NCBI GenBank assembly: GCA_905234595.1
Contig: CAJOID010000002.1
Location: 1-64,000, forward strand
Direction: 5' to 3'
DNA: 64,000 nucleotides
Source of the DNA: an uncultured Lachnospiraceae bacterium
GTDB lineage: Bacteria; Bacillota; Clostridia; Lachnospirales; Lachnospiraceae
Notes under the pieces: generated by a model
Databases searched by the model: none
What the model was told of the DNA's origin: nothing
Seen by the model: only the letters and a program-made list of their open reading frames with translations
Program-made: the position numbers and the translations under genes
Shown here: piece after piece, positions 1 to 64,000 of the stretch
Layout: every line of letters begins with the position of its first letter
How positions within the stretch are numbered: the stretch's first letter is position 1

Positions 1-474
1 GACGCCCGTTTTCTCGGCCCAGATATAATACCAGCTGTCTTTCACTTCAAATACCGTCGCATCCAGCGAAAAGGCCCTGAAGGAAAACTCGTCATCGGCA
101 GCGCAGGTCATTTTCCCCTTTTCAACCCATGCATCCTTGATCGGATCGGACCCGGTGCATTCCAGTACATATGGGCGGATCGCCCATATATCATCCTTAT
201 CTCCGCCGGCATAGTATATGTACCATTTCCCGAAAAGGAAATGCAGCTCCGGCGCCCATATATGTATGCTCTGCGGTCCGGATTCGTGCTTATGCCATAT
301 TTCGATCTCCGAAGCTGTCTGCAGCCCTTCGAGAGTTTTGGCCCTGCGCAGGATGATCCGGTCATACTCCGGCACGGATGCAGTGAAATAATAGCTGCCG
401 TCATCAGCTTTGAGAATATACGGATCCGCTCTCTGCAGAATCCACGGCTCGTTGTATCTAAGATCCTCACTCAT
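1..474 (-). CDS. GH43-family glycosidase, 3' end outside window
   Basis: Reading the minus strand from an ATG at 474 gives an open frame of 158 codons that runs off the left edge, so the ORF track (which needs a stop) missed it. The start has a GGAAGGAG ribosome binding site about 8 bases upstream and lies 29 bases after the preceding GH43 gene's stop, so the two are probably co-transcribed. The protein begins MSEDLRYNEPWILQRADPYI, and IHIWAPELHFLFGKWYIYYA follows: the paired 'RADPxI...' and 'WAPELH' motifs of GH43 five-bladed propellers. In that family the first carries the catalytic base Asp. There is no signal peptide, unlike its neighbour, so it probably acts in the cytoplasm on imported oligosaccharides. 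The family points to alpha-L-arabinofuranosidase or beta-xylosidase; the substrate is not settled. The listed ORF 108..470 is a frame shadow of this gene. Confidence 0.85.
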   Translation of the reverse strand, partial: MSEDLRYNEPWILQRADPYILKADDGSYYFTASVPEYDRIILRRAKTLEGLQTASEIEIWHKHESGPQSIHIWAPELHFLFGKWYIYYAGGDKDDIWAIRPYVLECTGSDPIKDAWVEKGKMTCAADDEFSFRAFSLDATVFEVKDSWYYIWAEKTGV

Positions 475-503
475 TTCCCGTACTCCTTCCAATACAAACT
501 GTT

Positions 504-2087
504 TCAATCGGCTGCATATTTCACACCCCAGACCGTGGTATTGGCTCCCACAGCCGAGAAAGTCATCACATCAGTTCCCGCTTCGTCTTTCATCTGACAA
601 AAGATTCCCTTATATTCCGTTCCATCTATCGTGACTGACATATATGGCTTGCCGTCTGTGACGGACCACTCGCCCGATGATTCCCTGCCGGAGACCGATC
701 CGTCATCATTCAGATACAGGATCACCGGATTGGCTATCTCATTATTTATTTCCGTACCCTGATTCGTCACAAAATACCGTCCCGTAAGCCCGGACCGGTC
801 ATAACCCGTATCTGATACCGTCTCACCGCCTGTCTGATAGGGAAGCTCACACGGCCAGCCGTCCTCATTTATATAGATCTGATGTACACGCGGCGAATGA
901 TCCTCTCCTTTGTCATTAAAGCGGGTATGATATACCACATACATTTTGCCGTCATCATCGATGAATGCGGAGTTGTGTCCTGTGGCCATATATGCCTTTT
1001 CCAGGCTGGGCAGCTTGTAATTACCGGAGAGTTTCAGACCGAAGTTCTGATGCAGAGCGCTTTTCTCCGGATATGCTCCGTTCATGTCCACATATGTACC
1101 GTCGACCTTATCCGATCTGAACACACGTATCTGATATCCTCCGTTCGAGGTAAGTGCCCCGTATGATACATAGAGGTAATAGTAGCCGGAGGCCTCGTCA
1201 TACAGAATGTACGGTCCCTCTATGGAAATGTGACCGCCTCCGAGCAGACGTTTGCCGAAATATGCGTCAACACCGGCCGCCTCATCTGTCTCCGGATGTA
1301 TCACTTCACCGGTAGCCGGATCCAGCTCCAGCAGAAAGATCCCGCCGCTCCAGGATCCGTATACCATCCAGAGCCTGTCATCGGCATCATAGAAAACGGT
1401 CGGGTCTATGGCATTCGGATAGTCCTCGTAATTGTAGCCGCCGCCTTTGATATAGTGCTTGCGGGCATAGTCTTCGTCCACGTAATCCAGTACATCCGTG
1501 GCTTCCAGCTGTTTGGAGCCGAAACCGGAGTAAATGAGGGCTTTCTGCCATTCATACGGACCCTCCGGAGAATCGGATGTGCCGAAACACAGATTGGATG
1601 CATTCCAGGTCGAGGAAGTGCAATAATACATGCAATACTTGCCCATGGTCCTGTTGTATATCACATCAGGTGCCCATACATGAGTCGCCTTGTCATCGGT
1701 CGGTATCAGGCTGCTCTTGTCTCCGGCATATGCAAATGCTTCGTCCGCAACCTCATATATCTGACCGTATACCGGATTGGTCTTCATATAGTTATCCGCG
1801 ATCATCTCCCAGTTGGTCAGATCCATGCTCTTTGCGGCGGTCATATGAGAGCCGAATATGTAATATGTCCCGTCAGCCTTAAGTATTGAGGGATCGTGCA
1901 CGGCTACCCCGGGGGATGATACGTCTCCCTTGGCTATTCCGTCATATGAAACCGTATAGTTGTACTCCGTTTTCACAGATACCTCCCCGTCTCCCGTGCC
2001 GGTATTCACCTGTGATCCGTTCTGCGCACATCCCGCAGACATGATCATCACTCCGGCCAAAACTCCTGCCATGATCTTTTTGTTCAT
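504..2087 (-). CDS. GH43 arabinan endo-1,5-alpha-L-arabinosidase-like lipoprotein
   Basis: I start the protein at the ATG at 2087 (527 residues), not the track's 2132, because GGAGG sits just upstream and the sequence from there is a lipoprotein signal (MNKKIMAGVLAGVMIMSAGC). It is therefore probably anchored to the outer face of the membrane. The catalytic propeller follows: VHDPSILKADGTYYIFGSH near residue 60 (base Asp), WAPDVIYN, a conserved DPTVFYD blade and IEGPYILY (acid Glu in GH43). About 100 C-terminal residues form a separate beta domain as in larger arabinanases of the Bacillus Abn2 type. Established family role: hydrolysis of alpha-1,5-arabinan side chains of pectin. The pairing with the signal-less GH43 gene downstream suggests outside cleavage followed by inside trimming. 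The exact substrate is inferred. Confidence 0.85.
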   Translation of the reverse strand: MNKKIMAGVLAGVMIMSAGCAQNGSQVNTGTGDGEVSVKTEYNYTVSYDGIAKGDVSSPGVAVHDPSILKADGTYYIFGSHMTAAKSMDLTNWEMIADNYMKTNPVYGQIYEVADEAFAYAGDKSSLIPTDDKATHVWAPDVIYNRTMGKYCMYYCTSSTWNASNLCFGTSDSPEGPYEWQKALIYSGFGSKQLEATDVLDYVDEDYARKHYIKGGGYNYEDYPNAIDPTVFYDADDRLWMVYGSWSGGIFLLELDPATGEVIHPETDEAAGVDAYFGKRLLGGGHISIEGPYILYDEASGYYYLYVSYGALTSNGGYQIRVFRSDKVDGTYVDMNGAYPEKSALHQNFGLKLSGNYKLPSLEKAYMATGHNSAFIDDDGKMYVVYHTRFNDKGEDHSPRVHQIYINEDGWPCELPYQTGGETVSDTGYDRSGLTGRYFVTNQGTEINNEIANPVILYLNDDGSVSGRESSGEWSVTDGKPYMSVTIDGTEYKGIFCQMKDEAGTDVMTFSAVGANTTVWGVKYAAD

Positions 2088-2103
2088 AACCGCCTCCGTA
2101 TTT

Positions 2104-2149
2104 CCGAAAAAAACAAAAGCTCTCAGGGACATTGAATGTCCCTGAGAGC
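2104..2149 (-). terminator. Strong hairpin with U-tract in front of the GH43 operon
   Basis: GCTCTCAGGGACATT pairs perfectly with AATGTCCCTGAGAGC (2119-2149). On the minus strand it is followed by TTTTGTTTTTTTC. The flanking A-tract on the other side makes it look bidirectional. It ends only about 17 bases before the GH43 start codon, so it either ends readthrough from the malic enzyme gene or acts as a leader attenuator for the arabinanase. Confidence 0.8.
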
Positions 2150-2198
2150 CTCATCTTTGTTTTAATATCATCTAAACTATTTTAGTTCTTCTTGAATT

Positions 2199-2227
2199 AA
2201 GATAACATGCCCTCAAAATATATGCAA
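2199..2227 (-). promoter_or_regulatory. Candidate promoter upstream of the hairpin (GH43 operon)
   Basis: On the minus strand TTGCAT and TATCTT are separated by exactly 17 bases. The predicted transcript start near 2192 would place the 2119-2149 hairpin inside the 5' leader of the arabinanase mRNA. This is motif matching only. Confidence 0.4.
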
Positions 2228-2265
2228 GTACTTTTGAGCGCATTTTGAAAAAATGTTTCGGCAGG

Positions 2266-3424
2266 TCAGATCCTGGCTACTCCGCTGTCGCGCGCTGCCT
2301 GTGCTGCGGCTGCAGCTACGGCATCCTTGACTCTGGGGTCGAATGCCTTGGGCAGGATGTTATCTGCCGAGAGTTCCTCATCCGGGATCAGACCGGCGAG
2401 TGCCTTGGCTGCGGCGATCTTCATTTCGTCATTTATATCGGATGCGCGTACATCGAGAGCTCCGCGGAAAATACCGGGGAAGCAGAGTACGTTGTTGACC
2501 TGGTTCGGGTAGTCGCTGCGACCGGTCGATACCACTGCGGCGCCTGCTGCCTTCGCCTCATCCGGGAATATCTCGGGAGTGGGATTTGCACAAGCAAATA
2601 CGATCGGATCCTTCGCCATGCTTCTTACCATATCCTGAGTGAGTGTACCCGGTGCGGACGTCAGCGCCTTTTATCACTTCGGCAAGAGTTCCTTTTTCCT
2701 TATTAAAGTTAGTGATCTTCGCCATCTCCTCCTTCACGGGATTTAAGCCCTCGCGTCCCTCGTAGATGGCTCCCTGACGGTCGGTCATGATGACATTCTT
2801 AAGTCCCATGGCCATGAGCAGTTTAATGATGGCGATGCCTGCTGCCCCCGCACCGGAAGTAACGATCTTGATATCCTCGATATTCTTGCCTACGACTTTC
2901 AGCGCATTCATCAGTCCGGCCAAAGTGATCACGGCCGTTCCGTGCTGATCGTCATGGAAGATCGGTATATCACAGCATTCCTTAAGCTTCTTCTCGATCT
3001 CGAAACATCTCGGAGCGGCTATATCCTCCAGATTGACTCCTCCGAAGCTACCTGCGAGCAGGCGGACCGTGTTTACTATCTCATCAACATCCTTGGATCT
3101 GATGCACAGCGGTATCGCATCCACATCACCGAAAGCCTTGAAGAGCACGCATTTACCCTCCATGACCGGCATTCCGGCTTCAGGACCTATATCCCCCAGT
3201 CCCAAGACCGCGGTTCCGTCAGTCACTACAGCAACCGTGTTCCATCTGCGGGTAAGGTCATAACTCTTATCTATGTCCTTCTGTATCTCGAGACACGGCT
3301 GTGCGACACCGGGCGTATATGCGATACTCAGCGCTTCCGAGCTGTCTACCGCAGCACGGCACTTAATCTCGATCTTACCTTTCCATTCCTCATGCTTCTC
3401 CAGCGATACTTTTGCATAATCCAT
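2266..3424 (-). pseudogene. NAD(P)-dependent malic enzyme, frameshifted
   Basis: Two ORFs form one broken gene. The upstream part (start 3424, AAAGGAGCC ribosome binding site) carries the malic enzyme N-terminal and NAD-binding regions: AYTPGVAQPCLEI, PVMEGKCVLFKAFGDVDAIP, FHDDQHGTAVITLAGL and TSGAGAAGIAIIKLL. It is in frame to GADV near 2660. The correct C-terminus ([20 protein letters not shown]... to ARDSGVARI) continues in another frame. The family has about GADVFIGVSAPG at the join; here GADV is followed almost directly by the bases for SAPG, as if about 14 bases were lost. Joined, it is close to the usual 385-400 residues. Malic enzyme decarboxylates malate to pyruvate with NAD(P)H formation; this copy would make a protein truncated in the dinucleotide-binding half. 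It lies 28 bases after the cyclase gene and is probably in the same transcript. Confidence 0.85.
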
Positions 3425-3452
3425 TTATATACAGGCTCCTTTCAAAATGGTC

Positions 3453-5267
3453 TCAGTCTCTGATCAGCTTCTCGAGTCTGAGTATCTCAAACCCTTCCGC
3501 CTTACCTTTGAGCCGTATGGAATCACCCAGCGACGTGCACACAGCCCTGTCCCCAAGTATATCCGCAACGACTCTTGATATCAATACCTGACCTCCAGGA
3601 GCATTGGCCTCAAGTCTGGCGGCTGTGTTGATCGTATCGCCTATCGCAGTATAGTCCATACGCTTCGGCGCACCCACGTTACCTATGACCGCAGGTCCCC
3701 AGTGGACTCCTATGCCGAAATCGACCGTACGACCGAACCTTTCCTGAAGTTCCTTACCCAGAGCCACAGACCCCTCCACCATGTCCATAGCTGCACAACA
3801 GGCCAGATATACCGGATCCTCCTGCTCAACCGGGGCATTCCACAGAGCCATCGTACAGTCGCCGACGAACTTATCCAGAGTACCGTGGTTACGCATGATG
3901 CAGTCGGTAGTCAGAGTCAGATAGCGGTTGATGATCTCGATGACAGTCTCGGGATCGAGCGCCTCGCTCATCGTCGTGAAGCCTCTGACATCAACAAAAA
4001 GCGCCGCCACATCCTTGAGCTGCCCGCCCAGCTTAAGCGCCGAGCTGCCCTGATCAAGGAGCTGCTTCATGATCGCGGGATCTATATAATGACCAAAGGT
4101 GTTGGTTACTTTCTTTTTTTCACGCTGGGCGCGTACATAGTTGAGCGCCACGCTGCCGACGAACACGCACAGCACGAACAGCGGTATCCACAGCACGTGC
4201 AGGATATGTCCCGCGCGGTATGCGAGCATACAGATGAGGATCCAGCCTCCGATGAGCGCGATAGTGTAGATCACCGACCAGCGGACCTTTCTGTTTCTAT
4301 AGAAAAGACATGAAGCGAAGACAGCCGCGAACAGTATGATCAGCTGCAGCTCTTCTGACACGCTCTGCGGGAAGAATCCCCTCTCGAAAGCATCGATCAG
4401 ATTAGCCTGGAATTCAACGCCGTACATGGGCGCGGCGTGATCGATCGAGGTCGGGTATGAGTCCTGCATACCCACCGCATACGGACCGATCAGCACGACC
4501 TTACCAGCAAAGAACGCAGGATCGATAGTGCCGTCCAGCAGATCCGCCACCGAGATATTGTCATAGTAGCCACCGCCTGCTGCCGTATAGGGGATATAGT
4601 AGAAGCCTCCGTCGGTCGCGGGATTTTCTTTTGTGGCCTGTCCGGTGTTCTCACAGTACATCTCGTATATAACTCTCGCAAAAGAATATACATCTCCGGA
4701 TCCGGGCACGCTCTCGTACAAAAGAGCATGGCGCAGTATCGCGTCCTGATCCTCCATGGCATTGATATGGCCTATACGCGTCACGGCATAGAGTTCATCG
4801 AACGGCTCATCCCAGCCCACGATGTTATCGGACATATAGAAGTCATCACCCTCGACTACGAGTTCCCTGTCGTAGGTGGCGACTGCGGCTACGACGACAT
4901 TGCCTTTTGATGCAGCGGCACTCACCAGATGAGCGTCGGCATCGGGATCCGCACTCTCACCTACATAGAGCGTATCGACACCGATAGCTGCAGGGATACG
5001 GCCATCAGGATCGCTGTTTAGGTACTCGATCGCCTCCGCCATGATATGTCTCGACCACGGCATCGGGCCGATCTCGTCCAGCGCACGCTGATCCATGCCC
5101 ACGACAACGATGTCGGTGTTCACGATCCCGCCACGCTGATAGAGCGCGTCGGATACTACACCGTCAGGGACATAGAGCAGTCCCGTACCCGCGATCACAC
5201 ATGCTACAACGCTCACGGCCAGAGCGACCGCGAGCGTTACAAAAGATTTACGTAGTTTTCCGTTCAT
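3453..5267 (-). CDS. CHASE2-domain class III adenylate/guanylate cyclase
   Basis: I place the start at ATG 5267 (MNGKLRKSFV, 604 residues). The longer listed ORF would overlap the NHL gene. Order: a transmembrane helix near residues 8-30; a large extracellular CHASE2 domain (DALYQRGGIVNTDIVVVGMD, GPMPWSRHIMAEAI, FAGKVVLIGPYA); three closely spaced transmembrane helices near 310-390; then a class III cyclase domain from about 420 (VAALFVDVRGFTTM, LDKFVGDCTMALWN, DYTAIGDTINTAARLE). Both metal-binding Asp residues (FVDV and VGDC) and the Lys of DKF are present, so it should be active; the pattern favours adenylate over guanylate cyclase, but not decisively. CHASE2 is an established extracellular sensor domain. 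It is third in an operon behind a FecR giant protein and an NHL propeller (22 bases from the latter), which suggests that these modulate its sensor. Confidence 0.9.
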   Translation of the reverse strand: MNGKLRKSFVTLAVALAVSVVACVIAGTGLLYVPDGVVSDALYQRGGIVNTDIVVVGMDQRALDEIGPMPWSRHIMAEAIEYLNSDPDGRIPAAIGVDTLYVGESADPDADAHLVSAAASKGNVVVAAVATYDRELVVEGDDFYMSDNIVGWDEPFDELYAVTRIGHINAMEDQDAILRHALLYESVPGSGDVYSFARVIYEMYCENTGQATKENPATDGGFYYIPYTAAGGGYYDNISVADLLDGTIDPAFFAGKVVLIGPYAVGMQDSYPTSIDHAAPMYGVEFQANLIDAFERGFFPQSVSEELQLIILFAAVFASCLFYRNRKVRWSVIYTIALIGGWILICMLAYRAGHILHVLWIPLFVLCVFVGSVALNYVRAQREKKKVTNTFGHYIDPAIMKQLLDQGSSALKLGGQLKDVAALFVDVRGFTTMSEALDPETVIEIINRYLTLTTDCIMRNHGTLDKFVGDCTMALWNAPVEQEDPVYLACCAAMDMVEGSVALGKELQERFGRTVDFGIGVHWGPAVIGNVGAPKRMDYTAIGDTINTAARLEANAPGGQVLISRVVADILGDRAVCTSLGDSIRLKGKAEGFEILRLEKLIRD

Positions 5268-5289
5268 ATCTTTACCATATCCTATATGA

Positions 5290-6369
5290 TCAGTATACAT
5301 CCTCCAGCTTAAGCACGTACACCCGTCGTGCAAAAGGATCACATACATAGAGACTGCCGTTATCTATAAACAGACCTCTCGGAGATACCGGATACATCTC
5401 GATATCCAGCTCATCGCCTTCTCGCTGGAGGATCGTGGTGACCTTATTATTCCGGATCATGCGCACTGTGGATGATACGGTATCTGCCACGAATACGGTA
5501 CCGTCGTCAGCGACTGCCACACCCTGCGGATAGCGGAATGTAGCTTTTTTGATGGAGCCATCGCCCAAGCCTCCCTCAGGAGTCTCTTCACCGGTACCGG
5601 CTATGACCTCGATCTGACCATCCTTAACTCGCACGATGCGGTTAGCGGCAGTCTCGGCTACATAGATGTAATCGCCGGCTGCGTACAGACCCATGGGACC
5701 ATTCAGCCCCTCGGCCACTGTTGTGACCTCACCGTCCGGAGTAACCCGGCGGATAGCACCCTTGCCGGTCTCGGATATATAGAGGTTACCGGCTTCATCC
5801 GTAGTCAGGCCTGTAGGCGTATCAAACTTCACTCCGAGATCGCCGATCTCGAGCTCCTCAGAATATCCGTTGACTGTCTGTGTAGTAGTGGAACTGATCA
5901 AACGGATCGCATTATTCTGGGTATCGGATACGGCATATCCGTTCAGAAAAGGACTGATCGCCCAAGGCTCCTTGAAGAGGCTGTCCTTAAGCTCCGAGTC
6001 ATTGTATCCGCCGAGGGGCTGGCCGTACATATCTTCGACACTTCCTTTTCCGGCATAGATGGATCCGCTGATGCTGTTGATGAGCCAGATCTGCTTGCCA
6101 TACACATCGGTCACCAGGAATCCCTGATCGGCTATGAGCGCGATGGAACTCGGCTCGCACAGCACATCCAGACCACCCATGGTCTGAGTCGCCACGTTCT
6201 CGACTGTACCGGCCTTCTTGCCATTATTCACGACCGCTACGATCACACTGATCACAATCGCCAGCACAACCACCGCTGCTGCAATGATGATGAGCAGACG
6301 GGGATTGTTCTTAATCGCATTTAGTTTTTCTTTTTTTTCAGTTTTAGATTTGTTTGTGTTGGTTTCCAT
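5290..6369 (-). CDS. Membrane-anchored NHL-repeat beta-propeller protein
   Basis: About 359 residues. The N-terminus is Lys-rich and cytoplasmic, followed by one transmembrane helix near residues 25-47 (LLIIIAAAVVVLAIVISVIV), so the rest faces outward. The outer part has at least five NHL-type repeats: GFLVTDVYGKQIWLI, GYAVSDTQNNAIRLI, NLYISETGKGAIRRV, YIYVAETAANRIVRV, TVFVADTVSSTVRMI and SLYVCDPFARRVYVL, as expected for a six-bladed propeller. Such propellers usually bind proteins or carbohydrates; no catalytic motif is visible. I use ATG 6369, but a TTG at 6381 overlaps the upstream stop (TTGA) and has AGGG just before it, so translation may begin there, coupled to the giant gene. It sits between the giant FecR protein and the CHASE2 cyclase and could link them. 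That role is inference. Confidence 0.8.
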   Translation of the reverse strand: METNTNKSKTEKKEKLNAIKNNPRLLIIIAAAVVVLAIVISVIVAVVNNGKKAGTVENVATQTMGGLDVLCEPSSIALIADQGFLVTDVYGKQIWLINSISGSIYAGKGSVEDMYGQPLGGYNDSELKDSLFKEPWAISPFLNGYAVSDTQNNAIRLISSTTTQTVNGYSEELEIGDLGVKFDTPTGLTTDEAGNLYISETGKGAIRRVTPDGEVTTVAEGLNGPMGLYAAGDYIYVAETAANRIVRVKDGQIEVIAGTGEETPEGGLGDGSIKKATFRYPQGVAVADDGTVFVADTVSSTVRMIRNNKVTTILQREGDELDIEMYPVSPRGLFIDNGSLYVCDPFARRVYVLKLEDVY

Positions 6370-6377
6370 GTTTATAA

Positions 6378-9300
6378 TCAATCGTCACCCTGAGTGTCGC
6401 CACTGCCGGAATCTCCGCCATCATTACCCTGCGTTCCGTCGGTGTTGTCACCGGAGTTACCGGGCTGGGTGTCTCCGGACTGGGAATCGCCCTTTGCAGG
6501 AATCATTGGATCTGTCGTGGTTGTGTCATTATCATCTCCGGAAGTCAGATCATCACCACTTTGCGGATAATCATTATTTCCACCCTTGTCAAAAATCGGG
6601 AATCCTAATCCTTCTCCTTTACTGGTGTCATCCGAGATTCCGCCATTATCATCATCGTAGTCTCCGCCTTTACCTGTTTCCATATCTCCCAGATCTCCGA
6701 TGTCACCCTTGTCATCCGAGCCGGGTATACTCTTGCCGCCCGGGAATGGTATCAGCTCATCATCCTTGCCGCCGGGAGTCTTTCCTCCGCCGGAGCTAAA
6801 GCTGCCTTCACCTTTAAGCTCACCTTCTCCGGTCGGTGCAGAGCCACTATACTGGCCGTTGTTATTAATCTCTGCGCCTTCATTATTAACTATAGAAGCG
6901 TTATTAGTAATCAGACCATACTCTTCTATGTTTATCTCACTACCGGAATTATTCTCAATCTGACCATTATTGGTAAGCACACCATAATACTTGACATTTA
7001 ACCTTCCGGGATGTCCATCTGTATCTCCGTTAACCAGCATGTTATAGTTGGTCAGAGTTCCGGTGACATTAATGGTGTTTTTACTCAGGTTAGCAAGGAG
7101 TCCGTTGTTTTCAAACTCTCCATCTGAAGCAATATTAATGGTTCCGTTATTCTCAAATATCGCATAATTCCCAAAGTATGCATTAGCTTCTACATCAATA
7201 GTTCCATTATTCTCCATCGATCCGCTGCCATCCATACCTCCGTTATAGAAGCTTCCTCCTTGGATCTCCAGACTGCCGTAATTTACAAAGCTTCCGGCAT
7301 TATATACAAAAGCATCCTCTCCTAAGGTCACTGTTCCATTATTCACCATGCTTCCATAGTTCTCTATGTATGCATCCTCATCAACAACCAAAGTAACACC
7401 AGATGCGATAGTCAAGCTATACTGAGAACCTACAACAAGCATTTTTCCTTCGGGAATCGTAAGATCCGATCCAATCGTGATATCACCCTGCAGGCTGATG
7501 GTTGAAGTGTTTTCATCAGCCAGAGCAGCTGCCAGCCCTTCCGCACTAGTAACCAACTGACTGAATACAGCAGAAACAGTTACATTATTCTCCGGCATGG
7601 TAAATGTGAATACGTTCGCTGTAGCAGTTTCATCGTAATCAATATAGTTTGAGTTACCCGATATAATGTTAAGGTACTGCATCTCATATCCTTCAGCCGG
7701 TGTAACTGTCAGAGTGACGGTGGTGCCGGCTTCCAGATTGGTTATATCATTATTGCCGGAAGTAGCAACTACTGTGCCATCTGTCATTCCATCAGCAATT
7801 GTTACGCAGTAGCCATCTCCGCCTTCGCAATGGATTGTCGCATTAAAGAGACAGTCATTTCCACTTAAACTACGTGACTTCAAGTTGTTCCATTGTCCTC
7901 TGCTGCCGGGATAGTAAACATCTGTAATAGAACTGCAGTTATAGAACATTCTGTAAGGAACAGATGTCAACGACAATGGAATATGTACTTCTTCTATATC
8001 ATCATCACCATCGAATACATTATCTCCATACGAGCAGGAACTCTCTGCCAGATCAACTCTCCGCATGTCACCGCTGGAGCAATATGCAAATGCATAATCT
8101 CCTACTTCTTCACATCCCGCAGGTATAGATACACTGCCCAGATAGTAGCAACCCCTGAAGGCGGACTCTTCTATATGTGTGATATTATCGCTAAGTTCTA
8201 TTCCGGTAAACGCTTCATTAGTGCAGTATGCAAAAGCATACTCTCCGATAGTTGTCACCGTTGAAGCAATACTGATATTCGAAGAGGAAAGTGAATACGC
8301 ACCATAGAATGCGTTGGAACCAATCCGTGTAATGCCATCCTCTATATTTATGGATGTGATTCCCGAATAACTGTAGGGCCTGCCATTTACGCCATAGTCT
8401 GCCATCGGACCATCGCCAAATACTGTGAATAGACCTTCTTCATCGAGCACGAAGAACGCATTCTGGTCATCTTCTGCTGCACAACTTCCGCTATAATTTA
8501 TATTGGGAGTTCCGCTTGTATCTACAGTTCCGGTACCTGTGATCGCATTTCCGGCAAACAGACCGCTGTCTGTTACTCTGCTACCTGCATTGTTAACAAA
8601 CGATCCAAGATTACCTACCCGGCCTGTTGTACCATTTACAAACCGTCCGGCATCATCACCAACACCGTTATTGAATACCGAGTTGCGCTTGATGTAGAAT
8701 CTGCCGTTATTAATGACAGTATTGATGCTCTTATTATTAATGGTACCGCAGCATACGAGTTCGCCATTATTCGTCAGGGTACCTGAGTTATTGATCACAC
8801 CTCCGGCTGCGATGGTAAGCGTCTTTCCGGCTGATACGATCAAACTCGTTCCACTGTCAACTACCAGGATCTTATTAGCTCCTATGGTAAGATCCGAATC
8901 AAGTGTCAGATCGGAAGTGATCCTTACCGCAGAATTAGCATTCAACAGAGTCTGCAGCTCGGCTGCTGTGGAACCGTTAAACGTTGTCGCATTCTCCCAT
9001 GAAACAAATTCAACATTTATGCTAACTGCCTGTGTCGGCATAATGAACATACCTGTTTCAACAGGGATCTCTGTGCCATTTGTCCCCGTTACGGTAATCT
9101 TACCTGTTTCATATCCCTCATTCGGTGTAGCAACGATGGTGATCTGCTCACCACCCATTACTGTTTGAGTGGCACCGATCTCGTTTTCTCCTATGAATGC
9201 TTTGACATTACCACCGGCTTCCGTATACTGTACAGATACGGTGTTCAGATGATTGAAATAGTAGAGTTTCGCATCAAGGAAATATGAATTTTCCTCCGGA

Positions 9301-12300
9301 TCTATGTTGATAGCATTCCATGTGGCTTCTGTTCCGCCATAATAGATTGATTCCAATGCATAACAATATCTGAATGCACTCTTCTCTATGGTCGTAAGAG
9401 TCCCATTAGAATCCAAAATGGTGACAGTAGTCAATTTAGAGTCAAAATCAAACGTTCCATCAAGAATTCGGGTAATACCGGAAGGAATGGTAATACTCTC
9501 AAGTTCTCCCATGTCTTCCAAGGCCCCGTAGGCAATTCTTTCCAAACCGGAAGGCAGATTCAACTCGGATATCTTAGTATTGGCAAATACGCTGGCGCCA
9601 TACCAGGAAGAATAGGAAGTACCTAACTTCTTAAGTGTATCCGGCAGAGTGATCGAATCCAGCTTACTGCAGTTTTTGAATGCACCATCCGGGAGAGTCT
9701 CCAGCGTATTCGGAAGCCGTACACTTGTAAGGTTCGTGCATCCCATAAACATCTTTTCGCCCATTTCGGTTCTTCCATCGGCAAATGTTACTGTCGTAAT
9801 GGCATCACAACCTTCAAATACTCTTTCACTAAATTCCGGTGAGGCCGGTATTGTTACGGATGTAAGCTTCGTTGCATTGAATGCGCTTTCTCCAATATAT
9901 ACATCTGTATCAGGTATCGTTACACTCGTTAACTGTTTACACCAGTTAAAGGCATTTGCTCCAACTCTTTCTATCGAAGCAGGCAAAACAACCTCGGATA
10001 TATATGTGTATTCAAATGCTTCCCTACCTATCCGGGTAACCGTATCCGAGAACGAAACGCTTCTAAGGGCTCTATAATTCGAATCTACGTTGTTGCTTGG
10101 AGAGGAGTAATATCCCTGGGCAAAATAATCTCCGACTTCAGTTACACCATCCTCAAATACAATACTCCTAAGCGAAGATCTGAATGAATACCACGCATTT
10201 GAATGACTGTTGGAAGAGGTATAATCGTCTGTGGAACCGATACCCAGTACATGAAGAGTTTTACTTCCTGAATTAACAGTATCATCATCCAGATAATAAT
10301 ATGCCGAATCGCCACAGATTCCGGTATTCTCAGTGATTGCAACAGTACCAGTGATCGTTCCGACTGTAGCGGAAGAGGTTTGTACTATCCTGCCTGTATT
10401 GTTTATAGTTGCACCCATATCGTCAGAAATGGTTCCATTAACAGCAATAGTTCCCGTATTTGTCAGAGTTGCATTCTCACCCAGACTAATAGTTCCTTCA
10501 TTGGTCATCACACCACTGTTGGTTACAGTACTACCGGCACCGATATTTAGTGTGCCTCCCGAAGCAACATTCAGGTATACTCCGGAACCGACTTCAACCT
10601 CTACACCATCAGGAATGGTCACATTTCCGGTGATAGCGATCATATTCCTGGTGGCATCTGTTCCATCAGGAGTAAGTGTGATCTTAGATGCTCCCATATT
10701 CAGATATGTCTGAAGCGCACTGGATCCGACAGGCATAGTCAGCGGTATAGCAGCTCCCGACGTCGCTACGGTAAATGTCGCACCTACAGTAATAGGAGTA
10801 ACCGGGTCAGGCATGGTGAATGTCTTAATGTTATCATTTGTACCCGACTGGATCCTGCTCGACAGATCAACTCCGCCCTCACCGGTAAGAGTCACAGTAT
10901 TAAGTTTTAATCCGGTATTAGGTGCAAATGTCAGAGTAACGGTCTCGCCTGCCTTAACCTTCTGAATACGTGAATTTGCAGGGGTAACGGTTATGGTTCC
11001 TCCCGTAGGAGTCAGGGAGGTAACTGCAGCACCCTTTTCTCTCACATAAATTGATACATTAACCTCTCTATTCTTCATGGTAAAGCTGTAATCAGGGGCG
11101 GAAAGACCTTCGCTTATCGTAGAACCGGTCTTGTCATTCTCCGCTTTATGTCTGGCAACCACTCCGATCAGATCATAAGTATCAGGATAACTAAAGACTA
11201 TATTAACAACATCACCCGTAGTGGCCTGGGTAATACCCTGGTCCGATCCTTTATCCGCACGGGCACTGAATCCCGTGGTATTGCCGGGGATAGCCATTCC
11301 CGAATCAGAATCCATAAATACTACACTGACAGGGTTGGTCGCAATGCCGGGGATACCGGAACCGTTTGTAAACTCCGCAGTAATCATAACGTCCTGATTC
11401 GGCATGGTAAATCTGAGCGTTGAATTGCTTGCGGAATAGTTGTATATGGTGGTCCATCCGTTTCCGTTGTCATACTCAACCTTCAGGGAGTGGAGTTCAT
11501 AACCCGTCGAAGGATATGCTGTCATATTGACAACCGTTCCTGCTGATGCCTGACTAACGCTCGTGTAGATGACACCATTGACCGGTGTCGGCGAAGAAAC
11601 CGTACCGTTGGAATAGTAGATATCAATATCGTGCAGCTGTGCAAAGACAACATCGATCGTGACATTACCTGCGGGCATGGTAAATGAGCCGACACCATTT
11701 GTATTAACGATGATCGGCGTAGCCGTACCGTTTTCAGGGGTATATGTCAGAGTCTTAAGCTCGTATCCGCTATCGGGGGTTGCCGTGATCTGAACCGTAT
11801 CTCCTGCGACTGCGCTGGTCTTATCCAGAGTGAGTGTACCACCGGTTATGTTATTAGGCAGAGTCGCCGTATATGTAGGAATCCACTTCGCATAGAAGGT
11901 CTTATCCCCGGTCTCGTCTGTTCCGATCACTGTCACGGGCTGATCGGTATCCGCAGGGCTGTTCGTCGTGAACCAACCGCCGAATGCATAATTATTCTTA
12001 GTCACATTCACCGGCAGTGTGGAGCCCACGCTATAGGTGTATGTGGTCGGATAACCGGCATCATTGATAACACCGTCATTTTTTTCATATACGATGTTAT
12101 AGGTTGCATTCTGGAATTCGGCATTGACTGTTATCGGGCAGTCGGGCATCCGGAATCTGTATACCGAACCTGCGGTTACTACCTCCAGCGTCACCTGATC
12201 ACCCTGTGAGTAATCCTCGTTGAGCTTATAAACCTCCAGTTTCTTTAATTCCTTGCCTGTTTCGGGAGTGATAGTGATGGTTACCCAGTCTCCGGCCTTA

Positions 12301-15300
12301 GTATTAGCAGAATCAAACGCGACTGTTCCGTTGGGTACTCCCGTGTTTAGATTGGATTTATACTTAGGTGTCCAATGCGCATAATATGTCCTGGCACCCG
12401 TCACATCTGTGCCGATAGCCGTAACCTGTGTACCATCGGTTTCTCCGGTGAACCATCCTGCGAATTCATATGTGCATCTGTCTGTAAATGCTCTGGTAAC
12501 ATCCGTAGGAAGGGTTGCGCCCACGCTATACTCATACTCCGACACATTACCTGTATTGATCACGCCACCCATAGTGTTCAGAGTTACGCCGTAATGCGCA
12601 TTCTTAAATGTAACGCTCACGGATATCGGACATGCAGGCATTGTGAATGTATATGTGATCGGATCGGTTTCGGGAGTCACTTTAGCAACATCATCTACCG
12701 TGTCTCCTGTCGGATTACCGCTTTCATCCAGCTTATTAACAGTGACGGTATCTATCACCTTGCCGGTCGGAGGTGTGATGGTGATGGTCACTGTATCGCC
12801 GGACTTGCTGTCCGCCGGGCTGACAGATGTCGTTCCGCTCTGTACCGTGTTGCCTATCTGTGACTTATACCTGGGTATCCAATGTGCATAGTAGGTCTTA
12901 TTGTCCAGATCTGTGGTAAGGATCTTCTCAACCCTGGTTCCGCCGGATGCAAGCGTATACCAGCCATCAAATACATATGATACGTATGTGCCTGCGGCTC
13001 TGGTCACATTTGCAGGAAGGGTGGTCTCCGTTCCGTATACATAAGATGTTACTGTCGATCCGTTGATCTGCGCAGAGGTGTCACCGTCGGCATTCAGATC
13101 CAGAGCCACAGCGTAGGTCCTGGGTGTGAATATTGCGTTGATGGTCACTGATGCCGTAGGCATGGTGAATGTACCGGTTAACTTACCATTGGACTCGCTG
13201 AAGGTTATGTCCTGAGCCGCAGTGGATCCTGCCTCGGTATAGGTCAGGGTCGTCAACCGGTATCCTGCAGCCGGGGTCGCAGTGACGGTGATCACGGTAT
13301 TCATGATCGCACTGTTTACGCTGACTGCGACAGTACCTCCAGTAAATGTACCTGAGTTATTGATGATCAGGTTATATGTCTCATATTCAAACTCTGCCGT
13401 AACGGTAACCTCACCGGCGGGCATATTAAACTTCTTCGTTGAAGTAATATCAGTTTCCGCGGTGTCTCCGGTGGCTTTGTATGTCAGAATCTTAAGCTTA
13501 TATCCTGCATCAGGCGTAACGGTCAGGTTGATCTCATCGCCCATATTCGCCTGAGTCTTATCCGGAGTAACGGTTCCTCCTACTGTCGATGTCGAAGTAT
13601 TTATAACTACGTTGTATGTCTCTTTTACGAATTCAGCGCTGATTGTTACATCGGCAGCCGGCATTGCAAAGGATGTACCGGTTATAGCCACAGGCGTAGC
13701 AGATCCGGCAGTAGTATATGAGAGACTCTGAAGCTTGTATCCGGTAGCCGGGGTAACGGTTACGTCTACAGTTGCATTTTTAGCTGCGGTTGCCTGGCCC
13801 ACGGAGATGCTTCCGTTGGATGTGTTGGCTACAGTGATGTTATATACGTTCTGATCCCATTTAGCATAGAATTCCTTATTGCCGGTCTCGGTATTACCTA
13901 TCGTTGTCACGGATGTATCGCTGTCCGTAGGGTTGGACATCGTGTACCAGCCCGCGAAGTGATAATCCGTCTTCGTAATATCCGTAGGCAGAGTTGTGGT
14001 CGTGCCATATGTATATGTGCCGGCCGGTGTGGTCGCGAACATTCCGCCGTTCTCATGATAGGTGATGGTGTATGTCACACCTGTAGGTGTCCAGCGGGCG
14101 TAGTACTCCTTGTCTCCGGTATCCGTATTGGATATGGATGTGACCTTATATCCGCCGGTTTCCTCCGTATACCACCCGTCAAAAGCATATGTATACTGCG
14201 CCGTGGCAGCCTTACTCATGTCGGCAGCAGCCGGCAGTGTTGCTCCGGTGCCGTATGTATAAGAAGTTACATTACCGCTGTTGACGGTACCGCCATCGTT
14301 ATGCAATGTTACGTTGTATGTACGCGCCGTGGAAGTCCAGTGTGCATAGAACTCTTTATCACCATTATCCGTTGCAGAGATGGCAGTTACCTGATTGCCG
14401 CCTGTTGCGGCATCGAACCACCCGTCAAAGGTGTAGCTGTACTGAGCATTAGTATCCCTGGTGACATTCACGGGAAGTGTGGTAACCGTGCCATAGGTGT
14501 ATTCGGTGACATTGCCGGCATTGATCGCTGCCGTAGTGTCACCGGCTGCGTTCAGATTGAGAGTGACGTTATATTTCAATGCCTCGAACTGCGCGTTGAC
14601 GGCAACATTGGCCGCAGGCATGGTGAATGAACCATGTCCGACGGTATCAATGGTTATCGGTGTTGCAGTTTTCCCTTCTACTGTATAAGTTGCGGATTTG
14701 AGCTGATATCCGAGTCCGGGTTCTACTGTTACATTGACCGTCTGACCATATTGAGCCGTAGTCGGTGCGGTATTATTTTCTACCGAAAGGTCTAAGGTCC
14801 CTCCGGTAACAGACGCCGGTTTGGTCAATTGATAATTGATCTTGGATGCGGTTACACGTATTTCAACCGGACCACTCGGCATAGTGAACCAGGTACTGCT
14901 TCCCACGGTATAGCTTATGTCCCAGTTGCTGTTTAAATTAGTCGGATTAACAAAAGAAACTGCATCTATCTGATAACCCGTTTTAGGTCTTACTGTCAGC
15001 GGAACATTTACACCTACTTTAACAAATGCCGGTGTACTTATTGTTACAAGATCATATTCAGTAGCAGAAATGACTGCACTTAAAGTCAATGGATGCATTG
15101 TATTAGGGTCGAACAACTCTCCATTGAATTCCGTGCCACCCCATACGGATATGAATCCGTAAGACGTACCTGTGGTCTCATCCAACTTTCCGACATCAGT
15201 TCCGAGCAGATTATCTGTCTTAGCAGTAATATGCATGTCATCAGAAGATGTCATAATATTGTGGAAATCAGTATTTGCGGGAACAGATATGGCTCCTCCG

Positions 15301-17555
15301 TCTCCCGTATTCTTGATCTCACCGGCATTCAGATGCACATTTGCTACGGTATTCAATACTACTGTCTGACCTGTCGTAGCCGAAGTGACCGTACCGGAGT
15401 TCATTGTAAATGAACCGCTCGAAACCTGCAGCGCCGTACCGGATGAAGTCAGGGTGCCACCATCCATGGTAAGTGCCGCACCTGCGATCGTCAGTGTCGT
15501 CCCTGTAGATGTCAGAGTACCGCCGTTTATGTTTACCGATCCGGCAGTTGCATTGATGCCTGAATCTGCACTGACCGTACCTCCGGATATGGTGAAGCTT
15601 CCCGTGGTGGTCATTGCGGAATTCAAATCCAACGTACCGGACGTGCTGAAGGTTCCGCTGTTGGTGACGCCACCGCTAAACTCGGATCTGCCGGATGAAG
15701 TATTATTAAATGTACCGGAATTTGTGAACGCTCCTACTACGGTCAGTGTATGCGAGCTGTTGACACTTAGATTACCGTTGTTTGCAAGCGAGCTTCCCAG
15801 ATTGGCAGTACCGTTTACCGCCGCGGATTTGCCGGAGTTTACATCAACCGGTACTCCTGCGCTGGCTGTCAGATTCTTGCCTGCGGGTACTGTGAAATCG
15901 ATATCTACATCAAGCGTGTTATTCCCGGAGCCGGGATTCAGGACAACCTTATTGACTCCTGACTGATTCAGGTAATCCTGAACCGTGGTCGCAGTCTGAG
16001 GCATGGTCAGTTCGACAGTCGAATTGGGGCTGTTATTGGGAGTATTGGTATTTGATGATCCGGGCTGAGTGGCAGGATCATTGTTCGTGCTGCCGGTTGG
16101 AGCCGGGCTGCCCGTCGAAGGAGTTGAAGCTGTTGGAGCAGCAGCCTGGGCAGACTGGGTGGGAGTAGCATCTGTTTTAGAGGGTGAAGACGGAGTACCC
16201 GGATCTGCGGGAGCTACAGCCTTCGTTACAGGATTATCTATAGGAAGTACACGCTCGGTGGGAGCGGGCTTTTCCTCTGCAGTCTCAGCCGGTGCTTCCG
16301 GTTCCTTTGCCGACTTATCGCCTCTTTCCCATACGGGATCCTTGGAGATATTACTCTCCTGTGCCGCTTCCGCTTCACGAATGGCCTGCATGCGCTCGGC
16401 TGTCTCGGCTTCCTTCTCCGCAAGCTTCTCTTCTGCTTCTTCCTGAGTCAGATTTCTCAGATCTATTCCTGACTGATCATATATCTTCTCTATGAGGGGA
16501 TCATCGCCTACAAGCTCCACGAGAACAAATCCGGGGATATCATCCTCGGTGAATCTGCTCGTGCTTATATCACAGCTTTCTCCATCGGGACTCACCGGAA
16601 TCTCGGGACGCTCATTATATGCGGAGCCCACGGCCTCTGACTCCTGCAATGCCTCACCGGTGCCTGCTGCCCCATCTTCCGGTGATGAAGTGTCGGCAGG
16701 TGTACCGGAAGTCTCGGAAGCCCCGGCTGATACAGCGCCGGTATCGGATGCGACCCCATCGGCTGATCCGTTGTTTTCATTATTACCCGCCCCTGAAGCA
16801 GCATTAGAGGAGCCTGCTGTTGCAGCTGATGCATCTGCTTTTTCACCGGATGCGGTATCAGTACCGACAGGCGTGGTAACCGGTACCTGCCCTCCGTCGG
16901 ATGTGCTGATCAGCTCGGGATTCTTATCGAATACCTCTACGCCGTATACCGTAAAGTCAGCCCACTCGCCGGCATGTATGGTGACTGTCTTGATCTGCCC
17001 GTCCACGGGATTGATGACCTTACAGTGGAGGACACCTTCCAGAAGGTGAACACGGGTATTACATCCGTCGACAATGCTGACCCATCCGCAAGTACCGCGG
17101 ATACCGGTCGCCATCGTAGACGTACGGATATTCATCGATTCATCTGATTTCAGGGGAACTGTTACATTGAAATAGAGATTGCCCGATACGAGCAATGCTT
17201 CGAGATTCTTGCCTTTCTGACGTACCTCGACCTCGCTGACTTCATCGACCTTGATAGCCTTGGAGTCATCCAGACTGATCCAGGCATAGGATGCGGTATC
17301 GGTGTCCACATCATCGCCGGAACCCAGACGCATACCGGCGGTGTAAGTCAGATCACCCTTGGTGATATTCGTTACACCGACATCACCCTCGGTCTGCTCT
17401 AGCCTCATCGACTTCGCCTTGGCGGAATTAGCCGCCTGAACATTCATCGGATGGGAAAGTACACTCGCGGCGCATAACACAAATACCAGCGCTTTGCACA
17501 TCAGGCTCCGGGCAATACTTGGTTTATTCGGTTTTCTCTCATCTAAAGAGCGCAT
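6378..17555 (-). CDS. Giant secreted FecR / InlB-repeat / BspA-LRR protein (3,725 aa)
   Basis: One uninterrupted frame, with AGGGA before ATG 17555. Order: signal peptide ending near VQA (residues 1-41); a FecR-type domain (about 50-215; RLEQTEGDVGVTN, STMATGIRGTCGW, VHLLEGVLHCKV); a long Ser/Pro/Thr/Ala and charged linker to about 510; a beta-helix-like region (about 515-760) of short Gly/Ser/Thr repeats; a long array of InlB B-type repeats (YNVTLN...FDGWF...YAHW) and their divergent forms ending FTMP...VTAEF (about 820-2260); three more beta-helix cassettes rich in 'NNGTI' strands; BspA-type leucine-rich repeats (about 2455-2750 and 3060-3225); and an acidic Asp/Gly C-tail. No LPxTG motif or transmembrane anchor is visible at the end. 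InlB and BspA repeats are known in adhesins; FecR domains are known in periplasmic signalling. It heads an operon with an NHL propeller and a CHASE2 cyclase, so it may be an adhesin, a sensor, or both. Confidence 0.85.
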   Translation of the reverse strand: MRSLDERKPNKPSIARSLMCKALVFVLCAASVLSHPMNVQAANSAKAKSMRLEQTEGDVGVTNITKGDLTYTAGMRLGSGDDVDTDTASYAWISLDDSKAIKVDEVSEVEVRQKGKNLEALLVSGNLYFNVTVPLKSDESMNIRTSTMATGIRGTCGWVSIVDGCNTRVHLLEGVLHCKVINPVDGQIKTVTIHAGEWADFTVYGVEVFDKNPELISTSDGGQVPVTTPVGTDTASGEKADASAATAGSSNAASGAGNNENNGSADGVASDTGAVSAGASETSGTPADTSSPEDGAAGTGEALQESEAVGSAYNERPEIPVSPDGESCDISTSRFTEDDIPGFVLVELVGDDPLIEKIYDQSGIDLRNLTQEEAEEKLAEKEAETAERMQAIREAEAAQESNISKDPVWERGDKSAKEPEAPAETAEEKPAPTERVLPIDNPVTKAVAPADPGTPSSPSKTDATPTQSAQAAAPTASTPSTGSPAPTGSTNNDPATQPGSSNTNTPNNSPNSTVELTMPQTATTVQDYLNQSGVNKVVLNPGSGNNTLDVDIDFTVPAGKNLTASAGVPVDVNSGKSAAVNGTANLGSSLANNGNLSVNSSHTLTVVGAFTNSGTFNNTSSGRSEFSGGVTNSGTFSTSGTLDLNSAMTTTGSFTISGGTVSADSGINATAGSVNINGGTLTSTGTTLTIAGAALTMDGGTLTSSGTALQVSSGSFTMNSGTVTSATTGQTVVLNTVANVHLNAGEIKNTGDGGAISVPANTDFHNIMTSSDDMHITAKTDNLLGTDVGKLDETTGTSYGFISVWGGTEFNGELFDPNTMHPLTLSAVISATEYDLVTISTPAFVKVGVNVPLTVRPKTGYQIDAVSFVNPTNLNSNWDISYTVGSSTWFTMPSGPVEIRVTASKINYQLTKPASVTGGTLDLSVENNTAPTTAQYGQTVNVTVEPGLGYQLKSATYTVEGKTATPITIDTVGHGSFTMPAANVAVNAQFEALKYNVTLNLNAAGDTTAAINAGNVTEYTYGTVTTLPVNVTRDTNAQYSYTFDGWFDAATGGNQVTAISATDNGDKEFYAHWTSTARTYNVTLHNDGGTVNSGNVTSYTYGTGATLPAAADMSKAATAQYTYAFDGWYTEETGGYKVTSISNTDTGDKEYYARWTPTGVTYTITYHENGGMFATTPAGTYTYGTTTTLPTDITKTDYHFAGWYTMSNPTDSDTSVTTIGNTETGNKEFYAKWDQNVYNITVANTSNGSISVGQATAAKNATVDVTVTPATGYKLQSLSYTTAGSATPVAITGTSFAMPAADVTISAEFVKETYNVVINTSTSTVGGTVTPDKTQANMGDEINLTVTPDAGYKLKILTYKATGDTAETDITSTKKFNMPAGEVTVTAEFEYETYNLIINNSGTFTGGTVAVSVNSAIMNTVITVTATPAAGYRLTTLTYTEAGSTAAQDITFSESNGKLTGTFTMPTASVTINAIFTPRTYAVALDLNADGDTSAQINGSTVTSYVYGTETTLPANVTRAAGTYVSYVFDGWYTLASGGTRVEKILTTDLDNKTYYAHWIPRYKSQIGNTVQSGTTSVSPADSKSGDTVTITITPPTGKVIDTVTVNKLDESGNPTGDTVDDVAKVTPETDPITYTFTMPACPISVSVTFKNAHYGVTLNTMGGVINTGNVSEYEYSVGATLPTDVTRAFTDRCTYEFAGWFTGETDGTQVTAIGTDVTGARTYYAHWTPKYKSNLNTGVPNGTVAFDSANTKAGDWVTITITPETGKELKKLEVYKLNEDYSQGDQVTLEVVTAGSVYRFRMPDCPITVNAEFQNATYNIVYEKNDGVINDAGYPTTYTYSVGSTLPVNVTKNNYAFGGWFTTNSPADTDQPVTVIGTDETGDKTFYAKWIPTYTATLPNNITGGTLTLDKTSAVAGDTVQITATPDSGYELKTLTYTPENGTATPIIVNTNGVGSFTMPAGNVTIDVVFAQLHDIDIYYSNGTVSSPTPVNGVIYTSVSQASAGTVVNMTAYPSTGYELHSLKVEYDNGNGWTTIYNYSASNSTLRFTMPNQDVMITAEFTNGSGIPGIATNPVSVVFMDSDSGMAIPGNTTGFSARADKGSDQGITQATTGDVVNIVFSYPDTYDLIGVVARHKAENDKTGSTISEGLSAPDYSFTMKNREVNVSIYVREKGAAVTSLTPTGGTITVTPANSRIQKVKAGETVTLTFAPNTGLKLNTVTLTGEGGVDLSSRIQSGTNDNIKTFTMPDPVTPITVGATFTVATSGAAIPLTMPVGSSALQTYLNMGASKITLTPDGTDATRNMIAITGNVTIPDGVEVEVGSGVYLNVASGGTLNIGAGSTVTNSGVMTNEGTISLGENATLTNTGTIAVNGTISDDMGATINNTGRIVQTSSATVGTITGTVAITENTGICGDSAYYYLDDDTVNSGSKTLHVLGIGSTDDYTSSNSHSNAWYSFRSSLRSIVFEDGVTEVGDYFAQGYYSSPSNNVDSNYRALRSVSFSDTVTRIGREAFEYTYISEVVLPASIERVGANAFNWCKQLTSVTIPDTDVYIGESAFNATKLTSVTIPASPEFSERVFEGCDAITTVTFADGRTEMGEKMFMGCTNLTSVRLPNTLETLPDGAFKNCSKLDSITLPDTLKKLGTSYSSWYGASVFANTKISELNLPSGLERIAYGALEDMGELESITIPSGITRILDGTFDFDSKLTTVTILDSNGTLTTIEKSAFRYCYALESIYYGGTEATWNAINIDPEENSYFLDAKLYYFNHLNTVSVQYTEAGGNVKAFIGENEIGATQTVMGGEQITIVATPNEGYETGKITVTGTNGTEIPVETGMFIMPTQAVSINVEFVSWENATTFNGSTAAELQTLLNANSAVRITSDLTLDSDLTIGANKILVVDSGTSLIVSAGKTLTIAAGGVINNSGTLTNNGELVCCGTINNKSINTVINNGRFYIKRNSVFNNGVGDDAGRFVNGTTGRVGNLGSFVNNAGSRVTDSGLFAGNAITGTGTVDTSGTPNINYSGSCAAEDDQNAFFVLDEEGLFTVFGDGPMADYGVNGRPYSYSGITSINIEDGITRIGSNAFYGAYSLSSSNISIASTVTTIGEYAFAYCTNEAFTGIELSDNITHIEESAFRGCYYLGSVSIPAGCEEVGDYAFAYCSSGDMRRVDLAESSCSYGDNVFDGDDDIEEVHIPLSLTSVPYRMFYNCSSITDVYYPGSRGQWNNLKSRSLSGNDCLFNATIHCEGGDGYCVTIADGMTDGTVVATSGNNDITNLEAGTTVTLTVTPAEGYEMQYLNIISGNSNYIDYDETATANVFTFTMPENNVTVSAVFSQLVTSAEGLAAALADENTSTISLQGDITIGSDLTIPEGKMLVVGSQYSLTIASGVTLVVDEDAYIENYGSMVNNGTVTLGEDAFVYNAGSFVNYGSLEIQGGSFYNGGMDGSGSMENNGTIDVEANAYFGNYAIFENNGTINIASDGEFENNGLLANLSKNTINVTGTLTNYNMLVNGDTDGHPGRLNVKYYGVLTNNGQIENNSGSEINIEEYGLITNNASIVNNEGAEINNNGQYSGSAPTGEGELKGEGSFSSGGGKTPGGKDDELIPFPGGKSIPGSDDKGDIGDLGDMETGKGGDYDDDNGGISDDTSKGEGLGFPIFDKGGNNDYPQSGDDLTSGDDNDTTTTDPMIPAKGDSQSGDTQPGNSGDNTDGTQGNDGGDSGSGDTQGDD
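7880..8380 (-). repeat. BspA-type leucine-rich repeats, C-terminal cluster
   Basis: Within the giant gene. Repeats have the 'ITxIxxxAFxxCxxLxSVxIP' spacing, for example ITRIGSNAFYGAYSL and ITHIEESAFRGCYYLGSVSI, ending in the characteristic YYPGSRGQWN. These are known in Treponema and Tannerella BspA-like surface proteins. Confidence 0.8.
9310..10190 (-). repeat. BspA-type leucine-rich repeats, larger cluster
   Basis: Within the giant gene. About ten repeats such as VTRIGREAFEYTYISEVVLP, VERVGANAFNWCKQLTSVTI and LETLPDGAFKNCSKLDSITL, closing with IYYGGTEATWN, the usual end motif of this repeat family. Confidence 0.85.
11630..14990 (-). repeat. Alternating InlB B-repeats and divergent InlB-type repeats
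   Basis: Within the giant gene. Classic units carry 'TYTYG..TTLP..', 'FDGWFD/Y' and 'GDKEFYAHW'. The interleaved units carry 'G..V.VT..PATGYKL..LTY' and 'FTMPA..VTV.AEF'. Period is about 70-90 residues. The array makes the DNA repetitive at codon level but the copies are well diverged. Confidence 0.8.
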
Positions 17556-17603
17556 CTGTCATTCCCTGATTGCTTTAATAACAGCTCATTATGTTTATGT
17601 TTT

Positions 17604-17632
17604 TTGACAAAATCTCAGCATATAAGTATATT
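17604..17632 (+). promoter_or_regulatory. Promoter of the HD-GYP gene
   Basis: TTGACA (17604-17609), a 17-base spacer and TATATT (17627-17632) form a near-consensus vegetative promoter. It lies inside the first codons of the track's longer ORF, which supports the downstream ATG at 17718 as the true start. Confidence 0.75.
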
Positions 17633-17717
17633 GCGAATAACAGATGACGGAATACCCCCAAAAGTCGGTATTTTGGTAATAACCGATAAAGATATAATGA
17701 GGCAGGAGGTTTGTCAT

Positions 17718-19904
17718 ATGAGCGAAGGATCTGTAAAGACAGCCATACGGACAGGAAAAGTAAGTAAAATCGCGGAAAAACTGTTCTATTTCAGTATCGT
17801 GGCTGCCCTGATAATATCTGCAATCATCATGGGTATAGCAAGATATGATACCGATATAACCGGCGAGGCGGATATGGGTTCCTTCTCCACGCGCAGTTTC
17901 AATGAGGGATGGCGTATGGATAATGACTCCATCACCCTCCCTGCTACCGTAGACAGTCATGTATATGATGAAGTTACGATCATAAACACTCTGCCGGATG
18001 ACATCAGTGACGGTTCGACTCTGATGATCCGGTCATCCATGGAGGATGTATATATCTACGTGGATGGTGATATCCGTACATTCTACTCGACCGATTCGAT
18101 CAGAGGTATGCCGTACTACATCCCCAGCGCTTATGTGGTTGCGGACCTTGATTCCGCCGATTCGGGTAAAACGGTCAGGATCACTTTTAAGTTTAAGTCC
18201 GCCGGTGAACTCAACGAAGTGGTCATCAGTAACGGTAACAATGCCTGGTTTAAGGTGATCAGCGATTCATTGCCAGTGAATCTCATAGCACTGTTCGTTC
18301 TGGCCGTGGGCATCATCATAGTGATCGTGACTCTCCTGCTTAACGGCTCCTATCACGTCACCGCACCCAGGAGTCTGGGATTGCTGATGGTAAACGTGGC
18401 CCTGTGGGTATTCGGTGAATCCACCTTACGTCAGATCATTTTCCGCCGGGCGACTCTTTCACAGTATTTCTCATATATCAATGTCGAGCTCATCGGCATA
18501 TTCGTCTGCATGTTCTATGATGAAGTCCAACGCAGACGGTATCATAAAAGATATCTGGCAGCCGAGATCATCCTGTTCGTTCAGCTGCTGCTCAATATAC
18601 TCCTGGATGTGACCGGAATCTGCGAACTCTACCGTACACTTCTGATAAGTCATTTATGGGCCGGAGCCGGATTCATCATGATAATCGTCACCCTGATCAC
18701 CGACGGCAGGAAGCATCAGATCCGCGGTTACAGGATCACTGCCATAGGTATGATCTGCTTCGTAGCAATGGCACTGGTTGAGCTTCTCGGCTTCTATATC
18801 AACCGATTCCACCTGTTCGGATCCTCCATCTGTATCGGCCTGCTGCTCCTCATGACCGCGACCATATTACAGACCGTGTCAGACGAAGTACGCGTATTCC
18901 ATGAACGCGAGGAGGAACAGCTCAGGACAACCATCACTACCATCGAAACCATCGCAAGTGCGATAGACGCAAGAGACGAATACACCGGCGGACACTCCGA
19001 GCGCGTAGGTCTCTACGCAGTCAGGCTGGCCAGGGAAATGGCGCCCGAATATGGTCTGAGCGAGGAACAGATACTCAGGATCCACTACATCGGCCTGATG
19101 CACGATATCGGTAAGATAGGGGTTGCCGACTCCGTTCTGAACAAGTCGGGCCGTCTGACAAACGAAGAATTCAGTCTGATGAAGAAGCATCCGGAGATAG
19201 GATATGAGATCATGCAGTCTCTGGGCGGAAGCATAGACGGTCTTCTGGACGGTATCAGGTATCACCACGAAAGATATGACGGACACGGCTATCCCGATGG
19301 TCTGGCCGGTACCGGTATTCCTCTGATAGCCCGGATACTGGCGCTTGCTGACAGCTTTGATGCCATGACATCTAACCGTGTATATCGCAAGAGGCTTACC
19401 GATGAAGAGGTCAGATCAGAGCTTCTCAGATGTTCCGGAACTCAGTTCGATCCTGAACTGACGACAATATTTGTCCGGCTTCTGGATCGCGGCGAACTGA
19501 AACTCAACACAGTGGACGGAGTCGCCGCTGATGAATGCGGACGGGTAATGAAATCCGCCCTGCTTGAGTCCCGCCTTCAGCATGATCTGCTGGCAGATAC
19601 GGATATCTCCAACCCGTCGCATGTACGCATGCTCTGCTATGTAATGAAGCTTATGGAGAAAAAGGGAAATGAATACACCGTACTATTTACGGGCTTGACT
19701 CCCGATGAAAAAGACGGATCCGGTGAGACCTGGGCTTCTGCAAAGAAGACCATAAGTGAGCATATAGGCTCTTATGATGTGAATATAGAGTACACCGGAG
19801 AGACTAATATAATTGCTCTGTATGACCGGAACGACTCACAGGTGAATGATTTCATTGCCGGACTTAAGGAAATATCCGGTCGGATCACAACAGATAAGCT
19901 CTAG
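17718..19904 (+). CDS. Membrane HD-GYP c-di-GMP phosphodiesterase
   Basis: The start is ATG 17718 (MSEGSVKTAI, 728 residues), with GGAGG 8 bases upstream and a promoter at 17604-17632. One helix near residues 25-45 precedes an extracellular beta-rich region of about 140 residues. Then come seven or eight transmembrane helices from about 195 to 400, resembling the 7TMR-DISM sensor layout. The HD-GYP domain follows (near 415-600) with intact HSERVGLYA, LMHDIGKIGV, YHHERYDGHGYPDGL and LALADSFDAMTSNR motifs, so hydrolysis of c-di-GMP is expected. About 125 further residues form a separate C-terminal domain I do not recognise. The gene diverges from the giant FecR-protein operon across about 160 bases, so cyclic-nucleotide and c-di-GMP signalling genes sit back to back. 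Functional linkage is inferred. Confidence 0.9.
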   Translation: MSEGSVKTAIRTGKVSKIAEKLFYFSIVAALIISAIIMGIARYDTDITGEADMGSFSTRSFNEGWRMDNDSITLPATVDSHVYDEVTIINTLPDDISDGSTLMIRSSMEDVYIYVDGDIRTFYSTDSIRGMPYYIPSAYVVADLDSADSGKTVRITFKFKSAGELNEVVISNGNNAWFKVISDSLPVNLIALFVLAVGIIIVIVTLLLNGSYHVTAPRSLGLLMVNVALWVFGESTLRQIIFRRATLSQYFSYINVELIGIFVCMFYDEVQRRRYHKRYLAAEIILFVQLLLNILLDVTGICELYRTLLISHLWAGAGFIMIIVTLITDGRKHQIRGYRITAIGMICFVAMALVELLGFYINRFHLFGSSICIGLLLLMTATILQTVSDEVRVFHEREEEQLRTTITTIETIASAIDARDEYTGGHSERVGLYAVRLAREMAPEYGLSEEQILRIHYIGLMHDIGKIGVADSVLNKSGRLTNEEFSLMKKHPEIGYEIMQSLGGSIDGLLDGIRYHHERYDGHGYPDGLAGTGIPLIARILALADSFDAMTSNRVYRKRLTDEEVRSELLRCSGTQFDPELTTIFVRLLDRGELKLNTVDGVAADECGRVMKSALLESRLQHDLLADTDISNPSHVRMLCYVMKLMEKKGNEYTVLFTGLTPDEKDGSGETWASAKKTISEHIGSYDVNIEYTGETNIIALYDRNDSQVNDFIAGLKEISGRITTDKL

Positions 19905-19923
19905 TCTGTTTTAACCGGCAGGA

Positions 19924-20547
19924 TCAGTCATTGATGGCGAGTCCTAAGTGTCTCGCTTTCACAGCCAGTTCAAGCCTGCTCTTATATCCGGTCTTCTGCA
20001 GCATATTTGAGATATGCATTTTGACTGTGGACGGTTCTATGCTCAGTTTCTCTGCGATCTCTGCGTTCGAAGCACCCGATACCAGTTCTCTTAGTATCTC
20101 CACCTCTCTGGATGTAAATTCCGTACTTACGGCATTACCTATGGCTACTTCACTCTGCCGGCCGGGATACACTGTCTCCCCGGACATGACCAGATCCATC
20201 ATCTCTTTAATGGACTGTTCCTGTACTTCCTTTTGCCAGAAACCCTCGATGCCTATCTCCCGCGCTCTGCTTTCGTATGACAGCTCAGGCATGGATGTAA
20301 CAACTATGATCTTTATACCGGGTTTGGAACTCTTGATCCTGTCCGCCGCATCAAGTCCGTTCATACTTCCCGGAATGAGCACATCCATCAACACCAGGTC
20401 GGCATCATGTTTCTCCAGATATTCCATTGCCTGTACAGCCGTGGGGAAAGATGCCTCCAGTTCATATTCCGGGGAACGGTTCACGGTCTCCTCAAAAATC
20501 TCTCTGATCATGCGGAAGTCCTCCGCGATCACGACTCTATAAGCCAT
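19924..20547 (-). CDS. NarL/FixJ-family response regulator
   Basis: 207 residues. The receiver domain (about 1-120) has the acidic pocket (VVIAEDF), the phospho-acceptor Asp in LVLMDVLIPGSMNGLDAAD, the Thr/Ser switch (IIVVTSM) and the conserved Lys (FWQKEV). A LuxR-type helix-turn-helix covers about 145-205 (LTSREVEILRELVSGASNAE, STVKMHISNMLQKTGY). It should bind DNA when phosphorylated. The start overlaps the end of the kinase gene by 11 bases (ribosome binding site GAGGA), and it is the last gene of the run read leftward from 27.1 kb. Its 3' end meets the convergent HD-GYP gene with only 19 bases between, and I see no hairpin terminator there. Confidence 0.92.
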   Translation of the reverse strand: MAYRVVIAEDFRMIREIFEETVNRSPEYELEASFPTAVQAMEYLEKHDADLVLMDVLIPGSMNGLDAADRIKSSKPGIKIIVVTSMPELSYESRAREIGIEGFWQKEVQEQSIKEMMDLVMSGETVYPGRQSEVAIGNAVSTEFTSREVEILRELVSGASNAEIAEKLSIEPSTVKMHISNMLQKTGYKSRLELAVKARHLGLAIND

Positions 20548-21760
20548 ATATCGATTCCTCGCCCTTCCCGGGAAGAATTACAGTCATGATAAACCTTGGT
20601 AAAGATGTGATCTCCATACTGCCGCCTGCCTCTTCAACGATATTGCGAAGATTGGTCAGCCCGCCTCTTTCGGTGATCTCACTTTCCGGCGGTCTCCCAT
20701 CGTTGGTCATCTTCAGGATATACCTGTTATCTTCTTCTGTCACGGTTATGGTTACGACCGTACCGTCAGCATGTTTCAGTGTATTTCCGAGTTGCGTGGA
20801 TATCGCGGCATCCACCACAGGTATAAGATCCGTCTCTTCCGGAAGCACACCGCGGATATCCAGCCTGATACCCAGTCTGTCCGCCTCTTTGGATATCACA
20901 TAATACGGCAGTTCCCATTCCTCCGGCTGGCCGTTGATGAGATGATTGATATTGTCCCTCCAGAAATCCAGCATCTCTTTTTTATCAACACTGTCCGGTA
21001 CGGTCAGATATCTCTTTGCGATCAGTATACTCTGTCCGATATTGTCATGGAGAGTTCTTTTTAACTGGAACAGTTCCCGGTTCATGGTGACGTACTCTAT
21101 TGTCCCCATAAGAGCTTTCAATCTGTTGTTAATAACTCTGGCCCTGCTGCATTGCAGCTCCAGCCTGCGGGACAGTTCATACTCCCTGCTGATATCAGCG
21201 GCAGTCAGTTCATACACTTCACGGCCATCTATATTGAGAGTATTCTGCCGTATACTGTATACTTTTTCCTCATTATGGACCAGTTCCGGTGCTTTAGCTG
21301 CGAAGTCTGTCGCATCAACTATACTCCGGCCGGTCACTTTGCGGCTGATCTGCTGCATCGATTCATTAACCATGATCGGAGTACCGTCGGCCATATAATA
21401 ACACAGACCGGTCGGGATCCTGTCAAAGGCCTCATTTACGGACAGGCGTGATATATTCTTTTGCTTCCATCCCGAGATATATACAAATGCATATATGCTG
21501 AATACGAACAGAAGTACCAGGATCATCACCAGGGCGATCACCGGAAAATCAAAAGAATCTATATCACTTTCCTGATAGTTACACATAAACTGATACAGGA
21601 TAAAACCAAGCAACGCAGCTGCAACAGTGACTGCAAGCATCAGATTTCTCATTCCTATAATGAGCATTCTGATGATCGCTGCCAAATATATGATCAGGAT
21701 GACAGTTGTGAATACGAGAAGGATCCCTCTTATGATTTCCGGAAGTAAAGTATATGTCAT
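20537..21760 (-). CDS. Sensor histidine kinase (NarX/LiaS-like, HisKA_3 type)
   Basis: 407 residues. Three hydrophobic segments lie in the first 110 residues, followed by a PAS-like segment (GLCYYMADGTPIMVNESMQQ). A HisKA_3-type dimerisation region follows with phospho-acceptor His in QLKRTLHDNIGQSILIAKRY. The C-terminal GHKL ATPase has an N-box (TQLGNTLKHADGTV), D-box (LKMTNDGRPP) and G-box (GGLTNLRNIVEEAGGSMEI), so it looks catalytically complete. The ribosome binding site is GGAGGTGAAGG. It overlaps the upstream 7TM protein gene by ATGA and the downstream regulator by 11 bases, which means tight translational coupling. It pairs with the adjacent NarL-type regulator; the signal is not evident. 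Confidence 0.9.
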   Translation of the reverse strand: MTYTLLPEIIRGILLVFTTVILIIYLAAIIRMLIIGMRNLMLAVTVAAALLGFILYQFMCNYQESDIDSFDFPVIALVMILVLLFVFSIYAFVYISGWKQKNISRLSVNEAFDRIPTGLCYYMADGTPIMVNESMQQISRKVTGRSIVDATDFAAKAPELVHNEEKVYSIRQNTLNIDGREVYELTAADISREYELSRRLELQCSRARVINNRLKALMGTIEYVTMNRELFQLKRTLHDNIGQSILIAKRYLTVPDSVDKKEMLDFWRDNINHLINGQPEEWELPYYVISKEADRLGIRLDIRGVLPEETDLIPVVDAAISTQLGNTLKHADGTVVTITVTEEDNRYILKMTNDGRPPESEITERGGLTNLRNIVEEAGGSMEITSLPRFIMTVILPGKGEESIYGL

Positions 21761-23373
21761 ACCTTCACCTCCAGTCTGATATAGTATGTCTCATCTTCGG
21801 ATCTGACGGATATTATTCCGCCGGCCGCAGCTGTCTGCGCCTTCTTCCAGTCGGAGGTTATCCCTTCCGCCGGAGTATCCAGCGCGATATTCATCGTAAA
21901 CATATCCCCCGGACTTAGTTCCACACTGACAGTACCAAGCTTCGTCCGTACATCTTCGATAGTATCTTCAAAAAGCTCATACGCCAGAAGTGCGGCTTTT
22001 GCCGGAAGTTCAGTTTCCTCTTCCGCTTCTATGAGACATACACATCCGTTGAGACGCAGATAATCAAACGATTCAACTATGGCAAGCTTCAGTTCTGCAG
22101 AGGATACGGTTCCCTTCTCATCGCCCAGCAGAATGAGGTTTCCAATCCTTTTGATATATGCACTCAAGAGAGCAGCATAAACGATATCTGACCGGGAATC
22201 AGCTGTTTCCGCGTCTGTATCCGCACGGGTCAGAAGTTCATTTACCGTTACGGCTCTGCTCTGTACCGCTGCAGCTATCCTGTTATACAACCGGTTTTTG
22301 GTCTCGAAGCTGACACGCTCTGCGCGGACTTCATTCTCTTGTATTATCAGATCGTTCTCATCCCTGAGTTCTTCGGCTACTTCTTCAAGCTCACGGTTCA
22401 GCCGGTTGATCGCGGAGATATCTTCGATCCAGGATATACAACCTCCCGATATAGGTTCCTTCGATATACGATGATCCTCATCCTGTCCGGCCTCTGACCA
22501 GCCAAGTGATGTCTGCACGGGATTCCCGTCCTTATCAGAGATACATGCATTTATGCCGGAGTGTTCAAAGAGCTTTCTGTATCCGTTATTTGCCGGGATC
22601 ATACCGATCTGGATAATGCTCTCAAAAGCCATCATATAAGGAATACACAGTGCTTCATGGAGTTGAAACAGTTTGTATCCCCATACTTTCGGTGCTCCGC
22701 CGTTGATCTGGTACCACAGCAATAATATACTGCTGACAGCTATACATATCACCGGTATGTACCACTTACGCCTGGCGGATGACAGGGCACACTTTCTGAA
22801 GAGTATGACCAGAATTCCGACAGTGAGCGCTATACGCCATGCCATCAATATGTAATAAAAGACCTCGTGCGTATATTCTTTATCCGGGTGAACAGTGATC
22901 TTATAGACAAGACTATGCAGATTGTTAGTCATGGCAACAGCCACAAACAACGTACTGATGATGATCAGAATGATCTCGATCCGGCGGACCGTACGCCTGC
23001 TGCCCACAGGTTCAACATAGAGTGTTGCTGCAAACATAAACAGCGGGAAAAAAGTGCGGGGGATCATGTAAGAATACCAGATATACTCCCTGATCATTGC
23101 ATCTTCGGGGAAATAGGTGTATTTGCACATCCTCAGGAAAAAGAGCAGCACCATGAACGCGCAGCTGATGAGGATCCTGACCCGGACCTCCTTATCGACT
23201 ATGCGGATCCTGACCGTAGCTGCCCACAGAATGATCATTGCCAGATAACTGAAAGAAGAAACGTGATGCAGCAGTTTGATCGGATAGGTATTTGTAGTGG
23301 CATACACTCCGATGATAAACAGAACCGCAAATATGCAGATCATACGTTTATTGGTATAGTATAACCTCTTCAT
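21757..23373 (-). CDS. 7TM sensor protein with degenerate kinase-like C-terminus
   Basis: 538 residues. About eight hydrophobic helices fill residues 10-270. A short PAS-like stretch follows (ACISDKDGNPVQTSLGW), then a coiled coil (about 330-370; LNRELEEVAEELRDENDLII). The C-terminal 170 residues are spaced like a histidine-kinase ATPase: an N-box-like LAYELFEDTIEDV and a final GGIISVRSEDETYYIRLEV. I find no phospho-acceptor His box and no DxG or GxG ATP motif, so it is probably an inactive pseudokinase. The start ATG overlaps the previous gene's stop (ATGA) and it overlaps the true kinase gene the same way. It probably feeds signals to that kinase; I do not recognise a named family. Confidence 0.75.
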   Translation of the reverse strand: MKRLYYTNKRMICIFAVLFIIGVYATTNTYPIKLLHHVSSFSYLAMIILWAATVRIRIVDKEVRVRILISCAFMVLLFFLRMCKYTYFPEDAMIREYIWYSYMIPRTFFPLFMFAATLYVEPVGSRRTVRRIEIILIIISTLFVAVAMTNNLHSLVYKITVHPDKEYTHEVFYYILMAWRIALTVGILVILFRKCALSSARRKWYIPVICIAVSSILLLWYQINGGAPKVWGYKLFQLHEALCIPYMMAFESIIQIGMIPANNGYRKLFEHSGINACISDKDGNPVQTSLGWSEAGQDEDHRISKEPISGGCISWIEDISAINRLNRELEEVAEELRDENDLIIQENEVRAERVSFETKNRLYNRIAAAVQSRAVTVNELLTRADTDAETADSRSDIVYAALLSAYIKRIGNLILLGDEKGTVSSAELKLAIVESFDYLRLNGCVCLIEAEEETELPAKAALLAYELFEDTIEDVRTKLGTVSVELSPGDMFTMNIALDTPAEGITSDWKKAQTAAAGGIISVRSEDETYYIRLEVKV

Positions 23374-24308
23374 TGCTGTCCTTTATAATACTCCGCCACC
23401 GTCCGTAGCGCGGGCTTGGCATATATGTCATAGTCCTTATACTTATCTATATCAGCGGGATCATAGAGATCTGCCGTCCATGACCAAAGTGCCATGCCGC
23501 GCACGAAGCTGCGGGAAGCACAGGCCTTAAGCATCACTTCATACCATGCCTGCTGCCCGGCCGGGTCGGAAGCGCCCGCGATCGACCAGTCATTCGGAAC
23601 CTTATTCGATCCCTCAGCTGACATACATCCCGTTTCAGCAAAAAAGAACGGTTTACCGAACCGGCGTACGACTGTCTCGATCCTGTCAAGCTGTCTATCC
23701 CAGTCATCTATCGGGTAATATCCGCTCGATGAAATCACATCCACCGCATCCCACCAGGTCACATTATGCTCCTGATATTTATCGCAGTTATAGGAAACCG
23801 GTCCGTGGTAAACTCCGCGGATATCCGAGATCAGCTGTCTCCACTCCGCTTCACGATGGTCACTCATGACCATCTCGCATCCCGCGATGAACATCTCACA
23901 ATGCTTCTCTTCGGCAATGCGCGCGAAATGCAGCTGGAAAGCGGTATATGACTTAAACCAGTTACTCCACTTCGGCTCACACGGCACGTCTTCATCAAAG
24001 AAATGAATATGGGCACGCCATGTCCCGTCCAGACAGTTGACCGTGGGTTTGACAGCAACGCTTAAGCCCAGTGCATGAGCCTCATCGATGATCTCCCTAA
24101 GTTCATCATCCCTCATCGTCGAAGGTGAAGTGAAGTCGATCTCCTCGGAAGTGGCTGTAGCCTGATATGCTGCCGGCACGAAGATCACGAAGTTTGCATG
24201 AGTCTGCTCCTTCATGATCCGCAGGCTTTGTTTTGCTTTTTCGGTTGAGATGACCCCCGCCGGTACAAACGGGGCGAAGGTCAGTCCGCAGATATGATCA
24301 GGTATCAT
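23370..24308 (-). CDS. Cytoplasmic TIM-barrel glycosidase, GH113-like
   Basis: 312 residues with no signal peptide. The order of strands and motifs fits clan GH-A: an N-terminal GLTFAPFVPAG, strand motif LSVAVKPTVN, an acid/base-type Glu in FIAGCEMVMSDHREAEW, the aromatic DVISSSGYYPI and a nucleophile-type Glu in KPFFFAETGCMS. This best resembles GH113 (beta-mannanase/mannosidase), often mislabelled as 1,4-beta-xylanase. It lies between diaminopimelate dehydrogenase (one-base gap) and the 7TM sensor (ATGA overlap). That position suggests it acts on an oligosaccharide related to the signal this operon senses. Family call moderate; substrate unknown. Confidence 0.7.
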   Translation of the reverse strand: MIPDHICGLTFAPFVPAGVISTEKAKQSLRIMKEQTHANFVIFVPAAYQATATSEEIDFTSPSTMRDDELREIIDEAHALGLSVAVKPTVNCLDGTWRAHIHFFDEDVPCEPKWSNWFKSYTAFQLHFARIAEEKHCEMFIAGCEMVMSDHREAEWRQLISDIRGVYHGPVSYNCDKYQEHNVTWWDAVDVISSSGYYPIDDWDRQLDRIETVVRRFGKPFFFAETGCMSAEGSNKVPNDWSIAGASDPAGQQAWYEVMLKACASRSFVRGMALWSWTADLYDPADIDKYKDYDIYAKPALRTVAEYYKGQQ

Positions 24309-24309
24309 T

Positions 24310-25287
24310 TTACAGATAATGAGCCCTCAGCTCTTCGGCAGATACAGGTGACAGGTAAGCGGGTGCTATATCGAATACGGTTTTTCCTCCGGTCACGCCT
24401 TCGGCATTTAATCTTACGATCGCTCTCGCATAGGCGGTAAGCACGGCTCCGGTAAACTCGGGATTGGAATCAAGCTTCAGTTTATACTCGATCACGTGCT
24501 TATTACCATTTGAACCGGTCTCTCCGCTGTATATCACGGATCCGCCGTGAGGAAGTCCGCTGTGATCACGCTTCATTTCCTCTGCGGTAATGAAATGTAC
24601 GGTAGTATCATAGTCTGCGAAATAATTCGGCATGGTCTTGATCTCTTCTTCGATCCTTGCCTTATCCGCATCATCGGCCGCTACCACGAAGCACTCTCTG
24701 GTGTGCTTTTCTCTGGTGGTAAGTGTGGGGTTTGATCCGCTCCTGACCTTATCAACCGCTGCTTCCACGGGGATCGTATACTGACGGGCATCAAGTACGC
24801 CTTCTATACGGCGGATCGCATCGGAGTGACCCTGGCTTACGCCCTTTCCCCAGAAAGTATAGTCGTGCCCGCCGGGCAGGATAGATGTCGCATACAGACG
24901 GTTCAGTGAAAACATTCCCGGATCCCAGCCGCAGGAGATCAGGCCTATCCGGCCGCCCTTTTTAGCTGCCGCATCCACATTTGCGAAGTGTGTCGGAATG
25001 TTTGCATGAGTGTCAAAAGAGTCCACAACGTTGTACAGCGCTGCATATTTCGGTGTCATCCCGGGCAGATCGGTCGCACTGCCGCCGCAGATGATGAGAA
25101 CATCTATATCTTCCAGCCCGGTGTCGAGCTCAGTCGCACTCTTAACTGCCGCTCCGGGAGTAGCTACGGACAGACCCGCGGGATCACGACGGGTATATAC
25201 CGCCTTGAGCTCTATGTCATCGCATCTTGCGATGGCTGCTTCCACACCTCTGCCCAGATTACCGTAACCTAAGATTCCTGCTTTCAT
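24310..25287 (-). CDS. ddh: meso-Diaminopimelate D-dehydrogenase
   Basis: 325 residues. The N-terminal Rossmann motif is ILGYGNLGRGVEAAI. Ddh family signatures follow: VVDSFDTHANIPTHF, ISCGWDPGMFSLNRL, TFWGKGVSQGHSDAIRRI and TRECFVVA. The enzyme reductively aminates tetrahydrodipicolinate with NADPH and ammonia to give meso-diaminopimelate for lysine and peptidoglycan in one step. The start has GGAGGAGATCA directly upstream. It lies 21 bases after the DUF6472-like gene in the eight-gene run and shows no lysine-riboswitch-type leader in that short gap. Confidence 0.93.
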   Translation of the reverse strand: MKAGILGYGNLGRGVEAAIARCDDIELKAVYTRRDPAGLSVATPGAAVKSATELDTGLEDIDVLIICGGSATDLPGMTPKYAALYNVVDSFDTHANIPTHFANVDAAAKKGGRIGLISCGWDPGMFSLNRLYATSILPGGHDYTFWGKGVSQGHSDAIRRIEGVLDARQYTIPVEAAVDKVRSGSNPTLTTREKHTRECFVVAADDADKARIEEEIKTMPNYFADYDTTVHFITAEEMKRDHSGLPHGGSVIYSGETGSNGNKHVIEYKLKLDSNPEFTGAVLTAYARAIVRLNAEGVTGGKTVFDIAPAYLSPVSAEELRAHYL

Positions 25288-25308
25288 TGATCTCCTCCGT
25301 TTGTTTGA

Positions 25309-25476
25309 TCACATCTGATGTCTGACTACCAGATACTCATCACCGTTCTGGAAAAACGGGCACTGCTTAAAACCTTCTCTCATCAGCGCACCGTAATCAT
25401 CCTCGTCCATATCGGCGTCACAGACATACTCCTCCATATCTTCATCATATATATAGAATGCACATTCATCGCACAT
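25309..25476 (-). CDS. DUF6472-like small four-cysteine protein (55 aa)
   Basis: Not in the ORF track (too short). Minus-strand ATG at 25476 to TGA at 25309 gives an acidic 55-residue protein starting MCDECAFYIYDEDMEEYVCD and ending in FFQNGDEYLVVRHQM. Cys residues at 2, 5, 19 and 39 (C-x2-C ... C ... C-P) look like a small zinc ribbon. It matches my recollection of DUF6472, a short Lachnospiraceae family. Its ATG overlaps the MATE gene's stop as TAATG, implying translational re-initiation. Function unknown. Confidence 0.8.
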   Translation of the reverse strand: MCDECAFYIYDEDMEEYVCDADMDEDDYGALMREGFKQCPFFQNGDEYLVVRHQM

Positions 25477-26810
25477 TATCTATCTCTCCTTTTCTCTCGC
25501 AGGCTCATGTACATGATCACACATATGACCACCGACACCATCGAACCGATCGGCGCCGCCCATCCCATCGGATAGAGCGTATCAGGATATCTCACGGAAG
25601 TAAAGTATGCGATCGGGATTCTGGCACATACTATCGAGACCAGATTGTGTACGAAAGACAGTTCGGACCGGCTGCGCGCACAGAAGTATCCGCTGAAAAC
25701 GAAATGCATGCCTGCCGGTATGCAATCCCATACATAAGAACGCATATACTGATCTCCGAGCCGGATCACCGCCGGGTCCGAAGAAAAGAGCCCGACCGCT
25801 CCCGCTGCCAGAAACTGAAAAGCAACCGCAAACACAAGTCCGCATCCTGCCGCGATCACCACGGCATCCCACATGGTCCTGCGGGCACGCTCATGTGCCC
25901 CTGCTCCGATATTCTGAGCACAGATCGCCGATACGGAGGCAAGAAGCGTCGACGGAACCAGGAAAAGTATGCCGATAAGCTTCTCTACGATGCCGACAGC
26001 TGCCGAGTCGTTTAATCCCCTGCGATTGGCAAAGATCGTGATCACTATAAAGGATATCTGGATAAAACCGTCCTGTGCCGATACCGGTATGCCAACGCGG
26101 AGTATGTTCGAAACGGTATCCCGGTCAGGCTTAAAGTCCCCTCTCCCGATACCCGCGATCATATCCCTGCGTACTGTGACTGTCAGAGCTATAATCACGC
26201 TGAGAGCCTGCGCCAGTGTAGTGCCCAGTGCCGCTCCGGCAGGACCAAGCCTGCACGCACCTATGAATATATAATCCAGGATAATGTTACATACGCACGC
26301 GATCGCCACATAGTACATCGGACTGCGGGAGTCACCCATACCACGGCAGATCGAACATATGATATTGTACATCACTATGAACGGCACGCCGGCGAAACAT
26401 ATCGACAGATAAGCCCTTGTCCCCCGGACCGCATCATCCGGTGTCGACATGACTCTGACTATCGGTCCGGTCATGATCAGCAATACAGCCGTCAGGACAA
26501 CGGATATGATCAGAAACAAAGTAATTGTGTTGCCGATCGCCCGGTTCCTGAGCGGACGGTCGCCGCTCCCCACCGCTCTTCCGATCAGCACGGTCGCTCC
26601 CATAGCCAGCCCGACGATCATAACAGTCAGCATATGCATGACCTGACTGCCTATCGATACTGCTGTAGTACTGCTGGTTGGATCGAACCGGCCTATGATG
26701 AACAGGTCGGCCAGACCGTACAGGGTCTGCAGGAGATAAGAGAGCAGAAAGGGCAATGAAAACAGGATTATGTTTTTAAATATACTTCCCTCAGTCAGAT
26801 TTTTTTCCAT
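25476..26810 (-). CDS. MATE-family efflux transporter
   Basis: 444 residues with twelve hydrophobic helices in two similar halves. The N-terminus (LTEGSIFKNIILFSLPFLLS, then LYGLADLFIIGRF) and later GMGDSRSPMYYVAIACVCNI and LDYIFIG are typical of the DinF/MepA branch of MATE transporters, which export drugs or metabolites in exchange for Na+ or H+. The start has AGAAGG upstream and lies inside the last 20 bases of the preceding small membrane protein gene; the end overlaps the DUF6472-like gene. Substrate cannot be read from sequence. Confidence 0.92.
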   Translation of the reverse strand: MEKNLTEGSIFKNIILFSLPFLLSYLLQTLYGLADLFIIGRFDPTSSTTAVSIGSQVMHMLTVMIVGLAMGATVLIGRAVGSGDRPLRNRAIGNTITLFLIISVVLTAVLLIMTGPIVRVMSTPDDAVRGTRAYLSICFAGVPFIVMYNIICSICRGMGDSRSPMYYVAIACVCNIILDYIFIGACRLGPAGAALGTTLAQALSVIIALTVTVRRDMIAGIGRGDFKPDRDTVSNILRVGIPVSAQDGFIQISFIVITIFANRRGLNDSAAVGIVEKLIGILFLVPSTLLASVSAICAQNIGAGAHERARRTMWDAVVIAAGCGLVFAVAFQFLAAGAVGLFSSDPAVIRLGDQYMRSYVWDCIPAGMHFVFSGYFCARSRSELSFVHNLVSIVCARIPIAYFTSVRYPDTLYPMGWAAPIGSMVSVVICVIMYMSLREKRRDR

Positions 26811-27147
26811 ACAGATACCTTCTAATCAGCAGGTGATGACCCAGAACCAGCAGAAGAGTGGGAAATATGGTTCCCCCGAATAAAAGGAGGGTCTTATACA
26901 GCGGATCCGTCGTGGTGAAAACAGCTATGACAAAACATATGAGCATTATTACACCGTAGCTTATCCAAAGCAGTCCGTGTCCGGTATTCCAACCGCGCAC
27001 GCTCTTAAGCTTGGAAGCAAGAGGAGGAGTCTCCCCGGTATAGAAACCCACCGGAGTCTTTTTCCTTATCTGCACTATGCCTATAATGATAAGAACGGCT
27101 GAAACCATCCCGCCTATGATCATTGTAAGGATCGATCCGAAATCCAT
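26791..27147 (-). CDS. Small membrane protein of unknown function
   Basis: 118 residues with three hydrophobic helices (about 5-27, 57-79 and 85-107) and a conserved-looking loop between the first two, RKKTPVGFYTGETPPLASKL, then VRGWNTGHGLLW. The loop resembles SdpI-like or other short Firmicutes membrane proteins, but I cannot assign a family firmly. The ribosome binding site is GGAAGG. It is the first gene of the run that continues into the MATE exporter with a 20-base overlap. Confidence 0.7.
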   Translation of the reverse strand: MDFGSILTMIIGGMVSAVLIIIGIVQIRKKTPVGFYTGETPPLASKLKSVRGWNTGHGLLWISYGVIMLICFVIAVFTTTDPLYKTLLLFGGTIFPTLLLVLGHHLLIRRYLYGKKSD

Positions 27148-27163
27148 GTTGCCTTCCCTTCTA

Positions 27164-27191
27164 TTATCCCGTTGACGCTTATCCCGTTGAC
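27164..27191. repeat. Tandem 13-base direct repeat between divergent genes
   Basis: TTATCCCGTTGAC occurs at 27164-27176 and again at 27179-27191, a 15-base period, within the 141-base gap between the small membrane protein gene (minus) and the chemoreceptor gene (plus). A regulator binding two adjacent sites is possible. Confidence 0.7.
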
Positions 27192-27288
27192 CACTAAATC
27201 CGTTTAACGTTTTCTTTCTAATTATAATTACATTTGATATAATTGTGAATGGAAATGCTGACCTGTTTTATTAAGAAAGGATTCTGTC

Positions 27289-28971
27289 ATGAAACAAAAG
27301 AAAAAACTCAGCCTGCGTATGATGCTCATATTATTCGCAATGGTACCGATGATAACCATCGCTGTTGTACTGGCGATAGTTACTTCCAGGATCATGATCA
27401 ACAACCTTGAACAGAACACTCTGGAAGAGTTAAAGGTAGCTGCTCAGGGACTTCGTGAATACTATGAATACGACATCATCTATGATAACGATCTGGTAGA
27501 CGGATTCGTTGATTATGAACCGGAGCTCTATATTGATAAGATCCATGATATCACAGGGGTTGATCTGACTCTGTTCAGGGACAACGTCAGATTCATGACA
27601 TCCTTAAGAAACGCCGACGGCTCCCGCAATGAAGGAACAACCGCATCCGATGCTGTATGGGCAGCAGTCAGCAAGGGTGAAGACTTCTACTCGGATGATG
27701 TAGTGATCGGTGGAAAAGACTACTATGTGTACTATATGCCTCTTACTGACGGGCAGAAAGTCTACGGTATGGCGTTTTCCGGTATACAGGCCACCTCGAT
27801 CCAGGCGGCTGAGAGACATATAATCCTGCTGGTGGCAGGCATCAGTATCGCCTTCGTGGTATTATTCACCATAATCTCCCTGTTACTCGCAGTCAAAGTT
27901 GCCAATCCCATCAAGGAAGTTGCCGAAGTTATCCGCAAACTCTCCGAGGGAGATGTGAATGTCCGAATCGATGCAAAAACACACATCAGTGAGACATCCA
28001 CACTGATCGAGTCCAGTTCCGACCTGACGGAAATCCTGTCAGATATAGTATCCCGTATACAGGAAGCCATGGATTCTCTGTATGCGATCATAGGTAAAAC
28101 AACAAGCCTCTCCGGTGATGCATCCGAATCCACTGTTCAGATATCCGAAGCAATGGGCGGTCTGGCCAACTCTACAGAGATGATGGCCGAATCGGTACAG
28201 GATATCAATGCAAACATAGTCGATATGGGATCGATAGTGGAAGATGCTCAGTCCACGGTTCGCGGTCTCACCGAGAGCTCAAAGAATATGGAAGCTGCCA
28301 ATTCAGATGCTCTGAAGTGCATCAACGATATCTCCGGCAGTTCCGAGAAATCCGCCATGGCCGTTGAGAACATCACGGAGAGTATTCGCGAGACAAATGA
28401 TGCGGTCAACAAGATCACCGAAATGGTCAACCTGATCTCCGAGATTGCTTCACAGACCAATCTGCTCGCTCTCAATGCTTCGATCGAGGCAGCCCGTGCC
28501 GGCGAAGCAGGTAGAGGATTTGCAGTAGTAGCTGATAACATCAAGAATCTGGCTTCCCAGTCAAACGATTCCGCTGAAGAGATCAATGTAGTCGTAGGAG
28601 AGATCAGTAAACTCTCAAATGCCTGCGTGGAACAGGCCGATTCAGTAAAGAAGCTGATCCTGGATGAGCAGGATATGCTCAATCAGGCAAAGAGCCAGTT
28701 CGATACACTTGACAGCGAGATCGCATCCTCCGTTCAGAATATCGCGACAGTAGAGGAGATCACCGATCAGCTGGGTACCATCAAAGATACTATCGTCAAT
28801 GCCATCTCCGATCTGTCAGCCGTCTCTGAGGAAACCAGTGCGACCAACCAGGAAGTCACTGCTTCCACCACGGTTGTTTCATCCAATGTTAATTCAGTAA
28901 CCTCCAGCATCAGCGATATCAATGTGCTGGCTGACAAACTTAAGGATGCACTGAGTTTCTTTAAGACCTGA
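27289..28971 (+). CDS. Methyl-accepting chemotaxis protein
   Basis: 560 residues. Transmembrane helix near 13-34; extracellular Cache-type sensor about 35-180 (DIIYDNDLVDGFVDYEPE, YVYYMPLTDGQKVYGMAF); second helix near 185-208; HAMP domain about 209-262 (VKVANPIKEVAEVIRKLSEG); then the cytoplasmic signalling coiled coil with its hairpin tip (EIASQTNLLALNASIEAARA, GRGFAVVADNIKNLASQSN). It should couple ligand sensing to CheA/CheW. AAAGGA precedes the ATG; a TATAAT at 27238 may be its -10 element. No che or flagellar operon is in the window, but an orphan flagellin-like gene lies convergently downstream. Confidence 0.95.
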   Translation: MKQKKKLSLRMMLILFAMVPMITIAVVLAIVTSRIMINNLEQNTLEELKVAAQGLREYYEYDIIYDNDLVDGFVDYEPELYIDKIHDITGVDLTLFRDNVRFMTSLRNADGSRNEGTTASDAVWAAVSKGEDFYSDDVVIGGKDYYVYYMPLTDGQKVYGMAFSGIQATSIQAAERHIILLVAGISIAFVVLFTIISLLLAVKVANPIKEVAEVIRKLSEGDVNVRIDAKTHISETSTLIESSSDLTEILSDIVSRIQEAMDSLYAIIGKTTSLSGDASESTVQISEAMGGLANSTEMMAESVQDINANIVDMGSIVEDAQSTVRGLTESSKNMEAANSDALKCINDISGSSEKSAMAVENITESIRETNDAVNKITEMVNLISEIASQTNLLALNASIEAARAGEAGRGFAVVADNIKNLASQSNDSAEEINVVVGEISKLSNACVEQADSVKKLILDEQDMLNQAKSQFDTLDSEIASSVQNIATVEEITDQLGTIKDTIVNAISDLSAVSEETSATNQEVTASTTVVSSNVNSVTSSISDINVLADKLKDALSFFKT

Positions 28972-29008
28972 TATTCACTTATCAGATCTGATAGATGCGC
29001 AAATGAAG

Positions 29009-29035
29009 AGGCGGTCCGGGTTTTCCGAACCGCCT
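29009..29035 (+). terminator. Hairpin after the chemoreceptor gene
   Basis: AGGCGGTCCGG pairs with CCGAACCGCCT around a short T-rich loop (one mismatch), followed by TTTGAT. A plausible but weak intrinsic terminator between two convergent genes. Confidence 0.6.
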
Positions 29036-29081
29036 TTGATAATGTCTGATAACTGTTATTAACAGAAGATCGCATCACCGG

Positions 29082-29852
29082 TCACTGGAAGAGGCTGATC
29101 TTGCTTCTCTCCTCGTCTTCCTGACGTTTCTTCTGCATAGCCAGCTGTACATCCTCCAGAGTACGCTGTTTCTGGAGTCTCTGGATATAGTCGCCATACT
29201 CGGTATCTCCGGTACGGCTCTGTGCTGCTGTTGTGTTGTAGGTTACGACATCGTTATATCCGATAGCTGCTTCAAAAGCATTGGTCTGTGCACCCAGCTG
29301 TGCGCGACCCTTATTGATCATGCTCATCGCATTGTCAATAGCTTTGAGGTCAAAATCACCGGTCACATCAAAATCGGATATTCCGAGAGCATCCAGGGTG
29401 GCATTTACTGTCTCAAATGAACGCTCGGTACCGTTCGCATCAGAAGCCAGACGGAATACTTTACCTTCTTCATTATCAAGGAGCGGTACACCGTTATAAT
29501 TGGTGCGCTCGGCTATCTCTGCGATACCCTGCTTTAATCCGTCAATCTCGCCCTGAATATACTCTCTATCCTCTGAAGATAAAGTACCATTGCTGGCCTT
29601 AACTGCCAGTTCACGCATTCTCTGCAGATTCTCGGTGATCTCTGCGGTAGCTCCGTCAGCGATATTAAGAGCATTCGTAGCTGCCTTCATGTTCTCGGTG
29701 CCTGCATTGTATCCGCCGATCTGTCTCTGCTGTTCCTGAAGGATCGCCATCTCCGATGCACCCTGAGCAGCAGTCTGGACCTTGCTTCCGCTGGATAATG
29801 CCGAATATACATAACCGGGAGCTCCTATTCCTATTCCGTTTACTCCACTCAT
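29082..29852 (-). CDS. Divergent flagellin-domain protein
   Basis: 256 residues from ATG 29852 (GGAGG 8 bases upstream); the listed longer start adds 8 residues. The middle has the flagellin N-terminal signature: ENLQRMRELAVKASNGTLSS, then IDGLKQGIAEIAERTNYNGV. A flagellin C-terminal-like stretch follows (INKGRAQLGAQTNAFEAAIG). The first 40 residues (MSGVNGIGIGAPGYVYSALS) are not the usual 'INHNxxAxNA' start, and the C-terminus (MQKKRQEDEERSKISLFQ) is a charged helix rather than the normal assembly domain. It therefore probably does not polymerise into an ordinary filament. No other flagellar gene is nearby. Role unknown; it may bind a flagellin chaperone or act as a minor or secreted flagellin. 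Confidence 0.75.
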   Translation of the reverse strand: MSGVNGIGIGAPGYVYSALSSGSKVQTAAQGASEMAILQEQQRQIGGYNAGTENMKAATNALNIADGATAEITENLQRMRELAVKASNGTLSSEDREYIQGEIDGLKQGIAEIAERTNYNGVPLLDNEEGKVFRLASDANGTERSFETVNATLDALGISDFDVTGDFDLKAIDNAMSMINKGRAQLGAQTNAFEAAIGYNDVVTYNTTAAQSRTGDTEYGDYIQRLQKQRTLEDVQLAMQKKRQEDEERSKISLFQ

Positions 29853-29934
29853 ATCGTTTCCTCCGAATATATACAATACAACTGTTGAGTCAATTCTTCC
29901 TTGGGAATCTTAATTATATTAATTTTCTGACAAT

Positions 29935-29963
29935 TTGTCAACTTCCCCGCGGTTTGCTACAAT
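29935..29963 (+). promoter_or_regulatory. Promoter of the CapA-like gene
   Basis: TTGTCA (29935-29940), a 17-base spacer and TACAAT (29958-29963). The predicted transcription start at about 29970 coincides with the ATG at 29971. Confidence 0.65.
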
Positions 29964-29970
29964 ATGTGGC

Positions 29971-31143
29971 ATGAAGAACAGTTCAGTACTTACCTTCACC
30001 GGTGATATCGGATTCGATAAATATATGAAGGATAAATGGAAAGATAAAGCTCTTCTTTCGGAGGAAGTCTCTTCATTTATCGGGGACAGCGACCACGTCA
30101 TAACAAACGTGGAAGGTCCGCTCTGTGACTTAAGCTCGTCCGATCCGGGCGGCAGGGATGCTGCGGCAGCGGCACTCATGCACAGCATGGATCCCGGAGT
30201 AAGTCAATTCTTAAGCGGGATCGGTTCGGATATCTGGAACATATGCAATAACCATATAATGGATTCCGGTGCCGTCGGCATGGAAAGCACACTTAAACTT
30301 GCTGCCGGTTGCAAAGCACAGACTCTCGGCGCAGGTATGAATATTGAAGAAGCATCTGCTCCCGTCATTCTGGAAGAGGCCGGCGGAATAGGAATGATAG
30401 GTGTCGGTTATCAGCGTGCCTGCAGAAAAGCAGATGATAAAACACCGGGATGTTTTTCCTGGAGTGATACTGATCTTATAAGAAAACGTATATCTGAGAT
30501 AAGGGAAACCTGCCGCTGGTGCATCGTAGTTGCCCATGCGGGCGAAGAATTTACGGCCCTGCCGTCGCCGTATACAAGGGACCGGTACATCTCATTTCTT
30601 GATATGGGGGCTGACATCGTTGTAGCCCATCATCCGCATGTCGTCAACAATTACGAACTCATCGGCGACAAAGCCATATTCTATTCTCTCGGGAATTTCA
30701 TATTTGACACCGATTATCAACGCAGTCAGATGTATACGGAATACGGTGTGCTGCTTAAGATAAGATTCACAAACGAGGCTTTTTCCTTTGAGCCTCTCTG
30801 CATAAAGATCGACCGGAACTCTGAAACGATCGTTTCAGAGGATATGCTGCCGATATTTACGGATGTGCCGGCAGATGCATACGAAGAACTCAAAGGCCTT
30901 GCCGCCAGAGTTCTCATCGAGAACACCAAACGCCAGCTTCGCTATATGAAGCCCGGCGAATTTGCAAATGCTTCTGAAGATGGTTTTGTCCGTAATTTCT
31001 ATGAACCGCTCAGAAGCGGCCGGGTCCCCGGCGAGACACTCGACATGCAGATCATCTATCCACTGTCTTTGACCTGCACCGGCGATGTGCACGTACCTGC
31101 AGGCATGCAGGGAGTTGTAGACCACATGCTGTCACAGCTGTAG
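29971..31143 (+). CDS. CapA-family metallophosphoesterase-like protein
   Basis: 390 residues starting MKNSSVLTFTGDIGFDKYMK. CapA/PgsA fold motifs are present in order: FTGDIGFD (metal Asp), VTNVEGPL, WNICNNHIMDSG, VVAHAGEE, ADIVVAHHPHVVNNYE and FYSLGNFIFD. These proteins belong to the calcineurin-like phosphoesterase group and are linked to poly-gamma-glutamate or capsule production. There is no signal peptide or membrane anchor, unlike Bacillus CapA, so this is a cytoplasmic relative. No ribosome binding site is visible and the promoter puts transcription start at the ATG, so the mRNA may be leaderless. Single-gene unit; reaction unknown. Confidence 0.85.
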   Translation: MKNSSVLTFTGDIGFDKYMKDKWKDKALLSEEVSSFIGDSDHVITNVEGPLCDLSSSDPGGRDAAAAALMHSMDPGVSQFLSGIGSDIWNICNNHIMDSGAVGMESTLKLAAGCKAQTLGAGMNIEEASAPVILEEAGGIGMIGVGYQRACRKADDKTPGCFSWSDTDLIRKRISEIRETCRWCIVVAHAGEEFTALPSPYTRDRYISFLDMGADIVVAHHPHVVNNYELIGDKAIFYSLGNFIFDTDYQRSQMYTEYGVLLKIRFTNEAFSFEPLCIKIDRNSETIVSEDMLPIFTDVPADAYEELKGLAARVLIENTKRQLRYMKPGEFANASEDGFVRNFYEPLRSGRVPGETLDMQIIYPLSLTCTGDVHVPAGMQGVVDHMLSQL

Positions 31144-31152
31144 ACCTGTATT

Positions 31153-31190
31153 AAAAAAAGACCCCTATACCATTTCTGATATAGAGATCT
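31153..31190 (-). terminator. Terminator downstream of tRNA-Arg
   Basis: On the minus strand AGATCTCTATATC pairs with GGTATAGGGGTCT (three G-U pairs), followed by TTTTTTTAA. On the plus strand the same stem has A-C mismatches, so it serves mainly the minus-strand tRNA transcript. Confidence 0.75.
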
Positions 31191-31239
31191 TTGTTTGTCA
31201 TCTTAACTTAATGACATTGCCCTCATAGGCTTCTTATAA

Positions 31240-31311
31240 CGTTCCCTGCGAGAATCGAACTCACAACTGGGGCTTAGGAGGCTCCTGTTATATCCATTTA
31301 ACTAAGGGAAC
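31240..31311 (-). tRNA. tRNA-Arg (anticodon CCU)
   Basis: The minus strand folds as a cloverleaf: acceptor GTTCCCT/AGGGAAC, D-stem GTTA/TAAC, anticodon loop CTCCTAA with anticodon CCT, and T-arm GTGAG-TTCGATT-CTCGC. The 3' CCA is not encoded. The anticodon stem GGAGC/GCCCC contains an A-C mismatch at the third pair. It decodes AGG. Confidence 0.9.
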
Positions 31312-31350
31312 CGATTGCGTCCCGTCTGTTACCGACGGAGCACAAGCATT

Positions 31351-31379
31351 ATCTTACACAAATAATCGGTATTTGACAA
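31351..31379 (-). promoter_or_regulatory. Candidate tRNA-Arg promoter
   Basis: Minus-strand TTGTCA, 17 bases, TAAGAT, about 40 bases before the tRNA. A small hairpin (CCGTC...GACGG) lies between promoter and tRNA. Confidence 0.55.
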
Positions 31380-31398
31380 CACCGTAAACAGAAGGAAT

Positions 31399-32283
31399 TT
31401 ACAACTCCGGATGCAGCACCGCACCCTGAAGCCATATCGATCCCTTGAAACGCCGGCCTTCCGCGGGTTCACCGACCAGATCCTGCTCATTGATGCAGAC
31501 ATCCATATTCATATCATTGACCAGAAGGACGAGTCTCCAGATCTTCTCTCCGGTCAGGCTGTTCTCGACCAGATTGCATTCCTGGATCTCGCCCAGAATG
31601 GAATACTGGTCGCACTCTACACCGTATGGCATAAAATATGAATCTACCAGTGAAAAAACATCCGTCTCACGGATACGGTCTTTCAGCGTGGCATATCTGT
31701 CCATATCTTCCATAGTGATGGTATCGATCGCTTCTTCGTCACCGTCTTTGGCCTTATTGAGAAGCTGAAGGCGCTCGAGAGATGCCCTGCGGATCTTGCG
31801 CATATCTCTCTCATTCTTGGCGATAGGCAGGATGATCGAACCCTGTACGGATAATCCCGACAGGCTGAGGGATGTACCCAGCAGAGGCAACTTGTCCGAA
31901 TTCAGAATCTTCACATACGGAACCATATTCTGCAGATAGAAGATCAGTGATACTCCTATCTTATAGTCGTCACAGATGCCGGCGAAAGACAGCTGTCCGG
32001 CATGTCTCTCAACCGTGATATCTTCCAGTGAACTGATCTGTGTACCCGTCAGGTACGGATAGTAGTAGTCATAGGAAAAATTTTCCTCACCGTCGAACAT
32101 GCCGCAGACTCCCACACCTATGCCGGGAGCGAAGTCTTTATCGAACTCGGCCAGGAACTCGTCTTCTCCATATGAAGTATAAGCTCTGCGGGTAGGGTTC
32201 AGGATCACATCCGTGATCAGTTTCTGCTGGTCTTTTCTGTCAGACAGCCCTGCGAACCCCACCGCCCGCATGAATTTGTGCAT
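31399..32283 (-). CDS. DUF3881 family protein
   Basis: 294 residues, soluble, no signal peptide. It begins MHKFMRAVGFAGLSDRKDQQ and ends FKGSIWLQGAVLHPEL, which fits my recollection of DUF3881, a family confined mainly to Lachnospiraceae. The middle has FAPGIGVGVCGMFDGEENFS and a Lys/Arg/Glu-rich helical insertion near 165-200. No catalytic motif is recognised. It is the last gene of the parA-to-DUF3881 run, 23 bases after serS; no terminator follows, so transcripts may continue into the tRNA. Confidence 0.8.
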   Translation of the reverse strand: MHKFMRAVGFAGLSDRKDQQKLITDVILNPTRRAYTSYGEDEFLAEFDKDFAPGIGVGVCGMFDGEENFSYDYYYPYLTGTQISSLEDITVERHAGQLSFAGICDDYKIGVSLIFYLQNMVPYVKILNSDKLPLLGTSLSLSGLSVQGSIILPIAKNERDMRKIRRASLERLQLLNKAKDGDEEAIDTITMEDMDRYATLKDRIRETDVFSLVDSYFMPYGVECDQYSILGEIQECNLVENSLTGEKIWRLVLLVNDMNMDVCINEQDLVGEPAEGRRFKGSIWLQGAVLHPEL

Positions 32284-32306
32284 ATGTATCCTCTGTGATG
32301 AGTGTA

Positions 32307-33596
32307 TTATTTCTCGGGTATAAGTACTTCTTTGCCACCCATGTACGGTCTGAGAACTTCGGGGATAGCAACCGATCCGTCTTCCTTTAAATTATTCTCA
32401 AGAAAAGCGATCAGCATTCTTGGCGGTGCCACAACAGTATTATTAAGTGTGTGGGCAAAATACTTTTCTCCGTCCTCGCCTTTGATCCTGATGCGAAGTC
32501 TTCTGGCCTGGGCATCTCCCAGATTGGAGCAGCTTCCGACCTCAAAGTATTTCTTCTGTCTGGGCGACCATGCTTCAACATCATAGGACTTAACCTTCAG
32601 ATCGGCAAGGTCACCGGAGCAGCATTCGATCGTTCTGACCGGTATGTCCATGGATCTGAAGAGATCGACAGTATTCTGCCAAAGCTTATCGAACCACATC
32701 GGCGATTCTTCGGGCTTACATACCACGATCATTTCCTGTTTCTCAAACTGATGTATACGATATACGCCTCTTTCCTCGATTCCGTGAGCTCCTTTTTCCT
32801 TGCGGAAGCAGGGCGAATAGCTTGTAAGAGTCTGTGGCAGCTCAGCTTCGGGAATCAACTGGTCAATAAATTTACCTATCATGGAGTGCTCGGAGGTACC
32901 TATAAGATACAGATCCTCACCCTCGATCTTATACATCATGGCATCCATTTCGGCGAAGCTCATAACACCGTCAACCACAGCGCTTCTGATCATAAAAGGA
33001 GGAATACAGTACTTGAATCCTCTATCTATCATGAAATCCCTTGCATATGCAAGTACCGCCGAGTGGAGTCTGGCTATATCACCCATCAGATAATAGAATC
33101 CGTTACCGGCAACTCTGCCTGCAGCGTCCATATCGATACCGTTAAATCTTTCCATGATCTCGGTATGATAAGGTATCTCGAAATCGGGAACCACCGGATC
33201 GCCGTATCTTGTGATCTCCACATTCTCGGAATCATCTTTTCCTATCGGAACCGAAGGATCGATGATATTCGGAATGGTGAGCATGATCTTGCGGATCTTT
33301 TCCGACAGTTCGGTCTCATCTGCCTCCAGTTCGGTAAGTCTCTCGGCATTTGCAGCTACCTTGGCTTTGAGTGCTTCGGCCTCTTCCTTTTTGCCCTGAG
33401 CCATCAGCGCACCGATCTCCTTGGAGATCTTGTTACGGTTGGATCTGATGTCATCGGCTTCCTGCTGGGTGGCACGGCTCTTTGCATCGAGCTCTATTAC
33501 CTCATCTACCAGAGCTAACTTGTCATCCTGGAATTTCTTTTTGATGTTCTCCTTGACTGCGTCAGGATTTTCTCTCAAAAACTTGATGTCTATCAT
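32307..33596 (-). CDS. serS: Seryl-tRNA synthetase
   Basis: 429 residues, the normal length. The N-terminal tRNA-binding coiled coil (about 30-105) precedes the class II core: the ATP-binding motif 2 loop (SPCFRKEKGAHGIEERGVYR), serine-site LIGTSEHSMIGKFI and a motif 3 Arg in TLNNTVVAPPRMLIAFLENN. The 'HTLNNT..PPR' form of motif 3 differs from the common 'LNGSG.AVGR' and marks a distinct clostridial SerRS subgroup; both preserve the Arg. It charges tRNA-Ser with serine. Ribosome binding site GAGGAG; 18 bases after the HD-GYP gene, so it has no room for its own T-box leader. Confidence 0.95.
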   Translation of the reverse strand: MIDIKFLRENPDAVKENIKKKFQDDKLALVDEVIELDAKSRATQQEADDIRSNRNKISKEIGALMAQGKKEEAEALKAKVAANAERLTELEADETELSEKIRKIMLTIPNIIDPSVPIGKDDSENVEITRYGDPVVPDFEIPYHTEIMERFNGIDMDAAGRVAGNGFYYLMGDIARLHSAVLAYARDFMIDRGFKYCIPPFMIRSAVVDGVMSFAEMDAMMYKIEGEDLYLIGTSEHSMIGKFIDQLIPEAELPQTLTSYSPCFRKEKGAHGIEERGVYRIHQFEKQEMIVVCKPEESPMWFDKLWQNTVDLFRSMDIPVRTIECCSGDLADLKVKSYDVEAWSPRQKKYFEVGSCSNLGDAQARRLRIRIKGEDGEKYFAHTLNNTVVAPPRMLIAFLENNLKEDGSVAIPEVLRPYMGGKEVLIPEK

Positions 33597-33614
33597 TTCT
33601 TCTTCTCCTCATCA

Positions 33615-34670
33615 TTAACTGATATCTTCTATGAATAAAGTAGTATACTTCAGCAGATCCTTGATTATGATATTCTTGACCGGATTGCCTTCCTTGTTCT
33701 TAATGATCCGGATAACCGGTCTGTCGGGGAACTCCCGGTTCTGTCTGAGCACCACTGCTACCTCGCCGTCGCTGGTCTGGACATAACTTCCTACCGGATA
33801 TACGGCTATCAGAGCCAGGAAGTCATCAACTATATCTCTCTCGAATTTGGTTCCCTTGTATATCTTCAGGTACTCGAGGGCTTCATAAACCTTAACTCTT
33901 TCGCACCCTATACCGCAGATGAATTCATCAAAAACATCGCAGGTCTGTAATATCTTACAGGCTTCACTGGTATCTACACCGGTAATTCTGAACGGATATC
34001 CGCTTCCGTCGATCCTCTCATGATGATACCGGATCATATCCTTGGCTGCATCGGAGAGCCAGTCCTCATCTTTCACTATATGATATCCGATGAGGGGATG
34101 CTTCTTATACATTTCAGCATCCTTTTCACTCATATCATATATCTCGCGGTTCTCGTATTCGATCTGCAGATCCCTCAGTCCGATCTCATGAAGAAGTGAT
34201 GCAACTCCGATATCATGTACCTTTTCCTCACTCAGCTTACGCTTGAGGGCTATCAGAGTAGATATCGAACACACCGAGATACAATGTTCATATATATCGG
34301 CACTGCGTCGTCTGATATCATAGAGTTTCTCAACCACGTCATCCTCTTCGAGGATATTGCTGATGATCACATCCGCTGTTTCGCTTAATTTGAACAATTC
34401 CGAGTTATCGGTGAAGTTGTGTTTTTCAATAACCGATTGTAGGGTATTGTGTACCTCTTTACGTACGTCCTGCTTAAGGATCTCTACCTCACCCGGTATA
34501 TCCTCGGTTCGGATATAAACCTCGGTAACGTTACTCTGCTTAAGTCTGGCTATGATATCCGTGGTCAGGCTGGTATCTGCCGCCAGCAGTACGGTATAAT
34601 CCGAGTTAAGTACATCTATAGCCAGTATGTCGGATTCTTTGAGATCTTCAATCCGAATTAATCGCATCAT
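33615..34670 (-). CDS. HD-GYP-like domain protein with altered metal motif
   Basis: 351 residues, cytoplasmic. An N-terminal domain (about 1-90; MMRLIRIEDLKESDILAIDV) resembles the one often preceding soluble HD-GYP domains. The HD-GYP region has HCISVCSISTLIAL, YHHERIDGSGYPFRITG and QTCDVFDEFICG, so the GYP signature is intact. The normal HD dyad is HE (LLHEIGLRDL) and the following K of the GxGKIGI-type motif is missing. Phosphodiesterase activity may be weak or lost, leaving a possible c-di-GMP-binding role. It sits in the parA/parB/serS run, 31 bases after the DUF4446 gene. An AGGGAG site precedes the ATG pair. Confidence 0.8.
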   Translation of the reverse strand: MMRLIRIEDLKESDILAIDVLNSDYTVLLAADTSLTTDIIARLKQSNVTEVYIRTEDIPGEVEILKQDVRKEVHNTLQSVIEKHNFTDNSELFKLSETADVIISNILEEDDVVEKLYDIRRRSADIYEHCISVCSISTLIALKRKLSEEKVHDIGVASLLHEIGLRDLQIEYENREIYDMSEKDAEMYKKHPLIGYHIVKDEDWLSDAAKDMIRYHHERIDGSGYPFRITGVDTSEACKILQTCDVFDEFICGIGCERVKVYEALEYLKIYKGTKFERDIVDDFLALIAVYPVGSYVQTSDGEVAVVLRQNREFPDRPVIRIIKNKEGNPVKNIIIKDLLKYTTLFIEDIS

Positions 34671-34701
34671 GATTCTCCCTTATAGTATCGCCGGTCACTG
34701 A

Positions 34702-35220
34702 TCAGTCATTCCCGCCGTTTAATGCGCTGTCCAATGACTTCTGTTCCTCGGCACCCAGATCAATCTCGCATCTTCCGCCCTTGATCTGCTTTAGATAATT
34801 ATAGCATCCTGCGGAACTGTGTACAGAATTAAGTATGAATCCGTCATTGTCTTCATTCAACAGGGTCAGGCAGAAACTGAGCTTACCTCCCATTTCCTGA
34901 AAAGCATCATACCTGTTGATCGAGCACTTCTGATATACGCCCCTCATCTGTTTGTAGAGACTGCGGATGTCGCGTCTGTTATCGTTTATCTGTTCCTTCA
35001 TCGATTTATTGTCCTCGAACAGACCTACTATTTCAGACTCCAGACTCTTCACGTTCTTGCCTGTCATGAATTTCCTGTAATTCTTCTTCAGCTTATTTGA
35101 ACTGATCAGGAGTATGACAGTCAGGACCGTTAATACCAGAACCATAACCGACAGTATGATCAGCAGGATACTAAGGTCCATATTACCCAGACCCATATTT
35201 TCCAAAATCGTGTATTTCAT
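34702..35220 (-). CDS. DUF4446 family membrane protein
   Basis: 172 residues. One transmembrane helix near 17-41, then a coiled-coil region (LESEIVGLFEDNKSMKEQIN) and a C-terminal domain containing YDAFQEMGGKLSFCLTLLNE and DGFILNSVHSSAGCYNYLKQ. These last motifs are characteristic of DUF4446, which in Firmicutes is commonly found beside parB near the origin, as here (14 bases downstream of parB). Function unknown; possibly linked to chromosome segregation or the envelope because of its fixed position. Confidence 0.85.
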   Translation of the reverse strand: MKYTILENMGLGNMDLSILLIILSVMVLVLTVLTVILLISSNKLKKNYRKFMTGKNVKSLESEIVGLFEDNKSMKEQINDNRRDIRSLYKQMRGVYQKCSINRYDAFQEMGGKLSFCLTLLNEDNDGFILNSVHSSAGCYNYLKQIKGGRCEIDLGAEEQKSLDSALNGGND

Positions 35221-35234
35221 AATAGCTCCGTTAC

Positions 35235-36146
35235 TTATTTAGATATGGCAGTCAAAAGTGAAGTGATACGGTCAAGATCATCATGGGAGTAGAAATCGAT
35301 CTCAAGTTTACCGCTTCCGTCACCTTTAGCTGCGATCTCTACCTTGGTTCCTACTGCCTTCTTGAGTTTCTCTTCATACTCACGGTAGATAGTATCTAAA
35401 GCCTCATCCTTTTTATTCTTATTCTTCTTGATCGCTGTCTTACCCAGATCCTTGACCATCTTCTCAACATCACGTACATTGAGTCCCTTATCCAGAATCT
35501 GTTGAGCCAGTTCATATTGAACATCCGGATCATCAACAGGGATCAGTGCTCTGGCTGCTCCTTCACTGATCAGTTCTTCAATGATCATCTGCTGAACATT
35601 GTCACACAGCTTGAGCAGACGGATTGAGTTAGTTACTGCAGAACGGCTCTTTGAAACCTTCTCTGCAACCTCATCCTGTTTCATATTAAACTCTTCGAGC
35701 AGTTTCTTATAAGCCAGTGCTTCCTCGATAGGGTTCAGATCCTTACGCTGGATATTATCTATAAGGGCAATCTCGGCAATTTCCTGTTCAGTGTAATGCC
35801 GGATGATCACAGGTACTTCCTTCAGACCGGCTATCTGTGCAGCACGCCATCTGCGTTCGCCGGCTACTATCTCATAGTGGTCTTTTCTGTCCTGTACAAT
35901 GATCGGGTTCAGGATCCCGTGCTGTTTGATGTTATCAGCCAGCTCCTGGAGTTCATCTTCATTGAAGTGCTTACGTGGCTGATCACGGTTGGGTTCAACT
36001 TTGCTCCACTTTACGATGACGATCGCTTCGCCTTCTTTTGCATCCAGTACCGAAGGTACTGCATCATTCTTACCGCCGGCCTTACTTCCGGTGGGTATCA
36101 GTGCATCCAGTCCTTTGCCTAATCCGCCCTTACCTTTGGCTGCCAT
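35235..36146 (-). CDS. parB: Chromosome-partitioning protein ParB (Spo0J)
   Basis: 303 residues. The N-terminal KGKGGLGKGLDALIP is followed by the ParB/Srx CTPase domain: VEPNRDQPRKHFNEDELQEL, IIVQDRKDHYEIVAGERRWR and RHYTEQEIAEIALIDNIQRK. Then comes the helix-turn-helix (VAEKVSKSRSAVTNSIRLLK) and a C-terminal dimerisation region after about 240. It loads onto parS as a CTP-dependent clamp and recruits ParA and condensin. Two consensus-like parS sites lie just upstream of parA (37074 and 37146). It is 12 bases after parA in the same operon. Confidence 0.96.
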   Translation of the reverse strand: MAAKGKGGLGKGLDALIPTGSKAGGKNDAVPSVLDAKEGEAIVIVKWSKVEPNRDQPRKHFNEDELQELADNIKQHGILNPIIVQDRKDHYEIVAGERRWRAAQIAGLKEVPVIIRHYTEQEIAEIALIDNIQRKDLNPIEEALAYKKLLEEFNMKQDEVAEKVSKSRSAVTNSIRLLKLCDNVQQMIIEELISEGAARALIPVDDPDVQYELAQQILDKGLNVRDVEKMVKDLGKTAIKKNKNKKDEALDTIYREYEEKLKKAVGTKVEIAAKGDGSGKLEIDFYSHDDLDRITSLLTAISK

Positions 36147-36158
36147 AGTGTTCCCTCC

Positions 36159-36917
36159 TTAACCTCTGATCACTTCTTTTGCCAGATTGATATATGCTTC
36201 AGCGCCGGCTGATCTGGGATCATATTCCGTTATCGGCTTTCCATAGCTCGGTGCTTCCGCCAGTCTTATGTTCCTGGGTATTACAGTTTCATATACTCTG
36301 GCCTGTATATTTGACTTAACATTATCAACTACCTGTGCCGAGAGATTAGTCCTGGAGTCATACATGGTGAATACGACTCCCTCCAGATCCAGTTCCGGAT
36401 TAAGTCCGCTCTTCACCAGATTTACTGTATGGATCAGCTGACTCAAACCTTCCAGTGCATAATACTCACACTGTATGGGAACCAGCACAGTATCAGCGGT
36501 GGTCATTGCATTGACCGTAAGCATACTCAGTGAAGGAGGACAGTCAATTATAATATAGTCATATTTATTCTTCACCCACTCTACTTCATTTCTTAATACG
36601 AAATTTCTGTTATCATCATCTATCAGTTCGATCTCAACTGCTGCCAGGTTAACGTTTGAAGCTATCATATCTATATTCTCTTTTACATTTTTAATGATCG
36701 CTTCTTCCGTAGAACAGCTTCCGAGCATCAGTTCATATACTGTATTCTCTACTTCGTTTTTGTTTACTCCGAAACCACTGGTCATATTTCCCTGGGGATC
36801 TGTATCTATCACCAGAATTTTCTTTCCTAATTCTGCCATCGCAGCAGACAGATTTATGGCCGTAGTTGTCTTTCCTACTCCACCCTTCTGATTGGTTATT
36901 GCAATTGTTTTTCCCAT
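36159..36917 (-). CDS. parA: Chromosome-partitioning ATPase ParA (Soj)
   Basis: 252 residues. The deviant Walker A motif is NQKGGVGKTTTAINLSAAMA; Walker A' is VIDTDPQGNMTSGFG and Walker B YIIIDCPPSLSMLTVNAM. The C-terminus (PRNIRLAEAPSYGKPITEYD) is typical of chromosomal Soj proteins of about 250 residues. It binds DNA non-specifically as an ATP dimer and works with ParB in origin segregation and control of DnaA. The ribosome binding site is GAGGAGAAAA. First gene of the operon reading toward DUF3881. Confidence 0.96.
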   Translation of the reverse strand: MGKTIAITNQKGGVGKTTTAINLSAAMAELGKKILVIDTDPQGNMTSGFGVNKNEVENTVYELMLGSCSTEEAIIKNVKENIDMIASNVNLAAVEIELIDDDNRNFVLRNEVEWVKNKYDYIIIDCPPSLSMLTVNAMTTADTVLVPIQCEYYALEGLSQLIHTVNLVKSGLNPELDLEGVVFTMYDSRTNLSAQVVDNVKSNIQARVYETVIPRNIRLAEAPSYGKPITEYDPRSAGAEAYINLAKEVIRG

Positions 36918-36980
36918 TTTTCTCCTCGTTTTCTATATATATTGTTGTGAATCCCTGTTCAGTGTTTCACAGACACGCCC

Positions 36981-37009
36981 TGAATATGTTTCACGTCAAA
37001 AAAATACAA
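36981..37009 (-). promoter_or_regulatory. Candidate parA promoter overlapping a degenerate parS
   Basis: Minus strand TTGTAT, 17 bases, TATTCA. The plus-strand sequence TGTTTCACGTCAAAAA (36987-37002), 14 of 16 matches to parS, lies exactly in the spacer. Autoregulation by ParB is possible. Motif match only. Confidence 0.35.
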
Positions 37010-37073
37010 AATCTAGTATTCTGATTTTTCTGAAAAATCATTATATTGTATCTGCCACTCTGTTCATTCAAAA

Positions 37074-37089
37074 TGTTTCACATGAAACA
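37074..37089. promoter_or_regulatory. parS site 1
   Basis: TGTTTCACATGAAACA, a perfect palindrome one base from the Bacillus consensus TGTTTCACGTGAAACA, 157 bases upstream of parA. ParB loading site. Confidence 0.9.
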
Positions 37090-37145
37090 TTTTTTTGATT
37101 TTTCATTGTCGTTTTTATTGGAATCTTATGTCGCCCACAAGATAT

Positions 37146-37161
37146 TGTTTCACATGAAACA
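37146..37161. promoter_or_regulatory. parS site 2
   Basis: A second TGTTTCACATGAAACA, 72 bases from the first, within an extended palindrome ATTGTTTCACATGAAACAAT. The rest of the 381-base parA-hydrolase gap is AT-rich, with a GATTTTTC/GAAAAATC hairpin at 37023-37039 and no convincing ORF. Confidence 0.9.
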
Positions 37162-37298
37162 ATATATACCATCTATTGAGACAGTGAAAATATGCTCCGG
37201 ATTCAAGGCACAAATGCTATTGTACACGATTGGACATCAAAATAAAAGTACAAAAAAATATACAAATGGGTTAAAATGATTTAAAGAAAGGAGAGGCC

Positions 37299-38273
37299 AT
37301 GGCTAAAGGTTCCGGACTGATCAGAAACATTACCATACTGACTGGATTATCCGTAGCAGCTATTCATGTGATCAACAGAATAGAGACTACAACTGCGTGC
37401 ATCTCCGGTTCTGACAGAACCAGAGAAGACAAGACATACAACTGGCGATATGGAATGATCGATTACAAAGTCAAAGGATATGGCTCCCCTCTCCTGATGA
37501 TACATGATCTGTCTATCGGCAGCAGTAAATCCGAATATAAATATATATATGATGATCTGAGCAAAAACAAAAAGGTTTATATACCCGACATGCTCGGATA
37601 CGGATTATCAGATAAACCCGTGATGACATATACCGCATCCGTATATGAAGACCTGATCGCGGACTTCATCAAAAATGTTATCCGGACCAAAACAGATATA
37701 GTTGCAACAGGGACCAGTGCACCCATAGTGATCAAGCTTGCACATGATAATCCGAAACTGATCAGAAATATAATAATGATCAACCCGCTGGGACTGTATG
37801 ATCAGAACCTGATCCCATCAACTCAGACCAAGCTGTTACGCATACTGATCAATATACCTGTGATAGGAACGTTCTTCTATAATATGAAATGCAACCGTTC
37901 ATCTATCGAAGAACTGTTTAATACAGATTATCTCTGCGATCCGGATTCTATGGATAAGAGCAGACTGGAGGAAATAATATCAGAGTATTACAGAGCATCT
38001 CACGAGAGAGGCATATTCTCCAAACATGCTTATGGATGTTATCTGTCTCAGTATATGAACTGCTCTATCCTGAGTGAATTGCAGGAGACAGATCACTCCA
38101 TGCTGATAATCGGTGGCGAAGCCGAACCGGATATAAATGATAATATAGAGAACTATAACTACTACAACAGTGCTATAGAATCAGTAATAATACCGGGTAC
38201 ATCTCATTTGCCTCAGATAGAACGTCCGGAAGAATTGATCAACAATGTTGAGGTATTCTTAAGTAATGAATAA
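37299..38273 (+). CDS. Alpha/beta hydrolase with N-terminal membrane segment
   Basis: 324 residues. A hydrophobic segment near 9-25 (NITILTGLSVAAIHVI) may anchor it. The alpha/beta hydrolase core follows: GYGSPLLMIHDLSIGSSKSE (oxyanion region), YIPDMLGYGLSDKP, nucleophile elbow IVATGTSAPIVIKLAHDNP, an acid in IIGGEAEPDINDN and the catalytic His in IIPGTSHLPQIERPEELINN. The elbow reads G-T-S-A-P rather than G-x-S-x-G, which occurs in some relatives. Substrate unknown. Ribosome binding site AAAGGAGAGG. The stop overlaps the mnmE start by 8 bases, so it leads the mnmE-mnmG-rsmG transcript. Confidence 0.82.
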   Translation: MAKGSGLIRNITILTGLSVAAIHVINRIETTTACISGSDRTREDKTYNWRYGMIDYKVKGYGSPLLMIHDLSIGSSKSEYKYIYDDLSKNKKVYIPDMLGYGLSDKPVMTYTASVYEDLIADFIKNVIRTKTDIVATGTSAPIVIKLAHDNPKLIRNIIMINPLGLYDQNLIPSTQTKLLRILINIPVIGTFFYNMKCNRSSIEELFNTDYLCDPDSMDKSRLEEIISEYYRASHERGIFSKHAYGCYLSQYMNCSILSELQETDHSMLIIGGEAEPDINDNIENYNYYNSAIESVIIPGTSHLPQIERPEELINNVEVFLSNE

Positions 38274-39675
38274 CGATACCATTGCTTCTATCTCAACTGC
38301 TCTGTCGGAATCCGGAATCGGTATTATCAGAATAAGCGGACCGGATGCCATAAGTATAGCTGACCGGATATATACAGATAAAAAAGGCACACATAATCTT
38401 AAGTCATACAGATCACATACCATTCACTATGGATTCATAGTAAATGTATTCGGAGAGATCATAGATGAAATAATGATCTCCATCATGAAAGCCCCTAACT
38501 CATATACAAAAGAAGATGTCGTAGAGATCAATTGTCACGGCGGAGTAAGAGTGTGCCGTAACATATTGGATACCGTACTGAGCACCGGGGCACGATTGGC
38601 TGATCCCGGTGAGTTTACGAAGAGAGCTTTTCTGAACGGACGACTGGATCTGACAAGAGCCGAAGCTGTTATGGATATAATCAGAGCTAACTCTGATATA
38701 GCTCTGGATCAGTCTGTAAAACAGTTACGCGGTGATCTGTATTCACTCTTAAATAACATATGTTCTGATATTCTCTATGAGATTGCTCATATCGAAGCAG
38801 TACTCGATGACCCTGACAGTTATGACATAAGTGATTACGGAGATGAACTCTCGGCTAAAATTGATAACATCTCTGAAAACCTGACAACGCTCATCAGATC
38901 CTATGATGAAGGACGTATACTCTCGGAAGGGATCCGGACCAGCATACTGGGCAATCCAAACGCAGGCAAATCATCTCTGATGAATCTCCTCTATGGTGAG
39001 AACAGAGCAATAGTTACGGATATCCCAGGTACGACCAGAGATACGCTTACGGAGACGATCCGTCTGGGAGACGTAACGATCATTCTCACAGACACAGCCG
39101 GGATCAGGGAAACAACGGATAAGATAGAACAGATCGGAGTAAATAAAGCAATCGACTCAGCCAGAGAATCCGATCTGATCATATACGTAACGGATGCATC
39201 ATCAGACAGTGAAACGATAGACGGATCACTTACAGAACTCCTTAAAAATACAAAACTCATCCTGCTTTTAAACAAAAGTGACCTCACACTTACCGATAAC
39301 AGGACAGATCACAGCGAAGAGATGATCAGAGCTTTTGAAGAAAAGGGAATAATACCCGACAGGATCCTGTCAACTTCGATGATCACCCGTGCCGGAATTG
39401 AAGAACTCAAATCCGCAATAAAGGAAATGTTCTACAAGGGAGACTTATCCGGAGATCACCGGATAACGATCACGAACTTAAGACATGTTGAATGTCTGAA
39501 AGAAGCACTGGCATCACTTTATAAAGTAAAAGAATCCATAGCATCCGGAGTATCCGAAGATCTGTACTGCATTGACCTGACCGATGCATACAGATCGCTG
39601 GCTCATATAACCGGGGCCGAAGTAAGCGAAGATATAGTAAACGAGATATTCTCCAGATTTTGTATGGGTAAATAA
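38266..39675 (+). CDS. mnmE: tRNA modification GTPase MnmE
   Basis: 469 residues. The N-terminal tetrahydrofolate-binding domain is [20 protein letters not shown]. The helical domain is split by a G domain (about 215-375) with P-loop [20 protein letters not shown], switch [34 protein letters not shown] and NKSDL. It ends FSRFCMGK, carrying the conserved C-terminal Cys-x-Gly-Lys. With MnmG it installs carboxymethylaminomethyl groups on U34 of several tRNAs. mnmG starts 5 bases after its stop. Confidence 0.97.
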
Positions 39676-39680
39676 CTGAT

Positions 39681-41600
39681 ATGAAAAGCGTATATGCAGA
39701 AAACAGAACCGAATACTATACAGATATATGCGTGATAGGAGCGGGACATGCCGGATGTGAAGCAGCACTTGCATGCGCAAGACTGGGATTCGAGACTGTC
39801 ATATTTACCGTTTCTATCGAATCCATCGCTTTGATGCCATGTAATCCGAACATAGGCGGAACATCCAAAGGACATCTGGTCAGAGAGCTCGATGCACTGG
39901 GTGGTGAGATGGGCCGCAATATAGACAGGACATTCATACAGTCACGCATGCTCAATGCATCCAAGGGTCCTGCCGTTCACTCCCTCAGAGCTCAGGCTGA
40001 TAAATCCGAATATTCCAGATCCATGAGAAAGATCCTGGAGAATACCGACAATCTGTATATCAGACAGGGTGAGATATGTGAGATCCTGACGGAAGAAACA
40101 AAAGATTTAAAGACAAAGTCCGTAACCGGCGTAAAAACATTTAACGGTACAGTGTATCACTGCCGGGCTGTCATACTCGCATCGGGTACTTATCTTAATG
40201 CCAGGTGTCTGTGCGGTGAAGCCATAACCTATACCGGACCGAACGGATTACAGGCTGCCACACATTTAAGTTCATCTCTTACCGATATTGGAGTAAAACT
40301 TCGCAGATTTAAAACGGGAACTCCCGCCAGAATGGATGCCAGAAGTCTCGACTTCTCCAAAATGGAAGAACAGAAAGGTGACGATCCGGTCGTTCCTTTT
40401 TCTTACAGTACAGACCCCGATTCCATACAAAAGGAACAGGTCAGCTGCTATCTGACATACACCAATGAGAAAACTCATGAGATTATACGAGCCAATCTGG
40501 ACAGATCACCGATATATGCCGGCGTTATAGAAGGAACCGGACCCAGATACTGTCCGTCCATAGAAGACAAGGTCGTCAAATTCGCGGATAAAGACAGACA
40601 TCAGATATTCATAGAACCGGAAGGTCTCTATACAAACGAGATGTACTTAAGCGGCATGTCATCATCCCTTCCCGAAGACGTGCAGATACAGATGTACCGT
40701 ACACTTCCGGGTCTGGAGAACTGTCATATGGTAAGAAATGCATATGCGATAGAATACGACTGTCTGTGCCCGGGCCAGCTTAAACTGTCTCTGGAGTTAA
40801 GAGAGGTATCCGGACTTTTCTGCGCGGGCCAGTTCAACGGAAGCTCGGGATATGAAGAAGCGGCTGCTCAGGGACTGATCGCAGGTATCAATGCCTCACT
40901 TAAACTTAAAGGCCGTGAGCCGGTCATCCTCGACAGATCCCAGGCATATATAGGAGTTCTAATCGACGATCTGGTAACCAAGGAAAACAATGAACCATAC
41001 CGTATGATGACTTCCAGAGCAGAGTACCGTCTGATACTCAGGCAGGATAATGCGGATCTGAGACTGCGCGGTATAGGATATGAGGTCGGACTGGTCTCAA
41101 AAGAAGACTATGAAAAGACTCTGAAGAAAGCATCACAGATCCGTGATGAAATAGAAAGACTCTCTTCCCTGAGCATAGGGGGAAAAGCATCTGTACAGGA
41201 ATATCTGGAGAAATACGGATCGGCACCGCTTAAAACCGCTTTCACTCTGGCCGAGCTGATGTGCAGACCCGAACTTGACTATGAAAAACTGGCAGAACTT
41301 GATCCCGACCGTCCTGATCTTCCGAAGGATGTCATTGAACAGGTTGAGACAGAGATAAAATACCGGGGATATATAGACAGACAGAACAGCCAGATCGAAG
41401 ATTTCAGAAAGAATGAAAAGAAAAAGATACCTTACGATATAGATTATGATGATGTAGAGAGTCTCAGGATCGAGGCCAGACAGAAACTCAAAACTTTCCG
41501 TCCGGATAATATAGGACAGGCATCCAGAATATCGGGAGTGTCTCCTTCGGATATCGCTGTTTTACTCGTATATCTTAAGAAACTCAATGATGGCAAATAA
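39681..41600 (+). CDS. mnmG: tRNA uridine 34 carboxymethylaminomethyl synthase subunit MnmG
   Basis: 639 residues, within the normal 620-640. FAD-binding motif [20 protein letters not shown] near residue 15; [20 protein letters not shown]; the Cys-containing [14 protein letters not shown]; and the family signature [20 protein letters not shown]. The C-terminal helical domain ([19 protein letters not shown]) binds MnmE. It acts with MnmE on tRNA wobble uridine. The gene end overlaps rsmG by 14 bases. Confidence 0.97.
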
Positions 41601-42324
41601 GACTGAACTGCTTACGGATCTGCTGATCCAATTAAATATCAAACTGACTGATGAACAGATATCACGCTTCATGAGGTATTATGAGATGCTCATAGATACC
41701 AATAAAGTCATGAACCTGACTGCCATCACGGATTATACCGAAGTCTGCATAAAGCACTTTGCGGATTCTCTGTCTTTGATCAATTCGTATGATATTCCGC
41801 AGGCAGGTGATATACATATCCTGGATATCGGAACCGGTGCAGGATTTCCGGGAATACCGCTCAAGATCGCATACCCGGAGATCAATATCACTTTACTTGA
41901 CTCTCTCTCCAAAAGGGTCAGATTTCTGGACAAAGTGATAGATGAACTGGGACTGAATGACCGTGGCCTTATCACTACCGCGGATATGCGTGCCGAAGAC
42001 TATGTAAAAGAACCCGGCAAACGTGAATCCTATGATCTTGTGGTATCCAGAGCCGTGGCAAACTTAAGGGTTCTGTCCGAATATGCCCTGCCCTATGTTA
42101 AAACAGACGGATCATTCATATCATATAAAGGTGATAACGCAAAAGAAGAACTGGCTGAATCCGAAAATGCGATAAACATACTCGGGGGAGAGGTCTGTGA
42201 TGTTAATGAATTCACGCTTCCCGGATCTGACATTACCAGAACACTCATAAATATAAAAAAGACCCGCCCCACACCGGATAAATATCCCCGTAAGGCAGGT
42301 CTTCCGAATAAAAAACCTCTTTAA
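41587..42324 (+). CDS. rsmG: 16S rRNA (guanine527-N7)-methyltransferase RsmG
   Basis: 245 residues. The SAM-binding motif is [20 protein letters not shown], followed by [20 protein letters not shown] and [20 protein letters not shown]. RsmG methylates G527 in the 530 loop of 16S rRNA; loss gives low-level streptomycin resistance in other bacteria. Two adjacent ATG codons exist (41587 and 41590). The last 60 bases also contain, on the opposite strand, the terminator of the jag transcript, so the C-terminal basic tail ([20 protein letters not shown]) is encoded by the hairpin DNA. Confidence 0.96.
42253..42303 (-). terminator. Terminator of the jag operon inside rsmG coding DNA
   Basis: Minus strand AAGACCTGCC pairs with GGCGGGTCTT (one G-U), with an inner GGATA/TATCC stem in the loop, then TTTTTTAT. 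It lies about 35 bases past the jag stop and within the 3' coding end of convergent rsmG. Confidence 0.75.
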
Positions 42325-42338
42325 CAGATCAGTTCAGA

Positions 42339-43025
42339 TCAATATTTACGTCCTCTGGAACCATATCCTCTGCCTGATCTGCTGTCGCTGTAGTATTCAC
42401 CTTTCTTGGGAGTGATCACTACATATCTGTAAGGTTCTTCACCTTCTGAATGAGTCTCAACATACTTATCATCCTGAAGTATGGAGTGGATCACCCTTCT
42501 TTCATAAGGATTCATGGGTTCAAGTGATACGGTACGACGTGATCTCTTAACCTTGAATGCCATATTCTTGGCCAGATTCTCAAGTGTCTGCTTACGACGC
42601 TCACGATAATTCTCGGTATCAACCTTGACTCTAATATAATCGTCTTCACCCTTGTTTACTACAAGTGATACGAGATACTGGAGAGAATCAAGCGTCTGAC
42701 CTCTCTTACCGATCAGCACTCCCATCTCATCGCCGGATAATTCTATGGACAGTTCCTTCTCTACATCATCATATACTGCTTCTGTATCCACAGCCATCTG
42801 CATGGAAGCGAATATATCGTTAAGGAAGCTCTTAGCCTTGCTCACTACATCGGAATCCTTAACTCTGGCGCGGATCACTGCCTGCTTGGCACCTATTCCG
42901 AGAAAACCGGAAGCACCTTCTTCTACTACATGATACTCAACTTTATCACTGGTAGCACAGAACTGCTCACATGCTGCAGTGAGAGCTTCTTCTATGGTTT
43001 TACCTGTAAATTCTGTATATTCCAT
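42339..43025 (-). CDS. jag: RNA-binding protein Jag/KhpB (SpoIIIJ-associated)
   Basis: 228 residues from ATG 43025 (GGAGGAG 8 bases upstream); the listed 43046 start would lie in the yidC end. Order: Jag N-terminal domain (FTGKTIEEALTAACEQF... EGASGFLGIGAKQAVIRARV), KH domain with the GxxG loop in GVLIGKRGQTLDSLQYLVSL, R3H domain (NYRERRKQTLENLAKNMAFK, MNPYERRVIHSIL) and a short Gly/Arg/Tyr-rich tail that may add RNA affinity. It binds RNA with KhpA in other Firmicutes. Its cognate terminator is at 42253-42303. 17 bases after the yidC stop. Confidence 0.95.
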   Translation of the reverse strand: MEYTEFTGKTIEEALTAACEQFCATSDKVEYHVVEEGASGFLGIGAKQAVIRARVKDSDVVSKAKSFLNDIFASMQMAVDTEAVYDDVEKELSIELSGDEMGVLIGKRGQTLDSLQYLVSLVVNKGEDDYIRVKVDTENYRERRKQTLENLAKNMAFKVKRSRRTVSLEPMNPYERRVIHSILQDDKYVETHSEGEEPYRYVVITPKKGEYYSDSRSGRGYGSRGRKY

Positions 43026-43042
43026 TTCGTTAACTCCTCCGA

Positions 43043-44395
43043 TCACTTATTGTTTCTTTCGTTATATTCTTTAACCATATTGGCCTTTGCAGCCAGACTG
43101 CCGGGAGCCGGCTTGAAACCTGAGCCGGCAGATGAACTGTCTGATGAAGTATCAGTTGAAGCATTTGAACCGATATTGGCTCTGTCACTTAAGCTTCTGG
43201 TATTCATAGCTGCATACTGCTGCATCTTCTGAGCCGTCACACCTGCTTTTTCGATCTTCTTCTTGGCCTTGGCTTCGTTCTTCTTGATGATCTCATCAAT
43301 ATCCATCTTATCTATATGCTTATTGATAAAGATCTGCTGAATGGTACGTATGACCGCACCTGCGATCCAGTAGATACCCATACCGGAAGGAAGAGTGAAG
43401 CAGAAGAATGCCGACATAAGAGGCATCATCATGTTCATGGTCTTCATGGACTGCTGCATGGCAGCTCCGGTATCACCTGAAGCGGCGTTGGAATTATTGT
43501 TGTTATCACCGGCCTGTGGCATGAGCTTAACATTCAGCCACTGGGTAAGAGCAGCCAGAAGAGGAATGAGTATGGCACCAAAACAAAGGCCGAATCTGTG
43601 ACCGGTCCATCCCTCGGTAAACAGATACTGAGGTGAATTTGCAATATTAATACCGAGGAAATAGTTATAGGTGTCGATCAGACCCTTGCTGATCATATTA
43701 CCCGCAGAATTGAATGTACTTAAGATATTCTGTGCATTGTACTGAAGATCGGCCAGTCCGTAATGATCTGAAAGGACCAGCATATCTGCAGTTGATACTT
43801 TATTAAGTACATCAATGATACCGTTGGTCAGATTACCTTCCAGTTCAAGATTTTTGGAATACTGAGAAACTGCACTTGCTACACTCTTCAGATCATCGGC
43901 TGAAGCATTCAGTATAAAACTACCCTGATCCTGACTGACTATTTTTTCAGCCAAAACTCTGAATGTATCACCGACCTGTGTAACATATGCGGGAATTGAA
44001 TAGATAACCCTGTAAAGAGCAAACAGGATGGGCATCTGTATTAATAACTGAACACAGCTGCCCGAAGGAGACACACCATACTTAGCATATACAGCCTTGG
44101 TCTCCTGCTGCATAGCCATGGAAGACTCGGTATCCCTTTTATCTTTATACTTTGCCTGGATTGCCTGGATCTCCGGATTCATCTTAGCGGAAAGCTTGGA
44201 GAATTTCTGCTGCTTTACGGTAAGAGGAGTAAGCAGAGCATATATCACTATGGTAAATATAATGATAGCCAGACCGATATTGGGCAGACCGATCTTATCA
44301 AGTAAAATAAAGATCCAATTCATCAAATATCCAAGGATCCTGGCTATAGGTCCGAGGATAGTTCCTGAATATGGAGTAAGTAAGATTCCTGACAA
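43043..44395 (-). CDS. yidC: Membrane protein insertase YidC
   Basis: 450 residues if started at TTG 44395, which sits 7 bases after GGAGG; the listed 44413 start would include that ribosome binding site. Transmembrane segments near 12-40, 45-65, 120-145, 260-285 and 305-345 carry IIIFTIVIYALLTPLTVKQQ, SPSGSCVQLLIQMPILFALY and the C-terminal FCFTLPSGMGIYWIAGAVIR. A large extracellular loop of about 120 residues separates helices 2 and 3. The C-terminal tail is Lys-rich then Ser/Ala-rich and probably contacts ribosomes. It inserts membrane proteins alone or with Sec. No lipobox Cys, unlike Bacillus SpoIIIJ. Confidence 0.94.
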   Translation of the reverse strand: MSGILLTPYSGTILGPIARILGYLMNWIFILLDKIGLPNIGLAIIIFTIVIYALLTPLTVKQQKFSKLSAKMNPEIQAIQAKYKDKRDTESSMAMQQETKAVYAKYGVSPSGSCVQLLIQMPILFALYRVIYSIPAYVTQVGDTFRVLAEKIVSQDQGSFILNASADDLKSVASAVSQYSKNLELEGNLTNGIIDVLNKVSTADMLVLSDHYGLADLQYNAQNILSTFNSAGNMISKGLIDTYNYFLGINIANSPQYLFTEGWTGHRFGLCFGAILIPLLAALTQWLNVKLMPQAGDNNNNSNAASGDTGAAMQQSMKTMNMMMPLMSAFFCFTLPSGMGIYWIAGAVIRTIQQIFINKHIDKMDIDEIIKKNEAKAKKKIEKAGVTAQKMQQYAAMNTRSLSDRANIGSNASTDTSSDSSSAGSGFKPAPGSLAAKANMVKEYNERNNK

Positions 44396-44424
44396 ATCAA
44401 TACCTCCGATCAATCATGGATAGA

Positions 44425-44637
44425 TCACGGAACCGGATCATATCCTCCTTTTGAAAAAGGATTACATCTCAAAATCCTCCACATTGCGAGGGCACTGCCT
44501 TTGACTGCTCCATATTTTTCAACAGCTTCAAGTCCGTATTCCGAACATGTGGGATAATACGGACATTTGGTCCTCTTAAGCGGAGAAAGATATTTTCTGT
44601 AAAACTTTATCATCTGAATAATAAATCTTTTCATCAT
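44425..44637 (-). CDS. yidD: Membrane protein insertion efficiency factor YidD
   Basis: 70 residues, matching the family in nearly every position of the core: IKFYRKYLSPLKRTKCPYYP, TCSEYGLEAVEKYGAVKGSA and WRILRCNPFSKGGYDPVP. It has an amphipathic N-terminus and three conserved Cys. YidD aids YidC-mediated insertion. It lies between rnpA (4-base gap) and yidC (29 bases), the standard order. Confidence 0.96.
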   Translation of the reverse strand: MMKRFIIQMIKFYRKYLSPLKRTKCPYYPTCSEYGLEAVEKYGAVKGSALAMWRILRCNPFSKGGYDPVP

Positions 44638-44641
44638 TTAA

Positions 44642-44977
44642 TCACCCGGATACATGATGAATCTTAGCCAGATGCATCAGGGAGTCCTCTATGGTGTGAT
44701 AATCACAATCCGATGCTCCCCTGCGCACAACCACTGCTATGTCCAAACCACTATTGAACATATCCTCATGCAGCCTGTAAGCCTCTCTGATCAACCGGCA
44801 TAAACGGTGGCGCACTACGCTGTTACCGACTTTTTTGCTGACAGAGATTCCCAATCTGTTTGATTCCGTATGGTTATCCAGGACATACATTACTAAATAC
44901 TTGTCGGCATGGGACCTGCCATTTTTGTATACGGATCCGAACTGGTATGAGTTTTTAAGAGATTCTGTTTTCTTCAA
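44642..44977 (-). CDS. rnpA: Ribonuclease P protein component
   Basis: 111 residues. RNR-type signature is SKKVGNSVVRHRLCRLIREA, preceded by NSYQFGSVYKNGRSHADKYL and followed by DIAVVVRRGASD. It binds RNase P RNA for 5' maturation of tRNAs. The start is TTG with no clear ribosome binding site, about 14 bases after the U-tract of the rpmH terminator, so expression is likely low relative to rpmH. No alternative ATG fits the family's N-terminus. Confidence 0.95.
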   Translation of the reverse strand: MKKTESLKNSYQFGSVYKNGRSHADKYLVMYVLDNHTESNRLGISVSKKVGNSVVRHRLCRLIREAYRLHEDMFNSGLDIAVVVRRGASDCDYHTIEDSLMHLAKIHHVSG

Positions 44978-44990
44978 TATATTTAGCGAT

Positions 44991-45018
44991 AAAAAAAGGC
45001 CACATACATATGCGGCCT
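44991..45018 (-). terminator. Terminator/attenuator between rpmH and rnpA
   Basis: Minus strand AGGCCGCATA-TG-TATGTGGCCT forms a near-perfect stem followed by seven T residues. It begins 17 bases after the rpmH stop and would let rpmH be expressed well above rnpA. Confidence 0.85.
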
Positions 45019-45034
45019 AAAAGCTTCGCTGATG

Positions 45035-45169
45035 TTAGACTGTTAATTTATGTCTTCCCTTAGCTCTTCTTGAAGCCAGGACCTTACGTCCGCCTGCAGA
45101 ACTCATTCTGGATCTGAATCCATGAACTTTGCTGCGCTGACGCTTCTTGGGCTGAAATGTCATCTTCAT
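45035..45169 (-). CDS. rpmH: 50S ribosomal protein L34
   Basis: Too short for the ORF track. Minus-strand ATG 45169 to TAA 45035 encodes 44 residues: [20 protein letters not shown], then [20 protein letters not shown] and LTV. This is an unmistakable L34. AGGAGG lies about 10 bases upstream and a near-consensus promoter (45215-45243) precedes it. First gene of the leftward rpmH-rnpA-yidD-yidC-jag cluster. Confidence 0.98.
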
Positions 45170-45214
45170 AAGTAATCCACCTCCTTTACATATTGTCCAA
45201 AGGATAACAAACCG

Positions 45215-45243
45215 ATTATATATAAAGGATTTCGCTAAGTCAA
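45215..45243 (-). promoter_or_regulatory. rpmH promoter
   Basis: Minus strand TTGACT, 17 bases, TATAAT; 46 bases before the rpmH start codon. Confidence 0.8.
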
Positions 45244-45473
45244 CTGATAAATCCCAATAAATATATCCCCATTATGTGGATAACATGGTGGATAAGTTGT
45301 AGATATATTGTTAATTCTTTGTCTATATTTATAAAAAAAGCTGATTTCATGGGATTTTTACATGGTGAACATCTTTATCCACAAAAGTTATCCACATATT
45401 GTGAGTATCACTTCATTGAAAAATAAACATCATTAAGGTAAGATAGGTTTCAAAGCGTTTTGAGGTAACGGAT
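45244..45473. other. oriC: oriC (rpmH-dnaA intergenic origin)
   Basis: Consensus DnaA boxes TTATCCACA occur at 45375-45383 and 45388-45396 on the plus strand and at 45275-45283 on the minus strand, with a near-match (TTATCCACC) at 45287-45295 on the minus strand. The two inward-facing pairs flank an AT-rich stretch (about 45300-45360) suitable for unwinding. Gene orientation changes here from minus to plus. Confidence 0.85.
45416..45444 (+). promoter_or_regulatory. dnaA promoter
   Basis: TTGAAA, 17 bases, TAAGAT, 30 bases before the dnaA ATG and just downstream of the plus-strand DnaA boxes, which would allow autorepression by DnaA. Confidence 0.6.
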
Positions 45474-46829
45474 ATGGATAATATTAAAAACAGCTGGGAT
45501 CAGATCAAGGAAAAAATAGCAGATGAATACGGACTTTCAGACGTTTCATACTCTACATGGATAGAGCCTCTTAAGATAGGTCCGGTGACCGAGGACAGTG
45601 TGACCATACTGATCCCTTCCGACCAGTCTCATGCTCTAAACTATATTTCCAGTAAATATAAGGATTTCTTTCAGGTTACCATCTCAGAGATGTTTGAAAG
45701 AAAATATGAGATAAGTTTCCGTCTTGAAAAAGATTCCGATATCACTAATGTGATGAGAACAAGCCAGGAATCCGTCTATAACCTGAATTACGAAACCGCT
45801 AATCTGAATCCTAAGTATAAATTCAATTCATTCGTCGTGGGTGGTAGCAATAAACTGGCACATTCAGCATGTCTGGCAGTAGCTGAATCACCCGGACAGA
45901 TATATAATCCTCTGTTTCTATACGGAGGTGCCGGACTTGGAAAGACCCATCTGATGCATTCGATCGGACATTTCATACTTGAGAACAATCCCAATGCAAA
46001 GATCCTCTATGTTACTTCAGAGCAGTTTACGAATGAAGTCATAGATTCAATAAGGAGCGGTAATCCCGCTTCTACCAAGAAATTAAGGGATAAATACAGA
46101 TATGTGGATGTTCTTATCATAGATGATATCCAGTTTATAATAGGAAAAGAGCAGACTCAGGAAGAGTTTTTCAATACATTTAATACACTTCATCAAAACG
46201 GAAAACAGATAATCCTGTCATCGGATAAACCGCCAAAAGAGATGGAAACTCTGGATGAAAGGTTCAGATCAAGATTCGGAATGGGTCTGATCGCCGATAT
46301 CCAGCCGCCCGACTATGAGACCAGAATGGCTATCCTGGCTGAAAAAGCCAAATCCATAGGCAAAGATATAGATGAAGAAGTATTCAATTATATAGCCACT
46401 AATATCAAATCAAACATAAGAGAGCTTGAAGGAGCATTTAATAAGATAGTCGCTTATTCAAAGCTTAATAATGTGGATATAAATATGAATAACGCCGAAG
46501 AAGCGTTAAAGGATATCATCTATCCCGATAAACCCAAAGAGATCACTCCTTCCTATATATTAAAGGAAGTATGTGATGAATATAACGTTCTGATAGAAGA
46601 TGTAGCCGGTAAGAAGAGAGATGCAAAGTTCGTTGAACCGAGATTCATAGTAATGTATCTGTGCAGGGAACTGACCGATGCTTCTTTTAAAGAGATCGCC
46701 AAGATCCTGGGTAAAAAAGATCATACAACCGTAATGCACGGAGTAAAGGATATAGAAGAAAGGATAAAATCCGAAGAAGAATTATCAACAAGGGTAAAAG
46801 CCATAAAATCAAGAATAACCGAAAGTTAA
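45474..46829 (+). CDS. dnaA: Chromosomal replication initiator DnaA
   Basis: 451 residues. Domain I (about 1-85; YSTWIEPLKIGPVTEDSVTI), short linker, AAA+ domain with Walker A in LFLYGGAGLGKTHLMHSIGH, Walker B VLIIDDIQFIIGKEQTQEEF and the sensor/arginine-finger region DERFRSRFGMGLIADIQPPD. C-terminal domain IV carries the DnaA-box recognition motif KKDHTTVMHGVKDIEERIK. It melts oriC and loads the helicase. GAGG lies 9 bases upstream of ATG. Confidence 0.98.
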   Translation: MDNIKNSWDQIKEKIADEYGLSDVSYSTWIEPLKIGPVTEDSVTILIPSDQSHALNYISSKYKDFFQVTISEMFERKYEISFRLEKDSDITNVMRTSQESVYNLNYETANLNPKYKFNSFVVGGSNKLAHSACLAVAESPGQIYNPLFLYGGAGLGKTHLMHSIGHFILENNPNAKILYVTSEQFTNEVIDSIRSGNPASTKKLRDKYRYVDVLIIDDIQFIIGKEQTQEEFFNTFNTLHQNGKQIILSSDKPPKEMETLDERFRSRFGMGLIADIQPPDYETRMAILAEKAKSIGKDIDEEVFNYIATNIKSNIRELEGAFNKIVAYSKLNNVDINMNNAEEALKDIIYPDKPKEITPSYILKEVCDEYNVLIEDVAGKKRDAKFVEPRFIVMYLCRELTDASFKEIAKILGKKDHTTVMHGVKDIEERIKSEEELSTRVKAIKSRITES

Positions 46830-47006
46830 GTGAATATAATCGGATAATCACATACTTATACTACACATTATCAACAACTAAAAGTTTTATTTTTCGTTGA
46901 TATTTAGTATAATATTAAAGGTTATACACATTTAAACATGCTCTAATAATACTATTACTTTTATTAATCTAAACAAAAAAAGAAAAAGAATCAGAAAGGC
47001 TCATTC
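46830..47006. other. dnaA-dnaN intergenic with weak DnaA boxes
   Basis: 177 AT-rich bases containing TTATCAACA (46868) and TTATACACA (46922), each one base from the DnaA-box consensus, and a TATAAT at 46908 that may serve dnaN. In some Firmicutes this interval is the second half of a bipartite origin. Confidence 0.5.
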
Positions 47007-48116
47007 ATGAAGATCATTTGTAATAAGTCAGAACTCTTAAACGGTGTATCGATCGTAAAAAATGCTGTTCCTTCCAAAACAACAATGTCAATACTTCAGT
47101 GTATACTGATCGATGCTGATGCTGATCAGATCAAGCTTGTCGCCAATGATATGGAGCTTGGCATAGAAACCGTTATACAGGGAAGTATAGCTGAAAAAGG
47201 AAAGATAGCTCTGGATGCGAGAATGCTCTTCGATATCATCCGTAAACTTCCTGACAGTGATATAACGATCACAACTGATGCTTCATTAAAAGCCAATATC
47301 AGCTGTGAAAAATCACAATTCAATATCATAGGAAAACCTGCCGATGAATTTCCGGTTTTAGCGCAACTTGATCATTCCGACAGCATCACATTATCACAGT
47401 ACACACTTAAGGAAGTTATCAGACAGACGATATTCTCGATATCCGATAATGATAACAGTCCGTTAATGACGGGTGAACTCTTTGATATCAATGAAGATAA
47501 CTTAAGGGTTGCTTCTCTTGACGGACATAGAATATCCATCAGGAATGTAAAGCTTAAGAATGTATATTCACCCAAAAAGGTGGTCGTACCCGGTAAGAGT
47601 CTGGGAGAGATCAGTAAGATAATAGGTGATGATACGGATAAGAATGTAAGTATATTCTTTACTCCCAATCACATCCTGTTTGAATTTGACAATACGGTAG
47701 TATTGTCAAGGCTGATTGAAGGTGAGTATTTCAATGTTGATCAGATGATAACCAAGGATTATGAGACCAAGGTTACGGTTTCCAAGAAAGATCTGTTTGA
47801 CTGTATAGACAGATCCACTCTCCTGGTAAAAGAAGGCGATAAGAGACCCATCATCGTAGATATCAGAGAAGGAAGCCTTGAATTAAAGATAAATTCCACA
47901 TTCGGAAGCATGGATGAAGAAATAGATATATCCAAAGAAGGTAAAGACATCATGATAGGTTTCAATCCCAAATTCGTGATGGATGTACTCAAAGTCATAG
48001 ATAGTGATGAGATAAATATGTATATGGTCAATCCAAAATCTCCCTGCTTTATAAGAGATGATGATGACAGTTATATATATCTTGTTCTGCCTATAAACTT
48101 TACGACTGTATCATAA
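47007..48116 (+). CDS. dnaN: DNA polymerase III beta sliding clamp
   Basis: 369 residues, three beta-clamp domains. Signatures include ILQCILIDADADQIKLVAND, IIGKPADEFPVLAQLDHSDS, EDNLRVASLDGHRISIRNVK and the C-terminal YIYLVLPINFTTVS. It tethers replicative polymerases to DNA. It follows dnaA after 177 bases, preceded by AGAAAGG. Confidence 0.97.
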   Translation: MKIICNKSELLNGVSIVKNAVPSKTTMSILQCILIDADADQIKLVANDMELGIETVIQGSIAEKGKIALDARMLFDIIRKLPDSDITITTDASLKANISCEKSQFNIIGKPADEFPVLAQLDHSDSITLSQYTLKEVIRQTIFSISDNDNSPLMTGELFDINEDNLRVASLDGHRISIRNVKLKNVYSPKKVVVPGKSLGEISKIIGDDTDKNVSIFFTPNHILFEFDNTVVLSRLIEGEYFNVDQMITKDYETKVTVSKKDLFDCIDRSTLLVKEGDKRPIIVDIREGSLELKINSTFGSMDEEIDISKEGKDIMIGFNPKFVMDVLKVIDSDEINMYMVNPKSPCFIRDDDDSYIYLVLPINFTTVS

Positions 48117-48124
48117 GTCTTTTT

Positions 48125-48345
48125 ATGACAGATATAACTATAAAAGACGAATATATAAAACTTGGACAGGCACTTAAAAAATCCGGTATATCATCAAACG
48201 GTGCAGATGCCAAAATGGATATACAGGAAGGTCTGATCACGGTTAATGGTGAAATAGAACTCCGTCGGGGACGAAAGTTATACGACGGAGATGTCTTTGC
48301 TTATGACGGGGATGAATTCAGGGTTATAGCTATGAAAGGTCAGTT

Positions 48346-48349
<4 letters not shown>
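48125..48349 (+). CDS. rlbA: S4-domain RNA-binding protein (RlbA/YaaA)
   Basis: 74 residues: a minimal S4 RNA-binding fold, YIKLGQALKKSGISSNGADA, then GLITVNGEIELRRGRKLYDG. It is the small protein found between dnaN and recF in most Firmicutes (YaaA in Bacillus), implicated in ribosome-related RNA binding. It ends overlapping the recF start by 4 bases (ATGA). Confidence 0.92.
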
Positions 48350-51374
<3,025 letters not shown>

Positions 51375-51402
51375 TCCCTAATCAGGCTAAGAGGATCACA
51401 CA

Positions 51403-53976
51403 ATGGATGACAGGATCTTTGATAAGATCGAAGAAGTAGACTTAAAGAAAAAAATGGAAGACTCGTACATAGATTACGCGATGAGCGTTATCGCCGCACG
51501 TGCGCTTCCTGATGTCAGAGACGGACTCAAGCCCGTGCAGCGCAGGGTTCTGTATTCGATGGTCGAGCTGAACAACGGACCCGATAAGCCGCACCGTAAA
51601 AGTGCCCGTATCGTCGGTGATACGATGGGTAAGTATCATCCCCACGGTGACAGCTCCATATACGGATCTCTGGTAAATATGGCTCAGGAATGGTCCATGA
51701 GGTATCCGCTCGTGGACGGTCACGGTAACTTCGGTTCGGTCGACGGTGACGGCGCTGCCGCCATGCGATATACGGAAGCCAGACTCAGCAAGATATCCAT
51801 GGAGATGGTTGCCGATATCAAGAAAGATACGGTCGATTTCGTGGATAACTTCGACGGTACGGAGTCGGAACCGACAGTTCTTCCGTCCAGATATCCCAAT
51901 CTGCTCGTAAACGGTACCACCGGTATAGCCGTAGGTATGGCTACCAATATTCCTCCTCATAATCTGCGAGAGGTTACTTCCGCTGTGGTCAGGATCATAG
52001 ACAACAGGGTTGAAGAGGACAGGGATACCGATATTGAGGAACTCATAGACCTGGTCAAAGCACCCGATTTTCCTACCGGCGGTATAATCCTCGGAACCAG
52101 AGGATCGGAGGAGGCATACAGAACCGGACGCGGCAAGGTCAGAGTACGTGCGGTGACAGATGTCGAGACCATGGAAAACGGCAAGACTCGTATAATCGTG
52201 ACCGAGCTTCCCTATCTGGTAAATAAGGCTAATCTGATAACGAAGATAGCGGATCTGGTCAAGATCAAAAAGATAGACGGCATCACGGATCTGCGTGATG
52301 AGTCCAGCCGTGAGGGTATGCGTATCGTCATTGAGCTCAGACGTGACGCCAATGCCAATATCATACTCAATCAGCTCTATAAACATACACAGCTGCAGGA
52401 TTCATTCGGTGTGATCATGCTGGCTCTGGTCAATAATGAGCCTAAGGTCATGAATCTGCTGGATATGCTCACATATTACCTGAAGCATCAGGAAGATGTG
52501 GTAACCCGCAGGACCAAATATGACTTAAACAAGGCTGAAGAGCGTGATCATATACTGCAGGGATTACTTATCGCTCTCGATAATATCGATGAAGTGATCC
52601 AGATCATCAGAGGAAGTGCCAATACTCAGGAAGCCAAGGATAACCTGATGGCCAGATTCGGGCTGACCGATCCGCAGGCGCAGGCAATCGTGGATATGAG
52701 GCTGCGTGCTCTGACAGGACTGGAACGGGAGAAGATAGAGACCGAGCATCAGGAACTGATCAAGCTGATCGCCGAACTCAAGGCTATATTGGGAGATGAG
52801 AAGCTGCTGCTTGGCGTGATCAAGAAGGAACTCATGGAAGTAGCCGATAAATTCGGTGACGACCGCCGTTCACAGATAGGATATGATGTCTATGACATCA
52901 ATATGGAAGATCTCATACCCAATGAGAATACCGTCATAGCGATGACCAATGTCGGATATATCAAGCGAATGACCGTGGATAACTTCAAATCACAGCATCG
53001 CGGCGGCAAGGGGATCAAGGGTATGTCGATCATAGAAGATGACTATATCGAAGACCTGCTGATGACGACTACACACCATGATGTGATATTCTTTACGAAT
53101 TTCGGCAGATGTTACAGATTACGGGCATATCAGATACCCGAATCCGGACGTACATCCAGAGGTACTGCGATAGTTAACCTGCTTCAGCTGTCTCCGGATG
53201 AGAAGATCACGGCCATGATCCCGATCCCGATGCCGGTCACAGAGGATGATTTCAATAAATCTCTCTTCATGGTTACCAAGACAGGTATCATCAAGAAGAC
53301 CAGTATCGAAGAATTTGCACATATCAGAAAAGGCGGTATCATCGCCATGAACTTAAAAGACGATGATGAACTGATAGAAGTTAAGCTCACCGTACCCGAT
53401 AATGAGATCTTCATGGTCACTAAGAACGGTATGTGCATACATTTCAAGGAATCGGATGTCAGAAATACCGGAAGAAACACCATGGGTGTCAAGGGTATGA
53501 ATCTTGACTATGATGATGAGATAGTCGGTATGCAGTTAAATACCCAGGGTGGCAGCCTGCTGATCGCTTCCGAGAACGGTATGGGTAAACGTACCAATAT
53601 CAACGAGTTCACCCTGCAGAAACGTGGCGGCAAAGGTCTTAAATGCTACAAGATCACAGAAAAGACCGGCTATGTGGTAGGTGTTAAGGCCGTCAATGAC
53701 GATCATGAGCTGATGCTCATTACCAGTGCGGGTACCATTATCCAGATACGTATGGAAGATATCAATACTCTCGGACGTATCACTTCAGGTGTTAAACTGA
53801 TCAATCTGGATGATGATATCAAGGTGGTCAAGATCGCCAAGGTCAGAGAGAAAGTCAGCGACGGTTCCAAGGAATATGATGAAGTCGAGGATGCCATGGA
53901 GGATATCCCCGAAAACGACGGTCAGTATGATGACGAAGAAGAAGTGACACTGCCTGTTGAGGAGTCTGAAGACTGA
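51403..53976 (+). CDS. gyrA: DNA gyrase subunit A
   Basis: 857 residues. Breakage-reunion domain with [13 protein letters not shown] and active-site Tyr in [20 protein letters not shown]. The quinolone-determining segment reads [15 protein letters not shown]: Ser at the E. coli 83 position but Gly where many bacteria have Asp/Glu (position 87). The C-terminal beta-pinwheel has the GyrA box [20 protein letters not shown] and six-blade repeats ([28 protein letters not shown]). An acidic tail ([16 protein letters not shown]) ends the protein. It supplies DNA cleavage and wrapping for supercoiling. A hairpin at 54011 closes the transcript. Confidence 0.98.
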
Positions 53977-54010
53977 TATTTAAGTCTGTGTCAGTGTATA
54001 TTAACGGTTG

Positions 54011-54035
54011 CCCTGTCGATATATTTTCGGCAGGG
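54011..54035 (+). terminator. Hairpin after gyrA
   Basis: CCCTGTCGA pairs with TCGGCAGGG (one G-U), followed by TTTACT. The U-tract is short, so termination may be partial. Confidence 0.65.
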
Positions 54036-54081
54036 TTTACTATGAGCAAATTATTTCTCTTAAAAGAAAGAAGGTGAGATC

Positions 54082-55296
54082 ATGGAAGCATATTCCATAC
54101 TCAGAGATCTTGCGATAATCATCATAGCGGCGAAATTCTTCGGAATTGTGGCCAGAAAACTCAAGGCACCGCAGGTCGTTGGAGAAATAGTAGCCGGTCT
54201 TCTGATAGGCCCCGGCGTACTCGGCATCGTATCACAGACGGATTTTCTGGCACAGATGGCGGAGATAGGTGTTATCCTGCTCATGTTCTCAGCCGGTCTG
54301 GAGACTGACTTAAAGCAGCTTATCAAGATCGGACCCAAGGCAGCACTTATCGCGACAGCCGGAGTATTTGTTCCTCTCGTGGGCGGAACTCTGTTATATA
54401 TGGGCTTCTACGGAATGGCCCCCTGGGGTTCCGATGAGTTCTATAAAGCAGTGTTCATCGGAACGATCATGACGGCAACCAGTGTGAGCATCACCGTACA
54501 GGCCCTTAAGGAGATGGGCAAGCTTTCGGATGAGGTGGGTACTACGATAGTAAGCGCCGCCATCATAGATGACGTCATAGGCATAGTGGTACTGACCATA
54601 GTCATCGGTTTTAAGAATCCGGAAACAGGTATCGGCACGGTCTTGCTCTCTACAGTCGCATTTTTTGCTCTCGCAGTGGGAGTCGGATTTATCTGCTATA
54701 AGGTATTTGCCTGGGTGGACAGGAAATACCCCCATACGAGACGTATTCCGATAGCTGCACTGGCCCTGTGCTTTACTTTGGCTTATGTGGCTGAAGAAGT
54801 GTTCGGAATAGCTGATATCACGGGTGCATATGTTGCCGGTATCATCCTGTGTTCCATCCAGGATTCGCATTATGTGGATGAAAAAGTGGATATCAACTCA
54901 TATATGATGTTCGGTCCGATATTTTTTGCCAGCATCGGTATCAAGACCAATCTGGATAATATGAACATGCAGATCCTGTGGTTTTCTCTGGGGTTCGTCG
55001 CAGTGGCCATATTGTGTAAGATCATCGGCTGTGGGCTGATGGGATTAGGATGCGGCTTCTCCGGACATGATTCACTGAAGATAGGCGTAGGTATGATGAC
55101 AAGAGGTGAGGTGGCTCTGATCGTCGCTCAGAAGGGTCTTGCCGAAGGATTCATAACTTCGGTCTATTTCACATCCGTAATATTGCTTATAATAGTATCA
55201 TCGATATGTACCCCGATAATACTTAAATTCCTGTATTCCAAAGACCCCGCACCTGAGGTGAATTACAGCGTAGTGCGCAGAAAGGGCGATAAATAA
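54082..55296 (+). CDS. CPA2-family cation/proton antiporter
   Basis: 404 residues, about twelve hydrophobic helices. Signature regions: APQVVGEIVAGLLIGPGVLG, EIGVILLMFSAGLETDLKQL, TMTATSVSITVQALKEMGKL and the ion-site helix VSAAIIDDVIGIVVLTIVIG with the adjacent Asp pair typical of NapA-like electrogenic Na+/H+ exchangers. GVGMMTRGEVALIVAQKGLA is also characteristic. No RCK/TrkA-N domain, unlike KefB. It exchanges Na+ or K+ for H+ across the membrane. Ribosome binding site AAGGTGAG. Its stop overlaps the murG start by one base (TAATG). Confidence 0.92.
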   Translation: MEAYSILRDLAIIIIAAKFFGIVARKLKAPQVVGEIVAGLLIGPGVLGIVSQTDFLAQMAEIGVILLMFSAGLETDLKQLIKIGPKAALIATAGVFVPLVGGTLLYMGFYGMAPWGSDEFYKAVFIGTIMTATSVSITVQALKEMGKLSDEVGTTIVSAAIIDDVIGIVVLTIVIGFKNPETGIGTVLLSTVAFFALAVGVGFICYKVFAWVDRKYPHTRRIPIAALALCFTLAYVAEEVFGIADITGAYVAGIILCSIQDSHYVDEKVDINSYMMFGPIFFASIGIKTNLDNMNMQILWFSLGFVAVAILCKIIGCGLMGLGCGFSGHDSLKIGVGMMTRGEVALIVAQKGLAEGFITSVYFTSVILLIIVSSICTPIILKFLYSKDPAPEVNYSVVRRKGDK

Positions 55297-56366
55297 TGGA
55301 TCATAAGATAGTCCTTACCGGCGGTGGTACGGCCGGTCATGTAACACCTAACCTGGCGCTGCTGCCTTCTCTTAGAGCTGCCGGATTCGAAGCTACCTAT
55401 ATAGGATCTGTGGACGGTATAGAGAAGGGACTGGCCGAAGATGCCGGTCTCACATATTACGGTATAGCAGTAGGCAAGCTCAGACGGTATTTTGATCCGA
55501 AGAATTTCTCGGATCCGTTCAGGGTCATCAAGGGATTTTTCCAGGCCAGAAAGATCTTAAAGGATATACGTCCGGATGTCGTTTTTTCCAAGGGAGGATT
55601 CGTGGCAGTGCCTGTAGTCAGGGCCGCTGCATCTCTTAAGATTCCCTGCATAATCCATGAATCCGATATCACACCCGGTCTGGCTAACAGGCTTTGTATT
55701 CCGGCTGCGGATATAGTCTGCTGTAATTTCCCGGAGACATTTGACCTGATACCGCCCGAGAAGGCGCATCTGACGGGATCGCCGATCAGGGACGAGCTTT
55801 TCAGGGGAGACCGTGAAGCCGGGCGCAGGTTTGTGGGATTTACCGATGATAAACCGGTGATCATGGTCATAGGAGGAAGTCAGGGATCGGCTGCGATCAA
55901 CGGAGCGATCCGCGATTCACTGACAGAACTGCTGAAGGACTTCAATATCGTGCATCTGACAGGAAAGGACAAGATGGACAATATGCTCCTGACCGTGGAC
56001 GGATATAAGCAATACGAGTATATTACCGATGAGCTTCCGGATATATTTGCGATGGCGGATATAGTCGTATCCCGCTCGGGAGCGAATGCGATAGGTGAAC
56101 TTCTGGCACTGCATAAGCCGAATCTCCTGATTCCGCTGCCTTCGGCATCGAGCCGCGGTGATCAGATCATGAATGCCAAATCCTATGAAGATCAGGGCTT
56201 CAGCATGGTCCTGAGCGAGGAGGACATGACTTCCAAACTGCTGATATCCAAAATCCGCGAACTGTATGAGACTAAAGATAAATACATTCAGGCTATGGAG
56301 AACAGTAAGCAGAGAGATGCCATAGCTGCCATCATGGAACTGATCTTAAGCAAAGTCAAAACCTGA
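55296..56366 (+). CDS. murG: MurG, lipid II-forming GlcNAc transferase
   Basis: 356 residues, GT28. N-terminal GGGTAGHVTPNLALLPSL, FSKGGFVAVPVVRAA and IIHESDITPGLANRL; C-terminal MVIGGSQGSAAINGAIRDSL and VVSRSGANAIGELLALHKPN are the diagnostic donor-site motifs. It adds GlcNAc from UDP-GlcNAc to lipid I on the inner membrane face. It is outside a dcw cluster here, coupled to an antiporter and followed after 1 base by an O-acyltransferase gene, a context of envelope synthesis. Another murG could exist elsewhere. Confidence 0.92.
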   Translation: MDHKIVLTGGGTAGHVTPNLALLPSLRAAGFEATYIGSVDGIEKGLAEDAGLTYYGIAVGKLRRYFDPKNFSDPFRVIKGFFQARKILKDIRPDVVFSKGGFVAVPVVRAAASLKIPCIIHESDITPGLANRLCIPAADIVCCNFPETFDLIPPEKAHLTGSPIRDELFRGDREAGRRFVGFTDDKPVIMVIGGSQGSAAINGAIRDSLTELLKDFNIVHLTGKDKMDNMLLTVDGYKQYEYITDELPDIFAMADIVVSRSGANAIGELLALHKPNLLIPLPSASSRGDQIMNAKSYEDQGFSMVLSEEDMTSKLLISKIRELYETKDKYIQAMENSKQRDAIAAIMELILSKVKT

Positions 56367-56367
56367 A

Positions 56368-57882
56368 ATGCTGTTTAACTCATATATATTCATATGTATA
56401 CTGCTGCCCGTCGCATTGCTCGGATGGTATGGTTTGAATTATTTTGGACATAACCGTCTTGCAGGCATATTTCTGACGGGCATTTCTTTATGGTTTTATG
56501 CTTATTTCCACGTATCATACCTTTTTGTGATAACAGGCAGCATAGTCCTCAATTATCTCATCAGCCTGATCGTGGAGGCATACCGTAAACACGGTGATGC
56601 CGAAAACGGCGGTGTGATGAGGATCTTACTGATAATCTCGGTCGTCGCCAACCTCGGAATACTCTTTTACTTCAAATATACGGATTTTCTGATAGAGAAT
56701 ATAAACACACTCACAGGGAGGGATATTGCCCTGCGACACATACTGCTGCCGCTGGGTATCAGTTTCTTTACTTTCCAGCAGCTCTCATACGTGATCGACA
56801 GGTGCAGGGACAGGGCCCCGCATTATGATCTGATCACATATATGACGTTTGTAACGTTTTTTCCGCAGCTGATAGCCGGACCTATAGTTACATATGACGA
56901 GATGATGCCGCAGTTTGCAGATATGGGCAGACGCAGGATCGATCCCGATAATATGCGTACCGGGATCAGGTATTTCGTGATAGGCTTCGCCAAAAAGATA
57001 CTGCTCGCGGATGTGCTGGCCGGGCCCGTGAATCAGGCGTTCATAACACCGCGTGAGCTGGATACCGTAACAGTGATCATCGTGATGCTCATGTATATGT
57101 TTGAACTGTACTTTGATTTCAGCGGTTACTGTGATATGGCATCGGGCATTGCAAAGATGTTCAATATCGATCTGCCCATGAACTTCAATTCACCGTATAC
57201 AAGTGCGAATGTTAAAGAACTGTGGCAGAGATGGCATATCACTCTGTCAAGATTCTTTACGACATACGTATATATACCGCTGGGCGGGTCGAGACGCGGA
57301 TACGGACGGATGCTTACAAATGTGTTTATCGTATTCGTACTCAGCGGACTCTGGCACGGTGCGGCCTGGACCTATGTACTCTGGGGCGCGGTAAACGGTC
57401 TGCTAGTAGTATGGGATAATGCATGCCTCATAGGGGTACGGGGCTGTGAATATAAGAGGGAATGTAAACTGTATATTCCGAGGAAAGCCGGTCAGATCCT
57501 TACTTTCTGCTTCTTTTTGCTGTCATTGTGCTTCTTCAGGAGTTCGACCATACCGGATGCGCTGCACCTGATCAGATCGGTATTTGTCTTTAACTGGAAC
57601 GGCAGGCTGTTCGACATCCTGAGTTATCTAAAGACTCCGGAATTCTATGTGATTGAAGAGGCAGCAGGCATGATGTCGGCGAATATGCTCAATTACGTAC
57701 ATCTGGCATGTGCGCTTATAATGCTGGCAGTCAGCTTCATAATAATACTTAAGCCCAACTCACATGAGATCGCACCCCGTAATGACCATCCCGTCAGGGA
57801 CGGCATCCTGATGGGTATCGTGTTTGCATGGTGTTTCATATCGCTCAATCAGGTGAGTACGTTCCTGTATTTTAACTTTTAA
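56368..57882 (+). CDS. MBOAT-family membrane O-acyltransferase (AlgI-like)
   Basis: 504 residues, about eleven hydrophobic segments. MBOAT/AlgI motifs: LLPLGISFFTFQQLSYVIDR, FFPQLIAGPIVTYDEMMPQF, LWQRWHITLSRFFTTYVYIP and the catalytic His in LSGLWHGAAWTYVLWGAVNG. Family members pass acetyl (or alanyl) groups across the membrane onto secreted polysaccharides or teichoic acids. The gene begins one base after murG and is followed by an SGNH-like protein gene, the usual two-part O-acetylation arrangement (AlgI/AlgJ, PatA/PatB). Polymer acceptor unknown. Confidence 0.93.
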   Translation: MLFNSYIFICILLPVALLGWYGLNYFGHNRLAGIFLTGISLWFYAYFHVSYLFVITGSIVLNYLISLIVEAYRKHGDAENGGVMRILLIISVVANLGILFYFKYTDFLIENINTLTGRDIALRHILLPLGISFFTFQQLSYVIDRCRDRAPHYDLITYMTFVTFFPQLIAGPIVTYDEMMPQFADMGRRRIDPDNMRTGIRYFVIGFAKKILLADVLAGPVNQAFITPRELDTVTVIIVMLMYMFELYFDFSGYCDMASGIAKMFNIDLPMNFNSPYTSANVKELWQRWHITLSRFFTTYVYIPLGGSRRGYGRMLTNVFIVFVLSGLWHGAAWTYVLWGAVNGLLVVWDNACLIGVRGCEYKRECKLYIPRKAGQILTFCFFLLSLCFFRSSTIPDALHLIRSVFVFNWNGRLFDILSYLKTPEFYVIEEAAGMMSANMLNYVHLACALIMLAVSFIIILKPNSHEIAPRNDHPVRDGILMGIVFAWCFISLNQVSTFLYFNF

Positions 57883-57888
57883 CAGTAT

Positions 57889-58953
57889 ATGCATGCAGAA
57901 AACTCAAAGAAAAACTTCATACGCGTATTCGTAACAGCTCTCCTGGTGAGCCTGCTGATCATCGCAGGCACAGTCGTACTGTTCGATCCTTTCTATGTAT
58001 ATCACAAGCCGCTTCCCGGGCTCAAAGCAGTGCTGAACGATAAGGAATACCAGTGCACGGGTACGCTTAAGCACTTCGAATATGATGCCGTGATCGCGGG
58101 ATCCAGTGTCTGCGAGAACTTCAATAACGGCTGGTTCGATGAAAACTTTGACTGTACGTCCGTAAAAGCGATCAGATCATACGGAGCTACGGCCGATCTG
58201 ATGTATCTGCTTGATATGGCCTATGAGCACCGGGACCTTAGGTATGTATTCTACAATATCGATCCGTCCAGCCTGTATTCACCTACGGAGACTACTTATG
58301 TATCGACCGGCTGTCCGGTATATCTGTATGACGATAATCCGTTTAATGACTGGAAGTATCTGTTCAACAAGGACGTGCTGATGGAGAAGATCCCCTTCAT
58401 GCTGGCCAAATCAAGATCAGACTATGATGAAGGAGATTCATATAACTGGGCTCAGTGGAAGACTTTTCATCATCTCATGTGCATGACGATGTACGAGCGG
58501 CTGCCTGAAGTTGCTAAAATGCAGGATGATCATATGTATGATGAGCTTGCACGCAGGAATACGGCGCTGATCACCGGGATGGTGGAGGCGCATCCCGAAA
58601 CAGAGTTCATTTTCTTTTTCTCACCGTATTCTATGTGCTGGTGGGACAACGCTTACCGTAACGGAGAGCGGGATGCGGTGCTTTCTGCGGAGAGGATATG
58701 CATAGAGGAACTGACCGGATACGATAACGCGAAGGTGTATTTTTATCAGGACGATGCAGATATCATTACCGATCTGGATAACTATATGGACACGATCCAT
58801 TTCTCCAAGGATATCAATCATTATATCTGCGACAGCCTGAAAGAAGGACGAGACAGGGTCACTGCCGGCAATACAGATTCCGTGCTTGATGGAATGTATG
58901 AGCTGTCCGAGCAGATCGTAAGCGATTATATCAAAGAGTATTATCCCGACTGA
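57889..58953 (+). CDS. SGNH/AlgX-like secreted acyltransferase partner
   Basis: 354 residues. One N-terminal membrane helix near 10-32, then an extracellular domain. AVIAGSSVCENFNNGWFDEN supplies a GxS nucleophile-type block and MDTIHFSKDINHYICD a DxxH block, the pattern of SGNH hydrolase-like partners (AlgX, AlgJ, DltD). Between them is a long insertion rich in Tyr and Asp. It probably transfers the acyl group delivered by the adjacent MBOAT protein to an outer polymer. No clear ribosome binding site before ATG 57889; it starts 6 bases after the MBOAT stop. Confidence 0.75.
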   Translation: MHAENSKKNFIRVFVTALLVSLLIIAGTVVLFDPFYVYHKPLPGLKAVLNDKEYQCTGTLKHFEYDAVIAGSSVCENFNNGWFDENFDCTSVKAIRSYGATADLMYLLDMAYEHRDLRYVFYNIDPSSLYSPTETTYVSTGCPVYLYDDNPFNDWKYLFNKDVLMEKIPFMLAKSRSDYDEGDSYNWAQWKTFHHLMCMTMYERLPEVAKMQDDHMYDELARRNTALITGMVEAHPETEFIFFFSPYSMCWWDNAYRNGERDAVLSAERICIEELTGYDNAKVYFYQDDADIITDLDNYMDTIHFSKDINHYICDSLKEGRDRVTAGNTDSVLDGMYELSEQIVSDYIKEYYPD

Positions 58954-58958
58954 TAATA

Positions 58959-58987
58959 TTGAAGATTAGGCCTAAATTTGGTAAACT
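58959..58987 (+). promoter_or_regulatory. Candidate pgi promoter
   Basis: TTGAAG, 17 bases, TAAACT in the 75-base gap before pgi. Motif match only. Confidence 0.4.
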
Positions 58988-59028
58988 TACTACGATTGTG
59001 TAAGTATCAGTTACGCTAGGAGGACGAT

Positions 59029-60378
59029 ATGAATAAAGTAACATTTGACTACTCAAAAGCAATGAGCTTCGTAACGGAAGCCGAGATCAAAAAAATGGCT
59101 AAGACAGCCGAGAAAGCAAAGGAAACTCTGGTGTCAAAAAGCGGCGCCGGCAATGATTTTCTCGGATGGATCGACCTGCCGGAAGAATACGATAAAGAAG
59201 AGTTTGAACGTATCAAGAAAGCAGCAGAGAAGATCAAATCGGATTCGGAGGTGCTGATCGTTATCGGTATCGGCGGATCATATCTGGGTTCAAGAGCTGC
59301 CATAGAATTCCTGCGTCACAGCTTCTATAACCAGGTGGACAAGTCTATCCGCAAGACTCCCGAGATCTACTTTGCAGGTCACTGCATCGGTTCCACCTAT
59401 ATCAGGCATCTGATCGATGTGATCGGAGACCGTGATTTCTCCGTCAATGTAATATCCAAATCAGGTACAACGACCGAGCCTGCCATAGCTTTCAGGATCT
59501 TCAAGGAACTGCTTGAGAGAAAGTATGGTAAGGAAGGAGCTGCCAAGAGGATATATGCGACTACCGATAAGGCTAAGGGAGCTTTGAAGAGCCTGGCTAC
59601 CGAGGAAGGCTATGAGACATTCGTAGTGCCGGATGATGTAGGAGGACGTTTCTCGGTTCTTACGGCAGTAGGCCTGCTCCCCATCGCAGTCAGCGGAGCC
59701 AATATAGACAAGCTGATGGAAGGTGCCCGCGAAGGCAGACGTATGGCACTGGAGAACGATTTTGACGATAATGACGCAATGCAATATGCGGTTCTTCGTA
59801 ACATCATGCGTGAGAAGGGCAAGGAGATCGAGATCCTGGCAAATTACGGTCCCTGTTTCCACTATGTATGTGAGTGGTGGAAACAGCTTTACGGAGAGTC
59901 GGAAGGCAAGGACGGCAAGGGTATATTCCCTGCAAGTGTCGATCTGACCACCGACCTGCATTCCATGGGACAGTATATTCAGGACGGCAACCGTATCCTG
60001 TTTGAGACAGTTCTGATGATCGATAAGCCCCGCGAGGAGATCATCATCGGCCGTGAGAGCGTAGATCTGGACGGACTTAATTATCTGGCAGGCAAGACCG
60101 TTGATTTCGTCAACAAGTCAGCCATGATGGGAACCGTTCTGGCACATACGGACGGAGATGTACCGAACTTTGTACTTACTCTTCCCGAGGTAAATGAATA
60201 CTATCTGGGCGAGATGTTCTACATGTTTGAGTTTGCATGCGGCGTGAGCGGATATATCCTGGGTGTTAATCCTTTCAACCAGCCCGGTGTCGAGAGCTAT
60301 AAGAAGAACATGTTCGCTCTTCTCGGAAAGCCCGGATATGAGGAGCAGAGAGAGAAGCTTCAGGCCAGACTTAAGTGA
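59029..60378 (+). CDS. pgi: Glucose-6-phosphate isomerase
   Basis: 449 residues, typical of the short Firmicutes PGI. Motifs: [60 protein letters not shown] and C-terminal [20 protein letters not shown] with the catalytic Lys region. It interconverts glucose-6-phosphate and fructose-6-phosphate. AGGAGG 4-5 bases upstream. glmS, which uses fructose-6-phosphate, follows after 18 bases. Confidence 0.98.
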
Positions 60379-60396
60379 TCTGAGTAAAGGAATGAT

Positions 60397-62223
60397 ATGT
60401 GCGGAATAATCGGATATAACGGTAAGAAACAGGTAGAGCCTATCATCATAGATGCGCTGACGACTCTGGAATACAGAGGATACGACAGTGCCGGTATGGC
60501 TGTGACCAATTCCAAAATGAACCGGACCGATGTGTATAAATGTGCCGGAAGGGTCAAGGACCTGGAGAAGGTCTGTGAAAGCAAAACCATCGATTCCACC
60601 TGTGGTATCGGCCATACCAGATGGGCGACCCATGGCGGAGTATGTGATGCCAACGCACATCCCCATAATCAGGGTGACGTGACGGTGGTTCATAACGGTA
60701 TCATAGAGAATTACAAGGATCTCGTCGATGAGTTCAATCTGGAAGGAAGCCTCAGATCCGAGACGGATACCGAGGTAGCTGCCGCAGTTCTGAATTATTA
60801 CTACAAAGAGACACATGACCCCAAAAAAGCCATAACCAAAGCGGTTAAGCGCCTGAAGGGAACCTTTGCTTTGGTAATAATGTTCGGTGATATACCCGAT
60901 GTCATCTATTCGATCAGAAACGTGAGCCCCATAGTGGCAACCCTCAGCGAGGAGGGCGCGATGCTGGCGTCCGACCTGACCGCACTGTGCCGGTTCACCG
61001 ATCAGTATTTCGTAGTACCCGAATACACCATAGTTGAACTTCACAAGGACAGCATAGCCATGTGGACTCTGGACGGCAGGGAACTGCAGCCCGAGTACCT
61101 GACCATGAGCTGGGAGAAGAACAGCGCCGAGAAGAATGGTTATCCTTTCTATATGGAAAAGGAGATCATGGAGCAGCCCAAGGCCATCAGAGATACCATA
61201 GCCGGCAGGACCAAATCCGGTATTCCGAACTTCGAGGCAGATCAGATCCCCGATTCACTGTTCACCGATTGTGAGAGGATATGCGTGGTAGCCTGCGGTA
61301 CGGCGATGCATGCCGGCCTGGTCTTCCAGTCGCTCGTCAAGACCCGCCTGAATATGCATATTGAGGTAGAGCTGGCATCGGAATTCATGTATTCGGATCC
61401 GGTAATAGATGAGAAGACTCTCGTGATAGCGGTATCACAGTCAGGTGAGACCATCGATACGCTGGAAGCACTCAAATATGCCAGACGAAAAGGGGCCAGA
61501 AGTCTCGCGATCATCAATGTAAAGGGATCCTCCATAGCCCGTGAGAGTGACTATGTACTGTATACCAATGCCGGTCCCGAGATCGCGGTTGCAAGTACCA
61601 AAGCTTATACGACACAGCTTTCGCTGTTCTATCTGATAGTGTATAAGATGGCTCATATCAGAGGCATAATGAGTGATGATGAGGTACGAGACTGTATCCG
61701 CAGCTTAAAGAGAGTACCCGAGGTCATCGGCAGCGTGCTGGATGAGAAAAATGCTATCCACGTCATAGCCAGGGGTGTGCTCGAAGCAAAAGATCTGTTC
61801 ATGATAGGCAGAGGCCTGGATTATTCGATACTTCAGGAAGGATCGCTGAAACTCAAGGAAGTATCCTATATACATTCCGAAGCATATGCATCCGGGGAGC
61901 TTAAGCACGGTCCTATTGCCCTTATTACCGACAATACACCCGTGGTAGCCGTAGTTACGCAGACCAGACTGATGAGCAAGGAACTTTCAAACATCAGGGA
62001 GGTTAAGTCCAGGGGGGCGCAGATCGCATTGTTCATCAAGGCCGATCTGATGCAGCAGAGTACCAGGGAGTTTGATACATTCGTACTGCCGAATCTGCCG
62101 GACGAGCTGATGGTATTCCCTGCTTCGGTGGCATTGCAGCTGCTGGCGTATTACGTATCCAGCGATAAGGGATTCGATGTAGATAAGCCGAGAAATCTGG
62201 CAAAGGTCGTTACTGTTGAATAA
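60397..62223 (+). CDS. glmS: Glutamine--fructose-6-phosphate aminotransferase (isomerizing)
   Basis: 608 residues. Ntn-type glutaminase domain with the Cys nucleophile after Met (MCGIIGYNGKKQ), TLEYRGYDSAGMAV and GIGHTRWATHGGVCDANAHP; two SIS domains (VVACGTAMHAGLVFQSL, VIAVSQSGETIDTLEALKYA, GSLKLKEVSYIHSEAYASGE) ending NLAKVVTVE. It makes glucosamine-6-phosphate, the entry to peptidoglycan amino sugars. The 18-base gap after pgi is far too short for a glmS ribozyme, so control is through the pgi transcript or protein level. Confidence 0.98.
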   Translation: MCGIIGYNGKKQVEPIIIDALTTLEYRGYDSAGMAVTNSKMNRTDVYKCAGRVKDLEKVCESKTIDSTCGIGHTRWATHGGVCDANAHPHNQGDVTVVHNGIIENYKDLVDEFNLEGSLRSETDTEVAAAVLNYYYKETHDPKKAITKAVKRLKGTFALVIMFGDIPDVIYSIRNVSPIVATLSEEGAMLASDLTALCRFTDQYFVVPEYTIVELHKDSIAMWTLDGRELQPEYLTMSWEKNSAEKNGYPFYMEKEIMEQPKAIRDTIAGRTKSGIPNFEADQIPDSLFTDCERICVVACGTAMHAGLVFQSLVKTRLNMHIEVELASEFMYSDPVIDEKTLVIAVSQSGETIDTLEALKYARRKGARSLAIINVKGSSIARESDYVLYTNAGPEIAVASTKAYTTQLSLFYLIVYKMAHIRGIMSDDEVRDCIRSLKRVPEVIGSVLDEKNAIHVIARGVLEAKDLFMIGRGLDYSILQEGSLKLKEVSYIHSEAYASGELKHGPIALITDNTPVVAVVTQTRLMSKELSNIREVKSRGAQIALFIKADLMQQSTREFDTFVLPNLPDELMVFPASVALQLLAYYVSSDKGFDVDKPRNLAKVVTVE

Positions 62224-63154
62224 AAGAAAAAGAGTATTTGATATCATACAGATAGGTCAGAGCAGGGACATTGCAAGCAAGGCGTTTGATTATGTCCTTG
62301 TTCTTGTTATTGTCACAAATATCCTGGTGATGATCCTTGAGACATTTGAACCTCTTACGGAGTACGGATATGTCTTTGAGATCGTGGAGATCGCCTGTAT
62401 CCTGTTTTTTGCCATGGAATACGTGCTCAGGATATGGACAGCGGATTATCTGTATCCGGATGTGTCGAGGGGACGTGCGGCAGCGAACTTTATTTTCAGT
62501 TTTGACGGAATAGTTGAGCTTTTCACCATATTGCCGTTTTTCTTCCTTTCGGGATTCGTGGTATTCAGGATGCTCAGGGTGGTCAGGATATTCCATCTGT
62601 TCAGGCTGAATGCGAACTATGACTCGTTTAATGTCATTACCACTGTTCTGAAAGAAAAGAAAAACCAGATACTTTCATCGCTCTTCATACTGTTCGTGCT
62701 CGTACTCGGTGCTTCCATATGCATGTATTCCGCAGAACATGAGGTTCAGCCGGAAGTATTTGACAATGCTTTCTCCGGGATATGGTGGAGCGTATCCACG
62801 ATACTGACCATAGGCTACGGGGATATGTATCCGGTGACGGCGGCAGGCAGGATCATGGCTGTGATAATATCCGTACTTGGTGTGGGGGTCGTGGCAATCC
62901 CTACCGGTATCATATCCGCAGGATTTGTAGAGTACTACAGCCGTATGCAGCGCGATGAACTTCACAGCAGAGGTACGATAGCACTTAATGCCACGCCTGA
63001 GTCCGGTCTGACGGGACTGAACATGGAAGAGTTGATGAATGATTTCGGGATATCACCGCTTGTGATCATCAGAGACGGTGCGGTTGTGATTCCGACTGAC
63101 GATATCAGGATAATTAACGGAGATACATTGGTTTATTATGACGACCCGATCTGA
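62216..63154 (+). CDS. Voltage-gated (Kv-type) potassium channel
   Basis: 312 residues from a TTG start overlapping the glmS stop by 8 bases; AAGG lies about 8 bases upstream. Six transmembrane segments (about 25-235): a voltage-sensor-like S4 with repeated Arg (FRMLRVVRIFHLFRLN) and a pore with selectivity filter WWSVSTILTIGYGDMYPVTA. The C-terminal 70 residues (GLNMEELMNDFGISPLVIIR, DIRIINGDTLVYYDDP) look like a TrkA-C type ligand-binding domain. It conducts K+. Whether it is really voltage-gated is inference. Confidence 0.93.
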   Translation: MNKRKRVFDIIQIGQSRDIASKAFDYVLVLVIVTNILVMILETFEPLTEYGYVFEIVEIACILFFAMEYVLRIWTADYLYPDVSRGRAAANFIFSFDGIVELFTILPFFFLSGFVVFRMLRVVRIFHLFRLNANYDSFNVITTVLKEKKNQILSSLFILFVLVLGASICMYSAEHEVQPEVFDNAFSGIWWSVSTILTIGYGDMYPVTAAGRIMAVIISVLGVGVVAIPTGIISAGFVEYYSRMQRDELHSRGTIALNATPESGLTGLNMEELMNDFGISPLVIIRDGAVVIPTDDIRIINGDTLVYYDDPI

Positions 63155-63680
63155 AATACCTGCAGAAAAACCCAAAAGAAAAAATCTGGAAGAGAGATTC
63201 GCCGACTGGCTCGGACACTGGCCCAGGATCCAGGAACTCTATTTAAAGTATGAGGAGATCATAACATACCTGTTCGTGGGAGGAATGACCACGGTAGTTG
63301 CATGGACCTGTAAGTTTCTGGGCAACCTGATCCTGTACAGGGGTGCGGCTACGCATACATCCGTACAGACGGCGATATTGACCGTTATAGACTGGACAGC
63401 GGGTGTCATTTTTTCATTCTTTACCAACAGGACTTATGTGTTCAAGAGTGATGCACCGATGCTGCCGGAAGCATGCAAATTCGTTGCATCCAGGATATCA
63501 ACACTGTTTCTGGAGTATTTGTGCATGCTGGTCCTGGACACGATCCTGGGAATCAACTTTTATGTATCGACTGTAGTAACTGCGGTCATCGTGGTCATAG
63601 CCAACTATATCTTCAGCAAGTTCCTGGTCTTCAGGAATAAGAAGAAAACTCCGGAGGAAACCGCATCGGATGGACAATAA
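63138..63680 (+). CDS. GtrA-family membrane protein
   Basis: 180 residues. After a charged N-terminal stretch of about 35 residues come four helices with GtrA signatures: ITYLFVGGMTTVVAWTCKF, VIFSFFTNRTYVFKSDAP and NYIFSKFLVFRNKKK. GtrA-like proteins assist transfer of sugars on polyprenyl carriers for cell-surface glycosylation. The start lies 17 bases inside the channel gene and the end overlaps the next gene by 11 bases. Confidence 0.9.
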   Translation: MTTRSEIPAEKPKRKNLEERFADWLGHWPRIQELYLKYEEIITYLFVGGMTTVVAWTCKFLGNLILYRGAATHTSVQTAILTVIDWTAGVIFSFFTNRTYVFKSDAPMLPEACKFVASRISTLFLEYLCMLVLDTILGINFYVSTVVTAVIVVIANYIFSKFLVFRNKKKTPEETASDGQ

Positions 63681-64000
63681 GCAGGAGAATACTTACAAAA
63701 ACATATACCGGATAATGCTTGTTGTGATGGCAGCGGTGATATTGCCGATATGGTATCTTGGTCGTTTTCAGGTCCTGAACCTGGACGATTTTTATTTTGG
63801 TGCGATGACTCACCATGCCTGGATCAGGACGCATTCCCCGGCGGAAGTCATAAAAGCTGCCTGTGAACAGGTCCGGTTTTATTTCTTTGCCAAGCAGGCC
63901 ACATATTCATCGGTGTTTCTGATGTCCGTATTTCCCGGAGTCTGGGCCCGGAATATGTATTTTCCAGTTCCGGTCATCCTGTCATCCATGATCATAGCGT
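63670..64000 (+). CDS. Polytopic membrane protein, DUF6056/GT-C-like, 3' end outside window
   Basis: Open from ATG 63670 to the window end (110 codons), so it is absent from the ORF track. GGAGG lies about 12 bases upstream. The protein begins MDNKQENTYKNIYRIMLVVM, has a first helix near 14-33, then an extracellular loop with LNLDDFYFGAMTHHAW and a second helix near 85 onward. A 'DDF/DDY' just after the first helix is typical of DUF6056 and related GT-C glycosyltransferase-fold membrane proteins. Next to gtrA this suggests surface glycosylation. Only the N-terminal fifth or so is visible. Confidence 0.65.
   Translation, partial: MDNKQENTYKNIYRIMLVVMAAVILPIWYLGRFQVLNLDDFYFGAMTHHAWIRTHSPAEVIKAACEQVRFYFFAKQATYSSVFLMSVFPGVWARNMYFPVPVILSSMIIA

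Follow-up and report, generated by a model that had tools for sequence, protein, structure and literature searches.

The locus described here raises the question of how a membrane protein with a histidine-kinase-like C-terminus takes part in signalling when a second histidine kinase is encoded immediately beside it. It lies in a 64,000-nucleotide stretch of DNA from an uncultured Lachnospiraceae bacterium, which we call the window. Four genes follow one another on the minus strand, encoding a GH113 glycosidase (23370-24308), a 538-residue 7TM receptor pseudo-histidine kinase made up of a HisKA_7TM region and PAS-like, DHp and CA parts (21757-23373; the 7TM protein below), a partner histidine kinase of 407 residues with three transmembrane (TM) helices, a PAS-like part and a DesK-type DHp and CA (20537-21760), and a NarL/LuxR-type response regulator of 207 residues (19924-20547). 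The regulator combines a receiver domain (Response_reg, Pfam E=5.7e-20), in which the phospho-acceptor D55 is present, with a GerE helix-turn-helix (E=2.7e-17). A reading made from the DNA letters only (the sequence-only reading) had described four coupled genes with ATGA or 11-base overlaps, and both the coordinates and the overlaps of 4, 4 and 11 bases were confirmed; the gene run is longer than was stated there, however, since a DAP dehydrogenase (DAPDH) gene upstream of GH113 ends 1 base away from it. The window also contains a convergent neighbour (17604-19904, plus strand) that encodes a membrane protein with an HD_5 (HD-GYP-like) domain, perhaps involved in cyclic-di-GMP turnover, and a gene for a 3725-residue, probably secreted repeat protein (6378-17555, minus strand) with many 'YNVTL...FDGW...A.W' units and leucine-rich-like stretches.

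Hydropathy predicts eight TM helices within residues 11-259 of the 7TM protein (22597-23343, minus strand), made up of seven plus one N-terminal helix, which fits an N-in/C-in topology. The earlier label of a seven-helix protein, kept here as a name, was therefore correct as to a multi-spanning protein but not as to helix number, which is nearer eight. In a full-length structure model the TM part was too weak (pLDDT 51, pTM 0.31) and was used for the helix count only. The HisKA_7TM family (PF16927) is matched at E=1.8e-5 with 25.2 bits, below the family cut-off of 28.6; 18 of 24 relatives match it at E<=0.01 (best E=1.8e-11), and the relatives L035, L040 and L042 exceed the curated cut-off. 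A TNxxH motif at residues 149-153 (T149, N150, H153) is almost universal among the pseudokinase relatives and is shared with single-protein kinases (L124, L126 and L129), which give strong HisKA_7TM, HisKA_3 and HATPase_c matches; a HisKA_7TM-PAS-HisKA_3-HATPase architecture occurs in the class. Some pseudokinases have additional sensory parts: L040 and L042 (783 and 778 residues) carry a doubled 7TM unit, and L054 (1276-4218) has an N-terminal extension of about 390 residues with no Pfam match, which is probably extracytoplasmic. From this doubling and this extension, the sensory variety is located on the pseudokinase.

Behind the membrane part, the 7TM protein continues into a histidine-kinase core made up of PAS-like, DHp and CA parts. 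Alignment with hhalign of a profile of 24 of its relatives against a profile of 24 partner kinases gave 97.2% probability (E=4.6e-11) over 355 columns, with Y363 aligned to H238, the phospho-acceptor of the kinase. Searching PDB chains by sequence with the 7TM profile returned nothing meaningful, so a fold search was used instead. The C-terminal 277 residues, modelled from four sequences, form a long coiled-coil helix and a second helix followed by E-H-E-E-H-E-E-H-E-E, which is the DHp/CA order (mean pLDDT 64; about 65-86 in the CA part). Foldseek placed the ChpT structure 4fpp first among PDB entries (E=5.4e-8), with further matches to DesK, YycG-type kinases, DivL (4q20) and RetS-GacS (7n0e). 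Structure prediction of this C-terminus, which the sequence-only reading had proposed as a check, recovers a kinase fold.

The fold has been kept, while the residues that make a kinase active are missing. In the degenerate DHp hairpin (residues 341-415; 22129-22353, minus strand; delimited from the model and Foldseek), Y363 replaces the phospho-accepting His (22285-22287, minus strand; alignment of relatives). This position holds Tyr in 33 of 46 pseudokinases, Phe in three and His in three, the latter forming one lineage (L040-L042), with the rest mixed non-His residues, so that loss of the His is not universal. The degenerate CA domain (residues 422-537; 21763-22110, minus strand) has neither ATP lid nor G1 or G2 box according to model and alignments: in the model the fifth strand leads to the last helix with no lid in between, and an alignment of 46-47 relatives shows no consistent G1 or G2 motif. 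The N-box Asn is replaced by D474, and only 5 of the 46-47 relatives have Asn there; E473, also read as this position, was dropped because two alignments put the N-box residue at 474. What does remain is a family signature, K408-R409 (22147-22152, minus strand), invariant in 47/47 relatives, together with a nearly invariant N412. In the doubled-7TM pseudokinases L040 and L042 the H-box His is still present, along with an Asn resembling that of the N box, but there are no consistent G boxes; this may be an intermediate stage. Judged from alignments and model, the 7TM protein is thus a degenerate histidine kinase that lacks the residues for ATP binding or His phosphorylation. The GHKL-like C-terminus without His or ATP-binding boxes claimed earlier is borne out by Y363, D474, the missing G boxes and the hhalign homology, and a functional ATP site, which had been named as the observation that would speak against a pseudokinase, was found in neither sequence nor model.

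The ChpT-like fold invites the idea of a trans-phosphorylation relay, in which the kinase would phosphorylate the pseudokinase DHp as a ChpT-like phosphotransferase and this would feed the regulator. ChpT phosphotransferases are indeed the best fold matches and the His is kept in L040-L042, but with Tyr in 33 of 46 members and non-His residues in all others bar those three, we regard such a relay as very improbable.

The neighbouring kinase has largely retained what the 7TM protein lost. Its phospho-acceptor H238 (21047-21049, minus strand) and N-box N326 (20783-20785, minus strand) are invariant in 45/45 kinases, and the G2 box is of the GGL type, with G367 kept in all 43 aligned rows that have a residue there. 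These features agree with a DesK/NarX-type kinase, as do matches to HATPase_c (Pfam, E=1e-3) and to DesK structures (E=3e-16). The exception is the G1 box, N353-D354-G355 in the alignment (20696-20704, minus strand), which reads NDG here and NNG in most relatives in place of DxGxG, the first Asp being changed to Asn in 41 of 44. The description of this kinase as complete therefore holds for the H, N and G2 boxes but not for G1, and because of this atypical box we infer its activity, and its ATP site, from homology with DesK.

To what extent the two proteins belong together was addressed in a family survey of 150 genomes and a class survey of 292 genomes. The 7TM protein is present in 19/150 genomes of the family survey, where 21 kinases scoring above 300 bits and a fusion at 173 bits all adjoin a 7TM gene, the next best hit scoring 78 bits. 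Because many of these kinases had gone into the profile, the class survey gives a less biased picture. It added 18 kinases at 173-375 bits, each of them adjoining a 7TM gene, and the next best hit has 99 bits. Over both surveys, 39 kinases of the subfamily and one fusion each lie beside a 7TM pseudokinase. At 26/26 loci with a kinase match the kinase gene lies downstream of the 7TM gene and in the same orientation, the two overlapping by 4 bases in most cases. By crude gene calls, the gene directly after the kinase encodes a NarL-type regulator in at least 36 of 44 regions. Where a 7TM gene has no kinase beside it, it lies at the end of a contig; the exception is the divergent L058, whose neighbour matches only weakly. 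The family is also present in other classes of the phylum. A lack of conserved linkage had been the other observation named in advance as counting against the system, and the opposite is found, with 7TM-kinase-regulator linkage conserved across many families. The genome of the window also carries a second, diverged pair with its own regulator (G000 contig C105:2893-5852; L002, L083), whose 7TM protein and kinase are 31% and about 30% identical to those of the window.

This conservation bears on whether the 7TM protein might be a decaying former kinase without a role, as its lost catalytic boxes could suggest. Full-length frames in many families, K408-R409 in 47/47 relatives and strict 1:1 pairing leave hardly any room for decay, which, judged by the sequences, is already contradicted by conservation.

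The same loci allow the role of the glycosidase to be assessed. The sequence-only reading took the coupled GH113 gene as a hint that the signal is a carbohydrate, and one could imagine a carbohydrate-sensing operon in which GH113 makes or removes the ligand, given the ATGA overlap of the GH113 and 7TM genes and a full-length GH113 match (Pfam E=1.7e-129, profile 1-289/289). GH113-sensor linkage is, however, limited to the window and one 94-97% identical relative. A genome of the same genus that lacks the sensor (G003) contains MATE, DAPDH and GH113 genes, with DAPDH adjoining GH113 and the two proteins 84.6% and 77.3% identical to those of the window, whereas GH113 is absent beside the sensor at L009, L010, L004 and the sensor loci examined in other genera. 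In two genomes with both (G155 and G177) they are on different contigs, and sensor and GH113 co-occur in 3/150 genomes against about 1.6 expected (19 and 13 of 150). Here the sensor operon follows a DAPDH-GH113 operon that also exists independently of it, so GH113 says little about the ligand. The glycosidase is an overlapping gene and not a conserved part of the sensor system; a carbohydrate link through GH113 as a conserved feature was ruled out by G003 and the GH113-less loci, the carbohydrate hint is not supported, and a ligand-processing role for GH113 seems highly unlikely. DAPDH and GH113 themselves (23370-25287, minus strand) are adjacent both here and in G003, with no obvious functional link between them.

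We propose that the two proteins probably form a split sensor, in which the receptor pseudokinase would bind its dedicated kinase directly and control it; the complex, its ligand, which partner controls the other, and the regulon are all inferred. The 7TM (8TM) protein would be a receptor with a kept histidine-kinase fold, complexed with the neighbouring kinase, most simply by pairing of the DHp helices into a heteromeric bundle. Movements of the receptor driven by its ligand would toggle the kinase between an autophosphorylating and a phosphatase state, and phosphate would pass from the kinase to the NarL-type regulator, whose gene comes next.

Two natural variants favour such a complex at the level of gene sequence. 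At one locus (L035 589-2658, G164:C66), pseudokinase and kinase are fused in a single 689-residue frame in which the TM region comes first, then a degenerate DHp/CA bearing the KR motif, then an intact DHp/CA bearing IHDSLG, ITNILRH and GGL; the TM and PAS parts of the kinase itself are gone, and the regulator that follows is 55% identical to that of the window. Additionally, hydropathy detects no TM segment in the kinase at five or more loci (L018, L021, L026, L032 and L038), which leaves the pseudokinase as the sole visible receptor there; the trees need 3-4 changes for this loss, with events that are not well resolved. On the other side, most kinases keep three TM helices, as hydropathy indicates for the kinase of the window, and could sense alone. 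Pseudokinase and kinase tree distances correlate (r=0.83, n=40 pairs), but co-inheritance alone could give this, and the correlation is expected of any co-inherited gene pair.

The retained DHp hairpin and the invariant K-R..N in its second helix could also point past the kinase, to a pseudokinase that acts on the regulator, binding it (in phosphorylated form or not) by DivL-like DHp docking as a phospho-sensor, scaffold or phosphatase, while the kinase would sense through the PAS domain and three TM helices that it has itself. In DivL, Tyr likewise stands in for the His, and DivL binds DivK~P (PMC4211667). We consider this unlikely, though less so than the relay, as at the loci with membrane-less kinases or the natural fusion no receptor other than the pseudokinase is visible, which points to the kinase as its target. 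Returning to the split sensor, a bolder version, somewhat short of an even chance in our view, is that of a widespread Bacillota three-gene class in which sensing and catalysis would be shared out between a multi-TM receptor pseudokinase and its dedicated kinase, the two active only as a heteromer and the invariant K-R..N of the pseudokinase DHp working in trans on the kinase, a bacterial analogue of receptor pseudokinases such as HER3.

How signals travel from the membrane to the catalytic core of a histidine kinase dimer is difficult to dissect, as the dimer consists of two identical halves. A natural system in which one chain senses and the other catalyses would allow each to be mutated separately and would show whether asymmetric signalling suffices. 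The receptor is easily overlooked in annotation because recognisable catalytic domains are found only in the adjoining kinase, and the pairing occurs in many gut-type Clostridia.

Several known systems share parts of this arrangement. ChpT, a soluble phosphotransferase with a His, resembles the C-terminus of the 7TM protein in its DHp and CA-like fold and is its best PDB match, but the 7TM protein has Tyr in place of that His, plus a TM sensor. In Caulobacter, DivL carries Tyr for the phospho-accepting His, works through the kinase CckA and binds DivK~P (PMC4211667). It is like the 7TM protein in its histidine-kinase fold (Foldseek 4q20), its His-to-Tyr change and its action via another kinase; it is, however, a PAS/DHp/CA sensor of a phosphorylated regulator and not a 7TM receptor, whereas the 7TM protein has lost its CA boxes, is a multi-TM receptor and belongs to an obligate gene pair. 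RetS of Pseudomonas is a sensor kinase without kinase activity that modulates GacS by direct contact (PMC5992135), an inactive sensor kinase modulating another as we propose here (Foldseek match 7n0e), but RetS has receiver domains and three mechanisms on GacS, in contrast to a simple receptor with an operon partner. ChrS and HrrS of Corynebacterium form native heterodimers, and an evolved dead ChrS pseudokinase promotes signalling by the partner kinase (PMC9491836); that pseudokinase is a laboratory frameshift mutant, while the 7TM pseudokinase is a natural conserved family. The single-protein HisKA_7TM kinases (L124, L129) share the 7TM region, its TNxxH motif and the order PAS, DHp, CA; they differ in that a single chain has retained the His and the N and G boxes, whereas in the pair described here one chain would sense and the other catalyse. 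They probably show the ancestral one-chain form, from which the split pair could have arisen. A literature search on histidine pseudokinases with 7TM regions, HisKA_7TM and paired kinases, with most subscription journals outside its reach, returned no description of the pair. That a pseudokinase can control a histidine kinase is already known; what is new is a conserved, operon-encoded, one-to-one split of receptor and kinase in Bacillota.
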